Source of the DNA: a virus
Strand: one strand, 5' to 3'
IMG/VR virus record: IMGVR_UViG_3300027852_000062
Location: 1 to 45,968 of that record
DNA length: 45,968 bases
How positions within the stretch are numbered: the stretch's first letter is position 1; each line of letters opens with the position of its first letter. The position numbers and the translations under genes were made by a program. The notes under the pieces were generated by a model. That model was given only the letters and a program-made list of their open reading frames with translations, had not been told where the DNA came from and searched no databases. Of this stretch, positions 1-45,968 are shown one piece after another.

Positions 1-136
1 CCTGTATATTCATACACCTGTATATCCATACAGTACCTGTACACCTATACAGTACAATAATAATTACGTATAAAGGATGAATAATCATGCGGCCTGTAGC
101 TCATTCCTTGACCAATGTGACCATAATTGTCACTTA
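1..136. repeat. Terminal direct repeat, left copy
   Basis: These 136 bases recur as the last 136 bases of the window. Positions 11-136 are identical (126 bp) and only base 10 differs (t here, c at 45842). This is what a linearised circular assembly gives, or a short direct terminal repeat of the T7 kind (T7's is about 160 bp). The sequence cannot tell these apart. The left part carries three of the 16-bp CTGT-N8-ACAG boxes (2-17, 18-33, 37-52) and the right end carries a 17-bp palindrome. Confidence 0.9.
117..133. promoter_or_regulatory. 17-bp palindromic operator-like site, copy 1
   Basis: GTGAC-cataatt-GTCAC is a perfect inverted repeat. An identical copy lies 41 bp downstream, about four helical turns away, so a protein bound to both would sit on the same DNA face. 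It lies upstream of the first early gene. It resembles a CRP site at first sight, but the half-site spacing is wrong for TGTGA-N6-TCACA. The binding protein is unknown. The copy at 45949-45965 belongs to the terminal repeat. Confidence 0.55.
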
Positions 137-157
137 TCGCCCTAGAATGTCATCTAT

Positions 158-174
158 GTGACCATAATTGTCAC
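158..174. promoter_or_regulatory. 17-bp palindromic operator-like site, copy 2
   Basis: This is a second exact copy of GTGAC-N7-GTCAC with the same internal bases and the same flanks (tat before, tta after). The identical spacer and flanks suggest a recently duplicated or strongly selected protein-binding site ahead of the early operon rather than a chance palindrome. Confidence 0.55.
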
Positions 175-251
175 TTAAGCAAGTATCATACCAAGTAGTG
201 CTAATACCTAGAATGCTAATAGAATCAATGACTTAGGGTTATTTATCAAAG

Positions 252-279
252 TTGGCATGTACTCTGCATTGTGTATTGT
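252..279 (+). promoter_or_regulatory. Possible early sigma70-type promoter
   Basis: TTGGCA and TATTGT are separated by 16 bp, and the predicted start is about 20 bases before the first early gene. It matches the consensus only moderately. Position and direction fit host RNA polymerase starting early transcription just inside the control region, downstream of both 17-bp palindromes. Confidence 0.35.
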
Positions 280-306
280 TGATATTAACTGATAAGAGGT
301 AATAAG

Positions 307-525
307 ATGGTTAAAAATCATACTCTTGCCCTTCCTTCGACTAAAATAGTCCTTACTTATAAGGAAGGGGATAGCTTTATAATAGCTATGCACAAGGATA
401 TGTCTAGCAGGGCTTTTACACCTAAGAAGGGAGTAAAAGAGATAGAAAGATTTGTAAGGATACACAAAACAGAAAGATGTATAGCTATGTATTTTATTGA
501 TATGGCTTGCCTTTCTGTAAAGTAA
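307..525 (+). CDS. Small early protein, unknown function
   Basis: A 72-residue basic protein that I do not recognise. The start is supported by an AAGAGGT ribosome-binding site at the right distance. No membrane segment or known motif is visible, and the charge is spread evenly. It is the first gene rightward of the control region and is followed after 25 bases by another small gene with its own ribosome-binding site. Proteins in this position of podophage genomes often act on host functions, but nothing here shows that directly. Confidence 0.7.
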   Translation: MVKNHTLALPSTKIVLTYKEGDSFIIAMHKDMSSRAFTPKKGVKEIERFVRIHKTERCIAMYFIDMACLSVK

Positions 526-550
526 GACTAACTAAATAAGGTAACACAAT

Positions 551-835
551 ATGACGCAAGCTTATAGAACTAATGGTGGTACTGCCCAGTTTGTACAGGG
601 TGGTATCAAAGGGCAATGCCTTACACTTGGGCATAGGGAGTATCAACGTGGGTTTGATGATGCAAAAGGAGACAAGGCACCTATCTTGAATCCTAGCACA
701 TCTTACCAGCGTGGATACGATCAGTGCAAAGCTCAAGCTAGGAAGTTCCGTGACCAAGTAAACTTCCATAGGATTTGTAAGGAGTTAGGTCTCACTCCTC
801 ACGAGTTCAGGAAGTTGAAAGACATGCGTTTATAG
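551..835 (+). CDS. Small early protein with a duplicated YQRGxD motif
   Basis: A 94-residue protein of unknown function, preceded by an AAGGT ribosome-binding site. It carries two copies of a similar segment, YQRGFDDAK near residue 32 and YQRGYDQCK near residue 55, which points to an internal duplication. The C-terminal part (VNFHRICKELGLTPHEFRKL) looks like a short helical, possibly DNA-binding, segment, but I cannot place it in a family. It is co-oriented with the first early gene. Confidence 0.7.
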   Translation: MTQAYRTNGGTAQFVQGGIKGQCLTLGHREYQRGFDDAKGDKAPILNPSTSYQRGYDQCKAQARKFRDQVNFHRICKELGLTPHEFRKLKDMRL

Positions 836-865
836 TAGTTAAGTGTGTGTGTGTTATTAGTACCG

Positions 866-896
866 ATAGCATATTGCTCAGTTAGCAGTGTGCTAT
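866..896 (+). other. Intergenic hairpin
   Basis: The stem ATAGCA/TGCTAT encloses a second short stem (TGCT/AGCA) around the loop cagtt. It lies in the gap after the 94-residue gene. It has no U-tract, so it is more likely an RNA 3'-end or processing structure than an intrinsic terminator. Confidence 0.5.
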
Positions 897-934
897 GGCT
901 AGTAGTAATACCTTTAACTAAATAGGAGTAGTGC

Positions 935-1048
935 GTGTATAAGTATGAGCGGTTTAGTTTTGATGAAGCTATGCATGAAGCTTCGCTAATAGCATTCTAT
1001 TCTGTAGTGCATGGCGTGACTTATAGCGTAGCTAACAGTGCGTTTTGA
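935..1048 (+). CDS. Possible 37-residue protein with GTG start
   Basis: A short open frame of 37 codons begins at GTG, six bases after an AGGAG ribosome-binding site, in an otherwise empty gap. The product is soluble-looking and aromatic-rich (YKYERFSFDEAMHEAS...). It ends 28 bases before the next start. It contains the sequence atgcatg within a small hairpin (965-984) that resembles the intergenic hairpin family, but here the bases are coding. It could be spurious; the ribosome-binding site is the main support. Confidence 0.4.
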   Translation: MYKYERFSFDEAMHEASLIAFYSVVHGVTYSVANSAF

Positions 1049-1076
1049 TAAGCACAAAATTGATAAGGAGAATAAT

Positions 1077-1415
1077 ATGACAGTAGAACAAGACCTTAAG
1101 TCAACAATGCTGAAGAGGTTGCAAAAGATAACAGAGTATAGGGATAAACTAGCTGAACTAGAGAATGATCTAGGAGAGATAGCTTTCAACTACGCAATAG
1201 AAGTGACTAACGAGCACTGCAAGCTGTTCAATGCCAATGAGATAAGCGAGATATTAGAACAAGGGATGGATTACCCTAAAGAGAGTATGCCTCATTTCAT
1301 GGTAGTAGTGAAAGCTTTACAGCTTGGATTAGATATACGTTGCTTTAACTCTTTCGTTCAGTTAAATAAACTGATGCAAGTATTAGATAGTGTAAACTAC
1401 GTAGGTTTTAAGTAA
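1077..1415 (+). CDS. Small early coiled-coil protein
   Basis: A 112-residue protein of unknown function. I start it at the ATG eight bases after AAGGAG rather than at an ATG 13 codons upstream that has no ribosome-binding site. The N-terminal 50 residues are a charged helix with heptad character (LQKITEYRDKLAELENDL), suggesting a coiled coil and oligomerisation. The rest is mixed with no catalytic motif. A stem-loop follows its stop. Confidence 0.72.
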   Translation: MTVEQDLKSTMLKRLQKITEYRDKLAELENDLGEIAFNYAIEVTNEHCKLFNANEISEILEQGMDYPKESMPHFMVVVKALQLGLDIRCFNSFVQLNKLMQVLDSVNYVGFK

Positions 1416-1432
1416 TTAGTAGTTGACAATAC

Positions 1433-1462
1433 TAAGAGCATTGACTAAGCTCAGTGCTCTTA
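1433..1462 (+). other. 8-bp intergenic hairpin
   Basis: TAAGAGCA pairs perfectly with TGCTCTTA around a 14-base loop, just after the 112-residue gene. No U-run follows, so it is not a standard terminator. It is the first of several structures in the 310-base gap that ends at 1727. Confidence 0.5.
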
Positions 1463-1490
1463 CTAGTGTTAACTGATGAATAACAATAGC

Positions 1491-1528
1491 GGGAGGTAAA
1501 ACGATCTATGAATAGTAGTACTTCTTAA
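1491..1528 (+). other. Strong ribosome-binding site with a six-codon minigene
   Basis: GGGAGGT is followed at normal spacing by ATG and only five further codons before TAA (peptide MNSSTS). Such a strong site in front of so short a frame suggests a leader peptide, a ribosome-binding regulatory site or a relic. It lies directly upstream of a 22-bp hairpin. Confidence 0.35.
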
Positions 1529-1535
1529 CTTTTCT

Positions 1536-1601
1536 CTTAGCTCTAGACATAGCTACCTATTATGTATGTCTAGTTGATGGGTAGCTATATCTGGAGCTAA
1601 G
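1536..1601 (+). other. Long, nearly continuous 22-bp hairpin
   Basis: CTTAGCTC pairs with GAGCTAAG. ATAGCTACC pairs with GGTAGCTAT. The short segment between them pairs too, except for one mismatch and one wobble. The terminal loop is 22 bases. It is much stronger than chance and lies between the minigene and two GTCTTGCAAGAC palindromes (1606, 1667). A small CATGG-ttga-CCATG hairpin lies between those. It may be an RNase III site or a regulatory 5' leader for the 268-residue gene. Confidence 0.65.
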
Positions 1602-1605
1602 CGGT

Positions 1606-1678
1606 GTCTTGCAAGACAGCAACATGGTTGACCATGATAGGATAGTTATGCCTGTCACAATCAGGTGTCTTGCAAGAC
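1606..1678. repeat. Pair of GTCTTGCAAGAC palindromes
   Basis: Two perfect copies of the 12-bp palindrome GTCTTGCAAGAC stand at 1606-1617 and 1667-1678, both preceded by GGT. Further perfect or one-mismatch copies occur at 2301, 2668, 2885, 3337 and 5290, all in the early region. The first two lie directly ahead of the 268-residue gene, so an operator role is plausible, although some other copies are inside genes. Confidence 0.55.
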
Positions 1679-1727
1679 AAATGACTTAGCTCTTTAATGT
1701 GCAGTACAATTAAAGAGGTTCAAAGTT

Positions 1728-2534
1728 ATGAGTAGAATAAGCAATGAAGTGATTAACCTTAACAGTATCAAGGCAGATAGTTATAGCATCATTGATGCTT
1801 TTATCTGTGCTGATGCTGCTCAAGGCAGACTTGACAAGTACAAGGACTCGGCTGCTAGCTTGCTGTATGATTTAGCTATAAGTATATGGGCTAAAGATGC
1901 AAGCATGACTCCTTCCGAAGTACTCGAACAGTTCAATAGCGATCTTATGTCGGGTATCTCTAAGCATGTAGCGCAAGGTAACTTGACTGCAAGTTATGAG
2001 AAGGAGCATAAGAACATGATTAAGGCGTTCAATAAGATTCGTAACGCCCTTAAACGTGGTCTTGATATCCGCACACTGGGCAGCACTCACGCTTGTGAGA
2101 AAGCCGTAACTAATGCTAACAAAGCTGCTATTGAGACAGCCGAGAAAGCAGCTATTGAAGCGCAGGTGTCAGGTCTAGCTGAGAAACAAGGTATCACTAA
2201 GGATGAAGCTAGAGAAAAGTTGAGGAAGGCTGGTGTTGTGGATGTAGTAACGTCTAACAACTCAGACGAAACAGGGGCAGTCCGTGACAATCAAGGCACT
2301 GTCTTGCAAGACAGCAACGAAAGCAGCATCGATGATCAGCTAAGCAAGCTGTGCAGCAACCTTGACAAGAGCGAAGTCGAAGCAGTGATTGAAATGCTTT
2401 CTTCTCTTGACTATGTTATGCACAACAGGCCTGACCAAGGTAAGGCAATGCTTAACTCGTGGCAGACGAAAGCTAATAGTGCTAAGGCTAGCATTATGAG
2501 CAATCTAATTAAGCCTAGAAAGAAGGTAGGGTAA
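1728..2534 (+). CDS. Alanine-rich helical early protein, unknown function
   Basis: A 268-residue protein with an AGAGG ribosome-binding site. Residues 1-115 are predicted helical. Residues 125-165 are Ala/Glu/Lys-rich (NKAAIETAEKAAIEAQ) and likely a coiled coil. A polar linker (residues 170-200) precedes a second helical part, and the tail is basic (KPRKKVG). It has no membrane segment or enzyme motif. It is the largest gene of the first early cluster and ends in an intrinsic terminator. One GTCTTGCAAGAC palindrome lies inside it, coding for VLQDS. Confidence 0.75.
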   Translation: MSRISNEVINLNSIKADSYSIIDAFICADAAQGRLDKYKDSAASLLYDLAISIWAKDASMTPSEVLEQFNSDLMSGISKHVAQGNLTASYEKEHKNMIKAFNKIRNALKRGLDIRTLGSTHACEKAVTNANKAAIETAEKAAIEAQVSGLAEKQGITKDEAREKLRKAGVVDVVTSNNSDETGAVRDNQGTVLQDSNESSIDDQLSKLCSNLDKSEVEAVIEMLSSLDYVMHNRPDQGKAMLNSWQTKANSAKASIMSNLIKPRKKVG

Positions 2535-2560
2535 GTCTATCCTACTACCTAAGATAGAGT

Positions 2561-2625
2561 AGCAGCAATGGACATAGTGCTATGTGTACTGTGGTGCTCC
2601 ATTGTTGTTGCTTCTTTTTAATTTT
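2561..2625 (+). terminator. Intrinsic terminator after the first early cluster
   Basis: The arms AGCAGCAA/TTGTTGCT (one G-U pair) and TGGA/TCCA are separated by a three-base bulge, enclose a further ACATA/TATGT hairpin, and are followed at once by a T-rich run (tctttttaattttt). This is the best intrinsic terminator of the left arm. Confidence 0.7.
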
Positions 2626-2698
2626 TATCCGTTGCAAGTAGGGGTGGTCCCTCTTTTTTAAACCTTTGTCTTGCAAGATAACCTAGGGATTAACGAAA

Positions 2699-2944
2699 AT
2701 GATTAAGCTAACATTAGAGTTACCCCTTAGTCACGTAGTACTAAGGTGGGATGAATGTGACAAAATAGTTAAGGTGCACCCGTATGGTAGGACAGGTCCG
2801 TCTATTGTAGTCGAGCCTTGTATGGCCTCATTGAAGGTGCTTAACAGTAACGTAAGAGGAGGGATGTACATAAAGGATTATCGTATCTTGCAAGACACTC
2901 TCCAAACTATAGGTAACAGGGTGAGATACAATGCTACTGGCTAA
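2699..2944 (+). CDS. Small early protein, unknown function
   Basis: An 81-residue, beta-rich-looking protein with no recognised family. A weak AGGGA ribosome-binding site precedes it, and a GTCTTGCAAGAT palindrome lies about 20 bases upstream of the start. Its last codons overlap the start of a small membrane-protein frame, so translation may be coupled. Confidence 0.65.
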   Translation: MIKLTLELPLSHVVLRWDECDKIVKVHPYGRTGPSIVVEPCMASLKVLNSNVRGGMYIKDYRILQDTLQTIGNRVRYNATG

Positions 2945-3077
2945 GTTAGAGTTCCTGTTTATTATACTGGTACTCATGGAGTTCCAGGTCCTAATCCTAA
3001 CGTACCATATTTGGAGGGTAGAAAAGACAGTACGTCTTTACACCTTCAGGTACACTCAGAAGAAAAGAAGGGAGTAA
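2931..3077 (+). CDS. 48-residue single-span membrane protein
   Basis: A short frame starts inside the end of the previous gene, after AGGGTGAG. The N-terminal half is one hydrophobic span (residues 3-25, rich in L, I, F, V) and the C-terminal half is strongly basic, ending KKRRE. This favours an N-out/C-in inner-membrane peptide. Its stop lies within the ribosome-binding site region of the next small membrane gene. The function is unknown; holin-like or host-takeover roles are possible but unproven. Confidence 0.55.
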   Translation: MLLAKLEFLFIILVLMEFQVLILTYHIWRVEKTVRLYTFRYTQKKRRE

Positions 3078-3082
3078 GGAAT

Positions 3083-3232
3083 ATGTGTACAGTAGAACAC
3101 CTCCACCTTGTGTATATGGCGTTGTTCTTTGTGTGTATACAAAGCGCTTTCGTTTGCCGTATCATAATAGAAGCAAAGAGGATAGCTAGCTTACGATACT
3201 GTAAGTGTAATCAAATTAAAAAGAAGGAGTAA
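3083..3232 (+). CDS. 49-residue single-span membrane protein
   Basis: I start this at the ATG after AAGGGAG (MCTVEHLHLVYMALF...) rather than at an ATG 24 codons upstream that lacks a good ribosome-binding site. One hydrophobic span covers about residues 8-28 and is followed by a basic tail with three cysteines and KKKE at the end. It has the same design as the preceding 48-residue protein, so the two could act together in the membrane. It belongs to no recognised family. Confidence 0.6.
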   Translation: MCTVEHLHLVYMALFFVCIQSAFVCRIIIEAKRIASLRYCKCNQIKKKE

Positions 3233-3238
3233 TTAAAT

Positions 3239-3493
3239 ATGTACACAGATGCATTAGGGGTAACTCTATTCATATTCTTTGTTAATGTTATTAATGAAGT
3301 AAAATGCAGAGGGTTATCAGAGAAGAACTTCGAGCTGTCTTGCAAGGTAGATGATCTTGAGCAGCGTAGTAACTTGCTCTTAAGTCACATCCATTGGCTT
3401 GAGCTAGGCATAGCTAATGTAGAGAGGGAGAATAACGAACTCTTTAACTACATCTTTAAGTATCAGACACCTTGGGGAGGTGGGACAGTATGA
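3239..3493 (+). CDS. Membrane-anchored coiled-coil protein
   Basis: An 84-residue protein with a clear AAGGAG site. A hydrophobic N-terminal segment (residues 5-19, LGVTLFIFFVNVI) is followed by a long amphipathic helix (residues 30-70) typical of a coiled coil. The layout recalls small spanin-like or holin-accessory proteins, but there is no lipobox. The stop overlaps the next start (ATGA). A GTCTTGCAAGGT palindrome variant is within it. Confidence 0.68.
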   Translation: MYTDALGVTLFIFFVNVINEVKCRGLSEKNFELSCKVDDLEQRSNLLLSHIHWLELGIANVERENNELFNYIFKYQTPWGGGTV

Positions 3494-3765
3494 TTGTAGT
3501 GATCTATAATTTTGCAGCTAACATAGGCAGGGAGCTGCGTACCTACTTCAGTAGGGTTTACTATGGCTTGCCTTATCAAGGGTTTGACCAAGAACATATC
3601 GCATTCAAGTACAGCCAAGATGTTCAAGAGTTAATCTTTGCTGTAAGGATGTCTAATGCTGGTAACTTAGGTATTAGAAAGAAAGACTTGGATTCATTCC
3701 TTAACTATGACACACACGGAGGACTATTTCCTTATGAAAACAATAGTAAGAATGACAGTGGATGA
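3490..3765 (+). CDS. Small early protein, unknown function
   Basis: A 91-residue protein. I choose the ATG that overlaps the previous stop and follows GGAGGT, not a TTG six codons earlier. It is rich in aromatic residues (FSRVYYGLPYQGF) with no recognised motif and no membrane span. It overlaps the next gene by about 30 bases. Confidence 0.65.
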   Translation: MIVVIYNFAANIGRELRTYFSRVYYGLPYQGFDQEHIAFKYSQDVQELIFAVRMSNAGNLGIRKKDLDSFLNYDTHGGLFPYENNSKNDSG

Positions 3766-3937
3766 TGATGATACCTCCGCTGTTTACGGTGTAGATTTTA
3801 TTGATTGTCTTGTAGAACTAGAGAGGAGAGGCATAGTTCCAATGGATAGCTTACCTCACAAGTGTACCTTTGTCTCTCTACCTATGACTGATGAACTCTT
3901 CCATAGGTTCTTTGAGGTAGCTAACGAAGATTCTTAA
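3734..3937 (+). CDS. Small acidic early protein
   Basis: A 67-residue protein starting at an ATG ten bases after CGGAGGA. A run of four aspartates lies near residue 9, followed by a compact mixed alpha/beta-looking sequence. I find no family resemblance. An upstream in-frame ATG nine codons earlier is possible but lies before the ribosome-binding site. Confidence 0.6.
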   Translation: MKTIVRMTVDDDDTSAVYGVDFIDCLVELERRGIVPMDSLPHKCTFVSLPMTDELFHRFFEVANEDS

Positions 3938-3961
3938 TCAGAGTAATGAGGAGACTCTGCT

Positions 3962-4210
3962 ATGCAGAAGGTTAGGCAGTTAGATAGATACAGTAGGCGT
4001 AGACCTATTGAATCTGACGAGTATAAAGAAGGGAAGAAAGCTGCTATCTTATCTGTTAGTGAAGGGGTAGCAGTAGAGTGTCCCCATCACTCTGATAGTG
4101 GGAGATACTTAAGGTGGACGTTAGGGTATACTGATGAACTCTTAAGGATAACCTGCGCACTATGGGATAGGACTAAAGAGCCTGCCTACAGAGTACTGTA
4201 TTTAACTTGA
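3962..4210 (+). CDS. Small early protein, unknown function
   Basis: An 82-residue basic protein with a GAGGAG site. It has an Arg-rich N-terminus (RQLDRYSRRRP) and the segment DEYKEGKKAA, reminiscent of the YxxG segments of the 94-residue protein near the left end. It has no catalytic motif. It is the last gene of the first early block, and the first large structured noncoding region begins right after its stop. Confidence 0.65.
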   Translation: MQKVRQLDRYSRRRPIESDEYKEGKKAAILSVSEGVAVECPHHSDSGRYLRWTLGYTDELLRITCALWDRTKEPAYRVLYLT

Positions 4211-4252
4211 GCTTTGTTAGCTTAGGTGCAGCCCATGGTCGAGGGCTGATGT

Positions 4253-4273
4253 GTACCTTATGCATGTAGGTAC
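4253..4273 (+). other. Constant-loop hairpin, copy 1
   Basis: GTACCT/AGGTAC forms a six-bp stem around the nine-base loop TATGCATGT. It is one of at least seven left-arm intergenic hairpins with this loop but different stems. The loop centre ATGCAT is self-complementary, so two such loops could kiss. A second TATGCATGT at 4305-4313 lies in a larger loop without its own direct stem. Confidence 0.7.
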
Positions 4274-4384
4274 CTAAACAATAATATCGTAACCACAAAC
4301 TACCTATGCATGTCTTGTGTGTAGGCTACATCATTAAGATATAGAACTAATTCAGCTAGTTTATAGGCGATAAGAATAACCTGC

Positions 4385-4483
4385 GAGATAGTCATATACG
4401 CAGTGATAACGTAACCTGAATAGTAACATGTCTTAAACTCTGTAGCTTACATACCTAGTGCGTATGGGTCTTGCGACTATCTC
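4385..4483 (+). ncRNA. Long-range RNA domain closed by a 9-bp stem
   Basis: GAGATAGTC pairs exactly with GACTATCTC 81 bases later, and inside it ATACGC pairs with GCGTAT. The two stems stack with a small asymmetric interior. Two nested exact pairings at this distance are unlikely by chance in noncoding sequence. The inner 58 bases have no strong fold that I can see. Confidence 0.5.
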
Positions 4484-4845
4484 ACAAGGGCATGGAAGCG
4501 TTGTTCTTGTAGATTTAACTAGTGCATCATACCTTCTATCAGATTCACGGTCGGAACGTCCAACTGTAAATTGGAGTGCTGCCTTGTGCAGCTAGAAGAC
4601 TACGGCGAACAGCCGATAAGATCACTATCTTATTAGATAATCGTAACTCTTTCTATACTTGGCATAGCTTATCAAGGTTCGAATCCTTGTGCTCATTAGC
4701 ATGGCGGAAAGGGATAGGTAATTTTATGAATGTAGGTTACCTAAGGTATACGCAGTCAGTACATACACAGATATGTATTGGCTGAGTTGTGTCACAGATA
4801 AGGAATACCATTACTTTTGTCATCGTATACATAGGAGGACTAAAG

Positions 4846-6675
4846 ATGCAAAAGAGAAAACCTGTGGCTATCTCTGATCAGAGTATCAAGCCACTTGTAA
4901 GTTCCATAGTGGGGGCTAGAGCTGGTAACCCTACCCTTCACGAAAACGTATACTCTTTGGAGAGTAGAGTAAAGCAACACCTTCTGACTGAAGCTACCAG
5001 CAATCTGATAACTCCAATGTTACAGTTAGGTGGTGAAGGGAAGGGACCTCCAAAGAGAGTGTTGCTCCAAGACTTGTGTCCAAAGCTATGGTCTTGGTTC
5101 GACAGTAACTGTAGTACATACGGCTTTGTTCCTTTACATAGAAAGGAACACTATATGCCTACTAGGGGCAATGGAAAGAGAAGGGATGTTAAAAGACCTG
5201 ACATCGTACCTCGCCCTGACCATGTAGCATATCGTTATCGTTGTTGTAATAACTTCAACGAGAAACAAAAGGTACTCAACACTAGGAGCATCTTGCAAGA
5301 CAGTGATGAGTACTTCATAGAGCTTCTAACTACATGGCATAAAAACCGTTGGTTCGAAGTGTTAGGCAGAGGCGGTAGGTTGGATGTGTTGTCTCCTAGT
5401 GAGAGTACACACCTTAAGGTGCCTACTAACAATGCAATGGAAGAAGATCACTCTCGTGAGATCGGAGACAGTACCTCAGTACCTCAGTACTGGGATATTG
5501 GGTATGATGATGACGTAGAAGAGATGCCCTTTGAACCAACATCGGTTGATGAGGAACTCAAGATATACTGCGCATTACCAAACGATAAAGAGTCTATCGT
5601 AAACGATATGTTCTTTAACAGTAGTAACGATGAAGACGTAGGAGAACTCCAAAGCTTCTACCCTGAGGTACAGAAGCAACGTCTTGAACGTCAACGTAAG
5701 CTATCTAAACATCATTACTTCAAGAGGAAGAGAGGAGCTATGGCAGGCTTCACATCTTATCTTGTTAGTCTCAAGCCTAAGTATAAGAAGCACTCTGTAA
5801 ATATAACTACAAAGTACTCCGAAGACATGAATACTAGTAGGGTATACCCTGAATTAGATGATAGAGACTACACTAGCAGACACTCACCTGCTAATGTAAC
5901 TGTACCATTGGACCTACACCCTACTATGTTCATAGGCTATGAGATCGGTGACTCTACCCCATACTACCACAACAGGCTACATCTAAACGGAATACTAGGT
6001 ACCTCTGAGAAGAGATTTAATACTCCTTTATATGAAGCAAGAGAAGGTATATGGGCTAATAGGCACCGGCTAGCAAGACAAAGAGGGATACAAAGCTTGT
6101 CATCCTACCTGTCTACTCTTAAATCTAATGGTGTTAGCACACGTTGGAAGCTCAAGAATGTGCCTAGTATCGTTAAGCTGTTAAGCTTTATTGATAGTCT
6201 CAGCAAAGGTGTCCATAAGTCTAAGGCAGTAGAGAAGGTATCAGAAGGGATCTTCTCTAAGGTTATCGATAAGCATGGTAACCACCTAGACTATGCTACA
6301 CCGTACTCTGATGGTCATTTACTGTTCCAAGCTGTAAGGTATAGAGCTTCACAGGATGAGGTCGTTAAGGCTGCTGTCTCTACGATAGCAACCAATGCAA
6401 TCAGAAGAGTACAAAGGAAAAGAATACCATCTTCTTTGGAGGTGGACAATCTGGATCTGTTCAAGAAGAGGAGTAACTCCTTTACTAAACAGATATACAT
6501 AGAACCAATAGACGATGGTTCTCAAAAAGATAACGTCATTATGACTCTCGATAAGGAGAGTAACCTATCAGCTAACCAAGCTATAGTGCAAGAGGTGATG
6601 AAAGATCCTGACCTCTTTAATCAAGTAATGGATCGTGTTAAGAAGTCTACTTGTCCAGCCTGTGGTAAGGTGTGA
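4846..6675 (+). CDS. Large orphan protein with C-terminal CPxC motif
   Basis: A 609-residue protein started at the ATG after AGGAGG, 19 codons inside the longest frame. I do not recognise a family. It is basic and hydrophilic, with Lys/Arg-rich stretches (near residue 110 and residues 285-310), an acidic middle (DDDVEEM near residue 220) and a C-terminal CPACGKV that looks like half a zinc knuckle. It has no Walker, nuclease or polymerase motif and no membrane span. It is by far the largest gene outside the replication and virion sets and is flanked on both sides by structured noncoding blocks, which suggests an RNA- or DNA-binding role. That is inference only. Confidence 0.75.
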   Translation: MQKRKPVAISDQSIKPLVSSIVGARAGNPTLHENVYSLESRVKQHLLTEATSNLITPMLQLGGEGKGPPKRVLLQDLCPKLWSWFDSNCSTYGFVPLHRKEHYMPTRGNGKRRDVKRPDIVPRPDHVAYRYRCCNNFNEKQKVLNTRSILQDSDEYFIELLTTWHKNRWFEVLGRGGRLDVLSPSESTHLKVPTNNAMEEDHSREIGDSTSVPQYWDIGYDDDVEEMPFEPTSVDEELKIYCALPNDKESIVNDMFFNSSNDEDVGELQSFYPEVQKQRLERQRKLSKHHYFKRKRGAMAGFTSYLVSLKPKYKKHSVNITTKYSEDMNTSRVYPELDDRDYTSRHSPANVTVPLDLHPTMFIGYEIGDSTPYYHNRLHLNGILGTSEKRFNTPLYEAREGIWANRHRLARQRGIQSLSSYLSTLKSNGVSTRWKLKNVPSIVKLLSFIDSLSKGVHKSKAVEKVSEGIFSKVIDKHGNHLDYATPYSDGHLLFQAVRYRASQDEVVKAAVSTIATNAIRRVQRKRIPSSLEVDNLDLFKKRSNSFTKQIYIEPIDDGSQKDNVIMTLDKESNLSANQAIVQEVMKDPDLFNQVMDRVKKSTCPACGKV

Positions 6676-7047
6676 TAACATAGCTCCGCTTTAGCGTAGC
6701 GCACATCTCATAGGACATGCAAGGAACAAGAACGATGTAGTGTTAGTATAAAGTATAAGCTAGTATTGTATCGAGTGTCCCCGTGTCATCGGACAGCTGA
6801 CAGAATACAATGTGGTAGGACGTGAATGTCCTATGCCTCTCCCCTCAAGGGCCAGTGCAAGTGGTCGAGACAAGGAGACTTCAGGTGGGAGTCCTGAGCT
6901 GATGTGTACACGTGCCGACCGACCGAAGCTCGTGTGTCCCTAAGATTGAAGACCTTAGGATTGTAACTTGCTAGCTAGATAAAAAGATTATACTTTAGAA
7001 AGAGACATCATAAATATAAACTAATACAACTGAAGGAAAAGAGAGAT
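6676..7047 (+). ncRNA. Structured noncoding block B
   Basis: About 370 bases without a gene, visibly richer in G+C than the surroundings. Stems include ATTGTAT/ATACAAT enclosing TGTCC/GGACA, TAGGAC/GTCCTA with loop gtgaat, GGCCA-gtgcaag-TGGTC (an anticodon-arm-like 5+7 hairpin), ACACG-t-GC/GC-t-CGTGT around the loop cgaccgaccgaa, and CCTAAG/CTTAGG near the end. The run of well-paired helices suggests one folded RNA of roughly 270 bases (about 6690-6965), ending just before the ribosome-binding site of the next gene. It matches no RNA family that I can name. Confidence 0.5.
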
Positions 7048-7515
7048 ATGAAACACTCAGTCTATTACCCCCAGTCGATAGGAGGTGGAAGATTTATAGT
7101 GAGTGAACTTCGTTCTTTCTTAGGGTTTAAATGGTGGAGGCCTGTCCCTGATCTGTACATAGATTATGATAGGTTATTACTGGAAGAAAAAAACCTCAAG
7201 TTACAGTTAAAACGTAAAGGTGAGGAGGTGAAGAAAGAGAAGGAAGGTATTGAAAAGTTTGTTCAATATTCTCTGGCTTCGCATCAAGGATACTCTCGTT
7301 CATTATCCCCTAACAAGCGGAAGATAATGAGGGTTGGAACCAGTGAGATTGACTACCAAGAACTCTCTTTCTTAGATGAGAAGTCTGAGAAGAAGAGTAA
7401 CCCAAGAGAGCGAGGCCCTCCGACAGTTAGTGTGCATCATCCTTCTGATAATATCCAAAGTGCTGGTCAGAAAGGCAACCAAGGTAACAATCAGAAGGGC
7501 GGGAACAAGCAGTAG
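7048..7515 (+). CDS. Early protein with disordered Gly/Asn/Gln tail
   Basis: A 155-residue protein with a purine-rich AAGGAAAAGAG site. The N-terminal 50 residues look folded (KWWRPVPDLYIDYDRLL), residues 50-75 form a Lys/Glu-rich helix (KGEEVKKEKEGIEKF), and the last 45 residues are low-complexity and polar (GQKGNQGNNQKGGNKQ). It has no membrane segment or catalytic motif and no recognised family. Confidence 0.7.
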   Translation: MKHSVYYPQSIGGGRFIVSELRSFLGFKWWRPVPDLYIDYDRLLLEEKNLKLQLKRKGEEVKKEKEGIEKFVQYSLASHQGYSRSLSPNKRKIMRVGTSEIDYQELSFLDEKSEKKSNPRERGPPTVSVHHPSDNIQSAGQKGNQGNNQKGGNKQ

Positions 7516-7545
7516 AAATACTTACACACTATCTAGATATGATTG

Positions 7546-7564
7546 TACCTTATGCATGTAGGTA
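7546..7564 (+). other. Constant-loop hairpin, copy 2
   Basis: TACCT/AGGTA, extended by one G-U pair, surrounds TATGCATGT. It stands 30 bases after the stop of the 155-residue gene. Confidence 0.65.
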
Positions 7565-7623
7565 TTGAGTCAATGCTAGACGTCGGTGGAATGTATAAGG
7601 GTTAACAGTGGACTTATCTATAC

Positions 7624-7650
7624 CTCCTATCTTATGCATGTAGAGAGGAG
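7624..7650 (+). other. Constant-loop hairpin, copy 3
   Basis: TCT/AGA, one A-G mismatch, then CTCCT/AGGAG surrounds TATGCATGT. The stem sequence is unrelated to copies 1 and 2 while the loop is identical, the covariation expected of a selected RNA structure. Confidence 0.7.
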
Positions 7651-7741
7651 TGGAGACAACTAGAGGACTGGCCCTATCAACTGACAGCAGTATCTTTACA
7701 GTTCTAAGTGATACTAGAACTCAAGACATTCATTGCTCCAC

Positions 7742-7762
7742 TGGACTTATGCATGTAGTCTA
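7742..7762 (+). other. Constant-loop hairpin, copy 4
   Basis: GACT/AGTC plus a G-U and a T-A pair surrounds TATGCATGT. It is another stem sequence with the same loop, 100 bases upstream of the membrane protein gene. Confidence 0.65.
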
Positions 7763-7861
7763 AGTAATGAGTGTCTTGCATTGTAGTATTATAACAGTAC
7801 TACAGGTGTGTACCATACGGTATGCATCCCTCTTGTTAAAAACTGTAAGGAAGGTAACACT

Positions 7862-8335
7862 ATGAAGAAGGTAAAAGAAGAAGCTAGTGACAGCAAGGAA
7901 GAAGGGTTACGGGATTATTTCAGTAAGCCCTTATTCATCATGCTGATGATATCACTGGTCCTCCTCTTAGCTATCAGCATTATTAACGATGTAGTAGCCG
8001 AAGAAGAGGGTACCCGAGCCGGTAATGTTGTTGACATTGTCGAGGTAGGTACAGCAGCTCCCGATGATAAACCTAACTGGGTTAAGGTAAAACTTAATGC
8101 AGCCTCGGATTACTTCAAAGCTAAATGGAAGACAGCGGATGAAGAAGTCGAGAGTAACTCTAAGGATGCTGAGACAGAAGCAGTAAAGTCTATTAGTATT
8201 GAAGAAGATGCTAGCGAAGCACCCTCTCCTGCTATCACAGTGGAAGAGCTTACTGTTGTACCTGTGGCTGAGCCTGTAGCTGTAGAGGTTGATGACTTCG
8301 CTGTAAAAAAGCGGCTCACGCTAAGCAAGAAGTAG
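7862..8335 (+). CDS. Type II membrane-anchor protein, frame 0 of a probable frameshift fusion
   Basis: In frame 0 this is a 157-residue protein starting after GGAAGG. A charged N-terminus is followed by one membrane span (about residues 24-42) and an acidic, Glu/Ala/Val/Pro-rich periplasmic stalk. The stop comes eight codons after A-AAA-AAG, a textbook -1 slippery heptamer (8305-8311). A -1 shift there replaces the last residues with the cell-wall hydrolase in the overlapping frame, giving a 287-residue membrane-anchored hydrolase. The unshifted product would be an anchor and stalk without enzyme. I infer a lysis or entry/peptidoglycan role from the partner. Confidence 0.75.
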   Translation: MKKVKEEASDSKEEGLRDYFSKPLFIMLMISLVLLLAISIINDVVAEEEGTRAGNVVDIVEVGTAAPDDKPNWVKVKLNAASDYFKAKWKTADEEVESNSKDAETEAVKSISIEEDASEAPSPAITVEELTVVPVAEPVAVEVDDFAVKKRLTLSKK

Positions 8336-8347
8336 AATGTTTAGCGT
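8305..8347 (+). promoter_or_regulatory. Probable -1 ribosomal frameshift signal
   Basis: The signal has the heptamer A AAA AAG in the correct frame (GTA AAA AAG), a six-base spacer, then a stem ACGCTAA (8318-8324) with TTAGCGT (8341-8347) around a 16-base loop containing the frame-0 TAG. Heptamer, spacer and stem match the layout of known bacterial -1 sites such as dnaX. The -1 frame has stops at 8290 and 8293 and no ATG or GTG before the hydrolase domain, so a shift is the simplest way to translate it whole. Confidence 0.8.
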
Positions 8348-8724
8348 TGAATGCTTACCATGAAGCGAGAGGAGAAGGCTTACCAGGTATTGTAGCTACT
8401 ATGCAGGTAGTGAACAACAGGTTGAGTATCAACTACCGAGGTGCCGTCTCACTTTGCGATGTTGTTGTTGCTAACAAACAGTTCAGTTGGCTGTATGATA
8501 GCAGGAAGGACATCGCAATGGATAAAGTATCTTATCAGATGATAGTAGGAGTTGCAAAAGGTTTTATCAGTGGTGACTACCCATTAGATATAACCAAGGG
8601 TGCTACTCACTATAGAGCAGAGAGTCTAAATGATTTCTGGTCTAGAGTCTCTGCTTATGACGATAGGATTAAAGTAAGGTTCACTAGTAAGATAGGAAAT
8701 CATATCTTTTACAAGTTTGATTAG
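8311..8724 (+). CDS. SleB/CwlJ-type cell-wall hydrolase, -1 frame
   Basis: Hydrolase_2 family. Hallmarks are CLALNAYHEARGEG at the N-terminus with the expected catalytic glutamate, then VVNNRL, KQFSWLYD, GATHYRA and the C-terminal IGNHIFYKF. The enzyme cleaves peptidoglycan. Read from the frameshift site it adds 137 residues (AAHAKQEVECLALNAY...). The only in-frame start is a TTG at 8347, which lies inside the conserved block, would remove CLAL and has no ribosome-binding site. I therefore regard it as the downstream half of a fusion with the membrane-anchor protein. It is probably the phage endolysin, tethered to the inner membrane. A hairpin (AGGGCTGT/ACAGCCCT) follows. Confidence 0.85.
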   Translation, partial: AAHAKQEVECLALNAYHEARGEGLPGIVATMQVVNNRLSINYRGAVSLCDVVVANKQFSWLYDSRKDIAMDKVSYQMIVGVAKGFISGDYPLDITKGATHYRAESLNDFWSRVSAYDDRIKVRFTSKIGNHIFYKFD

Positions 8725-8754
8725 GCTTACTTACAATAGTGTACACAAATAAGT

Positions 8755-8779
8755 AGGGCTGTCTGCACACTACAGCCCT
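8755..8779 (+). terminator. Strong hairpin after the hydrolase gene
   Basis: AGGGCTGT pairs perfectly with ACAGCCCT around a nine-base loop, 30 bases after the hydrolase stop. The following sequence (gctaactgaac) is not U-rich, so it may be a weak terminator or a 3'-end stabilising structure. Confidence 0.45.
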
Positions 8780-8811
8780 GCTAACTGAACATGACTAACG
8801 AGGATAGAATT

Positions 8812-9435
8812 ATGGGACTTTTTAGTAGAAAGAAAAAGGATAAGGTAGCTGAGGATATCAATATGATAACTCCTACTGTCATCTTCGATGATGAAGCAGC
8901 CTTTACTGTAGGAGACTATTTATCTCCAGACCCTGTGACTGATAATAGAACAGATGAACCCGATACAGTAGATAACCACCCCAGTCTAGATGGCTACTTT
9001 AGCCCATTTGATAGTGTCATACTCCATCAGATATCTATTACGATATACGAAGATAGTATGCCGTTCGTTGAGCACGATGAAAGAGTAGGGCAAGTCTACT
9101 CCTTAGTACGTCAAGGGTTAACAGGTTCATTAAAAGACCTGAGTGAAACATACACGGTAGATATAATACCTGTTAATCGTAACTACATTGCTCACGAACA
9201 CAAGATTAACCTGTGGCTATTGTCTTACCTCCTTGACATCAGAGCATCAGAGCTACATATGCATGGCTCTAACAGCTTCGACTACATAGTATATCTGAAA
9301 GAAGAAGTAGATATATCAATTAGTTCAAAAGGTTACAGCCTAATTGTAAAGCCTTTTGTATACGCTGAAGACGAAGAGGAGGTTGATGACGATGGCTATT
9401 CCACAATATCCACAAAAGTCGACGACAACTTCTAA
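8812..9435 (+). CDS. Acidic protein of unknown function
   Basis: A 207-residue protein. I start it at the ATG eight bases after GAGG (MGLFSRKKKDK...), seven codons inside the longest frame. A basic N-terminal tip is followed by a strongly acidic remainder (many D/E, ending EDEEEVDDDG). A central segment (residues 70-180) alternates hydrophobic and polar residues and may be an alpha/beta domain. It belongs to no recognised family. The end overlaps the next gene's start by about 50 bases. Confidence 0.7.
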   Translation: MGLFSRKKKDKVAEDINMITPTVIFDDEAAFTVGDYLSPDPVTDNRTDEPDTVDNHPSLDGYFSPFDSVILHQISITIYEDSMPFVEHDERVGQVYSLVRQGLTGSLKDLSETYTVDIIPVNRNYIAHEHKINLWLLSYLLDIRASELHMHGSNSFDYIVYLKEEVDISISSKGYSLIVKPFVYAEDEEEVDDDGYSTISTKVDDNF

Positions 9436-9682
9436 TAGTAGGAGAACAGGAGTACAAGAGTTCGTACCTCTAGATGACCAGACGCCTGCCTCCGTATGGA
9501 GGATAATCATCCTAGGTCTTGTTATATACTCGCTGATGTCCAGTGTGTGGGTATTCAGTGAGATGCCAGGTAACATTATAATCAACGGAGAAAACAATTG
9601 GTCATCAGATCAGACTTGGTATGCAGCTAGTCACTTCTGTTCTCTAGGTGTAGCTGCTCTCCTAGTCTGGTTGAAACGGTAA
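9386..9682 (+). CDS. Two-span membrane protein, holin-like candidate
   Basis: About 98 residues, starting inside the previous gene after GAGGAGG (ATG here or two codons later). Two hydrophobic segments are visible (about residues 40-58, WRIIILGLVIYSLMSS, and 80-96, CSLGVAALLVWL), joined by a polar loop and ending in KR. Size and two spans fit a class II holin. It is close to the hydrolase gene, which supports a lysis role, but this is inference. Confidence 0.6.
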   Translation: MTMAIPQYPQKSTTTSNSRRTGVQEFVPLDDQTPASVWRIIILGLVIYSLMSSVWVFSEMPGNIIINGENNWSSDQTWYAASHFCSLGVAALLVWLKR

Positions 9683-9691
9683 GTACCTTAC

Positions 9692-9719
9692 GATAGTGCA
9701 TTAGTAATAGTGTACTATC
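9692..9719 (+). other. Repeated intergenic hairpin, type 2, copy 1
   Basis: GATAGTGCA/TGTACTATC forms a nine-bp stem with one G-U pair. The preceding ccttac and following ttgag are shared with the copy at 10191-10219, so this family conserves stem sequence as well as shape. It lies in the gap before the lysine-rich gene. Confidence 0.55.
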
Positions 9720-9769
9720 TTGAGGGATAATACTGTCTCTCTATTATCTGAAACACTGAGGATAACACT

Positions 9770-10171
9770 ATGGGTTCACCTAAGAAAAAAATAGCGAAGA
9801 AGCATCCTAAGCCTAAGCGAGTCAGCTATGCTTATCGTGATTCTACTGGCAAGAAGGTATTGCTAAGCGTCAAAGAAGCACATGCTATAGCTAAGAAGAA
9901 GAAGGCAGAGTTAGCTGTAGCAGCTAGGAAGGATGCAGCTGACACTGAAATACGTAAGTTGAAAAGTGAAGGGGATGAGTACAAGTCTCTAGAAAGGTTA
10001 GAGAAGAGTCATATCCGTAGAGCTGAGAAGCTAGAACGTACTGACTATGGGCTTAGTAAGATGGTACTGAGTATGGGAATGCGTAAGGTAAAGTCTAAGA
10101 ATGAGAGGGCTGAACCTGCTAGTAAGGCTGCTTCTAAGATCATCAAGAAAAGGAAGAGGGCTAACTCCTGA
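9770..10171 (+). CDS. Lysine-rich basic protein, probable nucleic-acid binder
   Basis: A 133-residue protein with a GAGGA site. It is extremely basic: the first 20 residues hold SPKKKIAKKHPKPKR and the last ten are KKRKRANS-like, with a long charged helix between (residues 35-90). Composition resembles histone H1-like or phage DNA-binding proteins. It has no enzyme motif. Plausible roles are nucleoid remodelling or DNA/RNA binding. I infer this only from charge. Confidence 0.68.
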   Translation: MGSPKKKIAKKHPKPKRVSYAYRDSTGKKVLLSVKEAHAIAKKKKAELAVAARKDAADTEIRKLKSEGDEYKSLERLEKSHIRRAEKLERTDYGLSKMVLSMGMRKVKSKNERAEPASKAASKIIKKRKRANS

Positions 10172-10190
10172 GCCATAGGTAGTTACTTAC

Positions 10191-10219
10191 GATAGTGTAT
10201 TCTTAAACAGTACACTATC
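10191..10219 (+). other. Repeated intergenic hairpin, type 2, copy 2
   Basis: GATAGTGTA/TACACTATC is a perfect nine-bp stem with an 11-base loop, flanked by cttac and ttga like copy 1. The two differences in the stem are compatible with pairing (CA/TG becomes TA/TA). It lies just upstream of the next small membrane gene. A partial copy (cttacaatagtgtac) follows the hydrolase gene near 8730. Confidence 0.6.
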
Positions 10220-10255
10220 TTGATGTATTCTATTACCAATACTGGAGACTATAAT

Positions 10256-10486
10256 ATGTTATTAGACATAGTAACATTAATAATTCCCAGTGCTATATTA
10301 GTAGCCTCAACATTAGACTTCTTAGTCACATGGGTTGCTACTTTAAATATATACACTACGGAACCGATAAGAGGAAGGAAGGTACCCTATAGACAAGACT
10401 CGCTATCTTGTCTTGAAGGTACTGAATCTCCACAACAGCGACTAAGCTACAAGCGAGGAGTTGGTAGCCCCAATGACTTCGAGTAG
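10256..10486 (+). CDS. Small membrane protein, unknown function
   Basis: A 76-residue protein starting at the ATG after TGGAGAC, 12 codons inside the longest frame. The N-terminal 30 residues form one long hydrophobic span (MLLDIVTLIIPSAILVAST...), followed by a polar, basic, probably cytoplasmic tail. It is the last gene before the third noncoding block. Confidence 0.65.
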   Translation: MLLDIVTLIIPSAILVASTLDFLVTWVATLNIYTTEPIRGRKVPYRQDSLSCLEGTESPQQRLSYKRGVGSPNDFE

Positions 10487-10489
10487 TAC

Positions 10490-10602
10490 CGTAGTACAGT
10501 GTGTTAAACATGAATCTAATCCCATAGTACAGGGGACAACGGTATACCCGTTGACTAGGTGCAGCTCCTAGTAGATAAATAACCCATACACATTGTACTA
10601 CG
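10490..10602 (+). ncRNA. Multibranch RNA domain closed by a 15-bp helix
   Basis: CGTAGTACAGTGTGT pairs with ACACATTGTACTACG (14 Watson-Crick pairs and one G-U). Inside, AACGG-tatac-CCGTT and ACTAGG-tgcagct-CCTAGT stand side by side. A closed three-way junction of this quality in noncoding DNA strongly suggests a functional RNA. Confidence 0.6.
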
Positions 10603-10775
10603 TTATGCTACCCGAGTAAGTTACATGGCGATAGGACCGGACCTTTAATCCGTGATACCCTGCTAGATGTAACATTCAACTGTACCAACAGCACTCAGAT
10701 ACGAGACAATCAGGCACAAGAATCAGAAAGCCTTAGTGAAAGACCCCATATAGCTAAAGGTCTGTGTTAAAACCA

Positions 10776-10843
10776 CAGTGTATTGCTACAGCAGGTAAGA
10801 CAAACTACTAGTCATCTCTAGTGGACCTGCATAGAATACACTG
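10776..10843 (+). ncRNA. Three-tier long hairpin
   Basis: CAGTGTATT/AATACACTG (9 bp), GCAGGT/ACCTGC (6 bp) and ACTAG/CTAGT (5 bp) are nested in one 68-base arm. The 5' base of the arm can instead pair in CTGTG-ttaaaac-CACAG, a possible conformational switch. Confidence 0.6.
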
Positions 10844-10881
10844 TGCAATTGAAGCAACGTACAGTCAGTGCGAAAACACAG

Positions 10882-10916
10882 CAGTGCAGTACCCTATGCA
10901 TGTGGATATTGTACTG
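10882..10916 (+). other. Constant-loop hairpin, copy 5
   Basis: A 13-position stem (10 Watson-Crick pairs, two G-U, one mismatch) surrounds TATGCATGT. It is the longest stem of the family and again has its own stem sequence. Confidence 0.75.
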
Positions 10917-10945
10917 TTATATTTGTTAATTACCCCAGTCTATTT

Positions 10946-10973
10946 TTGACAGTATGCTTCTACAGTGTATAAG
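10946..10973 (+). promoter_or_regulatory. Sigma70-type promoter
   Basis: TTGACA and TATAAG are separated by 16 bp, the closest match to the host consensus that I found in the left arm. It points right toward the small genes at 11.15-12.5 kb and possibly the replication operon. The predicted transcript begins near 10980, leaving a leader of about 170 bases. Confidence 0.6.
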
Positions 10974-11150
10974 CTGCTGCCTTTAGAAGACTACAGTCTT
11001 TGGCTCCCTCAGTAGGCACACTAGCGTGTCTCATCCACACCTGAAGTAAGCTGTGCCTCAGCTACACTGTGTAGTTGTTAGGTAGTAGAGACTTCACTGT
11101 AGGAGTGTACTGTCGAAAGTAGATTGGGGTCTATGATTAAGGAGAATATG

Positions 11151-11393
11151 ATGAGATTACCAGAACCTTCTAAAGGTTTTCTCTGCACTCTGTTATTATT
11201 ACAGGCAGTAGCTATGGCAGTGTCTAACTTAGAGAGTGTATATCTAAGAGGCGCTCTAAGGGCGTGTGAGAGGCCTTTGCCTGAGGAGGATACATTGCCC
11301 TTCAGTGGTATAAACGCCTCTTACACGGGCACATGGGACCTTACAGAGGGTATCCCTAAGTACTCAGAAAGAAGTGAGAGTCTTCACCTATAA
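11151..11393 (+). CDS. Small protein with N-terminal hydrophobic segment
   Basis: An 80-residue protein starting at the second of two adjacent ATGs after AAGGAG. Residues 8-28 (GFLCTLLLLQAVAMAVS) could be a signal sequence or membrane anchor; the following 50 residues are polar. An upstream ATG at 11124 lies before the ribosome-binding site. No family is recognised. Confidence 0.62.
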   Translation: MRLPEPSKGFLCTLLLLQAVAMAVSNLESVYLRGALRACERPLPEEDTLPFSGINASYTGTWDLTEGIPKYSERSESLHL

Positions 11394-11412
11394 GCAAAAG
11401 GAGAAAGTAAGT

Positions 11413-11592
11413 ATGGATAAGACTGTACTTTACAGTGAGATACGGCAAGGGATAGAAGCCTTGCTAGAAGACCTGGACTCAGCGAAAGAAGCACATCTTA
11501 ACGGGTTTAAGATTGACAAGCAACTCGGTACTATCGCTGATAAACATGATCTTATGCTACAAGATCTCAACTCCATAGACTTCGATGCCTAA
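11413..11592 (+). CDS. Small acidic helical protein
   Basis: A 59-residue protein starting at the ATG ten bases after AGGAG. It is predicted to be all helix with alternating charge (IEALLEDLDSAKEAH) and may dimerise. Its stop codon TAA forms the first three bases of the loop of a constant-loop hairpin variant. Confidence 0.62.
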   Translation: MDKTVLYSEIRQGIEALLEDLDSAKEAHLNGFKIDKQLGTIADKHDLMLQDLNSIDFDA

Positions 11593-11604
11593 GCATGTGG
11601 TATT
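11584..11604 (+). other. Constant-loop hairpin, copy 6 (loop variant TAAGCATGT)
   Basis: GATGCC/GGTATT (four Watson-Crick, two G-U) surrounds TAAGCATGT, with CTTC/GAAG just outside it. The single loop change, T to A at the third base, creates the TAA stop of the gene in which it sits, so the variant looks like a compromise between the motif and the reading frame. Confidence 0.6.
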
Positions 11605-11628
11605 AAGAAGAGGGAAGGGTAACACCTT

Positions 11629-11709
11629 ATGAAACAACATGTTCAATCACTGCGCCATTGGAGGTGCGGTAGGAAAGAGGAGGCTACTATAGATGATGTT
11701 CCTGGCAGC
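11629..11709 (+). CDS. Possible 27-residue peptide
   Basis: A short frame (MKQHVQSLRHWRCGRKEE...) follows AAGGGT at acceptable spacing and overlaps the start of the next small membrane gene. It is basic. Evidence is limited to the ribosome-binding site, and it may simply be a translational coupler. Confidence 0.25.
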
Positions 11710-11866
11710 TGAGTTCGGGTTAACTTTACCCGAGCTAAACCTCATGGTGTCTGGTTTAATAGGGACGCTTGTTAATGCTAAGACACTATTTTGTAACATA
11801 AGGTACTTGGAGAAAACCCCAGGTGCACAACTAAGATCTAACAAGACGAGATACATGCCGTCTTAA
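11693..11866 (+). CDS. 57-residue membrane-associated protein
   Basis: A short frame with the strongest Shine-Dalgarno of the region, GAGGAGG, nine bases before two adjacent ATGs. The N-terminal half is hydrophobic (LAAEFGLTLPELNLMVSGLIGTLV), the C-terminal half basic (RSNKTRYMPS). Its stop TAA overlaps the AAGGAG site of the next gene, a tight operon arrangement. No family is recognised; a small holin-like protein is possible. Confidence 0.55.
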   Translation: MMFLAAEFGLTLPELNLMVSGLIGTLVNAKTLFCNIRYLEKTPGAQLRSNKTRYMPS

Positions 11867-11878
11867 GGAGATACGCCT

Positions 11879-12151
11879 ATGATATTGGAAAGCGAAGGAG
11901 ACCCCTTTGAACACAGCAAAGGGAAGTCTATCCTTATGAAAGTTACACCTACTAAGCTGCATAAGTTTTATACCAAAGAAGCTTTTGTTGCTTGGAATGT
12001 GTCTAGTTGGTTTACTTTGTTTCAAGTCACAGCTCTTCAAAAGGTGTGGCCTTTAGTATCTACAAAAGTAATGACTTCCCTAACGTTAGTTAAGTCAGTG
12101 CTTAAGGATGTTAAAGATGCAGTTGTAGAGGCCATTCTTATTGGCACATAA
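11879..12151 (+). CDS. Small protein, unknown function
   Basis: A 90-residue protein with an AAGGAG site. The middle is aromatic and hydrophobic (FYTKEAFVAWNVSSWFTLFQVTALQKVW), and the C-terminus is a Val/Ala/Leu-rich amphipathic helix. It could be membrane-associated, but there is no clean span. A constant-loop hairpin follows its stop. Confidence 0.62.
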   Translation: MILESEGDPFEHSKGKSILMKVTPTKLHKFYTKEAFVAWNVSSWFTLFQVTALQKVWPLVSTKVMTSLTLVKSVLKDVKDAVVEAILIGT

Positions 12152-12168
12152 CGTAGTATCTTAGTGGG

Positions 12169-12199
12169 CAGCTTATGCCTTATGCATGTAGGTAAGCTG
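12169..12199 (+). other. Constant-loop hairpin, copy 7
   Basis: CCT/AGG, a two-base bulge, then CAGCTTA/TAAGCTG surrounds TATGCATGT. It stands 18 bases after the stop of the 90-residue gene and directly before a 15-bp perfect hairpin. Confidence 0.7.
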
Positions 12200-12220
12200 A
12201 CGTATAAAGATCGGACATGG

Positions 12221-12266
12221 ACAGTATCTTCTAGTGTAACTGGCAAACTATACTAGAAGATACTGT
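12221..12266 (+). other. Perfect 15-bp hairpin
   Basis: ACAGTATCTTCTAGT pairs without mismatch with ACTAGAAGATACTGT around a 16-base loop. There is no U-tract, and the next ribosome-binding site follows 20 bases later. It is long enough to be an RNase III substrate. A 15-bp inverted repeat could also bind protein as DNA. Confidence 0.7.
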
Positions 12267-12298
12267 TTATGATAGCCGATAACGTAGGAGGATTTATC

Positions 12299-12538
12299 AT
12301 GATCCACATGAAGCCTACCACTAAGAATGTAATAACTGCTCTAGAAGTAAATCTTAATGATGTAATGAAGGGGGAGCTGTACCAAGCTGTGATACGTGAG
12401 GAGCTGGACTATGTAGTTATCCAGTTCCCCTTCAAACGTAACTCAGATGGAGTCCCTACTTGGTCTGACATGCTCGTTACTGTATATAGTAATGGAGCAT
12501 TTGAGGAGAAGTACAAAGAGAAAGAAGACAGTAAGTAA
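12299..12538 (+). CDS. Small protein upstream of the replication operon
   Basis: A 79-residue protein starting seven bases after AGGAGG (MIHMKPTTKNV...). It is mixed alpha/beta in appearance with a charged C-terminal tail (EEKYKEKEDSK), has no recognised motif and is likely cytoplasmic. Confidence 0.65.
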   Translation: MIHMKPTTKNVITALEVNLNDVMKGELYQAVIREELDYVVIQFPFKRNSDGVPTWSDMLVTVYSNGAFEEKYKEKEDSK

Positions 12539-12594
12539 TAGCACTAAGCAGTACAATCACTAAACTTTTTCTATCTGCTTAGTTGTTCACTTGA

Positions 12595-12640
12595 ACTAAC
12601 TATTTAGTATAAGGTCTAATTTATACTAACTATTTAATAT
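12595..12640. repeat. Two 16-bp direct repeats before the primase gene
   Basis: ACTAACTATTTAGTAT (12595-12610) and ACTAACTATTTAATAT (12625-12640) differ by one base and start 30 bp apart, three helical turns. They sit in an AT-rich gap with ACTAAGCAG/CTGCTTAGT and GTTGTTCA/TGAACAAC inverted repeats around them. The position ahead of the replication genes suggests a regulator site or a replication origin. Confidence 0.5.
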
Positions 12641-12679
12641 CTGAACAACTTGAACCTTGTTTCTTAAGGGAAGAAAAAG

Positions 12680-14407
12680 ATGAGTAAAATCATAGGTGAT
12701 ACATTCTGTCCTACTTGTAGATCTGAAGGTAGAGACATTACAGGAAACCACTTAATACTTTATGAAGATGGTGGTTCTTATTGTAACAGATGTGGATACA
12801 CCTCTATTAAGAATAAGACTATTCATTCAATTCCTAAGGTATCAAGTACTATGAGTACAGCTGTAAATGATGTAGAGAACTTCACCCTCTGTCCAATAGT
12901 AGACCTACTGGATAGAGGACTAACTCTATCTACTGCACAGAGGTATCAGGTTAGAAGCATAGTCAACCAGTCCAATGGTACTGACTATGAGGCTAGGCTC
13001 TTACCTCTGTCCAAAGATGGAAAGATAACAGGCTATAAGAAGAGGGATGTAGCAGTTAAATCTTTCTCCTGTATAGGAGATTGCAAAGATACAGAACTCT
13101 TTGGCCAATCAATAGTTCCACCTAATGGTAAAAAGATATTCATAACTGAAGGTGAGTACGATGCAATGTCTTTGTACCAAGTCCTAAAAGAATCCAGTTC
13201 TATCCATGACTGGGAACCCCCCGTACTATCTCTAAGCAAAGGTTCAGCTAGTGCAGCTGCTGAGATAACCAAAGCTTACGACTACCTAGATACATTCGAA
13301 CAAATCATATTCGTATTCGATCAAGATGAAGCAGGTAAGAAGGCTCTTGATGAAGCGTGTATGGTCCTACCTCATAAATCTTATACAACTAAACTAACTC
13401 TTAATGATCCAAATGAAATGCTAATGCAAGGCTTAGGCTCTGAGCTTAAGTGGGCTTGCATGAAGCACTTTACTCGTTACCAACCTGACAACATAGTCGA
13501 TGGTGCAGATACCTGGGAAGCATACAAAGATGCTAACTCAGCTACGTGCTACTCGTACCCTCCCTCTATGCCTGAGCTTAATGCTAAGACGTACGGTGTA
13601 CGCTTAGGTAGCATAGTAACTGTCACCTCAGGCAGTGGCTGTGGTAAGACTCAGTTCATGCGTGAACTTAAGTACCATTTTTTTAAAACTACTAAATTCA
13701 AAATAGCAGACATAGCACTCGAAGAAGGCCTAGGTGATACAGTATCAGGTATCATGTCTGTCCACCTCAACAAAAGATTGCATCTCCCTGATATAACTAT
13801 ACCTGAACAAGATGAAAGAGATGCACACTCCTACCTATTTGATAGTCATCGCTGGTCTTTCTATGACCACTTCGGCGGTATGGATGACTCTAACCTATTT
13901 AATAAGATAAGATATTTTGCAGCTACAGGACACAACCTAATCTTTCTAGATCATCTCTCTATTATTGTATCAGAATATGCAGCTGAAGGAAATGAAAGGG
14001 AACGAATAGATACTATCATGTCTAAGCTAGCTAAGCTGGCCAAAGAATTAGACATCTGTATCTTCTTAGTAGTACACCTTAGAAAGACTAGTACATATGG
14101 TTCTTCCTTTGAAGAAGGATTAGTACCTAGCTTAGATGATCTACGTGGTAGTGGTTCTCTTAAGCAGTTAAGCTGGGATGTCATTGCCCTCTCTAGGAAC
14201 CAGCAGCACTATGATAATTACTGTGCTAATACTTCACTTATAACTGTACTTAAGTGTAGGTTTACAGGGAGGACAGGACCTACAGATTACTTACATTTTG
14301 TAGAGAGTACAGGACGTATGGTTAATACAGATAAGCCAGAGAACTATGACAACTCAGATAAAGATGAGTCTAATAAATTTAATACTAGTAAAGCAAACAT
14401 AGGGTAA
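12680..14407 (+). CDS. DNA primase-helicase, T7 gp4 type
   Basis: A 575-residue replicative protein, close to T7 gp4 (566). In order: zinc-binding C10-x2-C13 and C35-x2-C38, a TOPRIM fold (TEGEYDAMS near residue 156 and VFDQDEAGKK near 212), and a RecA/DnaB-type helicase with Walker A SGSGCGKT (317-324) and Walker B LIFLDH (420-425). A conserved RGSGSLKQLSWDV segment lies near residue 494. It synthesises primers and unwinds the fork for the gp5-type polymerase downstream. A GGGAAGA site precedes the start. It opens the replication operon, which then runs with short gaps and overlaps to about 20.1 kb. Confidence 0.96.
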   Translation: MSKIIGDTFCPTCRSEGRDITGNHLILYEDGGSYCNRCGYTSIKNKTIHSIPKVSSTMSTAVNDVENFTLCPIVDLLDRGLTLSTAQRYQVRSIVNQSNGTDYEARLLPLSKDGKITGYKKRDVAVKSFSCIGDCKDTELFGQSIVPPNGKKIFITEGEYDAMSLYQVLKESSSIHDWEPPVLSLSKGSASAAAEITKAYDYLDTFEQIIFVFDQDEAGKKALDEACMVLPHKSYTTKLTLNDPNEMLMQGLGSELKWACMKHFTRYQPDNIVDGADTWEAYKDANSATCYSYPPSMPELNAKTYGVRLGSIVTVTSGSGCGKTQFMRELKYHFFKTTKFKIADIALEEGLGDTVSGIMSVHLNKRLHLPDITIPEQDERDAHSYLFDSHRWSFYDHFGGMDDSNLFNKIRYFAATGHNLIFLDHLSIIVSEYAAEGNERERIDTIMSKLAKLAKELDICIFLVVHLRKTSTYGSSFEEGLVPSLDDLRGSGSLKQLSWDVIALSRNQQHYDNYCANTSLITVLKCRFTGRTGPTDYLHFVESTGRMVNTDKPENYDNSDKDESNKFNTSKANIG

Positions 14408-14413
14408 AAGAAG

Positions 14414-14788
14414 ATGAGATACTATAGAGAATTAAATATAGACGAGAAGGTACAGTTGTTTAGGGACTGGCTAGAAGATGGTGAGGTTGAGTTTATGACT
14501 AACTTCTTCAGAGATTGGAAACTAACTAGCATTCCTTGCTGGAATAGAGATGCATGCTATAGGAAGAAAGAAGTATCATACCCTGCCTCTGTTGATTGGA
14601 GCCATGTGTCAAGTAAATATGACTATTTAATTTGTGATGAAGGTTACTTCGGAGGGTACGAAATGCGTTTGTGTTCTAACTCTACCTTTAAAAGCAGCTT
14701 ATATTCTATATCTACAAAACCATTTGCCTCTTTTAAAGAGGGTGAAGGTAAGCTTAAGTATGAAACGGTAAGTAGATATGACAGCTAA
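14414..14788 (+). CDS. Hypothetical protein in the replication operon
   Basis: A 124-residue protein, aromatic-rich with four scattered cysteines (FFRDWKLTSIPCWNRDACYRKK). No known domain can be recognised. It lies six bases after the primase-helicase stop and overlaps the next gene by 11 bases, so it is translated with the replication genes. Confidence 0.7.
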   Translation: MRYYRELNIDEKVQLFRDWLEDGEVEFMTNFFRDWKLTSIPCWNRDACYRKKEVSYPASVDWSHVSSKYDYLICDEGYFGGYEMRLCSNSTFKSSLYSISTKPFASFKEGEGKLKYETVSRYDS

Positions 14789-14978
14789 ACAAGAGCTACT
14801 TATCTTAAACTGTACTGATAGTCGTATGTGGTACTCGAACCTAGTAGGAGAAAGAGTACTCTTCATAAGAGATACAGGGTATGACTATCTAAGTAGAGAA
14901 CCAGCAGGGTATACTAACATTGTACTGTATAAAGATGCTGTATTGGTTGATATCTTAGAGGAGGATCAAGATGAATGA
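14778..14978 (+). CDS. Hypothetical small protein in the replication operon
   Basis: A 66-residue acidic protein beginning within the end of the previous gene and ending LEEDQDE. It looks like a small beta-rich fold (ERVLFIRDTGYDYL...YTNIVLYKDAVLVDI). The function is unknown. It overlaps the next start by eight bases. Confidence 0.65.
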   Translation: MTAKQELLILNCTDSRMWYSNLVGERVLFIRDTGYDYLSREPAGYTNIVLYKDAVLVDILEEDQDE

Positions 14979-15159
14979 GTATAAAGTCAAGTGTACCTAC
15001 TCAGACTCAGATATAAAATACTATACAGTCTATGCTGTTACACCTGAAGAAGCTAAGAGAAGAGTAGCTGAAGGTCTAATAGAGAATGAGTATGACCTAG
15101 ATTCAATAGACTTTATACTGTCTTGTCTTACTGCTGAAGAGGTTGATAGGTTTATATGA
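14971..15159 (+). CDS. Hypothetical small protein in the replication operon
   Basis: A 62-residue protein with GAGGAGG before its ATG. The pattern (YKVKCTYSDS...YYTVYAVTPEEAKRRVAEGL) resembles small phage proteins with a beta-hairpin followed by an AxxEAxxR helix. Similar ones appear again at 17.0 and 18.9 kb, suggesting a family of related accessory proteins. The stop overlaps the polymerase start (ATGA). Confidence 0.65.
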   Translation: MNEYKVKCTYSDSDIKYYTVYAVTPEEAKRRVAEGLIENEYDLDSIDFILSCLTAEEVDRFI

Positions 15160-17018
15160 GACTAGTCTTTGACATAGAAGCAGATGGACTCCTAGATGGA
15201 GCTACTACTATCTGGTGTATAGTGTGTAAAGATATAGATACAGGTGCTACTTACTCTACATTCAAAGATTACTTAGATAACCAAGATGGCATGTACCATA
15301 AGTCAGCATCAAGTATGAGTGACATACTGAGACTACTAACAGAAGCTAAGGAGATTATAGGGCACAACATAATAGGATACGATATACCTTTACTAGATAA
15401 GCTAATAGGATGGAAGCCGAGTAAAGGTACTAAGATAACAGACACTCTAGTAATGTCAAGACTGCTTAACCCTGATAGGTCATCACCTATAGGTATCAAA
15501 GGTGGACACAGTCTTGATGCATGGGGTAAAAGATTAGGGAAAAGGAAACCAAAGCATGAAGATTGGACTAAGTTTAGTAAAGAAATGTTGCACAGGTGTA
15601 CTGAAGACGTTGAGATTAACCACTTGGTACTTGATCAGCTTACCCTTGAGGCTAGCGATCATGATTGGACTAGTAGCCTTAAGCTTGAGCATGATGTTGC
15701 TAGTATTATTGCCAAGCAAGCTAGATCAGGAGTTTATTTTGACATCGGAGCAGCGACTACACTACTTACTGACCTCGACAATAAACTATCTAAGATCGAC
15801 GAAGCTCTACTCTTATCTCTCCCGAAAACTGTAGTAAGAGGTACTACTATAGCTAAGCCTTTCAATGTTACAGGCAAGCACAGCATGAGAGTACAGTCTT
15901 GGTATGAGGATGAAGGGTATGAAGTTGTAGCTGGTCCATTTAGTAAGGTAGGGTTTACAGAGTTCAATCTTAATAGTGATAAGAAGATTAAAGAGTTTCT
16001 ATTAGAAGAAGGATGGGTACCTACTGAATGGAACTATGTAAAGGACAAAGAACAAGCCACAGGGTACCGTAGGACGTCCCCTAAGCTCACTGAGGACTCG
16101 TTTGACTCTATACAAGGGGGTATGCCAGCCTCTATTAAAGAACGTCTCCTGATCAAGCACAGGCGCTCCTGCTTGAAGTCCTTAAAGAACGATAAGAAGG
16201 GCCTACTTAATAACATAAGACCTGATGGTACTATCCCTGCTGATGCTAACCCTTGTGGTACTAACACAGGTAGAATGACTCACATGACTGTAGTCAATAT
16301 ACCTAGAGCTGGTACTCTGTATGGCAAAGAGATGAGGTCTCTGTTCATACCTAGGCCAGGTAGAATATTTGTAGGGCATGATGCTAAAGGGATAGAGTTA
16401 CGTATGCTAGCTCACTACATAGATGACTACCTCTATACACAGGAGATACTGACTGGTGACATACATAACTATAATCAAGGACTCGCTGGACTACCGACTA
16501 GGGACGATGCTAAGACTTTCATCTATGCTTTTATATATGGTGCAGGGGATCAGAAGCTCGGATCTATCATTGGAGGAACAAAGAGAGACGGTACTGACAT
16601 ACGTAATAAGTTCCTTACAGCTAACCCAAGACTTGAGCAGCTTATTAACTCAACTAAAAGAGAGTCTGGAAAAGGATACTTACTCGGGTTAGACGGTAGA
16701 AAGGTATGGATGAGAAGAGGAGACGATGGTAGGATCATGAGGCATAAGGCTCTTAACACTAGGCTACAATCTGGTGGAGCTGTAGTCATGAAGAAGAGTA
16801 TAGTACTGCTAGACCAATGGGTAAGAGAGGAGAACCTTGACAGTATAAAAGTAATAGATATGCATGATGAAGGACAATACGATGTTGCACCTAAAGATGT
16901 AGAGAGACATAAGGAACTTGCTGAGAAGAGTATAGTCGAAGCTGGTAAGTATTACAATCTGAATATACCTTTAGCTGCTGATGTCAAGTCAGGGAGTAGT
17001 TGGTATGAGACACACTAG
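15156..17018 (+). CDS. DNA polymerase, family A, T7 gp5 type
   Basis: A 620-residue polymerase (T7 gp5 is 704). The N-terminal 3'-5' exonuclease begins with FDIEADGL (residues 5-12). The polymerase domain has motif A HDAKGIELRML (near 408), motif B TRDDAKTFIYAFIYGAG (near 447-463, almost the T7 sequence) and motif C MHDE (near 569). The O-helix residue equivalent to E. coli F762 is tyrosine, as in T7, which fits a virulent lifestyle. It acts with the primase-helicase at the fork. I see no thioredoxin gene; a host factor may serve. The start overlaps the previous stop. Confidence 0.97.
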   Translation: MRLVFDIEADGLLDGATTIWCIVCKDIDTGATYSTFKDYLDNQDGMYHKSASSMSDILRLLTEAKEIIGHNIIGYDIPLLDKLIGWKPSKGTKITDTLVMSRLLNPDRSSPIGIKGGHSLDAWGKRLGKRKPKHEDWTKFSKEMLHRCTEDVEINHLVLDQLTLEASDHDWTSSLKLEHDVASIIAKQARSGVYFDIGAATTLLTDLDNKLSKIDEALLLSLPKTVVRGTTIAKPFNVTGKHSMRVQSWYEDEGYEVVAGPFSKVGFTEFNLNSDKKIKEFLLEEGWVPTEWNYVKDKEQATGYRRTSPKLTEDSFDSIQGGMPASIKERLLIKHRRSCLKSLKNDKKGLLNNIRPDGTIPADANPCGTNTGRMTHMTVVNIPRAGTLYGKEMRSLFIPRPGRIFVGHDAKGIELRMLAHYIDDYLYTQEILTGDIHNYNQGLAGLPTRDDAKTFIYAFIYGAGDQKLGSIIGGTKRDGTDIRNKFLTANPRLEQLINSTKRESGKGYLLGLDGRKVWMRRGDDGRIMRHKALNTRLQSGGAVVMKKSIVLLDQWVREENLDSIKVIDMHDEGQYDVAPKDVERHKELAEKSIVEAGKYYNLNIPLAADVKSGSSWYETH

Positions 17019-17036
17019 AGATAGAGAACTAAACAA

Positions 17037-17240
17037 ATGGAAAAGAAATATAAAGTACTAGATGATTATGTAGTAAGAGAAGAAGATCACAGTCCATCCT
17101 TCTCAACCAAAGAGGAAGCTACTGATTACGCTGTCAAAAATATAAGAGACTTTAACTACAATAACAAATATGTAGTCAAGGTAGAGACATGTGTAAGTAA
17201 AGTTATGCCTGTGCTTGAAACAAAAATAGAGGAACTATAA
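17037..17240 (+). CDS. Hypothetical small protein in the replication operon
   Basis: A 67-residue protein with the pattern KYKVLDDYVV...FSTKEEATDYAVKNI, similar in style to the neighbouring 62- and 72-residue proteins (beta-strand, then an EEA helix). No function is known. Its TAA overlaps the ATG of the next gene. Confidence 0.65.
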   Translation: MEKKYKVLDDYVVREEDHSPSFSTKEEATDYAVKNIRDFNYNNKYVVKVETCVSKVMPVLETKIEEL

Positions 17241-17812
17241 TGCAAACAAGATACCAAGAAGCACAAGCTAAAGAGCAACCAGTAGAAGGTACACACTTGG
17301 CTCGACTAGTAGGCATAATCGATATGGGTCTTAGACCTGAATGGATGTATCTAGGTGAGAAGCAGAAAGCTGAGTACCAACTAGAGTTAGTGTATGAACT
17401 AGTAGGCTGCCTTATGGAAGATGGTAGACCTTTCCATGTATCAGAGCTAGTGAAGAATAAGCTCAGCAGAGACATGGACAGTGATAAGATAACTAACCTT
17501 ACAAGGCGTATCAAAGCACTAGGTGGTAACCAAGATGATCTTACTTCTAACTTAGATAAGACTTGTCAAGTTACTATAAGACCTAATAAGAATGGCAGCG
17601 GGTATATGCAGATAGCTGGACAGTATGGTGTATCTCCTATAGCTAGTGGTACTAATGTTAAAGAGCTAGTTAATCCTACTTATGTGTTTGACCTAGAGAA
17701 ACCTGACCTAGACATATTCTTAAACTTCCCAGAGTTTAAACAGAATAGAATCAAAGAGAACCTAGAGTTCAAAGGGTCTGCACTTCAAACTATGTTAGAT
17801 AGGATCTCCTAA
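17240..17812 (+). CDS. Putative single-stranded DNA-binding protein
   Basis: A 190-residue protein with an AGAGGA site. The N-terminal EGTHLARLVGIIDMGLRPEWMYLGEKQKAEYQLELVYEL is the strand pattern seen in phage proteins annotated as DUF669-like or single-stranded DNA-binding, which begin with a 'ARLVGIIDLG' strand. It lies between polymerase and exonuclease, where a gp2.5 equivalent is expected and otherwise missing. The T7 gp2.5 acidic C-terminal tail is absent, so this call is by pattern and context only. Confidence 0.5.
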   Translation: MQTRYQEAQAKEQPVEGTHLARLVGIIDMGLRPEWMYLGEKQKAEYQLELVYELVGCLMEDGRPFHVSELVKNKLSRDMDSDKITNLTRRIKALGGNQDDLTSNLDKTCQVTIRPNKNGSGYMQIAGQYGVSPIASGTNVKELVNPTYVFDLEKPDLDIFLNFPEFKQNRIKENLEFKGSALQTMLDRIS

Positions 17813-17814
17813 AC

Positions 17815-18120
17815 ATGGTTACTAATAGCTTACAAGTGCTTGTAGAAGCTTTCGCAAAGATGATCCCGTTAGCTGAGAAGGCTAACAGAGATGGTTACTC
17901 TTTTAATCTGTCATTTGTTCCTGGTAAAGCCAAATTAGATGCACAAGATCTTTACTCTAATTATAGTCTGGAGGTTACTAGACTAGATGAGTTTAATAAA
18001 AAGATTAAAAATAAAAAGCTTGCAGAGGAAGCAGATGTTGAATTTAACAAACTGACTAGGGCCTATGTGTACAGAGAGTACACACCTTTAACCCTGGCTG
18101 AGCTAGGCGTAGAGGTATGA
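17815..18120 (+). CDS. Hypothetical protein in the replication operon
   Basis: A 101-residue, mostly helical protein (LVEAFAKMIPLAEKANRDGYSF) with a Lys-rich middle (KKIKNKKLAEEADVEF). No motif is recognised. It is two bases from the previous gene and overlaps the exonuclease start by four (ATGA). Confidence 0.65.
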   Translation: MVTNSLQVLVEAFAKMIPLAEKANRDGYSFNLSFVPGKAKLDAQDLYSNYSLEVTRLDEFNKKIKNKKLAEEADVEFNKLTRAYVYREYTPLTLAELGVEV

Positions 18121-18923
18121 AAGTTCTAATAGATGCTGATCGTATACCTTATGCACTAGGTAGTGCTAAGAATGATTCAGGTACTGATTACCTTAAGTGG
18201 CCTTATGTTAAAGCTAGAGTAGACTCTATGATAGAGAAGGTAATAGAGGAGTGTAAGGCTGATACACATACGCTGTACCTTACAGAGAGCTCCTCTAACT
18301 TCAGATTAGACTACGCTAAGATACTACCATACAAAGGTACAAGGCCTACTGAGAAGCCTTATCACTTCCTTAAGATACGTGAGTACTTACTAGAGCACTG
18401 TGATGCTGTACTGTGTAAAGGTATAGAAGCTGATGATCAACTAGGGATAGAGCAGTACAAGTCCTATGTTGTAAGTGAAGCTTCTAATATACACATGGTA
18501 CTAGAAGGATCTAAGATAGATACCAAGTATAGTACTATTATATCCAGTGTAGACAAGGACCTAGATAATATACCTGGTCTACATCATAGTCCTCTGACTA
18601 AGGAAGTATACTTCGTATCTGAGTTAGAGGCTATAAGAAACTTCTATAAGCAGATGCTCACTGGTGATACAGTAGATAATATCTTAGGGTTGTATGGTAT
18701 AGGTAAGAAGTCTGCTCATCTTAGTAACATAGATAAGCTTACACAAGAGCTTGATATGTACAGCTATGTAAGACACTTGTATAAGAAGTACTTTGGTTCC
18801 TTCTGGTACATCTACATGGTAGAGAATGGTATACTACTCTGGATGCTAAGAGAGCCACTAGGTGAAGTACATCCTATACTTACTAAGTTTAAAGAGTTCG
18901 AAGGAGAAGACAATGTCAACTAG
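18117..18923 (+). CDS. 5'-3' exonuclease, T7 gp6 / FEN type
   Basis: A 268-residue nuclease (T7 gp6 is 300). Metal-binding acidic positions of the FEN family are visible in order: LIDADRI (4-10), EADDQLG (near 104), SSVDKDLDNIPG (near 143) and TGDTVDNI, followed by a helix-hairpin-helix GLYGIGKKSA (near 191-200). Its roles are removal of RNA primers, degradation of host DNA and recombination. It is part of the replication operon and overlaps the next gene's start. Confidence 0.93.
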   Translation: MKVLIDADRIPYALGSAKNDSGTDYLKWPYVKARVDSMIEKVIEECKADTHTLYLTESSSNFRLDYAKILPYKGTRPTEKPYHFLKIREYLLEHCDAVLCKGIEADDQLGIEQYKSYVVSEASNIHMVLEGSKIDTKYSTIISSVDKDLDNIPGLHHSPLTKEVYFVSELEAIRNFYKQMLTGDTVDNILGLYGIGKKSAHLSNIDKLTQELDMYSYVRHLYKKYFGSFWYIYMVENGILLWMLREPLGEVHPILTKFKEFEGEDNVN

Positions 18924-19131
18924 TAAAATGAATAAGTATCTAGTAACAGCAGAACGAGCAGGGTATTGTAGAGAGTATGATATATACGAAGTAGAAGCTG
19001 AATCTGAAGAGAAGGCAAAGAAAGGTTACTGGAATGGCCGATTCATAGATGAAGAGATCATCATAGATGACAGAGAGCTTGATAGTTTGAAAGTAGAATT
19101 AGTTGAAGATGAAGAAACACTTAAAGAGTAA
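18913..19131 (+). CDS. Hypothetical small acidic protein
   Basis: A 72-residue protein started at the ATG six bases after AAGGAG, inside the end of the exonuclease gene. The sequence KYLVTAERAGYCREYDIYEVEAESEEKAKKGYW again shows the strand-plus-EEA-helix style of the other small operon proteins. It ends acidic and overlaps the endonuclease gene. Confidence 0.65.
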   Translation: MSTSKMNKYLVTAERAGYCREYDIYEVEAESEEKAKKGYWNGRFIDEEIIIDDRELDSLKVELVEDEETLKE

Positions 19132-19537
19132 GTACAGGTCAGGCTTAGAAGAAGATATAGCTAAGCAGCTTAATAGAACTAAGACTGTAGAGTATCTTTA
19201 TGAACCTAAGGAAGGTAAGATTCCTTGGTTCAAGCCTGGTAGTAAGCACCTATACACACCTGACTTCTGGATAAGGAATAAGAGTAATGGCAAGATCATC
19301 TGCATCGAGACGAAAGGCATCTGGGACTATGAGGACAGGTTCAAACACCTCCTCATTAAGAGACTCTATCCAGACCTTGATATTAGATTCGTATTCACCA
19401 GAAGTTCTACAAGAACTAGCAAAGGAGCAAAGCAAACTTATGCAGACATTTGCTCAGGGAAAGGAAGGGGTATCTTCAAAGGTATAACTTGGAAGTATGC
19501 TAATAAGAAGATACCTGAAGAGTGGCTTAAGGAGTAA
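19109..19537 (+). CDS. Endonuclease I, Holliday junction resolvase, T7 gp3 type
   Basis: A 142-residue enzyme (T7 gp3 is 149) with obvious similarity: KYRSGLEEDIAKQL, HLYTPDFW, ETKGIWDYEDRFKHLLIK, DLDIRFVF and IPEEWLKE. The PD-(D/E)xK catalytic set is present as E14, D52, E67 and K69, matching T7 E20, D55, E65 and K67. It resolves branched DNA before packaging and degrades host DNA. I use the ATG; a TTG two codons upstream is also possible. It overlaps the preceding gene by 23 bases. Confidence 0.95.
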   Translation: MKKHLKSKYRSGLEEDIAKQLNRTKTVEYLYEPKEGKIPWFKPGSKHLYTPDFWIRNKSNGKIICIETKGIWDYEDRFKHLLIKRLYPDLDIRFVFTRSSTRTSKGAKQTYADICSGKGRGIFKGITWKYANKKIPEEWLKE

Positions 19538-19540
19538 GAT

Positions 19541-19771
19541 ATGAATGAGATAATGCTTGTGATGTTTTTGTTGGCCCTTTCGCTGTATATTATAGACGAT
19601 ATATACAGTAGTATTTACCCAGTATCACTGTCTTCTATTAAGATCAAGGTGTACAAAGACGGTAACCAGTGGTGTGTACTACACGGAGAGAACATACAAG
19701 AAGGCATAGCAGGTTTTGGTGATACTGTAGACAGTGCTATTAAAGATTTTAATAGAAATCTTAAGGAGTAA
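19541..19771 (+). CDS. Small membrane-anchored protein with HicB-like sequence
   Basis: A 76-residue protein with an AAGGAG site. One N-terminal membrane span (residues 4-20, MLVMFLLALSLYIIDDI) is followed by a compact domain, IKVYKDGNQWCVLHGENIQEGIAGFGDTVDSAIKDF. The GFGDT-x-AI-DF ending is common in small phage proteins and recalls the partial RNase H fold of HicB antitoxins. Function is unknown, and the HicB analogy is only a pattern. Confidence 0.7.
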   Translation: MNEIMLVMFLLALSLYIIDDIYSSIYPVSLSSIKIKVYKDGNQWCVLHGENIQEGIAGFGDTVDSAIKDFNRNLKE

Positions 19772-19774
19772 TAG

Positions 19775-20095
19775 ATGTATTGTACAACAGACGATATAGA
19801 AGACAGGACAGTAGCAGCTATAGACTTACTAAAAGATAGCTACTCTACTGATTCGATAGAATTTACAATTGAACTTTTATTAGATGTACTTGTCCTACTA
19901 GATCTCAATAAACACAACCAAGAAGAAAAGGAAGCATGTAGCATGGAAAATACCACTAATGAAGTACAAGCCGTCATGGCTGAAGAAGTTAAAGAAGCAC
20001 CCAAGGCTGTTGAAGCGAAAGCAACAGAAGCTAAGGAAGCTGAAGAAGTCAAAGCCGAGGAGGCTAAGGTAGTAGAAGCACCAGTAGTAGCTTAA
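19775..20095 (+). CDS. Glu/Ala-rich tail protein of the replication operon
   Basis: A 106-residue protein with an AAGGAG site. The N-terminal 50 residues are acidic and helical. From residue 57 (MENTTNEVQ) the sequence becomes a low-complexity repeat of Ala, Glu, Lys and Val (EAKATEAKEAEEVKAEEAK), likely disordered or a single helix. It is the last gene of the left arm, 30 bases before the shared terminator. Confidence 0.65.
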   Translation: MYCTTDDIEDRTVAAIDLLKDSYSTDSIEFTIELLLDVLVLLDLNKHNQEEKEACSMENTTNEVQAVMAEEVKEAPKAVEAKATEAKEAEEVKAEEAKVVEAPVVA

Positions 20096-20124
20096 TAACT
20101 ATTTACTTCTTCACCAAGAAAAAG

Positions 20125-20151
20125 AAAGGGGCCTTATTAGAGCCCCTTTTT
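20125..20151. terminator. Bidirectional intrinsic terminator between the two arms
   Basis: AAAGGGGC pairs with GCCCCTTT around a nine-base loop, with an A-rich run on the left and a T-run on the right, so the same hairpin works on either strand. It lies exactly between the last rightward gene and the last leftward gene. It is the only clear punctuation between the two arms. Confidence 0.88.
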
Positions 20152-20179
20152 ATTTGTCTGTAGTAAAGTAACTTCTCTG

Positions 20180-20437
20180 CTACATAGTAAAGTAATCAAC
20201 CTTATTGTTGTACAATGTAATAGATCCGTAAGCACTTGATATAGTTACTGATCTATCTCCATCTATCAAATTATCAGGCAGTGGAAGGACAACACCAGAA
20301 GGCTCTATACCACTGTACATGTTAACCATAGTAGCTCTATGGCCTACATCTACACTTCCACTAGGTACGTTATGCCTAAGGAAAGGTACTCCAAACCCTA
20401 AGGCTGATGCTCTTCTCTTTGAAGTATCTACTGCCAT
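20180..20437 (-). CDS. Small tail/virion-associated protein
   Basis: An 85-residue protein, the last gene of the leftward operon. The sequence (SKRRASALGFGVPFLRHNVPSG...) is typical of small phage structural proteins that carry a basic SKRRASAL-type N-terminus and a beta-rich rest. It has no catalytic motif. It follows the 985-residue tail protein after two bases, which points to a virion role. Confidence 0.6.
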   Translation of the reverse strand: MAVDTSKRRASALGFGVPFLRHNVPSGSVDVGHRATMVNMYSGIEPSGVVLPLPDNLIDGDRSVTISSAYGSITLYNNKVDYFTM

Positions 20438-20439
20438 GA

Positions 20440-23397
20440 TTATCCTGTTGTCTTCTCAGTTACAGTGAATGTAGTAGAGTCATCAGATACTGTAGCTTGC
20501 TGTCCTACTGTAGTAGTATCATCGTTAAACAAACTGTAAGTAGTAGCAGTTTCAGTAGACTTATTCCTCCAAGCTTTATACAAGTACTGCATCATCTTCT
20601 TCATAGATTGAGTAGCAGCTGGTGTCTCAGTGCCTATCTCAGCATGAGTATCTACTGACATTACATCATCTAACTCAGTGTTAACTTCAGCCTTCATACT
20701 GGTAGACATGCCACCTAAGTCAGTAAGGCCAGCTCCAGCTGTACCTACTGTAGTAGTAAGAGAGTCTACACTAGACTTGATAACACCTAGTCCATCTGTT
20801 CCATTAGATAGGTCAGACTGTATTCCGTCTACTACTGTGTCTACTGTAGCGAGGGAGGATGCTGTTGCAATGCTAGTTAAAGCTCCAGAGTCAGGTAGTA
20901 CATCTGTAACTGCCTTGATAGAGTCTACTAGAGAGTCAATAGTATTAATCTTAGTATCGAGTGTTGTACTTGTATCAGTCAGTATAGACGTTACATCAGC
21001 TACTATGGCTGCTAGTTGAGTAGAGTTACTATCTATCTCTTGCCTTATCTGAACAGCTGTAGGTGCAGAGCTAGCAGGGTTAACAGCTACTATGTCTATG
21101 CTGTCTGTAGCTGCCATGGTAAAGACACCAGGGTCAGAGTCTAGAGTTACTGTTCTAGTTGAACCTACATAGTCGTTGATAACTCCTACTGCTTTCTGAG
21201 TACTAGTAGAAGAATCAGTTACTACAGCTAGATGCCCATTGTAAGCGTCGTTGTCAGCACTGCCAGCAGTCAATGTAAAGCTAGTCTGAGATGCTAAGGT
21301 AGCTATAGTAGTAGACTGTAGGAGCTGAGGAGGTGTACCACCTGCGCCTGTAGTCCAAGCTGCATCACCTCTATTCCTTATAGCTTCAAGGGAGTCAGTA
21401 CCAGTACTAAATGTAGCACCTTGTATGTCATCTATCTTAGTGTCAAGGGTAGTACCTGTATCAACTAGGATACTAGCCACGTCTCCAGCTAAGATAGCCC
21501 CGTCTATTGTAAGGGTAGGAGATCCTGTCCTGTTATCAGTGACTGTCTTGTATGTGCCCATCAGTTCAACAGTGCCATCTGCACCGTTTAAAGTGACAGT
21601 ACCTAGCTCACCCCCTAGAGTAAAGGTGTCTGCAGAAGTTATCCCAGACTGAGTTACGCCACCAGAGAATCTCTTAAGCTCACAAGTTACAGTACCTGCG
21701 CCTGTTCTAGTAAACACTGCAGGCCCATTCCCTGCTACTGAGCTATAACAATCTACAAACCTATAGTCCCCTGCTCCTCCTTGTGTAAGAGTACCGCTAA
21801 AGCCACACTGTTGTAGAGTACAAGGCGGTATAGTAGCAGTAGCAAATAAGCAGTCTTCAAAGAAAAACGGAGAACCTGTTGTTGTAGCTGTCCCTGATAC
21901 ACTCCCAAATAACTGGAAGACTGATCCTCCTATGTCTTGGCCTCCTAGGTCTAGTAGGCTACCGTTACCATTGACATAGTACCCTTCCATAGCAGCTCCC
22001 AGAGTCAACACAGAGCCTGGTGTTACTTCTACCTTATGCAACCCAGTAGATGCTAGAAGAGTCATAAGAGCACTGTGACTAGACACTGGGTTACGGGCTG
22101 TACCGTCTATGTTAACTTCAGTTCCAGTGTTAGCTGCGTTAGAGTTGAACCATACAGCTCCGTTATCGTAGCCTTCTGCTCCTTGGCTAAACGATATAAG
22201 TAGCTGGTCTATTACCAGTGTAGAGGATGTTAGTCCTGACGCTTCGTAGAACCTTACTCTTACCTTCCCTTCATCTGCTCCATTTCCTGCCATGTCTACG
22301 AATAGATCAAAGGAGTAGACATCGTTAGTAGTACCGTTTTTACCAGCGATGGTTCCTATTTGTTTCCATGATGCAGTTACCCAGTCATACCCGTACACAT
22401 CAACAGTGTCGTTACTGCTAGTTACCCGTCCTGTGATTTGTACAGAAGAAGGTGTACCTCCTCCTATCATTGCTTCGTAGTACAACTCCAATGCACCAGC
22501 ACTGTCTGTATGCTCATGTGTAGTCCCATTAAGCTGTTCAGTATCTGTGTATGTACCTGAGCTTTGAGTACCAGTAGTAAGTGTGTAGCTGGATGCTGAC
22601 TTATTGACAGCAGACCCTACATTAGTAAGGGTACCTAGGGAAGATCGTAATGCTTGTAGTGAATCGGTAGAGTTATTGAAGTCATCCCAATCTGCAGTAG
22701 CACTAGCACTTACTAGCTTAGCTATGATGGAGTCATCGGTTATGTCAGCTCCAGTTACTGCTGTTGATACTACAGTGTCTAGCCCTATAGCTACTAGTGC
22801 ATCATTGACTTCACTCTGTACTTCAGAATCCCATGATGCATTCCAAGGTATTGCAGATAGTCCAGACCCTGTACTTGATGCCAGTGCTGCACTGTCTGTG
22901 CCTCTCATATCTGTGTTAGTAGTGACAGTATCAGCTAACTGTATGTCTGTACCTGAGAGGTCTACTGCTGTAGTAGTATTCTCAACATTACCCCAATCTA
23001 TGCCAGCTGCACCTGTAGCTGTTACGTCTAATGTCCTACCTGCTGTAGTAGGTTGCAAAGGACCAGCAGCACTAGATGCATACATGGCATCGTATACAGC
23101 TTCTTCTACTACTTGGAACTCATGTCTTACAGCTAGTGATCCAGTCTCATGTACGAAGAGAACCATGTTACCTACTGTATTTGTATCAGTAGCATCTAGC
23201 TCACAGTTGTACATACCATTAGCATCATGTGCACAAGCAGTTACATCACTCTTACTAGCTAATGTTTGTCCATTCTTAGATAGCTTAACATCTGTATTAG
23301 AGATAGTAAGTGCTGTCTCTTCAGTATTACCATCTGTACTGTCAACAAAGGGGCCTATAAGGACATCCACTGCTGTTGATTGTTTTAATATTTGCAC
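20440..23397 (-). CDS. Large tail fibre/appendage-like protein
   Basis: 985 residues, starting at GTG after AGAGGT. The N-terminal 100 residues (TAVDVLIGPFVDSTDGNTEETAL...) look like the immunoglobulin-like heads of marine phage tail proteins. The body is Gly/Ser/Thr/Ala-rich beta sequence, and the C-terminal third carries repeated segments such as SILVDTGTTLDTKIDDI and SILTDTSTTLDTKINTI, typical of coiled-coil or triple-helical fibres. It is probably a trimeric fibre or baseplate-appendage protein that contacts the host. No enzyme domain is recognised. Confidence 0.72.
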   Translation of the reverse strand: MQILKQSTAVDVLIGPFVDSTDGNTEETALTISNTDVKLSKNGQTLASKSDVTACAHDANGMYNCELDATDTNTVGNMVLFVHETGSLAVRHEFQVVEEAVYDAMYASSAAGPLQPTTAGRTLDVTATGAAGIDWGNVENTTTAVDLSGTDIQLADTVTTNTDMRGTDSAALASSTGSGLSAIPWNASWDSEVQSEVNDALVAIGLDTVVSTAVTGADITDDSIIAKLVSASATADWDDFNNSTDSLQALRSSLGTLTNVGSAVNKSASSYTLTTGTQSSGTYTDTEQLNGTTHEHTDSAGALELYYEAMIGGGTPSSVQITGRVTSSNDTVDVYGYDWVTASWKQIGTIAGKNGTTNDVYSFDLFVDMAGNGADEGKVRVRFYEASGLTSSTLVIDQLLISFSQGAEGYDNGAVWFNSNAANTGTEVNIDGTARNPVSSHSALMTLLASTGLHKVEVTPGSVLTLGAAMEGYYVNGNGSLLDLGGQDIGGSVFQLFGSVSGTATTTGSPFFFEDCLFATATIPPCTLQQCGFSGTLTQGGAGDYRFVDCYSSVAGNGPAVFTRTGAGTVTCELKRFSGGVTQSGITSADTFTLGGELGTVTLNGADGTVELMGTYKTVTDNRTGSPTLTIDGAILAGDVASILVDTGTTLDTKIDDIQGATFSTGTDSLEAIRNRGDAAWTTGAGGTPPQLLQSTTIATLASQTSFTLTAGSADNDAYNGHLAVVTDSSTSTQKAVGVINDYVGSTRTVTLDSDPGVFTMAATDSIDIVAVNPASSAPTAVQIRQEIDSNSTQLAAIVADVTSILTDTSTTLDTKINTIDSLVDSIKAVTDVLPDSGALTSIATASSLATVDTVVDGIQSDLSNGTDGLGVIKSSVDSLTTTVGTAGAGLTDLGGMSTSMKAEVNTELDDVMSVDTHAEIGTETPAATQSMKKMMQYLYKAWRNKSTETATTYSLFNDDTTTVGQQATVSDDSTTFTVTEKTTG

Positions 23398-23400
23398 TTC

Positions 23401-24090
23401 TTAACCTCTGTTAAATTGTCTTCTATGGTATGCAGCTATAGGGATTGATAAGCCTCCACCACCCCCTCCACCTTCTTTCAGTTCAAGCGCAAAGTAACCT
23501 GAGTATTGAGAGTAGTCTAATGTTGCAGAGGGTGTAGTATCACCAGATGCTGCGTAATCAGAAACAAGTCTACAATGGTTATAGTTTCCAACTTGATTAT
23601 TTAATTCTGTATTTTCTACTGTTACAGCGACTTGGTCATTCGTAGCCCAGAAGTGAACCGTAGTATCACTTACTGAGGTATCGAAAGTTAAAGATGGAGA
23701 TCCACTGTAGCCACCACCTTGTTTTAATTGGTCATACGCATTAGCTACTGTCCCACTGGCATCAACCCCAGTAACTCTAACAGCTACTGCTGTCATTAAA
23801 CTAGCTGTTGACCTCTGAACAGTTATAGCTGTACTAGAAGTACCATTACTAATAGCACCCCAAAGGCTAGCTGACTTACCATTTTGAACTTCTGTTGATC
23901 CAAGCTGTACCCATGACTGCTTACCGTCATGGTTGCTAATACTATCCGGTGTAGTTGAAGAGCCTGGGATGGCAACACACACTAGGATAAGTTCGTCAGC
24001 AACAGATGTGAATGTAGAGTCAAGTGTTATTGCAGTCGAGGCTATGAACCTGGCACCTTGGCCTGCATCAACTGGAGTACCAATAGCCAT
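23401..24090 (-). CDS. Virion structural protein with polyglycine linker
   Basis: 229 residues with an all-beta, Thr/Ser/Ala-rich sequence (LDSTFTSVADELILVCVAIPGSS...), resembling phage proteins with a concanavalin/jelly-roll-like fold. Seven glycines in a row precede a short C-terminal SIPIAAYHRRQFNRG, like the small basic ends seen in tail-appendage proteins. The start overlaps the preceding stop (TAATG). It is likely part of the tail appendage with its neighbours. Confidence 0.62.
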   Translation of the reverse strand: MAIGTPVDAGQGARFIASTAITLDSTFTSVADELILVCVAIPGSSTTPDSISNHDGKQSWVQLGSTEVQNGKSASLWGAISNGTSSTAITVQRSTASLMTAVAVRVTGVDASGTVANAYDQLKQGGGYSGSPSLTFDTSVSDTTVHFWATNDQVAVTVENTELNNQVGNYNHCRLVSDYAASGDTTPSATLDYSQYSGYFALELKEGGGGGGGLSIPIAAYHRRQFNRG

Positions 24091-24797
24091 TAGTTATTAC
24101 CTCTACCAGAGTTCCCAGGATTGTTAGATGCTATCTCAGCTCGTTTAGATATATCTCTTGCATAGAACTGGTTCAAACTCCCTAACTTATGAGGGTTCTT
24201 AGTGACTGCTTCCCAGTGATTTAGCACAGGGAGGGTTCCTCCTATATGCTTCGACCACTCTTTGTTTATATCTTCAAACCTGTAACTAATATTTGGAACT
24301 AAGACCCCTTCATCTGTAGCTAGGGAAACTTGAGAGTCCCAATGAGGATCTTGTTCTACCAGTATGTGGTCTACAAATCTCTCGTAGTCCTGCTGATCTA
24401 GCAGTCGAGTTAGATTCCTATCTGATATGTTCGGGTTCTCATCTCTTGCAGCAGTTAATGCTAGCTGTAACTTCTGCTCATCCTTTACAGTCCACCTCTG
24501 TGAGTTAAAGCCTCTCAATGGGCTACTAACTTTCCCCCCATAAGCTAAGATAACTCCGTCAGGAACAAGCTCAGTCATGTTTGAGTTATTGTGTATTCCC
24601 CACCAGCACATATTGAACATAGAGTTCAGTCTTTCAACAGGGTCACGATAGAAAGCTACACGTTCCTCATAGTTAAGCGCTTCTTTAGCAGTGACTTGTT
24701 GATGTGGAATTTTACCTAGAGCTGAACGAATAGACATCGATCCAACCTTAGGGAAAATAACACAAACTGTTTTATCGGATACCGCTATATAGGTCAT
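24090..24797 (-). CDS. Sulfotransferase-like protein
   Basis: A 235-residue protein with both PAPS-binding signatures of the sulfotransferase fold: the 5'-phosphosulfate loop FPKVGSMSIRSAL (residues 15-27) and the 3'-phosphate motif FYRDPVERLNSMF (49-61). Length and motif spacing fit the carbohydrate (Sulfotransfer_2-like) group. It would transfer sulfate from PAPS to a sugar or protein. It lies among tail genes, so the target might be a virion protein or the host surface polysaccharide, but the substrate is unknown. The ribosome-binding site is weak. Confidence 0.75.
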   Translation of the reverse strand: MTYIAVSDKTVCVIFPKVGSMSIRSALGKIPHQQVTAKEALNYEERVAFYRDPVERLNSMFNMCWWGIHNNSNMTELVPDGVILAYGGKVSSPLRGFNSQRWTVKDEQKLQLALTAARDENPNISDRNLTRLLDQQDYERFVDHILVEQDPHWDSQVSLATDEGVLVPNISYRFEDINKEWSKHIGGTLPVLNHWEAVTKNPHKLGSLNQFYARDISKRAEIASNNPGNSGRGNN

Positions 24798-24870
24798 TAA
24801 GGTTAATCATCATCCTCAGAAATAATAATGCCTAAGGCTTATTTCCTTTTACCACTAAGAGCTAGTACTA

Positions 24871-25422
24871 TTAAACTGACTCTATAATTATATTGTTAGA
24901 ATCAGCACTACCTGATTCATCGTTGATTACTATTACTTTATCTTTGAACCTGTCATGTATGAGAGGGAGTGTTATAGTACATACCCCTGCATAGTTAACT
25001 CCAAAGATATTAAGTCCTGCTTGAAGCTCATTCTTATTAATTGTATAAGTTGAAGTAGTTATAGTAGTAACATACTTTACTGGTGATCCACTACCACCGC
25101 CGTACCCTTTGTGAGGTGAAGTTGCTACTTCTTTAGGCTTAGGGAGAGCAGCTACCTCAGCCCCTACAAGCTCCTCTACGAGGCCTTTAACTTCACCTAT
25201 AGTAACACTAGTCCCATCCTTACCACGCTCCCCAGGGAGGCCCTGAGAGCCTTGTAGGCCCCTTGTACCGTCTTTTCCTGGGGTAGGCCTAGGTACTAGC
25301 TTAAGAATCTCTTCAATAGAGGGTGCATCTCTGCCATCTCTACCGTGTAGGCCAGCTATGCCTTGAGCACCTTGCTTACCTCTCTTAGGTATGCGCTGTA
25401 TCTTACCTATAACCTTAGCCAA
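24871..25422 (-). CDS. Collagen-like tail/appendage protein
   Basis: A 183-residue protein with a TTG start and an AGAGGA site. Two blocks of Gly-x-y triplets (about residues 15-35 and 49-72; GKQGAQGIAGLHGRDGRD, GLQGSQGLPGERGKDG) would form a collagen-type triple helix. The C-terminal 60 residues are a beta domain (TYTINKNELQAGLNIFGVN...TITLP) common at the ends of phage fibres. It is probably a trimeric appendage. The start overlaps the preceding stop by eight bases. Confidence 0.8.
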   Translation of the reverse strand: MAKVIGKIQRIPKRGKQGAQGIAGLHGRDGRDAPSIEEILKLVPRPTPGKDGTRGLQGSQGLPGERGKDGTSVTIGEVKGLVEELVGAEVAALPKPKEVATSPHKGYGGGSGSPVKYVTTITTSTYTINKNELQAGLNIFGVNYAGVCTITLPLIHDRFKDKVIVINDESGSADSNNIIIESV

Positions 25423-27583
25423 GCTGTAAGTCCTCTGAAGTTGGCTCTACTAGTTTACCTTTCTTAACTACAGCTATGGTTCCATCCTCTAGCTGTATAA
25501 TACTGCCTTCATCTGCTTTACCTAGTTCAGGTATTCTCATCCCTGAGATAGCTTTTGCAGCCTCTGCATCTATACCTGACTCTATCAGCATCTTGAGAAT
25601 TTCTTCTCTATTTCCGCCTTCATCCATTAACTTTTTAAGTTTTTCAGTGTCTAATACAATATTAGGTTCTATTGTAACTGCATCTACTTCTTCTTTAGTT
25701 AAGTCTCCACCTGTTGGTAGTACCTTCTCTTCAAGTGCTGCAGGCTTATCAACAAACAACTCTGATAGTCTCCTATCACTAGTAACTATCTCATGTGAAG
25801 CTACTTTGTAGTTAGAATTATTGTTGTTAGTATGAGCATGTGATCTAGTTACTAGACCAAACCTATTAGTGTACTTCTTAGTCAGCCTAGCACTTAGTGC
25901 AGTTACTTCCCTGTTATCTCCTACACCTGGTCTAGGTGAGAACTCTAAGTTACCAGTCTCAGATATCTTAACTTCAATAAGATCTCTTACCAGTGGGAAC
26001 CTTGTAGTACCTGCAGATTCAGAAGGTAGTATTCTATCATTAGCTACAGTACGTAGCTCTATATCAGATCCAGGTATCTTTATAGTCCTATAAGGAGATG
26101 ACCTCTTTACAGGGTCTACTATACCTACTTCATTTGTAACTTCAGTGTTCAGTTCACTGTATAGCCTATCAGTAAGTGTACTTGTATAAGATCTTATACC
26201 ACTCTCTAGGTTCTTAAGCAGTTTCTCTCCACCTTCTGTACCTAGGACAGCCTCTAAGCCGCCCTCTACAGCAGTAAGCTTAAAGACAGCATCATACGCC
26301 TCTGCTGGTACTTTATCAGGTGCTATAGCCATCTTGTTAGTTACTACATTAGCTAAAGCTGCAAGCTGTTCAGCTATTCTAGGGTCCTTAGATGCTGCCT
26401 GAATTACATCAGGATGGTTTATAACGGTAGTAAAGTCTTTAGTAGCTGATATAATCTCAGATTCTATATTAGCCTTAGGTATCCCTTGATTAGATATACC
26501 TGTCTCTAATGTACCCCTAGAGCTATCATCCTCTGGTATGGGAGGGATGAAGTTAAACATCTTTAACAGCTTATTAACACCTACACCAAACGCTGAGCCT
26601 TCTTCAAAGTTATAAGAATCTGAATATGCCCCTATCGTAGTTAGTAGAGTATGTAGCTTCAATGCTTCAGGGTTATTGAAGATCAAGTTTTTCACAGCTG
26701 CTTCACTAGATATGTTGTTAGCAGCACTTATAGATCTAGAAGCTTCCTCGTTGCTTAGCCCTGATATAGTAAGATCTATTACATTAGTAAAGTTATCTAC
26801 CTGTGGCTTTATGTCTTGGAGTATCTCTCCATACGAAGAGCCTATTTTAGCTAAGGTATTTGCTTTCAAATCTAGAAGACTCTGTCTTACTTTGTTCTTC
26901 TCTTCTTCAGTAGAGTCAAACGTTACATTACCTACTATACTTCTTACTGATCCATGTAGAAGTACAGCATCGTTGTATATTCTCCCTCTGAAGGATTCCC
27001 TCTGAGCTGCTGCTATTACACCAGATTCTAGATTAGTTTGAGAGTTAAGGTTGTTCAACTCCAGCTCATTGCTTGCCGTATCAGACTGCTTGTTCTCTAT
27101 ACTTGAGAGAGCAGCGTCTTGTTGTTCAGCTGAAGCACCTATGAGATGAGGTGCTAAGTTAACTATATTCTCTGCCCTCCTCTTAGCAGCTGCCTCCTCA
27201 AGAGCCTTTTTGTCCTCTAGTTGAGCAGTAGCAAAGGAACCTGCTAACCCTGTATTGCTCCCAAAGTTCTGTAAAATAGAACTTATCTTAGACAAGTCAC
27301 CTTTGCCTAGTGCACTAGAGGAAGTAGTCTTACTTGTAAAGGACAGTAACTCTAGTCTACGTTGTTCAAGGTCTCCCCCTTTAAGGGCTTGCTGCTCAGC
27401 TAGCTCTGCACTTTTGTTAAAGACAGCTACTACCGCTGGGCTCTCTTCAGTAGAGCCAGAAGAAGAGGATGCACTCCCTATAGCAGAACTTAATGCACCT
27501 ATAGACCTAGAGAAACTACCTAGGAAGCTAGGGTTGCCAGAAGAAGCGGCCTCTGGACCTTGTAATGTTACTTGTTCAACCAT
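25415..27583 (-). CDS. Internal virion protein, T7 gp15-like by position
   Basis: 722 residues, close to T7 gp15 (747) in length and next to the giant gp16-like gene. It is mostly helical, Ser/Ala/Glu-rich at the N-terminus, with no membrane span and no enzyme motif. In T7, gp14, gp15 and gp16 form the DNA-ejection apparatus; size and order suggest the same job here. The sequence itself does not allow a firm family call. The start overlaps the preceding stop (TAATG). Confidence 0.6.
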   Translation of the reverse strand: MVEQVTLQGPEAASSGNPSFLGSFSRSIGALSSAIGSASSSSGSTEESPAVVAVFNKSAELAEQQALKGGDLEQRRLELLSFTSKTTSSSALGKGDLSKISSILQNFGSNTGLAGSFATAQLEDKKALEEAAAKRRAENIVNLAPHLIGASAEQQDAALSSIENKQSDTASNELELNNLNSQTNLESGVIAAAQRESFRGRIYNDAVLLHGSVRSIVGNVTFDSTEEEKNKVRQSLLDLKANTLAKIGSSYGEILQDIKPQVDNFTNVIDLTISGLSNEEASRSISAANNISSEAAVKNLIFNNPEALKLHTLLTTIGAYSDSYNFEEGSAFGVGVNKLLKMFNFIPPIPEDDSSRGTLETGISNQGIPKANIESEIISATKDFTTVINHPDVIQAASKDPRIAEQLAALANVVTNKMAIAPDKVPAEAYDAVFKLTAVEGGLEAVLGTEGGEKLLKNLESGIRSYTSTLTDRLYSELNTEVTNEVGIVDPVKRSSPYRTIKIPGSDIELRTVANDRILPSESAGTTRFPLVRDLIEVKISETGNLEFSPRPGVGDNREVTALSARLTKKYTNRFGLVTRSHAHTNNNNSNYKVASHEIVTSDRRLSELFVDKPAALEEKVLPTGGDLTKEEVDAVTIEPNIVLDTEKLKKLMDEGGNREEILKMLIESGIDAEAAKAISGMRIPELGKADEGSIIQLEDGTIAVVKKGKLVEPTSEDLQLG

Positions 27584-30500
27584 TATAAATTCTCTTGTTC
27601 TACTCTCTCTGTGTTAGCACTCTCTAGTGCTTTACCTTGTTCTATACGTAGTCTAGTTGCTTTCTTATCTTGTAAGAAGAAAGTATTAAGAGCCTCTGTA
27701 ACTAATGGGCTACTATAATCTAAGTCTCCACTGGACAGAGCACTTACTAAGTCCTTCCCAAACTTATCTGTAGCTAGCTCGTTGCTATCACCTTTACGAA
27801 GCTTCATCATATGCTTGTTTATGATAGTAAACTCTTTGTCAGTGTACAGCCACTTAAGTATCTCTCTAGTACTCTTGATCTTACTGCTAAATTCATCTAG
27901 GCTACCTGTAGGGTTAGCCTTGACCTTAGCTATCAATGCCTTATCTAGCTTATATACAGTTCTAGCTACTGATCTCAGATCGTCACCTACAGGAGAAGTT
28001 ATCCTTCCAAAACCTGTACCTTTTATCTTCCTGCTTAAGACCTTTACTTCCTCAAGCTCTCTAGGAGGAGCACCAAGCCCTGCATTGAGTAACATCTCAT
28101 TCCAAGTAAGTACTATCTGAGGGTCTCCATAACTATTAGCTAATACTCCAGCTTCAAGTGACAACCTTGCAGTAAAGTACTTGTCTAATTGAGGAGCTAA
28201 GCTTAGAGCTTCTTCTAAGATAAGCCTCATCTTACTAGGATCTGTCTTATCTAGATCAACCCCACCTGCTAGCCAAGCCATAGTAAGAAGAGACTTACCT
28301 AGATCTGAAGTAGCATTTATACCTGGTGGCATTAAGTCTTGGGATATCTTTAAGTAGTTACCTTGTGTTAAATCATAGAAAGCTGTAAGAGTTTTATGAA
28401 GAGGAGAGTTACCGCCAGTAGCAACTGCACTAAGTGGAGCTATTCCTTTAGATACCATGGAGTGAGACTCATCTTCCTCTGAAGTAGCTAGGTCCATAGC
28501 GTATACTAGTGCTGTTGATACTAATCCTTCCTCTATGTTCTCTCTAAGCTCTACACTTTCAGTACCTAGTTCTATTCCTGCATTATTTATGATGTAGTCT
28601 ACTGTTTCTTTTACAAACGGTATACCTACTGTTCCATATAATAGGACTTGAGTGGCAGCTAACCTTCTTTTCTCTCTATTTGTAAAAGCTTTATTAGCTA
28701 CCCCACTCAAGAACCATTTATCAGGGATGACAGCCTGCATTGCCTTGTGAGAGTGAGATAAGAACTGGAAGAAGAACCCTAAGCCACCTTTCTGAAGTGC
28801 AGTAGCTCCAGCTTGGCTCATGTTTAAGGTTAACTCTCTAGCTTCTCCAGCTATAAAGTCTAAATTATCCTTCTTCATCCATAACTTCTTAGGATCACCC
28901 TTCCCAGTGTAGTTTCTAATCCATCTCTCTCTGGCTAGGAGGAAACCACCTGCCCCGATGTTAACTCTTTCTCCTGTACCGAAACCTATGTCCCTTGATA
29001 CTCTAGCTGTACTCTTGAGCATTTCAGCTGTGTCTCTAAGGACACCTGTGAGCATATTTCCACCACCTATTGAAGGGGTAAGAGCCATGTTAGCTGTATA
29101 TACATGAGATTCTACTGACTGATGTAAGCCTGTCCTATTGTAAGCATCTAAGAAAGCTTCATACTCTTTGACATCCATGTCCATAGCCTTGGCTAACTTA
29201 GGTGCCATTACATTCCAAGTACCAGAGCCTCTTTTCATGCTAAGCCCAGTGAAGAGCCCCATAGCATCCTTTAGGCCTTGGTTAGCAAAGTAAGAAGCTC
29301 CATGCTCCATGCCTAGTGCCATAGATGCAGTGTTACTTTGCATCCAAGCTTGCTTAACAGGCATAGCTACTATGTATCTTAAGAAGGCTATGTTCTTAGC
29401 TACCCTTATAGGGTGAGCAATAGGAGAATCTTTAAGACCTATGATCTTAGCAGCTACTGAGTTCCAGTATTCTCCTCCATCTACAGTCTTATCTGCTAGC
29501 CACTCTGAACCTCTTACAAATAGCAGCTCATTTAGCTTCTCTACCTTAGTATTATCAGTGCCCATTAGGAAGTTTATCCTGTCCTGTAAAGCAACTGCAT
29601 CATTTTTAGCTCTCCGAAGTGATAGCTCAGCAGGCTCAGGTATCTTCCCTGTACCTGGGAACACCCTAGGTCCATTCTCTACCTGTATAACACCGAAGTC
29701 CTTAGCGTAGGTGTTCTCCCACCTCTGTATCAGAGACTCTATAAGATCATCCATTGATACATGCTTAGATACGTTATCTATTGCTAAGGAGATAGACTCA
29801 CCTAGGTCTTTTACTACCCTTTTACCAGCAAAGTTCCTAAGTTCTTCGGGTCTTCTAGATGAGGTGAATATCTGACCTCTATCATGGTAGTACTCAGCTG
29901 ATACTCCTCTAGCATAGTCTACATTCTGTATCTCACTAGACCTTTCAGACTTAAAGATACTCTTAGCAGATAGATCAGATTCAAATACCTCATTTAAGCC
30001 TGCATTTATACTAGCTCTCTCGTTTAAGATTCTAGCAGCTGCACTAGCTGACCTAGGATTATTCTCAAGTGTAACTACCCTGCTCTTAACAGTCCTTACA
30101 CCGTCCTCTATGACTTGATAGTACTCTCTGACTAGATGAGTAGCTTCATGTATCCTTGTACCGTACCCTTCAACAGTCTTAAGTACTACCTCTGGTAGAT
30201 TTGATATACTGTCACCAGAAGACTTCTTAATAATAGCATGAGTTGAAGTTCTACCTGAGTCTGTACCTCTAGGAAACTTTAACTTGACTATTTGTGAGCC
30301 ATCAGCATATAAGCTATCAACAAGACCTGGAGTAAGATCTACTATAGCACCAGTATCAGGATCATATGCATTCCTTACTGCCCTTTGTATATGAGGCTTC
30401 AGGATAGTCTTACCTATTAACTGCTCTGGAATAGCAGGTTCTGTTTCTGTACCTTCTTTACTCTTTCTAGGCCTAGTAGATATGGTTACATTCTTATAGC

Positions 30501-32520
30501 CTTCATTCTCAAGGGAAGTTCTAATCCTGTTATTATTAAGATTGAACATCTCCCTCTGGAACTCTCGATAGGAGTGATATGCAGCTACTAGCTTCTTACT
30601 TCTCTTGCTGTCCCTGTCTATCCCTTTCTCATGGAACCTATCTTCTAGTTCTTTAGTTGAGAACCACTTACCAATAGACCCATCTTCGTTTCTATATAAA
30701 GAACCTTCGTCTATTACGCTTAGTACTGGCCTCTGATTCCAACTATACATCTTAGTAAGAGGTCTCATCATAGCGTGGAGATCAGATTTAATCTTATCTG
30801 ACGTATCTCCAGCCCTATTAATAGCCTTAACTACCCAACCATTGAATACTGTAGAGATATCTAAGTACTTAGCACCTTCCCCTGAAGTACCTACTGTATC
30901 TCCTTCTACAAACTTGAGAGTATCGAACTTGTTATAGTGATGTTCTACTCCAAGAGTAAAGATATAGTCATCTGCTATATTATTATCACTCAGTATCTTA
31001 AGTGTATCCTTGTTTAGAGCTGTATACTCACCTTTTACCCTATCAGCTCTGTAAATAGTAGTCTCAGCACCTGCTAAGTTCTCTAAATACTGCTCAGCTA
31101 CATGCATAGCCTCGTCTACAGTGTCAAAACCTTCATCACTAGTCCTACCTATCGCAACTTGAGCTTCAAATCCACCAGTTATAGGTCTAATCTTGGTCTT
31201 ACTTATCAAAGTAGTACCTGTAAACTCTTCTAAGTAGCTTACTCGGTCTTTATAGTCTAGTTGGGCTGAAGTTTTCTCTGATTCAGTGTAATTTATACCG
31301 TGTGTATTCTCACCTAGCTCTTGTTTTACACGATTACCTATAGCATCTGCATCGATATCAGTACCTAGCCTTATTTCTGAACCATCAGGCATAGGTAGCA
31401 TCTTATCTAAGACTATATCTTCCTTAGTAACTCCTAGGGATGCAAGTAACTCTTCATCTTTAGTCTTAACTGTAGCTACTAGGACTTCTTTAGTAGCTTC
31501 AGGGTCTACTTTATCCATCAAAGCTATAGCAGTGTCAGGTTTAATACCTCCACTTGCTAGTCTAAGACTCTTAATAGCTCTAACTCCACTACTAACAGCA
31601 CTCCCTAAGAGAGGCACTATGTCTACAGCAGCTATAAGATTACTAAGTATCTTATCATTTTCTAACTCATCTGTAGTAGGATCAGCGTTCCTTACTAATA
31701 TCTCTAAGAACTCCTTAGCTACCATATTGTCTTCTACTAAGAAGCCACTATTCTCTTCTACTAAGCTACCTAGCCTTTGTACTATCTCTAGCTTCTCCTC
31801 TACAGTAGCATTATCATAGTTAGATCTGAACTGTTTTACTACTTCACCTGGTAAAGCTTTATCCCAGAGAGATGTACTACCAGGGTTCATATCTTCTACA
31901 AGGTTTGATAGAAGTACACCCCATCCTGGAGCCATAGAAGATACAAGGAACCTAGCAGAGTTCTCTATAGGCTTATCACTGACATGCCCAAGCTTAACTC
32001 TTTGGAGGTCTACCATTCTGTTGATTAGCTTCTGCTGTTCAACTACCTCACCTGCATCTTTCATAAGTAAGAACTTCTTCTTACCTACTTTCATGTTAGC
32101 CAGGTCTTTGTAGACTAGGATCTCTTCAAGTGTAGCCTTAGGTCTCTTCTTCTTCTGGTCTTCAAGCTCTTTAAACTCTTGCCTAATCTCTTCATCAGTC
32201 TTAGGCAGGCCAGTAGAAGAGCTGAGTGCTAAGTTCTTAGCTACTTGAATGTCTATCTCTTCTTGTTCAGCTTTCTCTTCCTCATCTATTAACTCAAGGA
32301 TAGGGCTTGTACCGTTAGCCATAAGGTCAGACTTGATCTTACTATAAGTAGCAGGCAAGTCTTCCTCTTCACTCACAAGCGCACCTAGAGAAGCCTTCTT
32401 CTCCATAAGCCCATTAGCCATAGGAACAGGTCTATCATTCCCAGACAGGAGGTAGTCATCTAGAGCTGCGTTAGTCAGCTCTTCTTCTGTATTTAATGTA
32501 TCTGAAGTAAGTCTAGTCAC
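27583..32520 (-). CDS. Giant internal virion (ejection) protein, gp16-like by position
   Basis: 1645 residues, starting at GTG overlapping the preceding TAG. It is the largest gene and longer than T7 gp16 (1318). The N-terminal half is charged and helical; I see no lytic transglycosylase motif where T7 gp16 has one. Near residue 790 is TRIHEATHLVREYY, an HExxH zinc-protease-like motif. The C-terminal third has moderately hydrophobic segments (KGGLGFFFQFLSHSHKAMQ and LLYGTVGIPF). It is probably ejected into the cell at infection to form part of the DNA conduit. Confidence 0.72.
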   Translation of the reverse strand: MTRLTSDTLNTEEELTNAALDDYLLSGNDRPVPMANGLMEKKASLGALVSEEEDLPATYSKIKSDLMANGTSPILELIDEEEKAEQEEIDIQVAKNLALSSSTGLPKTDEEIRQEFKELEDQKKKRPKATLEEILVYKDLANMKVGKKKFLLMKDAGEVVEQQKLINRMVDLQRVKLGHVSDKPIENSARFLVSSMAPGWGVLLSNLVEDMNPGSTSLWDKALPGEVVKQFRSNYDNATVEEKLEIVQRLGSLVEENSGFLVEDNMVAKEFLEILVRNADPTTDELENDKILSNLIAAVDIVPLLGSAVSSGVRAIKSLRLASGGIKPDTAIALMDKVDPEATKEVLVATVKTKDEELLASLGVTKEDIVLDKMLPMPDGSEIRLGTDIDADAIGNRVKQELGENTHGINYTESEKTSAQLDYKDRVSYLEEFTGTTLISKTKIRPITGGFEAQVAIGRTSDEGFDTVDEAMHVAEQYLENLAGAETTIYRADRVKGEYTALNKDTLKILSDNNIADDYIFTLGVEHHYNKFDTLKFVEGDTVGTSGEGAKYLDISTVFNGWVVKAINRAGDTSDKIKSDLHAMMRPLTKMYSWNQRPVLSVIDEGSLYRNEDGSIGKWFSTKELEDRFHEKGIDRDSKRSKKLVAAYHSYREFQREMFNLNNNRIRTSLENEGYKNVTISTRPRKSKEGTETEPAIPEQLIGKTILKPHIQRAVRNAYDPDTGAIVDLTPGLVDSLYADGSQIVKLKFPRGTDSGRTSTHAIIKKSSGDSISNLPEVVLKTVEGYGTRIHEATHLVREYYQVIEDGVRTVKSRVVTLENNPRSASAAARILNERASINAGLNEVFESDLSAKSIFKSERSSEIQNVDYARGVSAEYYHDRGQIFTSSRRPEELRNFAGKRVVKDLGESISLAIDNVSKHVSMDDLIESLIQRWENTYAKDFGVIQVENGPRVFPGTGKIPEPAELSLRRAKNDAVALQDRINFLMGTDNTKVEKLNELLFVRGSEWLADKTVDGGEYWNSVAAKIIGLKDSPIAHPIRVAKNIAFLRYIVAMPVKQAWMQSNTASMALGMEHGASYFANQGLKDAMGLFTGLSMKRGSGTWNVMAPKLAKAMDMDVKEYEAFLDAYNRTGLHQSVESHVYTANMALTPSIGGGNMLTGVLRDTAEMLKSTARVSRDIGFGTGERVNIGAGGFLLARERWIRNYTGKGDPKKLWMKKDNLDFIAGEARELTLNMSQAGATALQKGGLGFFFQFLSHSHKAMQAVIPDKWFLSGVANKAFTNREKRRLAATQVLLYGTVGIPFVKETVDYIINNAGIELGTESVELRENIEEGLVSTALVYAMDLATSEEDESHSMVSKGIAPLSAVATGGNSPLHKTLTAFYDLTQGNYLKISQDLMPPGINATSDLGKSLLTMAWLAGGVDLDKTDPSKMRLILEEALSLAPQLDKYFTARLSLEAGVLANSYGDPQIVLTWNEMLLNAGLGAPPRELEEVKVLSRKIKGTGFGRITSPVGDDLRSVARTVYKLDKALIAKVKANPTGSLDEFSSKIKSTREILKWLYTDKEFTIINKHMMKLRKGDSNELATDKFGKDLVSALSSGDLDYSSPLVTEALNTFFLQDKKATRLRIEQGKALESANTERVEQENL

Positions 32521-32927
32521 TATAAACGTGGACCTATAGTTGATGCTAGTTTAGAAAGAGAGCTGAAAGTGTCTGCATTAGCTTGACTCTTAGTAGCTTT
32601 CGTAAGAGATGAAAACCTCTTCTGATCTAAACTTTGTAACTGTCTTTGGAAACTTTCATTACTAGTTAACTGTGTTTGAATAGAGGATGTTATACCTGAC
32701 AACGAGGAGCTACCTAGAAGGCCCTGAGAGGCCCCTGAAGCGACGTTAGCAGCAGTAGCTACCTTTGCCTCTGCTCTAGACTTACGCCTCGCACGGGCGT
32801 TCTGAATGGCTGCTGCTCTCTCTTGAGCCCTGTTAGCCCTTACAGTCTCTTTACGAGCTTTCCTCTGCTCACTTATGCCTAGTATGCTTGAAGCTCCAAC
32901 TAGAAAAGGTGTTACTGGATCTCCCAT
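32520..32927 (-). CDS. Internal virion protein, T7 gp14-like by position
   Basis: 135 residues beginning GDPVTPFLVGASSILGISEQRKARK: a short apolar segment, then a long Ala/Arg-rich helix (RANRAQERAAAIQNARARRKSRAEAK). This is the usual look of gp14-type ejection proteins in T7-like phages. It lies directly upstream of the giant internal protein. The start shares bases with the preceding stop. Confidence 0.68.
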   Translation of the reverse strand: MGDPVTPFLVGASSILGISEQRKARKETVRANRAQERAAAIQNARARRKSRAEAKVATAANVASGASQGLLGSSSLSGITSSIQTQLTSNESFQRQLQSLDQKRFSSLTKATKSQANADTFSSLSKLASTIGPRL

Positions 32928-33238
32928 TATCTAATCTCCGCTGTCCATATCTCGTAGCCGTCTGTACAGTCTAACTCTTTCTTTCCGCTGTAACATTTTA
33001 TAAATTCTTTTAAGGTCTCATTATCTTCTTCGACTAGGCCTGATACTTCTGTAATACCATTAGCTAGTAGATACTCTTGTAACCCGATCCAAGTCTTCAT
33101 TACTTGGTCTCTGGTATTCTCATCTTTCTTAAGGATGTCTATGTGTAAGAAGTATCTTTCACCTACTAGTTCTAGTGAGAACTGTACGTAGTCATTCTTA
33201 TACATAGCTTCCTCACTATAATGAACTGTTCCCTTCAT
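32927..33238 (-). CDS. Small protein with acetyltransferase-like end
   Basis: 103 residues. The part LLANGITEVSGLVEEDNETLKEFIKCYS resembles the C-terminal half of GNAT acetyltransferases as seen in T7 gp13-like proteins. The N-terminal half could hold strands but lacks a clear acetyl-CoA loop. In T7, gp13 is encoded between the tail tube and internal proteins, the same place as here. It overlaps the tail tubular B gene by 23 bases. Confidence 0.5.
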   Translation of the reverse strand: MKGTVHYSEEAMYKNDYVQFSLELVGERYFLHIDILKKDENTRDQVMKTWIGLQEYLLANGITEVSGLVEEDNETLKEFIKCYSGKKELDCTDGYEIWTAEIR

Positions 33239-35582
33239 AAGTTACATCCCAGCCTAGTAGTATTAAGTCTTTATCTGTCTCAGTATCAAATCTGAATTGA
33301 ACAGCCTTACCGTGTCCTCTAACTTTATTCTTAGTAGAGATTACAGTGTACCCATAGTCAAAAGGAGTAGCTGCACTGGCAGGTATGTACACTCTTCTTA
33401 ATCTGTAAACTTGTTGTTGAGAGGACCACTTGTTAGCACTGTTGTCATCTGTCCAGTCCCACTTAGCTCTCATCTGACATCCACTCTGATTAGAGAGTAT
33501 CACTCCGCCAGAGCCATTGTCTTCATATCCATCTTCTGTTCTCTCAAAGTGAGTTACTACCCATAGTGCATTCTTCTTTCTAGAGGAGTCACCTAGTGTC
33601 TCATAGAAAGTCTCTATGTGCCCATCTCCTGTGTAAGAAGATCCTTGTAGCTGCCCCCAGTTTACAAAAACATTAGTACCGTCGACATTTGAGTTAAGAT
33701 ACTTAATACCGTAGCCTTCTTTACTTATTAAAGCTGCTGTATTGATCTCATAGGGTGTACTTGGAAGTGATATCCTATAGAAACTCTGTAAGTCTATATC
33801 GTACACTAGAGCTGATTTCATAAAGCTAGGATTATCAAGGAATAACTCTCCTCCGTAGCCCCACAGTATCCTGTTATTATGTTCATCAAACACTCCCTTA
33901 GCATCATACTTAAGGTGATGGAAGAGAGCAGAGCCTGTACCAGTAGCTGAAGACTCACTCTTATTCAGATAGTAGTTATTTATTCTATTCTCTGAGATGT
34001 TTGTAACCTGTAAGGAGATCGTATCTTCTGATAGTGTTATAGCTATGATACCTGTAGAGGACCAGTATAGTACTGCCTGAGGAGTCACTACTACAGTCTC
34101 TTCCCCTAGTACTCCTTCACTAGTAATCTTACTAACATTAACATCTGTTGGAGTAAATCCAGACTGGCCACCAGAGATATACCATACACCGGTAGTACTA
34201 AAAGCTAGTACACCACTTCTGAAAGGCACTATCTTCTTTATAGTCCCTGCATCAGATATGACTAACTCTCCACCATCTGTAGCTAAAAGAGCATTGAAGT
34301 CTTCAGCTGTAGGGTCTTGCTGTTGGTAGCATCTCCCAGCTAGTACTGGATCTTCTATAAGAACCTGAGAGAATAGTACTTTATTAGAGTTAATATCTGA
34401 ATCTGTACCTGCCCACCACACTCTACCAAATGCAAAGGTTGTAGTAGAAGGTCTCCTAGTTCCATCTGTAGTAGTATCAACTGTAGCTGTACCTCCTACA
34501 GTAAAGACATTGTGTCCACCAAACGTTATATAGGACTGCCTGTCCCTGAGGAAAGGACTTATTATAGCGCTCCCATTAGGAGCTAAGCCTGTACCGAAGT
34601 GTTGCTTATCAAGTAGAACAGGGTCAAACACATCACTAGTATCCTTGCCTAATACCCATACTTTAGTGTTGTCAGGTTCTACCCCTCTTTCTACAGTGTA
34701 CTTAGTAATCTCAGTAGGAGTCCATCCTTGGTTAATAAGGTTATACAAATGATTATTCTTAGAGTCAGATACATAGTCTGCCATCACAGGAGTATACGTC
34801 TGTATAGAGCCTGTAGCTCCAGAGGTTCCACCTGTTACAGTAGCTCCTAGTGTAAAGACATTAGTAGCTGTTACCCTGAGGATACTGTTTGTAGCATCCC
34901 AAGACACTACAGTTCCACTGTTACCACCTTCAGTAACAGTCTCTGCTACACTGTAAGTACCTGTAACACCTGTAAGGAATAAGAACTGGTCTCCACTGTA
35001 GACTGCATCTCCATCTATACCTAAACCATCATCTACTCTGTTAAAGTCTCTTACTCTTAAGTTCAGAGGTGTAACAGTGAATGTAGTAGCTCCATCCCAT
35101 GAGATATAAGAAGGAGTTATAAACTTATTAGCTATAAACAGCTTACCTTGTCCAGAAGAAAATTGAAGAGTCTCATTAACATAAGACGAACTAGTTAGAA
35201 CTGTTGATAGTGACAGCTGTCCTATGTAACCTGCTTCTACATCTATGTCATCCGATAGGATATTCAAGTCATAGAACATTAACGTTCCAGCTACTCTGAC
35301 TACTGCAAAGGAAGTATCTCCTTCACCATTAGGAGCTTTCCAAACGTAAGCACTAGTCTTTTTAGAAGAACTAATAAGCTTATGTCCAGATGACAGCTCA
35401 CCAGTATCTCTAACAGCAGAAGCCTCAACTGAATGTCTAGATCTCTTAACCTTACCAGACTTCTCTATGACCATGTCTAAGATATCTGTAACAGTATTCT
35501 CAGGCATATTCAAAGGACTAGAGTCAGTGTTAAGCCCTGCTGTAAAGTCTCTGTATTGTTTTGTCTCTGTAGCTCTAGGCAT
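33216..35582 (-). CDS. Tail tubular protein B, T7 gp12 type
   Basis: 788 residues (T7 gp12 is 794), beta-rich throughout. It begins with the typical RDFTAGLNTDSSPLNMPENTVTDILDMVIEKSGKVKRSR, in which the protein's polypeptide enters the nozzle propeller fold. It forms the distal tail nozzle. The gene order tail A, 73-residue protein, tail B, internal proteins matches T7-like phages. The start overlaps the preceding gene by eight bases. Confidence 0.9.
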   Translation of the reverse strand: MPRATETKQYRDFTAGLNTDSSPLNMPENTVTDILDMVIEKSGKVKRSRHSVEASAVRDTGELSSGHKLISSSKKTSAYVWKAPNGEGDTSFAVVRVAGTLMFYDLNILSDDIDVEAGYIGQLSLSTVLTSSSYVNETLQFSSGQGKLFIANKFITPSYISWDGATTFTVTPLNLRVRDFNRVDDGLGIDGDAVYSGDQFLFLTGVTGTYSVAETVTEGGNSGTVVSWDATNSILRVTATNVFTLGATVTGGTSGATGSIQTYTPVMADYVSDSKNNHLYNLINQGWTPTEITKYTVERGVEPDNTKVWVLGKDTSDVFDPVLLDKQHFGTGLAPNGSAIISPFLRDRQSYITFGGHNVFTVGGTATVDTTTDGTRRPSTTTFAFGRVWWAGTDSDINSNKVLFSQVLIEDPVLAGRCYQQQDPTAEDFNALLATDGGELVISDAGTIKKIVPFRSGVLAFSTTGVWYISGGQSGFTPTDVNVSKITSEGVLGEETVVVTPQAVLYWSSTGIIAITLSEDTISLQVTNISENRINNYYLNKSESSATGTGSALFHHLKYDAKGVFDEHNNRILWGYGGELFLDNPSFMKSALVYDIDLQSFYRISLPSTPYEINTAALISKEGYGIKYLNSNVDGTNVFVNWGQLQGSSYTGDGHIETFYETLGDSSRKKNALWVVTHFERTEDGYEDNGSGGVILSNQSGCQMRAKWDWTDDNSANKWSSQQQVYRLRRVYIPASAATPFDYGYTVISTKNKVRGHGKAVQFRFDTETDKDLILLGWDVTYEGNSSL

Positions 35583-35796
35583 TTTTAGCTTTCTTCTTAG
35601 ATAGGTTAGCTATGTAACTCTCAGCCCTAACCTTTAACATCTCTAAATTATTCCAAGGGTCTCTTAACTCTGAAGGTATCTCTCCACCAGTGCTATATTG
35701 AAGTTGGAACATGTTAGTCATTGTGTCTCTTACAATCTGTAACTCTTTACCAGCATCAGTAACACCTACTGTAAGTTTAAACTGTTGATCTTCCAT
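35575..35796 (-). CDS. Small protein between tail tubular A and B
   Basis: 73 residues (VGVTDAGKELQIVRDTMTNMFQLQYSTGGEIPSELRDPW...) with a Lys-rich end. It overlaps the end of tail tubular A by 20 bases and the start of tail tubular B by eight. Small proteins in this slot occur in SIO1-like podophages. Function is unknown; a virion assembly or tail component is likely. Confidence 0.68.
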   Translation of the reverse strand: MEDQQFKLTVGVTDAGKELQIVRDTMTNMFQLQYSTGGEIPSELRDPWNNLEMLKVRAESYIANLSKKKAKNA

Positions 35797-36532
35797 ACTT
35801 AGCCCTTGTGTCTACACTCTCTGTACGTCTAGCTTGCTGCCTAAGAGTAGCCTTTCCTCTCCTAGCTTGTTCTTCTGCTATCGGTGAGAGCTGTTGTCTT
35901 AGTTCTTGATGAGCTATCCTCTTTACCTCTGCAAGGTAAGAAGGGAAGAACCTCTGATCCATATCAGGAATAGAAGTGTTAGTATTAACCCATATTGGTA
36001 GTTCATAAAATAAGCATTTAGTTTTACTACTCTGTAAAGTAGTATCCTCAGCTACATTGTAAGAATCAAAGACTATTAAATCATTATCGAATGATGTCCA
36101 ATAAGTAGGAAAGAGATCATTCTTAATGAACATTACTGTACTGTTATCAGTAGTTACAGTTGTTACATCTGAATCACCAGACTTATTAGTATCTAAATTC
36201 TCTATAAATGTACTTGGATCTTGATATTCTATAGTCTTGAATGTTCTATTTGTATCCCCAAGCTCTGTTACTTCGTATTTAATCTCTTCAATACGGTATA
36301 CATTAGATGGAAGTTGCATGTAGTTAGGTCTAGATACATCACCTAGTGCACTAAGTACTCCATCCTTAAATAGGTGGGGCCATTCAGACTGTGCCATTAA
36401 GTTCAAGTACGCTTCTTTTGCTATAAGCGCTACTTGTGTAGACTCAATGGTATCATTAATATCGTTGACTTCATCAGAACTCATACTTGAAAGTACTGAT
36501 TGTACGATTTCTAATAGTGTCATTGTTGCCAT
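35777..36532 (-). CDS. Tail tubular protein A, T7 gp11 type
   Basis: 251 residues (T7 gp11 is 196). Typical family features are an N-terminal helix (LEIVQSVLSSMSSDEVNDINDTIESTQVALIAKEAYLNLM), then SEWPHLFKDGVL and a beta middle, and a C-terminal helix rich in Arg/Gln. It forms the upper ring of the tail below the portal. AAGGTAA precedes the start, with two close ATGs; I use the first. A hairpin (GAGGGGTA/TACTCCTC, one mismatch) lies in the gap before it. Confidence 0.85.
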   Translation of the reverse strand: MATMTLLEIVQSVLSSMSSDEVNDINDTIESTQVALIAKEAYLNLMAQSEWPHLFKDGVLSALGDVSRPNYMQLPSNVYRIEEIKYEVTELGDTNRTFKTIEYQDPSTFIENLDTNKSGDSDVTTVTTDNSTVMFIKNDLFPTYWTSFDNDLIVFDSYNVAEDTTLQSSKTKCLFYELPIWVNTNTSIPDMDQRFFPSYLAEVKRIAHQELRQQLSPIAEEQARRGKATLRQQARRTESVDTRAKYGRSTV

Positions 36533-36606
36533 TTCAATATGTTACCTTATTTAGATATAAGAGGAGTAAATAAATACCCCTCCTATAAAATTCCTAATAC
36601 AAGTAA

Positions 36607-37110
36607 TTATGTAGTAGGAGCCATATACTCGATAATCATTCGAGCTTTACCAGCAGTAAACGTACCTGTAGCTGCAACTTGAAGTTGAGCAGGAGACGTT
36701 ACAGCGATATCTAGAGCGTTACCAGAATTACCACCACCATGAGTTCGAGAAGATCTCCACTCACCGTCAGCATTAATTTCAGCAGTTGCTAAAGCATCAA
36801 ACAATTTATCTTCACCAGTCCCGATTGCACCACCAGCGGTAGTAACAAGATCGATGTCATATGAAGTACCACCAACAAATGCAGTGATAGTTTCAAAGTA
36901 GCAATCCTTGATAAATGCATTATCAGGGATAAGCTTTTCCATCTGACCTAGACCAGATACAGGAAGATCATCGTAAGAGAAGGTCCATTCAGTCTGACGG
37001 ATTACACCTTCAGTCTTAGGATCTGCACCAAACTTATCATCTACTTCACGAGCGTTATAATGGTTCCGTACTACATCACTAGTATTGGCCCAGTTGCTTT
37101 CATGAGACAT
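36607..37110 (-). CDS. Capsid-associated (decoration or stabilisation) protein
   Basis: 167 residues, beta-rich with a Gly/Ala/Thr-rich second half (FVGGTSYDIDLVTTAGGAIGTGEDK...). It directly follows the capsid gene after 12 bases with an AGGGGA site, so high expression together with the capsid is likely. Proteins in this place are often head decoration or head-fibre proteins. The fold is not identified. Confidence 0.65.
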   Translation of the reverse strand: MSHESNWANTSDVVRNHYNAREVDDKFGADPKTEGVIRQTEWTFSYDDLPVSGLGQMEKLIPDNAFIKDCYFETITAFVGGTSYDIDLVTTAGGAIGTGEDKLFDALATAEINADGEWRSSRTHGGGNSGNALDIAVTSPAQLQVAATGTFTAGKARMIIEYMAPTT

Positions 37111-37121
37111 ATCTGTTCCCC

Positions 37122-38069
37122 TTAGTAAGTAGTATCATCAGTTAATAGAATACCAAGCGTATCAAGACGCTGAGCACCAAAACCAAATCTGGAAGTAACA
37201 TCGAACTCATCACGCTTGTTCTTCATGTTTCTTTCAGTTTCAACTTTAGGCTGTTGTCTCCATGCACGCATGATAGGCTTAGTCTGATCATCTAGTACTG
37301 ACATGAATACGTTAGCTACGCCACCAGTAACTGTGACAGAGTCAATAGTCTCAGTGATAGAGCGAACTAGTCGGTTAGAAGTCCAGATATCCCATCCAAA
37401 GATGTGAGCTACGAATTTATGCTCTTGAGCAAAACCTTCGTTAACCATACCTTCGAAGTGGATGTTGTTATCGATAGAAGTAGTAGTAGAAAACAACCCG
37501 TTAAGAGTAGCTTCAACAACTGGATCAACGATAGCGATACGACCTGCTTGAGGTACATTAGCTTTATCGAAAGAAAGCTTCATGTCACGGAAGTCATCAA
37601 GTGCAACAATCTGACCAGTGCCAGAAGCTACGAAGCGATGCTTAAATCCATTAACATTGTTAAGAGCAGACGCAGTCTGTGAGCTATTACATACGTTTAA
37701 GAAACGAGTTTCTACACGTTCTTGTAGAGCACGAGTACTCTCCATGGCTCGCATTGACTGCATTTGATCTAATTGAGAACCATCCATTCGAAGTACATCT
37801 GAGATATACCATGCATCACCGATGTAATCAGTGATAGACAGTGTTACAGTTCCAGTATCAATTGCTTGATAAGATAATGGAGTATCTTCTTGAACGTCTT
37901 GGATTGTAGCGGAACCAACAGTTTTAATGTTTAGTGTAGTACCAGAACCGAAGTCTGATACATCGCGAGTCCAATTATCAGGAAGTAACCCATCATGCAG
38001 GTTCTGCAATATGAACTGAGAATACTGTTGTGCTTCTATAAAAGCAGCAGTATTGCTAGTAATTTGCAT
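37122..38069 (-). CDS. Major capsid protein
   Basis: 315 residues, the size of HK97-fold capsid proteins in T7-like phages (T7 gp10A is 345). It begins with ITSNTAAFIEAQQYSQFILQNLHDGLLPDNWTRDVSDFGSGTTLNIKTVG, typical for this family in SIO1-like phages, and ends RFGFGAQRLDTLGILLTDDTTY. An AAAGGAAA site and the position between scaffold and tail genes support it. No frameshift to a longer form is visible at its 3' end. This stretch also looks closer to even base use than the neighbouring genes, as expected for high expression. Confidence 0.92.
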   Translation of the reverse strand: MQITSNTAAFIEAQQYSQFILQNLHDGLLPDNWTRDVSDFGSGTTLNIKTVGSATIQDVQEDTPLSYQAIDTGTVTLSITDYIGDAWYISDVLRMDGSQLDQMQSMRAMESTRALQERVETRFLNVCNSSQTASALNNVNGFKHRFVASGTGQIVALDDFRDMKLSFDKANVPQAGRIAIVDPVVEATLNGLFSTTTSIDNNIHFEGMVNEGFAQEHKFVAHIFGWDIWTSNRLVRSITETIDSVTVTGGVANVFMSVLDDQTKPIMRAWRQQPKVETERNMKNKRDEFDVTSRFGFGAQRLDTLGILLTDDTTY

Positions 38070-38088
38070 TGTTTATTTTCCTTTAAGG

Positions 38089-38826
38089 TTAACCAAACTG
38101 GTTACCTTGTTCCATTTGTTTCTTAACAATATCTCCAGCTGCTCTCCAGTTAGCTTGTACATCCTTGGTAGTTGAACCAAACATGACACTCTTAGGTGCA
38201 GTAGGTACTTGAGAATTGTTAAAGTTATCAATTGCTTGAGTGTTGAGTGACCCTTGAGTTGAAGAGTTACCAGGTTGTATACTTTTATTCGCTTCCATTA
38301 GCTTTATGGCTGCAGTAGGATTGCTTCTAGCTAAGGTGTCAATATCTTCTACTGACATCCCTAGCTCAATTGCTTTCCCTTGAAGTATATCTAGGTACTT
38401 ATCTTCTCCGTAGGAGTCAATCATTGCAGACTTTACTTTAGAAAAGTTATCTGCATAGGTAGAATCTAATCTTTGTTGTTCTAAGTCTTGCTTAGTTACA
38501 AAGCCTTGATCCCTCAAGTCATCAATATTCATCGGACTGTTCGGTTCTTGTTGTCCCGTATCTTCTATCTGACTTGTGTTGAGTCTAGAAAGTAAATCTT
38601 CTATCTTATCATTAGAGTCTGTCTGCTCTCTTAAGACTTTATTCTCATTTTTGAGTGTTTCAATAAAGTCTAGTTGGTCATCCAATCTCTTCTGTACTAT
38701 AGATAATTGCCCTTCAATGCTCTTCTTATCTACAGAGCTTTGTTGGTCTTGCTCTGTGAAAGAAGTCTCACCTGCATCTTTAGTATCGTTACCTTTGTCT
38801 TGTACGAAACTACTTTGTTCTGTCAT
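38089..38826 (-). CDS. Capsid assembly scaffold protein
   Basis: 245 residues, acidic and helical, with a coiled coil around residues 40-75 (IVQKRLDDQLDFIETLKNENKVLREQ) and a Gln/Asn-rich end. Composition and position (between portal and capsid, as T7 gp9) identify it. It guides prohead assembly and leaves before DNA packaging. It overlaps the upstream 92-residue gene by 17 bases. Confidence 0.85.
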   Translation of the reverse strand: MTEQSSFVQDKGNDTKDAGETSFTEQDQQSSVDKKSIEGQLSIVQKRLDDQLDFIETLKNENKVLREQTDSNDKIEDLLSRLNTSQIEDTGQQEPNSPMNIDDLRDQGFVTKQDLEQQRLDSTYADNFSKVKSAMIDSYGEDKYLDILQGKAIELGMSVEDIDTLARSNPTAAIKLMEANKSIQPGNSSTQGSLNTQAIDNFNNSQVPTAPKSVMFGSTTKDVQANWRAAGDIVKKQMEQGNQFG

Positions 38827-39088
38827 TACTCATATCTCTTATTGTTAATAGCTGAATTACTTCGGTCAGTGCTCTCTTATACCCATTAGCATCTGCTTGC
38901 TTGTATGCCCAAGCAGGAGATGTATATGATTCTACAGACTTAATAGCCTTATCACATGTGGATAGTTTATCACTAAGAGCATTAGCTATGACATCTAGTA
39001 ATTCAGTGTTAGAGTCATAGCTGGCATAAAATACATTCTTACTCTCTGGAGTTGAGAGTACTCGTTCATACGCTGAGTTGGTCCACAT
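38810..39088 (-). CDS. Hypothetical protein between portal and scaffold
   Basis: 92 residues, helical, no recognised motif (VIANALSDKLSTCDKAIKSVESYTSPAWAYKQADANGYKRAL). It overlaps the portal gene end by 23 bases and the scaffold start by 17, so its translation is coupled to head genes. It may be a head-assembly accessory. Confidence 0.7.
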   Translation of the reverse strand: MWTNSAYERVLSTPESKNVFYASYDSNTELLDVIANALSDKLSTCDKAIKSVESYTSPAWAYKQADANGYKRALTEVIQLLTIRDMSNDRTK

Positions 39089-40850
39089 TACCTTGTCCGT
39101 CCACTATAGTATTGCTTTCTATATCTAGTTGATCTTGTGCAGTTTGGGCTAACCTTTGAGCTTGTAGCCTCTCAGATACTCTTATGTTAGGTTTAACTTC
39201 TAGTATCTTATCTGCACCTGAAACTTCTAACAAGGCTTGAGTCATCTCTACTGAACTCAAGTGTGATCTCATCTCTTCATCTAGGTTCTGGTTTACACTT
39301 GTAATTGTTTGAGCTAGTCTAGCTTGTTCAGCAAAGTGTCTTGCACCGATAGGTATAAGTCTTCCATTAGCTAGTAGATCTTCTTTAGTAATAGTTAAGA
39401 ACTGCTCTACACCTGTGTCATCATCTATGATCTTTATCTTATCAGTGATGTCTAGGTTTCTTCTAGCTACTTCTAATTCAGCATTAAGGATCTCTTCTAA
39501 GAACTCTTCAAACTGATTGATCTTATTCTGGAACATCCTACCTGATGCATTCTGTAACTGAGATACTTCAAAGGCTGTCTTCTCCCCTGGAGTTCTTATA
39601 CCCATAGCTTCTCTGGGTGCACCGCTGAATAGCTCCATCTGATCAGACTTAGTCTGTAATCTGAAGTCTGCATTCAAGAAGGAAAGGTCAGGTATTAAGT
39701 TAGTTACAGTACCTTGGCCATCTGGTATCTCGTACTCTACTTGTCCATTGTCTCCATAGTGAGTTGTGATATCTCCTATCAGTACTCTGTCTGGAGTTAA
39801 GACTTGATCTAGTCCATCAGCTACTGCATTCTCTACATGGTTGATGTAGTACTGCATACCGATAAGGTTGTCTAGTGGACCCATAGCCATAAGGTTGTCA
39901 GGTCTTAATCTCCAACCACTGTGGTAGATGTGAGGTCTTCCAGTCCAAGTATTCAAAGGTTCAGACCTTACAACCCAAGTCTTGTCTATTACAGTTATAA
40001 CGTGATTCTTTAAGAACTTGTTATTAACTGTATCGTAGATGTCTCCATAGAACTCTAGTACTTCTACGAAGCCTGAGTTGAAATAATCCATAGGAGTGTT
40101 GAACCCATCAAACTGTAGCTGAGAGATCTTATCAAAGTCAGCTGGGTCTATCTGGTTCAACTTGCTTCTAAGCTCAGTTACTTGTTGAAGTACTTCGCTT
40201 GAGTAGCCTAACTCTGGTCGTTCTTCTGAGTCTCTTGCTAACTCACCTAGAGTCTTAAGAGACCTTACAATCTTAGGAGCCTCTGCAAAGGAGGTTCCCA
40301 TCACATTGAATACAATATCATAAGGGCTGATTCTATTGACCTTTGGGCCTACATACCCTAGAGTAGTCTCCCCTGTGATAGGGTCTGTGTGCTGTTCTCT
40401 TATGTAGTCAACTGATGCGAAGCAGTTACCATATAGAGTCCAGTCACTTATAAGCTTAGCAACTGTATTCCTAAACTTAAGTAATCTATTCTTAGTCCTA
40501 AGGTAGCTCTCTACTGCGTCTCTCTTTACCTTAAGAGTACTATCTCTGTCTTCTCCTACGAACTCAAACCACTTGTCATTAGGAATAGCTGACATCAAGT
40601 AGTTACTATCTAAGTTATCTTTTACAAGAGTTAAGATAGGGATATGTGTACTGTGGCTGTGGTTGTTCTCAGAGTTAGTAGTTTCTTTTGTAGATGTAGC
40701 ATATACAAAGTTCACAGTCTCTTTAACTCTAGCTTCCCAGCTATTACGACCCATCTTCCATTGACTCCACTTATTAGCTATCTCTGCAGCTAAGGAGCTT
40801 GGAGCTTGGAATATATCATGTATGTCTATACTGTTTGCAGCATTGCTCAT
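39066..40850 (-). CDS. Portal (head-tail connector) protein, T7 gp8 type
   Basis: 594 residues (T7 gp8 is 536). Family features include VDYIREQHTDPITGETTLGYVGPKVNRISPYDIVFN, the GMRTPGEKTAFEV-like segment here as GIRTPGEKTAFEVSQLQNASGRMF, and a helical Gln/Asn-rich C-terminus. It forms the dodecameric ring through which DNA enters and leaves and binds the terminase. The start overlaps the terminase stop (ATGA). Confidence 0.93.
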   Translation of the reverse strand: MSNAANSIDIHDIFQAPSSLAAEIANKWSQWKMGRNSWEARVKETVNFVYATSTKETTNSENNHSHSTHIPILTLVKDNLDSNYLMSAIPNDKWFEFVGEDRDSTLKVKRDAVESYLRTKNRLLKFRNTVAKLISDWTLYGNCFASVDYIREQHTDPITGETTLGYVGPKVNRISPYDIVFNVMGTSFAEAPKIVRSLKTLGELARDSEERPELGYSSEVLQQVTELRSKLNQIDPADFDKISQLQFDGFNTPMDYFNSGFVEVLEFYGDIYDTVNNKFLKNHVITVIDKTWVVRSEPLNTWTGRPHIYHSGWRLRPDNLMAMGPLDNLIGMQYYINHVENAVADGLDQVLTPDRVLIGDITTHYGDNGQVEYEIPDGQGTVTNLIPDLSFLNADFRLQTKSDQMELFSGAPREAMGIRTPGEKTAFEVSQLQNASGRMFQNKINQFEEFLEEILNAELEVARRNLDITDKIKIIDDDTGVEQFLTITKEDLLANGRLIPIGARHFAEQARLAQTITSVNQNLDEEMRSHLSSVEMTQALLEVSGADKILEVKPNIRVSERLQAQRLAQTAQDQLDIESNTIVDGQGNVDQLSV

Positions 40851-42427
40851 CTTGTTACTCTACGTCCACCAAATCTTGTGTGTATGACTACGTTGCTTTT
40901 GCCTCTAGTCTTCCCATCGTGCTTAACACCTGGAGCTTTACATATCTCTATGCAGGAGCATAGTGCATCTTCGAGGTCATCGTGTCTAGGTCTTTCTAGT
41001 ATAATCTCTTCTTCTAGCTCAGGAGTAAGGCCACCTTTAAAATGGAATATACCTTGCTGTCTGTACCTAGGCTCTACTATAGCTGCATGACGTTCTCTTT
41101 TTGTAGAGTCATGGCTAGTTGTAGCTTTAGCATCGATAGCTAGCACTTGTCCATTAATCCGTATAAGCCTTTCTACTTCTTGCTTAACAAGTTTACCACC
41201 AGCGTTAGTCTCTATCCTCATCTTCCTGAAGCTCCAGTAGTGAGCTAATGCTATGATCCTGTCATAGTATACTTGGAAGTCAGAAGTCTTAAACCTGTCT
41301 ATATCTAGTACGTAGATGTATCCATCTGAGTCTACGCCTATTACTACTATAGCTGTGTAATCTGAAGTATTGTTAATGGTCCAAGCTACGTCCATTGCAG
41401 CGTAGACGTTTAACTGTTTACCGTCGTAGTACCATCTACCTGCTTCTTCTTGCAAGTTCTTCTTTTCATAGTACTGAAACCTAGACCTATCGAGTCTATG
41501 GCTGTTCGGGTCATTCGGGTCATTGTAGTATTGGGCGTAGAACTGTTCCATCTGTCCCGTAGAATCATACTGTGCGCGTATACTTGATAGTATATTCCTA
41601 TCAAATCCATACCACTCTCCTGTGTTTGAGCATATAGTCCTAGGCCATAGGTACTCGCCTGTCATGTCCCCTATGTTCTCTACCTTCTCTTCAAAGATAT
41701 CCCATAGCTTTTCTTTACCTATGTAAGACCCTTCTTCATCCCATATAGTTTTAGATGCTTCTTGTAGAGAAGAGTATAAATCTTTAGGATGGTATCTAGT
41801 ACCTACAGCTTTAGTTACTGCACCTGGGTTCTTGATAGATGCGAATTGAGATACTGACTGCTGTACTTCTCTTCTGCCTACTTCACTGTATGCGTATCTT
41901 GGAACTACTACGTCATCAAGTACTAAGTGAGAGCAGTGTAACCCTATAGCGTTTGACTTTACAGTCTTAATTATAATACTGTTGTCTCTTATGCCTCTCT
42001 TCTTACGCTCAGGGTGGTCTAGGTTTATAGACCAGCTAGTCCATTTATCCCTCTTACCTTCAGATGGAGTTATCATCTCAGGCCATAATAGCTGGTACTC
42101 ATCGCTGGTAAGCATGTTCTTAATGGCGTACATTTGAGCTGATGCTAAATCTTCTCCAGCTGATAAGTACACTACCGTTGACCAAGGCTTTCTAGTAAGC
42201 TCCCATATAACCCAGACCCCTATACAGTGAGACTTAAGGTGTCCCCTAGGGAGTAGAAGAAGCTGATGATCTTTACAGTCAGGCTGTGTCAACCAACTAA
42301 ACACCTTCTCATGTATCTCTCCATACACGTAGTGAGGATTGATATACTTAGCAAACTCAAACAAGTTGTTCTCACAGTCTTGTCTTAGCTCCATGAGCTG
42401 ATCTAATGTAGTTTGCTTAACCTTCAT
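40847..42427 (-). CDS. terL: Terminase large subunit
   Basis: 526 residues (T7 gp19 is 586). The N-terminal ATPase has the deviant Walker A LPRGHLKS (about 59-66), as in T7-like terminases, and a Walker B HLVLDDVVV (near 172). The C-terminal nuclease shows AAMDVAWTINNTSDYTAIVVIGVD (near 343) with the first catalytic aspartate, and a late HDDLEDALCSCIE segment with further acidic residues. It packages the genome into proheads together with the small subunit. The start overlaps the holin-like gene by 11 bases. Confidence 0.95.
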   Translation of the reverse strand: MKVKQTTLDQLMELRQDCENNLFEFAKYINPHYVYGEIHEKVFSWLTQPDCKDHQLLLLPRGHLKSHCIGVWVIWELTRKPWSTVVYLSAGEDLASAQMYAIKNMLTSDEYQLLWPEMITPSEGKRDKWTSWSINLDHPERKKRGIRDNSIIIKTVKSNAIGLHCSHLVLDDVVVPRYAYSEVGRREVQQSVSQFASIKNPGAVTKAVGTRYHPKDLYSSLQEASKTIWDEEGSYIGKEKLWDIFEEKVENIGDMTGEYLWPRTICSNTGEWYGFDRNILSSIRAQYDSTGQMEQFYAQYYNDPNDPNSHRLDRSRFQYYEKKNLQEEAGRWYYDGKQLNVYAAMDVAWTINNTSDYTAIVVIGVDSDGYIYVLDIDRFKTSDFQVYYDRIIALAHYWSFRKMRIETNAGGKLVKQEVERLIRINGQVLAIDAKATTSHDSTKRERHAAIVEPRYRQQGIFHFKGGLTPELEEEIILERPRHDDLEDALCSCIEICKAPGVKHDGKTRGKSNVVIHTRFGGRRVTR

Positions 42428-42674
42428 TTCTTGCCATTACTAGTTCTAGTTTATGGATAGCATCTATTAACTTATCTTGTGATGCTATAAGACTTACAGT
42501 AGTCTCTTTAAGGGGATCAGTCATTAGCTCAACCATCTCCTTAGTCTCGCCTTTAGTATACACTTCTTCTATCTTATCTTGTAGCTTGTTAACTCTCACT
42601 TGAACCCTACCTAAAAAAGCTGTATAAGGTGTGATGATGAAACCTATAATAGCCAGTAATATTGGGATTTCCAT
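42417..42674 (-). CDS. Holin-like protein: one membrane span and coiled coil
   Basis: 85 residues: one N-terminal membrane span (residues 4-22, PILLAIIGFIITPYTAFLG), then a long amphipathic coiled coil (KLQDKIEEVYTKGETKEMVELM...). This fits class III-type or gp17.5-like holin/lysis accessory proteins, and its location between small and large terminase genes matches the lysis genes of T7 (gp17.5/18/18.5/19). The precise lysis role is inferred. Confidence 0.65.
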   Translation of the reverse strand: MEIPILLAIIGFIITPYTAFLGRVQVRVNKLQDKIEEVYTKGETKEMVELMTDPLKETTVSLIASQDKLIDAIHKLELVMARNEG

Positions 42675-42685
42675 ACTATCTTCTT

Positions 42686-43237
42686 CTACTCACCGAACCT
42701 TTTAGAATGGATCTGAGCTATCTTATTAGCATCAAATATCCCTGTATTCTCTACAGTTTCACCATTCTTAGGTCTTCCTACTTTATTACTAGGTGTCAAT
42801 CCTTTGTACTCGTCCAGTATCTTCCTAGCTGCTGATGTATCACCTTTCTTAGCATTCTTTAAAAGGATGCTCTTAGCCAGAGAGATATCACGCATAGCCA
42901 TGTCTTCTCTCCACTTTATAACCCCTTCATGCCCAAAGCGCATATCGCCTTCTCTGAACCACTTAAGGTTTAGCATTTTCCTCCAATGCTTAAGACTACC
43001 AAAGATCTTCATTGCACCTTCTCTCTCATCTATACTGTGTATATAAATTTGATATGCACTAGGCAGTCCTCTCCTTTCTTCTTCAGCTAAGCTGTAGATA
43101 CTAGGATACTTCTCTTCTCTCTTATTCATACCGTGGAAGAGGGTCTCTGTCCTTTGTACACCTCTAGGGTCTCTCAGGATAGACTTATCTTCTGTTAAGA
43201 AGCCTTGGTATGTTTCATAGTCATACAGCTCACTCAT
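42686..43237 (-). CDS. Terminase small subunit
   Basis: 183 residues with AAGGAAGG before the start. The C-terminal half has the pattern of small terminases of this group (ISLAKSILLKNAKKGDTSAARKILDEYKGL...), and the N-terminal half holds a short helical region with basic and aromatic residues (SLKHWRKMLNLKWFREGD). It would recognise phage DNA and load the large subunit. Supported by the position one gene upstream of the large subunit. Confidence 0.78.
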   Translation of the reverse strand: MSELYDYETYQGFLTEDKSILRDPRGVQRTETLFHGMNKREEKYPSIYSLAEEERRGLPSAYQIYIHSIDEREGAMKIFGSLKHWRKMLNLKWFREGDMRFGHEGVIKWREDMAMRDISLAKSILLKNAKKGDTSAARKILDEYKGLTPSNKVGRPKNGETVENTGIFDANKIAQIHSKRFGE

Positions 43238-43280
43238 CTACTATTTCCTTCCTTACTAGTCAAATTTATCTTCTAACTTC

Positions 43281-45176
43281 TTATGGGAAGTCTGGCAATT
43301 GTTGCCAAGTTGGAGCTGTAAATGATACAGCTGCACCAGCAACTGTTGTTGTAGCATTAGAAGCTAATGTAATAACTAGTCCATTTATTCCAGTCACTAA
43401 ATTACCAGTTACACCTGCACCAGCGACTGTGAGAAGGTGTCCATACTTGATATCTGTTGCGTCATTAACTGTAAGAGTATTAGTGCCTGAAGTTATTCCA
43501 CCTGTAGTAGCCCCACCATTTAAAATACCAGCAGTGCCTTCTGTCTTACACATAAATCCTGTAGTATTCCCAGTACCAATGGTAGTTCTATTCCAAGCAA
43601 TTGCACCTTGCCTATAAGTACCTGCTGTAGGAGCTGATAGCCCTGTCTCATATGACTTATTCATTATTTGAGACTGGGCAAAAGCATCAAGGTTTACTAG
43701 CGACCATATAGTTGGAGAGAAAGATAGTTGACTGTAGTAATCTATATCTTCAGCAGCAGGTGCTAAGAAACCTATACCTGCTTGGTCTATTCTTTCTACA
43801 GGTTTAGTTGAACCTGACTTACTAGTATTAAGAAATATATTACTTCTACCTAGTGCAGTCATTGTAAAAGACAAGTCTTCAAATGCTGTACCTGCCCCAT
43901 GTACCCAAACAAGGTTACTAGCAGAAGTAAGATTACCAGCTATAAAACCAGATACCGGGCTATCAAAGTAAGGGTGAATAAGACTAACACCAGTTGTAAG
44001 TGTTAAGTTAACACCTGTAGCTGAGTTAGCAAAGTTAGGGGAATGAAACATTACATCAGTTACATTATCTGAAAGATGTATAGCCTCTGAACCATCAGCA
44101 GCAGTATAGAATGTGTTATTAAAAGAGCCGCCATAGAAATTATTAGCGTTGAAGTAATGAGTAAGTGAGCTGTCTCCATCCCCATCAAAGTATATAGGAT
44201 ATTTTGGACCGTACATCTTCCCTAAGAAGTATTCATTAAACTCTGATTTAGAATTGTCTGTAGGATTAAAATGTATTCCATACGTAAACCCTCCAGATAT
44301 GTAAGGAACATATACTTTATTATTATCGTTATCCTCTTGGAATGTTACAGCTGCCTTGTTGTTAGCAAACTTATTAGTAGTAGGTCCAAATATAGAACCT
44401 AGCCGTATCTCAGAATGGTAAATCTTATTAAACTTAATAGCACTCTCAGTATCATCTGTCTGATTAAGAGTACCATTAAAATTAAGCTTAACTCTATGAG
44501 CTTCTGGTGTACCAGATGAAGGGAACTGTAACTCCCCATCTATGTTATAGAAACCTGAAGGAAGGGTCCATTCTCCATCATACCAAGCTATAGGGTTCTC
44601 AGAGTAACTATCTAAAGATGCCTGTATAGCTAAGGTATTAGCAGATGCACTAGCTGAAGGAGAAGCACCAAAAACCCTTGCATCTGTAGTAGAAGTAGGT
44701 ATAAGTATCCATCTACCAGTACCTACATCTGGAGCTAACACTGTACCTCCATTATCTGTATCTGAAGAAGAGGAGTCATAGTAGTAACTACCTTCTCCTC
44801 CATCCCCAGCTGAAGAGTACCCTTTAGTAATAGCTAGATGAAGATTATCTAAACCTGATACACTAAGAGCTTTAAGATTAGCTACAGAAGTAACAACAGA
44901 TGCATTAGTAACATCTTGTACAGAAGCTGATGTAATAAGAGACTGTAACTGCCTAATGTTAGGAGCATCAGAATTAGCTATACCATCTGCTAAGTTAATG
45001 ACTCTCTGACTATTCATGTCTAAATCAGAATGCATAGCATTAGTACCTACTGTACTGTCACCATAAGTATTAAGCATTCTACCTAGACTAGTCTGTATAT
45101 TAGTCAAATTAGTATTAAGACTAGATGTAGTATCTAGACCTGCACTAATAGACTCTGGTATGTAATTAGTTCCCAT
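43281..45176 (-). CDS. Tail spike/fibre protein
   Basis: 631 residues. The N-terminal 90 residues (LNTNLTNIQTSLGRMLNTYGDSTVG...MHSDLDMNSQRVINLADG) are the virion-binding form seen in T7 gp17-like and spike proteins (phage_T7_tail-like). Residues 150-480 look like a right-handed beta-helix (RVFGASPSASASANTLAIQASLDSY, then many short Asn/Gly/Phe turns), as in polysaccharide-degrading spikes. The C-terminus is Gly/Thr/Ala-rich (TNTLTVNDATDIKYG...). It is likely the receptor-binding depolymerase. It is the first gene of the leftward arm. Confidence 0.82.
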   Translation of the reverse strand: MGTNYIPESISAGLDTTSSLNTNLTNIQTSLGRMLNTYGDSTVGTNAMHSDLDMNSQRVINLADGIANSDAPNIRQLQSLITSASVQDVTNASVVTSVANLKALSVSGLDNLHLAITKGYSSAGDGGEGSYYYDSSSSDTDNGGTVLAPDVGTGRWILIPTSTTDARVFGASPSASASANTLAIQASLDSYSENPIAWYDGEWTLPSGFYNIDGELQFPSSGTPEAHRVKLNFNGTLNQTDDTESAIKFNKIYHSEIRLGSIFGPTTNKFANNKAAVTFQEDNDNNKVYVPYISGGFTYGIHFNPTDNSKSEFNEYFLGKMYGPKYPIYFDGDGDSSLTHYFNANNFYGGSFNNTFYTAADGSEAIHLSDNVTDVMFHSPNFANSATGVNLTLTTGVSLIHPYFDSPVSGFIAGNLTSASNLVWVHGAGTAFEDLSFTMTALGRSNIFLNTSKSGSTKPVERIDQAGIGFLAPAAEDIDYYSQLSFSPTIWSLVNLDAFAQSQIMNKSYETGLSAPTAGTYRQGAIAWNRTTIGTGNTTGFMCKTEGTAGILNGGATTGGITSGTNTLTVNDATDIKYGHLLTVAGAGVTGNLVTGINGLVITLASNATTTVAGAAVSFTAPTWQQLPDFP

Positions 45177-45545
45177 TTATATCTTCTTTCAATGTATAAT
45201 TATATCTATATATTTTATCTGTGAATAACAGATACACTACAATGCATTTTCGTTACCTTCCCCTCTAATCTGAGAAAGATCTTTAGAAGTAGTAGTCTTA
45301 GGAGGATTGATCTAGTATTACAATGGAAGTAGTAGGATTTAGTCTCGTTCTTACTAGGCTTCCTAATTAGTTTATATATTAGACACTAGTAATTCCATTA
45401 AGTTCAATAATAATTCAATTTATTTTATATTTATTTAATAACCTAGATATTTTTATAGGAACTATAATTATATAAGATATTTTTTAGGTGTACCCTAGAA
45501 TAGAAGAGAACCCCCCGGTAGGCCCCCCTATGGCCTTTTGCCATC
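45177..45545. other. AT-rich gap at the head of the leftward arm
   Basis: This 370-base stretch separates the leftward operon from the box array and carries no gene. It is very AT-rich near 45360-45490, as expected for a melting region, and holds a G-run pair on the - strand (45511-45528: GGGGGG-CCTACC-GGGGGG). On the - strand TTGAAC near 45400 could belong to a leftward promoter, but no good -10 at the right distance is evident. Confidence 0.4.
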
Positions 45546-45884
45546 ATGTATATACAAACAGTACTATATGTATGTACAGTGTATAAACGTACAGTGTATG
45601 CATGTACAGTGTATAGATAACCAGTAACTGTATGTATGATCAGTGTATGTATGTACAGCAACTATACCTATATACACCACTGTATATCTATACAATGTAT
45701 AACCATACAGCATGGCTATTTGACACTACCTATAAACAGCTACTGTATACTTATACACTGTATATTTGTACAGCAACTGTATATACAATCACTGTGTATC
45801 CGTACAGTATATGTATATCTATACAGTATACACCTGTATATCCATACACCTGTATATCCATACAGTACCTGTACACCTATACAG
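45546..45884. repeat. Array of about 18 LexA/SOS-box-like 16-bp palindromes
   Basis: Tandem copies of CTGT-N8-ACAG, with the inner eight bases mostly alternating A/T, as in the gamma/beta-proteobacterial LexA consensus. Four are exact to CTGT...ACAG (45758, 45792, 45850, 45869). Most others miss one terminal base. Starts include 45546, 45564, 45579, 45594, 45609, 45628, 45643, 45662, 45680, 45695, 45743, 45758, 45777, 45792, 45811, 45834, 45850 and 45869, so neighbours either share one base (15-bp pitch) or are 3-4 bases apart (18-19-bp pitch). Boxes at 2-17, 18-33 and 37-52 repeat the last three. Candidate LexA operator/decoy cluster, or iterons for an unknown protein. Confidence 0.75.
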
Positions 45885-45968
45885 TACAATAATAATTACG
45901 TATAAAGGATGAATAATCATGCGGCCTGTAGCTCATTCCTTGACCAATGTGACCATAATTGTCACTTA
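45833..45968. repeat. Terminal direct repeat, right copy
   Basis: This matches the first 136 bases of the window except at base 45842. It carries the last boxes of the palindrome array and one of the GTGAC-N7-GTCAC operator sites (45949-45965), so joining the ends yields one continuous control region between the divergent arms. Confidence 0.9.

Follow-up and report, generated by a model that had tools for sequence, protein, structure and literature searches.

The window, by which is meant the whole 45,968-base virus record analysed here, carries eight hairpins on the + strand of its left arm that keep a nine-base loop constant on stems of differing sequence. Most members of the same branch of phages have hairpins with a constant 9-nt loop of their own, and at orthologous sites the loops have changed in concert within each genome. 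The element is real, recurrent and, as far as the literature search shows, undescribed, no account of such hairpins having been found. It is probably a dispersed cis-acting RNA element on a long early transcript, with a loop read by a trans-acting factor that is likely a phage-encoded RNA-binding protein.

The window has primase/helicase and DNA polymerase genes on the + strand and structural genes on the - strand. It represents a marine-type bacterial virus, a podovirus with affinity to Zobellviridae. The nearest named phage is GX1 (GX1-k141_326647, PQ867844, Zobellviridae; primase 54.6%, terminase 48.7%), and scans of viral contigs with the primase and polymerase gave about 20 relatives at 40-67% identity. 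A search of the left arm for DNA similarity to named phages found none, and the left-arm proteins are almost all unconserved across the phages compared. Untranslated stretches of 300-860 nt occur in the early arms. Gene order and strand suggest that the hairpin region is transcribed early. Sigma-70-like promoters are fewer than in shuffles in the early arms of both the window (39 vs 50 over 20 kb) and GX1 (3 vs 12), and terminator-like sites show only a slight excess (14 vs 9.4 in shuffles in each of the two), which would fit a single long early transcript.

Hairpins of the window

Members were defined in the family scans by a 9-nt loop with up to one mismatch and a stem 5 or more pairs long; E values are those of the covariance model.

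Hairpin 1: 4253..4273, loop at 4259, + strand; GTACCT-TATGCATGT-AGGTAC; E 7e-6
Hairpin 2: 4715..4743, loop at 4725, + strand; TAGGTAATTT-TATGAATGT-AGGTTACCTA, a 10-pair stem; E 4.7e-4
Hairpin 3: 7545..7565, loop at 7551, + strand; GTACCT-TATGCATGT-AGGTAT; E 5.9e-6
Hairpin 4: 7624..7650, loop at 7633, + strand; CTCCTATCT-TATGCATGT-AGAGAGGAG, with one A.G mismatch; E 3.6e-5
Hairpin 5: 7722..7778, loop at 7748, + strand; GGACT-TATGCATGT-AGTCT atop a 16-pair outer helix; E 3.4e-5
Hairpin 6: 10880..10918, loop at 10895, + strand; CC-TATGCATGT-GG on a 12-pair outer helix; E 4.7e-5
Hairpin 7: 11580..11610, loop at 11590, + strand; GATGCC-TAAGCATGT-GGTATT; E 3.2e-4
Hairpin 8: 12169..12199, loop at 12181, + strand; CAGCTTATGCCT-TATGCATGT-AGGTAAGCTG; E 5.9e-5
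Non-member: 4305..4313, + strand; TATGCATGT without the family stem, folding as CCTATGCAT/GTGTGTAGG

The initial annotation listed seven of these, all of which are present, and overlooked hairpin 2. The covariance-model check that it proposed, run on the window with a model built from the eight, recovers exactly those eight (E 5.9e-6 to 4.7e-4), the next match having an E of 0.36. In a scan of the whole window the largest 9-nt-loop family has 7 members, compared with 2-4 in 40 Markov shuffles. Restricting the scan to the left arm gives 8 members, among which 7 inner stems are distinct, whereas 60 shuffles yield families of 3 at the most. The window has five occurrences of CTTATGCATGTAG, every one of them on the + strand and none on the - strand.

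Stem cells in the window are paired in 93.8% of cases, compared with 64.7% when the 3' letters are shuffled, and 13 cells are doubly changed, to which none of 500 shuffles is comparable; no shuffled or slid version comes near the observed pairing. The stems had been described as unrelated, and they do differ while still pairing, but the two pairs next to the loop hardly vary (C-G in 7/8, U-A in 6/8) and the 4253 and 7546 hairpins (1 and 3) have GTACCT/AGGTA in common. The region around hairpin 5 (7690-7830) has a folding z of -6.57, and the minimum-free-energy fold of 7500-7600 prefers a different pairing for hairpin 3. Half of the claim that all members lie just downstream of genes stands: four of the eight are within about 50 nt past a stop codon and the other four are deeper in untranslated gaps. 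The altered loop of hairpin 7, as first noticed, supplies a gene's stop codon, the TAA of ORF 11413-11592. None of the eight has a Shine-Dalgarno sequence or start codon within 70 nt downstream. Two members have tRNA-like neighbours: hairpin 1 adjoins a D-arm-like hairpin (GCAGCCC..GGGCTG), and a tRNA-like remnant brackets hairpin 2 with its D-arm-like halves, GGCGGAA on one side and GGTATACGC on the other.

Loops in related phages

Relatives were expected to show the same loop on different stems. Hairpins with TATGCATGT are absent from the relatives examined, ACCTTATGCATGTAGGT was not found in the viral contigs, and TTATGCATGTA is missing from ten close records save for two matches with one mismatch; what six relatives (GX1 and five contigs) have is a 9-nt loop of their own on unrelated stems.

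GX1: loop AG[GT]GCCATT, 4 copies, 4/4 on the + strand
L106: loop TGTGCCATT and variants, 6-7 copies
L105: loop TG[AT]GACACT and variants, 5-8 copies
L098: loop AAACCCANT, 5 copies
L100: loop AACNCCAAT, 3 copies
L089: loop AAYTNCAAT, 4-5 copies

Two of nine phages, L109 and L115, are weaker cases, and no convincing hairpin family was found in L102. No such family is present in a more distant group (L006, L007, L008, L009, L013, L015), and ICP2, CW02, CVT22 and two oyster phages (Zobellviridae) have no constant loop above shuffles. CGACCTATGA, considered as a constant loop of L006, L008 and L009, proved to be start-codon context or a conserved protein C-terminus.

The hairpins of the relatives are all encoded by the transcribed early-arm strand, mostly in intergenic positions, and several phages have copies within genes or at stop codons. 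The loops share a core, a 7-nt loop that reads about R-N-N-C-C-A-N. Across seven phages, loop matches have stems of at least 4 pairs in 36/44 cases on the early-arm + strand vs 1/13 elsewhere, a comparison much less biased than the pooled count of stem pairs, which is inflated because the hairpins were gathered by requiring stems (213/228 cells paired; mean 122 and maximum 159 in 2000 reshuffles of the 3' arms within each phage). Hairpins with the pattern W-R-N-N-N-C-A-N-T favour the + strand over the - strand in the early arms of GX1 (7:2), L105 (7:1) and L106 (7:0). Compensatory stem changes are found in the window and also in the relatives, the set from the latter having been gathered with the stem requirement. 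Selection on RNA structure with a constant loop, as originally proposed, is thus strongly supported in the window phage and again in its relatives.

Partial alignment of the early arms is possible for GX1, L105 and L106, and all three have a tandem hairpin pair about 1 kb upstream of primase. The second hairpin upstream of primase has the stem CTTGTG/CACAGG in GX1 and CCTGTG/CACGGG in L105 and L106, and the loops are AGGGCCATT in GX1, TGTGCCATT in L106 and TGAGACACT in L105. At another orthologous site (AGTAC/GTACT, GATCAG/CTGATC, TACCC/GGGTA) all stem pairs have been replaced and the loops are still related, while a third lies directly before a Shine-Dalgarno sequence (GX1 5916, L105 1636, L106 1432). 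At these three sites the loops vary with the phage and agree with those found elsewhere in their own genome. Such a pattern, with unconstrained stems and loops that resemble one another inside a genome but diverge from one genome to the next, is expected from a trans-acting reader of the loop.

The putative reader and competing functions

The 9-nt loop, made up of the 7-nt core and a phage-specific closing position, would sit on a stem of whatever sequence that has 5 pairs or more, and a putative reader, most likely a phage-encoded RNA-binding protein, would bind the loop. We infer that this reader is a protein, that the phage encodes it and how it acts; reader and loop would drift jointly in every phage lineage, in the manner of lambdoid N and boxB. 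By the same analogy with boxB/nut, the likeliest effect, offered tentatively, would be that transcription is kept going through untranslated structured early stretches or that these are protected; RNA processing, translational control near the Shine-Dalgarno subset and RNP assembly are alternatives.

The boxB loop and its reader N vary between lambdoid phages, and the nut system has a short loop and two nut sites, whereas here the loop is 9 nt long and there are 4-8 copies per phage. What is shared is the use of small early-transcript RNA hairpins read mainly through the loop, as reported for boxB of P22 (PMC11480772). Unlike in that system, the present stems are free to vary within one genome and no N-like protein was identified; of the sites tested, only 2 have a boxA-like string nearby, and the lack of one near most sites weakens a strict nut analogy. 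The CsrA/RsmA sites of CsrB-type RNAs and the iron-responsive element likewise have many hairpins with one loop on different stems, but the loops described here, with neither GGA nor CAGUGN, are unrelated to theirs; they vary from phage to phage and occur throughout the untranslated gaps of one early region.

Cleavage by a phage or host endoribonuclease at or near the hairpins, dividing the early transcript, is an unlikely function. It would suit hairpins in gaps between early genes, several of them right past stop codons, and the long helices at 7722-7778 and 10880-10918, and RNase III processes the T7 early transcript at hairpins in such gaps. To our knowledge, however, RNase III needs no constant loop, many members here have short, variable stems of 5-6 pairs, and no loop-specific phage nuclease was identified.

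It is equally doubtful that the hairpins are translational operators, bound by a repressor close to ribosome-binding sites, among them the one belonging to the gene that lies between noncoding blocks. The 3' arms do abut or overlap a Shine-Dalgarno sequence in L098 (1376), L089 (6575), L105 (1634) and GX1 (5916-5932), and a longer-loop variant lies at one in L106 (1432), a placement that fits control of translation, but in the first four phages this placement holds only for a subset, and most other hairpins are, like all eight of the window, far from starts. The operators of T4-type gp43, the DNA polymerase of T4, RB69 and RB49, also drift in loop between relatives (UAAC vs UAAA; PMC3014915). 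In that case the loop drifts with its own protein and there is one site, autoregulatory and close to a start codon, whereas the hairpins here are many and dispersed.

Less likely still is pairing of the hairpins with one another through the palindrome AUGCAU, which would link separate transcripts or bring remote parts of one transcript together and which the initial annotation had likened to the HIV dimerisation site. In geometry, the window's U-AUGCAU-GU corresponds to a 9-nt dimerisation loop, and three hairpins (7551, 7633, 7748) are placed in tandem. Among the phages compared, however, a clean 6-base palindrome is found only in the window's loop, the loops of the relatives (TGTGCCATT, AAACCCANT, AACNCCAAT and others) being mostly not self-complementary, and the window variants TATGAATGT and TAAGCATGT lose the palindrome while retaining the stem. 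In the true symmetric kissing loops OLE L9.3 and GOLLD L21a, a palindrome is replaced by another palindrome (PMC12286853). Because the loops do not remain palindromic, self-kissing is unlikely to be the function they have in common. GOLLD and ROOL resemble the present case as phage noncoding RNA near tRNA-like elements and have loop-loop contacts (PMC12286853); they differ in that the hairpins of the window and of the six relatives searched match no Rfam family.

The initial annotation had left RNA and cruciform side by side; the same-strand bias and the non-palindromic loops of the relatives favour RNA. A DNA-level element, whether a cruciform or a single-stranded hairpin serving early transcription (cf. 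the N4 virion RNA polymerase promoters) or replication, would accommodate inverted repeats restricted to the early arm in a single orientation, but is very improbable in view of the G-T pairs present in the stems, which fit RNA, the copies that several phages have within genes or at stop codons, and the failure to recognise a virion RNA polymerase among the large proteins.

Candidate partners of the loop

Binding of a phage protein, one of the functions first suggested, fits the hairpins best, and a search for the partner protein found none. No consistent complementary (antisense) partner for the loops was detected. The hairpin flanks have no shared linear motif, no k-mer being above chance except in overlapping flanks, which indicates that the hairpin is the whole unit. 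Most of these phages have a fast-evolving gene of about 420-770 aa between noncoding blocks, many with a basic N-terminus; the sequences can be linked only inside close groups, and homology to N is not established. Homology between groups was considered for the ~600-aa genes and not accepted (best profile-comparison p-value 0.007, over short stretches), and an AlphaFold model of the ~440-aa protein of one group (group B) was unusable (mean pLDDT 45.5). The GX1 ORF41-type protein (53-80 aa, upstream of primase) follows the hairpin-bearing group but is absent from the window, and by presence/absence is therefore not the reader.

If a loop reader of this kind exists, aquatic phages of a common group would possess a form of RNA recognition not described before, and the hairpins would give a clear-cut example of a dispersed RNA element evolving in concert within genomes, together with its reader. 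Tethering tools could draw on them as a natural set of orthogonal hairpin/reader pairs comparable to boxB/N and MS2, and they would open a way into the large untranslated regions of these phages. A more speculative and rather improbable extension is that a phage-specific loop code on free stems constitutes a self-coevolving RNA address, by which a phage's own protein would pick its own early transcripts or noncoding RNAs, many of these bearing tRNA-like modules, over those of competitors. In a search of the window and six relatives against Rfam (4227 families) at the gathering threshold, the only matches were two to tRNA.

tRNA-like elements of the early arm

Hairpins resembling the T-arm of a tRNA (GG-TTCGANT-CC) number about 45 on the + strand versus 3 on the - strand across 15 early arms, and most of them receive no tRNA gene call.

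T-arm-like hairpins and cloverleaves (L086, coordinates of GX1, the nearest named phage, PQ867844; the others, related viral contigs)
window 4640-4760: T-arm-like hairpins
L086 11600-11720 and 11985-12080: T-arm-like hairpins
left arms of L006, L007, L008, L009, L010 and L015: T-arm-like hairpins
L009 2109-2175, L106 about 7740-7850, L086 11985-12080: tRNA-like cloverleaf, anticodon loop replaced

Several of these elements look circularly permuted: the T-arm comes first, followed by the 3' strand of the acceptor stem, a short loop, the 5' strand of that stem and finally the D-arm. Once rejoined, permuted elements gave tRNA calls in GX1, L098 and L008, and the control strand gave zero. The anticodon loop is replaced in the listed cloverleaves by a 4-nt loop (L009 and L106) or by a large extra hairpin (GX1), and in GX1 the acceptor stem extends into a long helix.

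Protein genes of the left arm

Two noncoding blocks flank a gene for 609 aa (window 4846-6675), the product of which has no match in Pfam or PHROGs. Relatives carry a gene of 420-770 aa in the equivalent position, and similarity among these genes is mostly undetectable across groups. A protein of 53-80 aa is encoded directly upstream of the primase (L086 13474-13635 and relatives) in the branch bearing constant-loop hairpins and in L102; it was not found in the window, in the more distant group lacking these hairpins, or in other Zobellviridae.

Palindromes and other repeats

The second repeat family of the window is a 14-base palindrome, TGTCTTGCAAGACA, with seven copies at two or fewer mismatches versus 0.23 expected, mostly at the left end. 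In the same region relatives have palindromes of their own, differing from that of the window.

Palindromes of the left-end region
window 1605, 1666, 2300, 2667, 2884, 3336, 5289: TGTCTTGCAAGACA
L007, L008, L015: TAGTCCGGACTA
L006: TAGTCTAGACTA
L013: TAGTTCGAACTA
GX1: palindrome centred on GTCTAGAC

These palindromes are probably regulator binding sites of phage-specific sequence. Close to the left end, two identical copies of the 22-base inverted repeat ATGTGACCATAATTGTCACTTA (window 115-136 and 156-177) form a possible operator pair.

An element approximating CTTACRATAGTG recurs in gaps at window 3187, 8728, 9682 and 10181, and at the last three it belongs to a hairpin immediately 3' of a stop codon. 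Three copies of TATGTATGT/TATGCATGT, without the stem of the constant-loop hairpin family, lie within 90 bases (window 45567-45654), and two of the three then run into ACAGTGTATA.

Follow-up and report, generated by a model that had tools for sequence, protein, structure and literature searches.

Organization of the locus

Two overlapping reading frames occupy the plus strand of a 45,968-base phage sequence (IMG/VR virus record IMGVR_UViG_3300027852_000062), which was analysed over its whole length and is here called the window. The first, in frame 0, encodes a predicted membrane anchor; the second, in the -1 frame, encodes a predicted cell wall hydrolase. The features of the locus and its flanks are the following:

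7048–7515, plus strand: upstream neighbour of 155 aa, function unassigned (ORF list; no Pfam match)
7847–7854, plus strand: good Shine-Dalgarno sequence AAGGAAGG, 7 nt before ATG7862 (from sequence)
7862–8335, plus strand: frame-0 ORF of 157 aa, with a short N-terminus, one membrane segment and an Ala/Val/Glu/Pro-rich linker of about 110 aa (ORF list)
7934–7984, plus strand: core of the membrane segment, residues 25–41 (hydropathy maximum of 3.09 over 17 residues)
8285–8288, plus strand: GAGG, a possible internal Shine-Dalgarno stimulator (from sequence; its distance lies at the outer limit of the useful 6–17 nt)
8305–8311, plus strand: slippery heptamer A_AAA_AAG, in frame 0 of ORF 7862–8335 and inside the 13-codon overlap
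8311–8724, plus strand: part of the -1 frame read after a shift, 137 aa, SleB/Hydrolase_2 domain with a YHEARGE motif (PF07486, phrog_938, model and fold)
8316–8350, plus strand: downstream hairpin in its extended form (-11.5 kcal/mol; equalled in 1 of 200 shuffles)
8318–8327/8338–8347, plus strand: perfect 10-bp core of the hairpin (-10.8 kcal/mol; equalled in 0 of 200 shuffles)
8333–8335, plus strand: frame-0 stop codon TAG, within the hairpin loop (from sequence)
8347–8349, plus strand: TTG, the one codon in the hydrolase frame that resembles a start, rejected as such (upstream homology; helix 1 cut)
8791–9435, plus strand: downstream neighbour of 214 aa, function unassigned (ORF list; no family match)
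9386–9682, plus strand: small membrane protein, a possible holin judging from its position (part of a listed ORF; no family match)

The two ends of the window carry a near-identical direct repeat of 136 bases (1–136 and 45833–45968, 99.3%), and L086, a second contig from this phage, crosses the joint of these ends. Therefore, the record is probably a complete phage genome, although it is linear according to IMG/VR. The gene set includes a primase-helicase, a DNA polymerase, a terminase, a head-tail adaptor, a capsid protein and an internal virion protein, and the terminase has its best matches in the oyster-associated phage GX1-k141_326647 (48.7%) and Vibrio phage ICP2 (44.8%). On the basis of this gene content and these matches, we mark the source as a podovirus-like phage. 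The frame-0 ORF lies about 4.3 kb upstream of the primase gene; for an upstream ORF of 628 aa the search returned no relatives. A repeat of 17–26 bases, possibly a phage promoter or operator, is found outside the main ORFs at 4247–4272, 7540–7564 and 12178–12194, one copy being about 300 bases upstream of the lysis gene. Promoter and terminator scans of the window gave results at chance level, with the hairpin at the joint of the two frames absent from the terminator-like sites, and an Rfam search yielded no match.

A predicted SleB-type hydrolase in the -1 frame

The open stretch of the hydrolase frame spans 8296–8724, and two consecutive stop codons (TGA TGA) lie just upstream at 8290–8295. 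Its product matches PF07486 (5.3e-12; 46.7 bits against a curated cut-off of 27) as well as the endolysin family phrog_938 (1.8e-16). An alignment of 70 sequences revealed that the Y-x-E-A-R and C-terminal H motifs, which are invariant in the family, are both present in the window hydrolase; the Glu of Y-x-E-A-R is presumably the catalytic residue, as in SleB. The AlphaFold model of the hydrolase part (pLDDT 88.5, pTM 0.84) places Y16-x-E18-A-R on a predicted helix 1 (residues 2–19). When the model was submitted to Foldseek, only SleB (4fet, 4f55) stood above noise in the PDB, and many SleB-type phage proteins were matched as well. The predicted model shares its fold with the SleB catalytic domain of Bacillus (TM-score 0.64–0.67), and the sequence profile is shared, too (5e-18); unlike the phage hydrolase, however, SleB of Bacillus is a bacterial spore enzyme. 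Judging from profiles and predicted fold, the -1 frame domain is a SleB-type cell wall hydrolase, for which peptidoglycan cleavage is predicted. The 157-aa anchor alone, on the other hand, gave no PHROG or Pfam match, and a comparison with 85 loci returned its self-match only.

The start of the hydrolase frame

Ahead of the YHEARGE motif, TTG8347 is the only ATG, GTG or TTG codon of the hydrolase frame, and no ATN or NTG codon precedes it. Ribosomes that re-initiate there after the frame-0 stop could in principle make a separate hydrolase, since the TTG is only 11 nt past the stop codon TAG and coupled re-initiation is common in phages. Several lines of evidence speak against such a start. No Shine-Dalgarno sequence precedes TTG8347, and homology extends upstream of it: when 12 residues upstream of the TTG were added to the query, the match to Klebsiella phage MW713578 rose from 79 to 90 bits. 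C10 and A12, which are located ahead of the TTG (residue 13) and would be lost by starting there, are at least 90% conserved in the 70 aligned sequences, and predicted helix 1 would lose 11 of its 18 residues as well. Moreover, we inspected 166 relatives (80 viral, 80 genomic and 6 others), three of which are cut by contig ends and were set aside. Not one of the 163 uncut sequences lacks an in-frame start at least 10 codons before YxEAR, and no relative starts as late as TTG8347. TTG8347 was thus rejected as the hydrolase start, and we regard re-initiation at this codon as very improbable. The original prediction had named this TTG as the sole candidate, inside the domain and devoid of a ribosome-binding site, and had concluded that the frame has no usable start; the homology, the helix and the relatives all agree with it. 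Since none of the uncut relatives is without an upstream in-frame start, the window gene is an outlier among them, and its missing N-terminus would naturally be supplied by the frame-0 ORF.

Anchor and enzyme in relatives

An export segment was called in the relatives where 17 residues reached a mean hydropathy of at least 1.6. Among the uncut relatives, such an in-frame N-terminal signal or membrane segment is present in 42 of the 78 viral and 58 of the 79 genomic sequences, and 29 of these 58 genomic sequences have at least 100 residues ahead of the motif. The architecture of the proposed shifted product, a membrane or signal segment followed by a linker and a SleB domain, is therefore found in many relatives in one frame. 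It is important to note that 36 of the 78 viral relatives have no clear export segment; therefore, the family can do without an anchor, and soluble forms are common.

A PF07486 search of 50 related viral records, many of which are fragments, gave two positives, G007 and G019. The primase of G007 is 64% identical to the window primase. Its Hydrolase_2 gene (L336:5869–6351) belongs to the same family and has an N-terminal export segment, as in the window fusion. The G007 contig begins within its primase gene; on a circular reading of this contig, the hydrolase gene precedes the primase gene by about 5.3 kb, a position comparable to that in the window. Whereas the window has an anchor with a long linker and, in a second frame, the enzyme, the G007 gene is a single reading frame with a short signal peptide. 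The neighbours of the G007 gene are placed comparably to those in the window, with no detectable similarity, and a 220-aa ORF takes the place of ORF 7048–7515. Because the TTG is not credible and the syntenic G007 gene encodes signal peptide and enzyme in the same frame, anchor and enzyme most probably belong to one protein, be it through a frameshift or as a gene split by an indel.

The same split gene is carried by no relative found. Searches of viral contigs yielded no close relative of either the hydrolase or the anchor, and searches of phage records yielded none of the region or the anchor. A candidate second case, H2 (MW202701, L168), was rejected as a mis-annotation: an in-frame ATG and a signal sequence lie upstream. 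The annotated 'lytic transglycosylase' of this record (L168 1399–1839) begins inside its own SleB domain.

Candidate frameshift signals at the joint

The joint shows two elements of a programmed -1 site, an X_XXY_YYZ heptamer in frame 0 inside the overlap and a hairpin within 4–10 nt downstream, which in this case starts 4–6 nt past the heptamer. According to PMC4066793, A_AAA_AAG ranks in the top three -1 heptamers of E. coli for efficiency once stimulators are present, and the stimulators considered are hairpins beginning 4–10 nt past the motif and internal Shine-Dalgarno sequences at 6–17 nt. The same heptamer drives the dnaX frameshift (PMC3711429). No convincing Shine-Dalgarno sequence was seen upstream of the heptamer. 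The original prediction had placed A AAA AAG in the correct frame, followed by a 7-bp stem (ACGCTAA/TTAGCGT) enclosing the frame-0 stop. Both the heptamer and the position of the stop in the loop were confirmed; the 7-bp stem is present (8318–8324/8341–8347), but it is actually part of the longer 10-bp stem. The frame layout likewise agrees with the proposed products, which, as predicted from the frames, would comprise 150 + 137 = 287 aa after a shift and 157 aa otherwise.

The sequence A6G occurs three times in the record (both strands). Within 49 hand-picked ORFs, no in-frame A_AAA_AAG other than that of the joint is present, and X_XXY_YYZ was found in frame at 9 of 13,068 codon positions. 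For the 13-codon overlap, 0.0039 occurrences of A_AAA_AAG would be expected by chance (any X_XXY_YYZ, about 0.9%), a perfect 10-bp stem starting 4–10 nt on is found at 210 of 36,068 genic positions (0.58%), and 1.5% of 4,616 genic 40-nt windows fold as well as the joint, although these are post hoc numbers that flatter the joint because the feature was chosen by eye. Over 59 nt the folding signal is weaker (z = -1.74; 11 of 200 shuffles as good).

Programmed frameshifting versus indel

We lean towards the interpretation that both ORFs form a single endolysin gene, whose expression involves programmed -1 ribosomal frameshifting. Translation would begin at ATG7862 and yield the membrane anchor and the linker. 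At A_AAA_AAG, with the assistance of the hairpin 4–6 nt on, a fraction of the ribosomes would slip back by one base into the -1 frame. The slipped product of 287 aa would be tethered to the inner membrane and would cut peptidoglycan in the periplasm by means of its SleB-type (Hydrolase_2) domain, whereas non-slipping ribosomes would soon stop and release the 157-aa anchor without enzyme. For the slippage itself, its efficiency, the membrane topology and the role in lysis, this scheme states what we infer.

A serious contender, albeit a less probable one, is an ordinary single-frame gene for a membrane-anchored endolysin that was interrupted by the insertion or deletion of one base within the A6 run, arising either from faulty sequencing or assembly or from a genuine mutation of the sampled phage. 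All 163 uncut relatives have the gene in a single frame, and the A6 site is known from one sequence alone. Indels favour homopolymers, and therefore an A6 run is to be expected under this explanation as well. A look-alike also points in this direction. Scanning for A6G 30–60 nt before a YHEA motif yielded 43 stretches, nine of which were recognized by eye as SleB-type hydrolases. In one of these nine, L365, an A6 run separates a SleB gene without a start from a signal-peptide ORF (4990–5495). Since the secretin gene of the same contig is split over three frames (8234–9948), L365 probably bears indel errors, and it was rejected as a second frameshift case. With its Zot-family and secretin genes, this contig is filamentous-phage-like.

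Other observations argue against an indel. When the 948 ORFs of relatives were compared with the window, 350 matched, covering 15 genes in part or as a whole, and none of these was split between frames. Contig L086, which does not reach 8305, is free of homopolymer indels over 29294–45968, a stretch of 16.7 kb that has only four runs of six or more. Its differences from the window consist of N letters, N-flanked extra bases and one substitution near the window start. The N-flanked extra bases (L086 643–652) lie inside the viral contig and, judged by eye, resemble Illumina adapter. Furthermore, an indel leaves the correctly spaced hairpin unexplained, a feature of only 0.58% of genic positions, and phages abundant enough to be assembled should seldom carry a true lysin null. 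Because the 15 genes compared with relatives show no other frame break and L086 has no homopolymer indel, yet the site itself is known from one sequence, we consider programmed frameshifting somewhat probable and still grant the indel a substantial chance.

Slippage of the RNA polymerase on the A6 run could also produce the fusion by way of a mixed mRNA pool. A runs are known to feed some bacterial genes in this manner, but those quoted in PMC3711429 have more than 7 A, compared with 6 here. The hairpin would be irrelevant to such a process, which we deem very improbable.

If programmed frameshifting is real, the locus would offer a clean case of slippage determining whether or not a lytic enzyme is attached to a membrane anchor. 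If the gene was broken by an indel, it illustrates the ease with which a break in a homopolymer mimics a frameshift signal. Conceivably, though this is unlikely, the slip rate in this Gram-negative podovirus sets the share of anchors that bear SleB, and the bare anchors act as a spacer, a competitor or a membrane sensor that times lysis; a short product that tunes or inhibits lysis, and with it the originally suggested built-in ratio of enzyme to inhibitor, is speculation.

Comparison with known systems

Known phage frameshifts mostly yield tail chaperones or capsid variants. SAR endolysins have a weakly hydrophobic, Gly/Ala-rich N-terminal segment that is able to leave the membrane. The segment in the window is very hydrophobic (3.09) and, judging from its sequence, resembles a permanent anchor. 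With the signals of the dnaX and IS911 type the window shares A_AAA_AAG, a hairpin a few nucleotides downstream and a stop shortly after; it differs in that a clear internal Shine-Dalgarno sequence is missing, the product is a phage lysis enzyme and the slippage is predicted.

PMC10885494, which cites Shearman et al. 1994, names lysins among the genes known to contain a frameshift. Judging from the title of the study by Shearman et al., its lysin is encoded over two overlapping frames, as here, but by a phage of a Gram-positive host. In the Alteromonas podovirus vB_AspP-H4/4, a -1 slippery site has been proposed at the overlap of the endolysin and an internal virion protein (PMC5658483). This virus thus resembles the window phage in being a podovirus and in having an endolysin gene for which a -1 site was proposed. 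There, however, translation without a shift yields the endolysin and the shifted product is the virion protein, whereas in the window the shift would make the enzyme (PMC5658483). In view of the listed lysins, the original claim that no endolysin was known to be made in this way was too strong. Among the papers listed in our searches, no description of a SleB-type endolysin made by frameshifting came up. Because of the lysins named in PMC10885494 and the vB_AspP-H4/4 case, the frameshifted phage lysin is a kind already known; as far as our searches show, the new element, if real, would be a SleB enzyme that is joined to a membrane anchor by the shift.

Follow-up and report, generated by a model that had tools for sequence, protein, structure and literature searches.

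A tandem array of 18 LexA-operator-like dyads lies in the divergent control gap of a Zobellviridae-like phage

The window, by which we mean the whole stretch of DNA analyzed, is a virus record of 45,968 bases whose genes form two divergent arms. The early arm consists of rightward genes, from 307 to about 20,100, and encodes a primase/helicase, a family A DNA polymerase, an exonuclease, and a T7-type endonuclease I. The late arm consists of leftward genes, from 45,176 to about 20,180, and encodes the large terminase subunit (TerL), portal, capsid, and tail proteins. We also noted a leftward ORF beside the tail genes (24871-25422) that encodes collagen-like G-x-y repeats and then a nonrepeat C-terminal part. 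Positions 1-136 differ from positions 45833-45968 at a single base, and another assembled contig (L003/L023) crosses the circular joint of the window. Because of this 136-base end repeat and the contig that reads across the joint, we concluded that the map is circular or terminally redundant. An array of LexA-operator-like boxes lies in the gap that separates the two arms, as the first-pass annotation of this DNA had placed it, and the second contig carries the same array, identical base for base.

The nearest named phage is GX1, a member of the Zobellviridae, with 48% identity for TerL and 43% for the polymerase. It is followed by ICP2, CVT22, SIO1-like, and MEP401-like phages, at 42 to 45% for TerL or portal. 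The features of the Zobellviridae are present, namely, terminase, portal, capsid, tail, primase, and polymerase matches and the divergent arm layout. Judged by these protein matches rather than by a formal phylogeny, the phage is a new Zobellviridae-like podophage. The hosts of its named relatives are gamma-, beta-, and alphaproteobacteria.

The annotation had reported no visible repressor gene. Consistently with this, domain searches of the window proteins gave no match to LexA_DNA_bind, S24 peptidase, or tyrosine integrase, and we rejected a phage-encoded LexA or S24 repressor as the reader of the boxes. No DNA-binding regulator was identified among the phage proteins. The second early ORF gave a hint of HTH_AraC that is below threshold (E 0.056), and a search of nine other phage records, the majority bearing LexA-type boxes, found no homologue of its product; this search had no positive control. 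Thus, neither the integrase nor the repressor or LexA partner that marks the LexA-regulated temperate type (GIL01/186) was found, and other routes to lysogeny are possible.

Table 1. Coordinates of the features discussed. Positions are those of the window unless a record handle precedes them.
Feature	Position	Strand	Remarks
Array of 18 LexA-operator-like dyads (16-mers)	45544..45886	.	From matrix scores and intervals
Exact box CTGTATATTTGTACAG	45758..45773	.	20-mer scores 21.2 bits
Strongest box CTGTATATCCATACAG	45850..45865	.	20-mer scores 22.6 bits; E. coli recA 22.3 and sulA 21.1, leave-one-out
Last box CTGTACACCTATACAG	45869..45884	.	Exact CTGT-N8-ACAG
C/G-tract block CCCCCCGGTAGGCCCCCC	45510..45531	.	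Left edge of array
Two identical 22-bp repeats ATGTGACCATAATTGTCACTTA	115-136 and 156-177 (span 115..177)	.	GTGAC-N7-GTCAC dyad
First two early ORFs, 72 and 94 aa	307..835	+	Second ORF is 551-835
Primase/helicase	12680-14407	+	Early arm; replication module 12680..17018
Family A DNA polymerase	15156-17018	+	Early arm; replication module 12680..17018
Large terminase subunit, Zobellviridae-like	40847..42427	-	48% GX1, 45% ICP2
First late-arm gene, 631 aa	43281..45176	-	No family match
CRP sites in other phages	L012:44161, 44432, 44480; L014:48179, 48395, 48443; L009:26892		Exact or near-exact
Tandem LexA-type boxes in other viruses	L016:7137-7257; L036:5613-5682, 7441-7474; L082:4793-4880; L095:2091-2154		15- to 18-bp or mixed pitch

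The array had been described as about 18 dyads spanning 45546-45884, each a 16-bp CTGT-N8-ACAG unit, at a strict pitch of 15 or 19 bp. We found that the span and the number both hold. The 18 dyads start at 45546, 45564, 45579, 45594, 45609, 45628, 45643, 45662, 45680, 45695, 45743, 45758, 45777, 45792, 45811, 45834, 45850, and 45869. The last two recur as boxes at 18 and 37, because positions 1-136 duplicate the right end. The pitch is looser than described: the intervals are, in order, 18, 15, 15, 15, 19, 15, 19, 18, 15, 48, 15, 19, 15, 19, 23, 16, and 19 bp, so that 12 of the 17 agree (seven of 15 bp and five of 19 bp) and those of 18, 18, 48, 23, and 16 bp do not. Similarly, all 18 dyads have the architecture of the unit, but only four match it exactly (45758, 45792, 45850, and 45869), and the others have at least one mismatch. 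Base sharing between some boxes was confirmed. Neighboring boxes at the 15-bp pitch overlap by a single base, which closes one box and opens the next, and this changes CTGT to GTGT in that half of several boxes. The spacing of the half-sites is constant: the array contains 11 copies of TGTA-N6-TACA, and no other exact spacing occurs more than 4 times. We considered the junction between boxes, TACAGTACTGTA, as the center of symmetry and rejected it, since the junction varies with the pitch (15, 16, 18, 19, or 23 bp) and the N6 center does not.

Scoring against LexA weight matrices had been proposed as a check on the boxes. We used a 20-bp-wide matrix built from 20 E. coli operators, of which 8 were confirmed in the MG1655 sequence (recA, lexA [two sites], recN [three sites], umuDC, and sulA) and the remaining 12 are as we presume them to be. 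Known E. coli sites scored 14.3 to 25.9 bits leave-one-out, except polB at 5.6. We found 17 array sites at 11.5 to 22.6 bits, 16 of them at 13 bits or more and 12 at 15 bits or more, on this E. coli matrix, from which the LexA consensus of the phage's own host may differ. The matrix built from the eight confirmed sites alone placed all 17 at 12 bits or more. At a threshold of 11 bits, there were 17 matches in 350 bp, whereas 500 dinucleotide shuffles of this stretch averaged 0.36 and never exceeded 3; the shuffle means at thresholds of 11, 13, and 15 bits were 0.36, 0.20, and 0.12. The other 45 kb of the window held 8, 4, and 2 matches at these thresholds, and column-permuted LexA matrices gave an average of 0.07 matches. 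On the basis of the shuffles and permuted matrices, we rejected chance in A/T-rich DNA. Away from the array, we noted lone LexA-like sites at 10193-10212 (16.7 bits), between two early ORFs, and at 35767-35786 (15.8 bits), which may be chance matches in 45 kb.

The likeness to LexA operators goes beyond the outer motif. The array correlated with the E. coli LexA frequency matrix at 0.913, flank and inner positions included, and the two share preferences for A at position -1, T at 6, A/G at 7, and T at 8. The outer C/G at position 1 had a frequency of 0.64 in the array, versus 0.92 in E. coli LexA sites, and, unlike in those sites, the TGTA..TACA core is conserved more than the outer C/G. The weaker outer C/G is partly due to the base shared by boxes at the 15-bp pitch, and several boxes may therefore bind LexA poorly. 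We rejected a Lux box, which has the same CTGT-N8-ACAG core, since the flanks are mostly A/T, as in the LexA type, and not C/G; there was no LuxR-like protein among the proteins scanned.

Overlapping and tandem boxes of this kind occur in bacteria. Two overlapping LexA sites are established in most group A colicin promoters (PMC4675545). We found the colicin double box TACTGTATATAAAACCAGTGGTTATATGTACAGTA, with its two boxes exactly 15 bp apart, in 729 plasmid records, 372 of them at 99% identity or more. The second colicin box, CAGTGGTTATATGTACAGTA, scores 15.2 bits and starts with CAGTG, as do the overlapped boxes of the array. In E. coli, the box pitches are 22 and 18 bp at recN and 21 bp at lexA. 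A search of 84,980 species genomes for pairs of CTGTA-N6-TACAG boxes no more than 8 bp apart yielded 104 stretches, mostly from beta- and gammaproteobacteria by record title. In 18 of the 104, a LexA N-terminal motif (PPTRAEI-like) lies 77 to 129 bp away, in the orientation that puts the pair, with a pitch of 16 to 24 bp, just upstream of lexA. The tandem motif is thus the lexA autoregulatory operator in those groups.

We also scanned 2.9 million viral contigs for CTGTA-N6-TACAG pairs with a gap of up to 12. This gave 69 stretches, whereas two control dyads built in the same way gave 13 and 7. The array of the window is the densest by far, with 14 sites in 400 bp by the strict count. Other clusters had up to 8 boxes (L016), 5 plus 2 (L036), 5 (L082/L093/L075), or 4 (L095/L092 and L043/L050/L061). 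A box pair in L072 lies in a gap with leftward terminase genes on one side and rightward early genes on the other, and the array of L082 lies upstream of a leftward terminase. We found no LexA_DNA_bind or Peptidase_S24 domain in 12 other box-bearing records and no tyrosine integrase in the 10 tested, although several of these records are fragments. The Klebsiella phage Pylas (Schitoviridae) has a LexA-like box pair at a 15-bp pitch (L099:681-715) inside its 769-bp terminal repeat.

Comparison with related phages was a further check that had been proposed. One close relative, contig L005, has a TerL identity of 73%. Among the 80 best terminase relatives, many of whose contigs are too short to reach the gap, we found the array only in L043, a sister-group relative (group L043/L050; TerL, 51%), and, simple repeats aside, no other dyad array of similar strength. 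L043 has four boxes of 20 to 24 bits, one of which, TACTGTATGGATGTACAGTA, matches the E. coli sulA operator at all 20 positions. In the gaps of named Zobellviridae, a single strong site (24.9 bits) occurs in GX1, one site in Klyazma, and one weak site in T5S1b. CVT22, a Citrobacter phage and the nearest box-bearing relative in culture, has two sites plus degenerate ones. ICP2, 172P1, TC6, Pecta, CW02, P12053L (an alphaproteobacterial member), and MEP401 (a betaproteobacterial member) have no LexA-type sites in the gap. Since most Zobellviridae, Vibrio and Pseudomonas ones included, have no array, it is dispensable for the family, and this patchy distribution argues against a conserved origin. 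We rejected a family-wide origin because most of the approximately 80 terminase relatives, many with contigs too short for the gap, have no dyad array.

The control gap holds other elements as well. G-tract blocks comparable to the C/G-tract block of the window are found in the same gap of CVT22, 172P1, 1.208, GX1, Pecta, and T5S1b, and we noted runs of at least six G (or C), often paired, by the control region in the divergent gaps of L011, L012, L014, L008, L013, and L102/L106. These recurring runs in Zobellviridae gaps are perhaps a packaging, terminus, or quadruplex element. The two ATGTGACCATAATTGTCACTTA repeats come after the array and before the first early gene, where they form a second operator-like element, distinct from the LexA-type boxes, and another element, TGTATGCATGTACA, is common to the window and CVT22. 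A scan for sigma-70 promoters found no excess inside or beside the array. By eye, we read one weak candidate rightward promoter (9/12), with TATACA at 45878-45883, in the right half of the last box, as the -35 element and TATAAA at 45901-45906. Exact CRP sites (TGTGA-N6-TCACA) number two in the Vibrio phage 172P1 and three in the Vibrio phage 1.208; all of them lie in or beside the gap, with no others in either genome, and ICP2 has a CRP site with one mismatch in or beside its divergent gap. In the L043/L050 group, two parS-like sites, TGTTCCACGTGAAACA, lie between LexA box pairs (L043:152-167 and 202-217; L050:10317 and 10367). There was no ParB domain in the L043 and L050 records, and these sites are possibly bound by host ParB. 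The CRP and parS-like sites in the same gap fit a control region that is wired to host global regulators.

Taken together, these data suggest that host LexA very probably binds the array. The boxes agree with LexA operators in their core and inner bases, in their flanks, and in the way that they overlap, and the identity claimed in the first-pass annotation is supported by matrix scores, profile, colicin-type overlap, pairs upstream of lexA, and the sulA copy in the sister phage. The LexA consensus of the host is inferred from the boxes themselves. On the role of the array, we lean toward a model in which the boxes are operators for host LexA of the beta- or gammaproteobacterial type that control the divergent promoters, with LexA titrated as the genome copy number rises. 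If host LexA does bind, the array probably contributes to LexA-dependent regulation of phage promoters, titration setting the timing, and is unlikely to be purely a sponge. The lack of a sigma-70 promoter excess counts against a direct promoter switch.

According to this operator model, host LexA would coat the control region on entry and hold down the promoters at the edges of the array. An E. coli cell contains roughly a thousand LexA molecules. With about 17 usable sites on each genome, replication would titrate this limited pool, and some tens of genome copies would outnumber the cell's LexA dimers. Cleavage of LexA by RecA in a phage-triggered SOS response would remove the remainder, in the same direction as titration. 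Phage promoters would then open in a copy-number-dependent way, and host SOS genes would rise as a by-product or a benefit. We tentatively propose, as something less likely than the operator model itself, that in a repressorless virulent phage, the array could be a copy-number counter and sponge in one. LexA would restrain the control region until the sites outnumber it, and then the next phage phase would fire and host SOS would switch on without DNA damage.

The main rival is a pure decoy, in which the array strips LexA from host promoters as genomes multiply and so induces SOS (recombination, repair, nucleotide supply, and a division block), with no phage promoter gated. About 40 genome copies carry some 680 sites, which is comparable with the cell's LexA dimers. 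The decoy would also account for the absence of a promoter excess and of a phage repressor to feed, and the 17 to 18 sites are far above what repression needs, E. coli operators having one to three LexA boxes (PMC8072944). We nevertheless consider this quite unlikely as the whole explanation. Related and unrelated phages, some with comparable placement, have only two to eight boxes, too few to titrate LexA early in infection; placement in the promoter gap, and not elsewhere, points to regulation; and overlapped boxes cannot all have high affinity.

Less likely still is that a phage-encoded regulator or origin-binding protein reads the TGTAT-N4-ATACA core, so that the likeness to LexA is convergence and the array is the phage's own origin or operator. 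The conservation of TGTA..TACA above the outer C/G, which is unlike that of E. coli LexA sites, would fit such a protein, as would the resemblance of a regular array in a divergent gap to iterons, the helix-turn-helix hint in the 551-835 protein, and the presence of TGTATGCATGTACA in CVT22. Against it, the match reaches the inner and flanking preferences of LexA (r, 0.91) and the colicin overlap geometry, the 551-835 protein has no relative in the nine other phage records searched (with no positive control), the sister phage has an exact sulA operator, and nearly all relatives with the same packaging genes lack the array, unlike what is expected of a family origin. For this last reason, an origin appears to be the least supported of the three roles that had been proposed, titration and a switch being the others. 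It is very improbable that the dyads are not duplex operators but instead form hairpins once the DNA is single stranded or transcribed into RNA (for example, as promoters for an N4-type virion RNA polymerase or as signals for packaging or replication). The strand does fold better than its shuffles (z, -2.5), as any array of palindromes must, and the Pylas box pair lies inside a terminal repeat. However, the stems are 4 to 6 bp and A/T rich around an open N4-N6 center, the minimum free energy structure joins distant units and not each unit with itself, there is no Rfam match, and hairpins would leave the base conservation of center and flanks unexplained.

The 18-box array, together with the smaller clusters in several unrelated phages in which neither a repressor nor an integrase was found, suggests that phages with an apparently lytic lifestyle have repeatedly connected their control regions to global regulators of the host. 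The regulators tapped would be LexA in the window phage and CRP and perhaps ParB in its relatives. If this is true, lytic infection would be tuned by how far the SOS response of the cell is induced, and the phage could in turn set off SOS simply by replicating and titrating LexA. Our search of the open literature, which leaves out most subscription journals, turned up neither an earlier array of this kind nor a phage that titrates LexA.

Known systems share parts of this arrangement. The other Zobellviridae (ICP2, CVT22, Klyazma, PA11, SIO1, and MEP401) have homologues of the terminase, portal, capsid, primase/helicase, and polymerase and the same divergent arms and control gap, but the named members tested have zero to two LexA-like gap sites, and no window protein exceeds 48% identity with theirs. 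Colicin operons of the cea type share the 15-bp pitch, the shared G, and a weak second box (CAGTG...TACAG) with a similar score, but they have two boxes at a plasmid bacteriocin promoter, whereas the phage has 18 in a control region. The lexA and recN promoters also have tandem boxes, at 16 to 24 bp for lexA in beta- and gammaproteobacteria and 18/22 bp for E. coli recN, but there a known promoter carries two or three boxes, whereas the phage has 18 with no mapped promoter. Most of the phage LexA boxes known are in temperate phages, which have one to four of them. In coliphage 186 (tum) and CTXphi, which are temperate and have their own repressors, host LexA represses a phage promoter through one or two boxes. 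The Bacillus phage GIL01 is alike in that its control regions are wired to host LexA through several boxes (PMC6182141, PMC4551915), but it is temperate, infects Bacillus thuringiensis, and has dinBoxes 1, 1b, 2, and 3 plus gp7, a partner that binds LexA. In the window phage, we found no integrase, and the consensus of its boxes is of the proteobacterial type.
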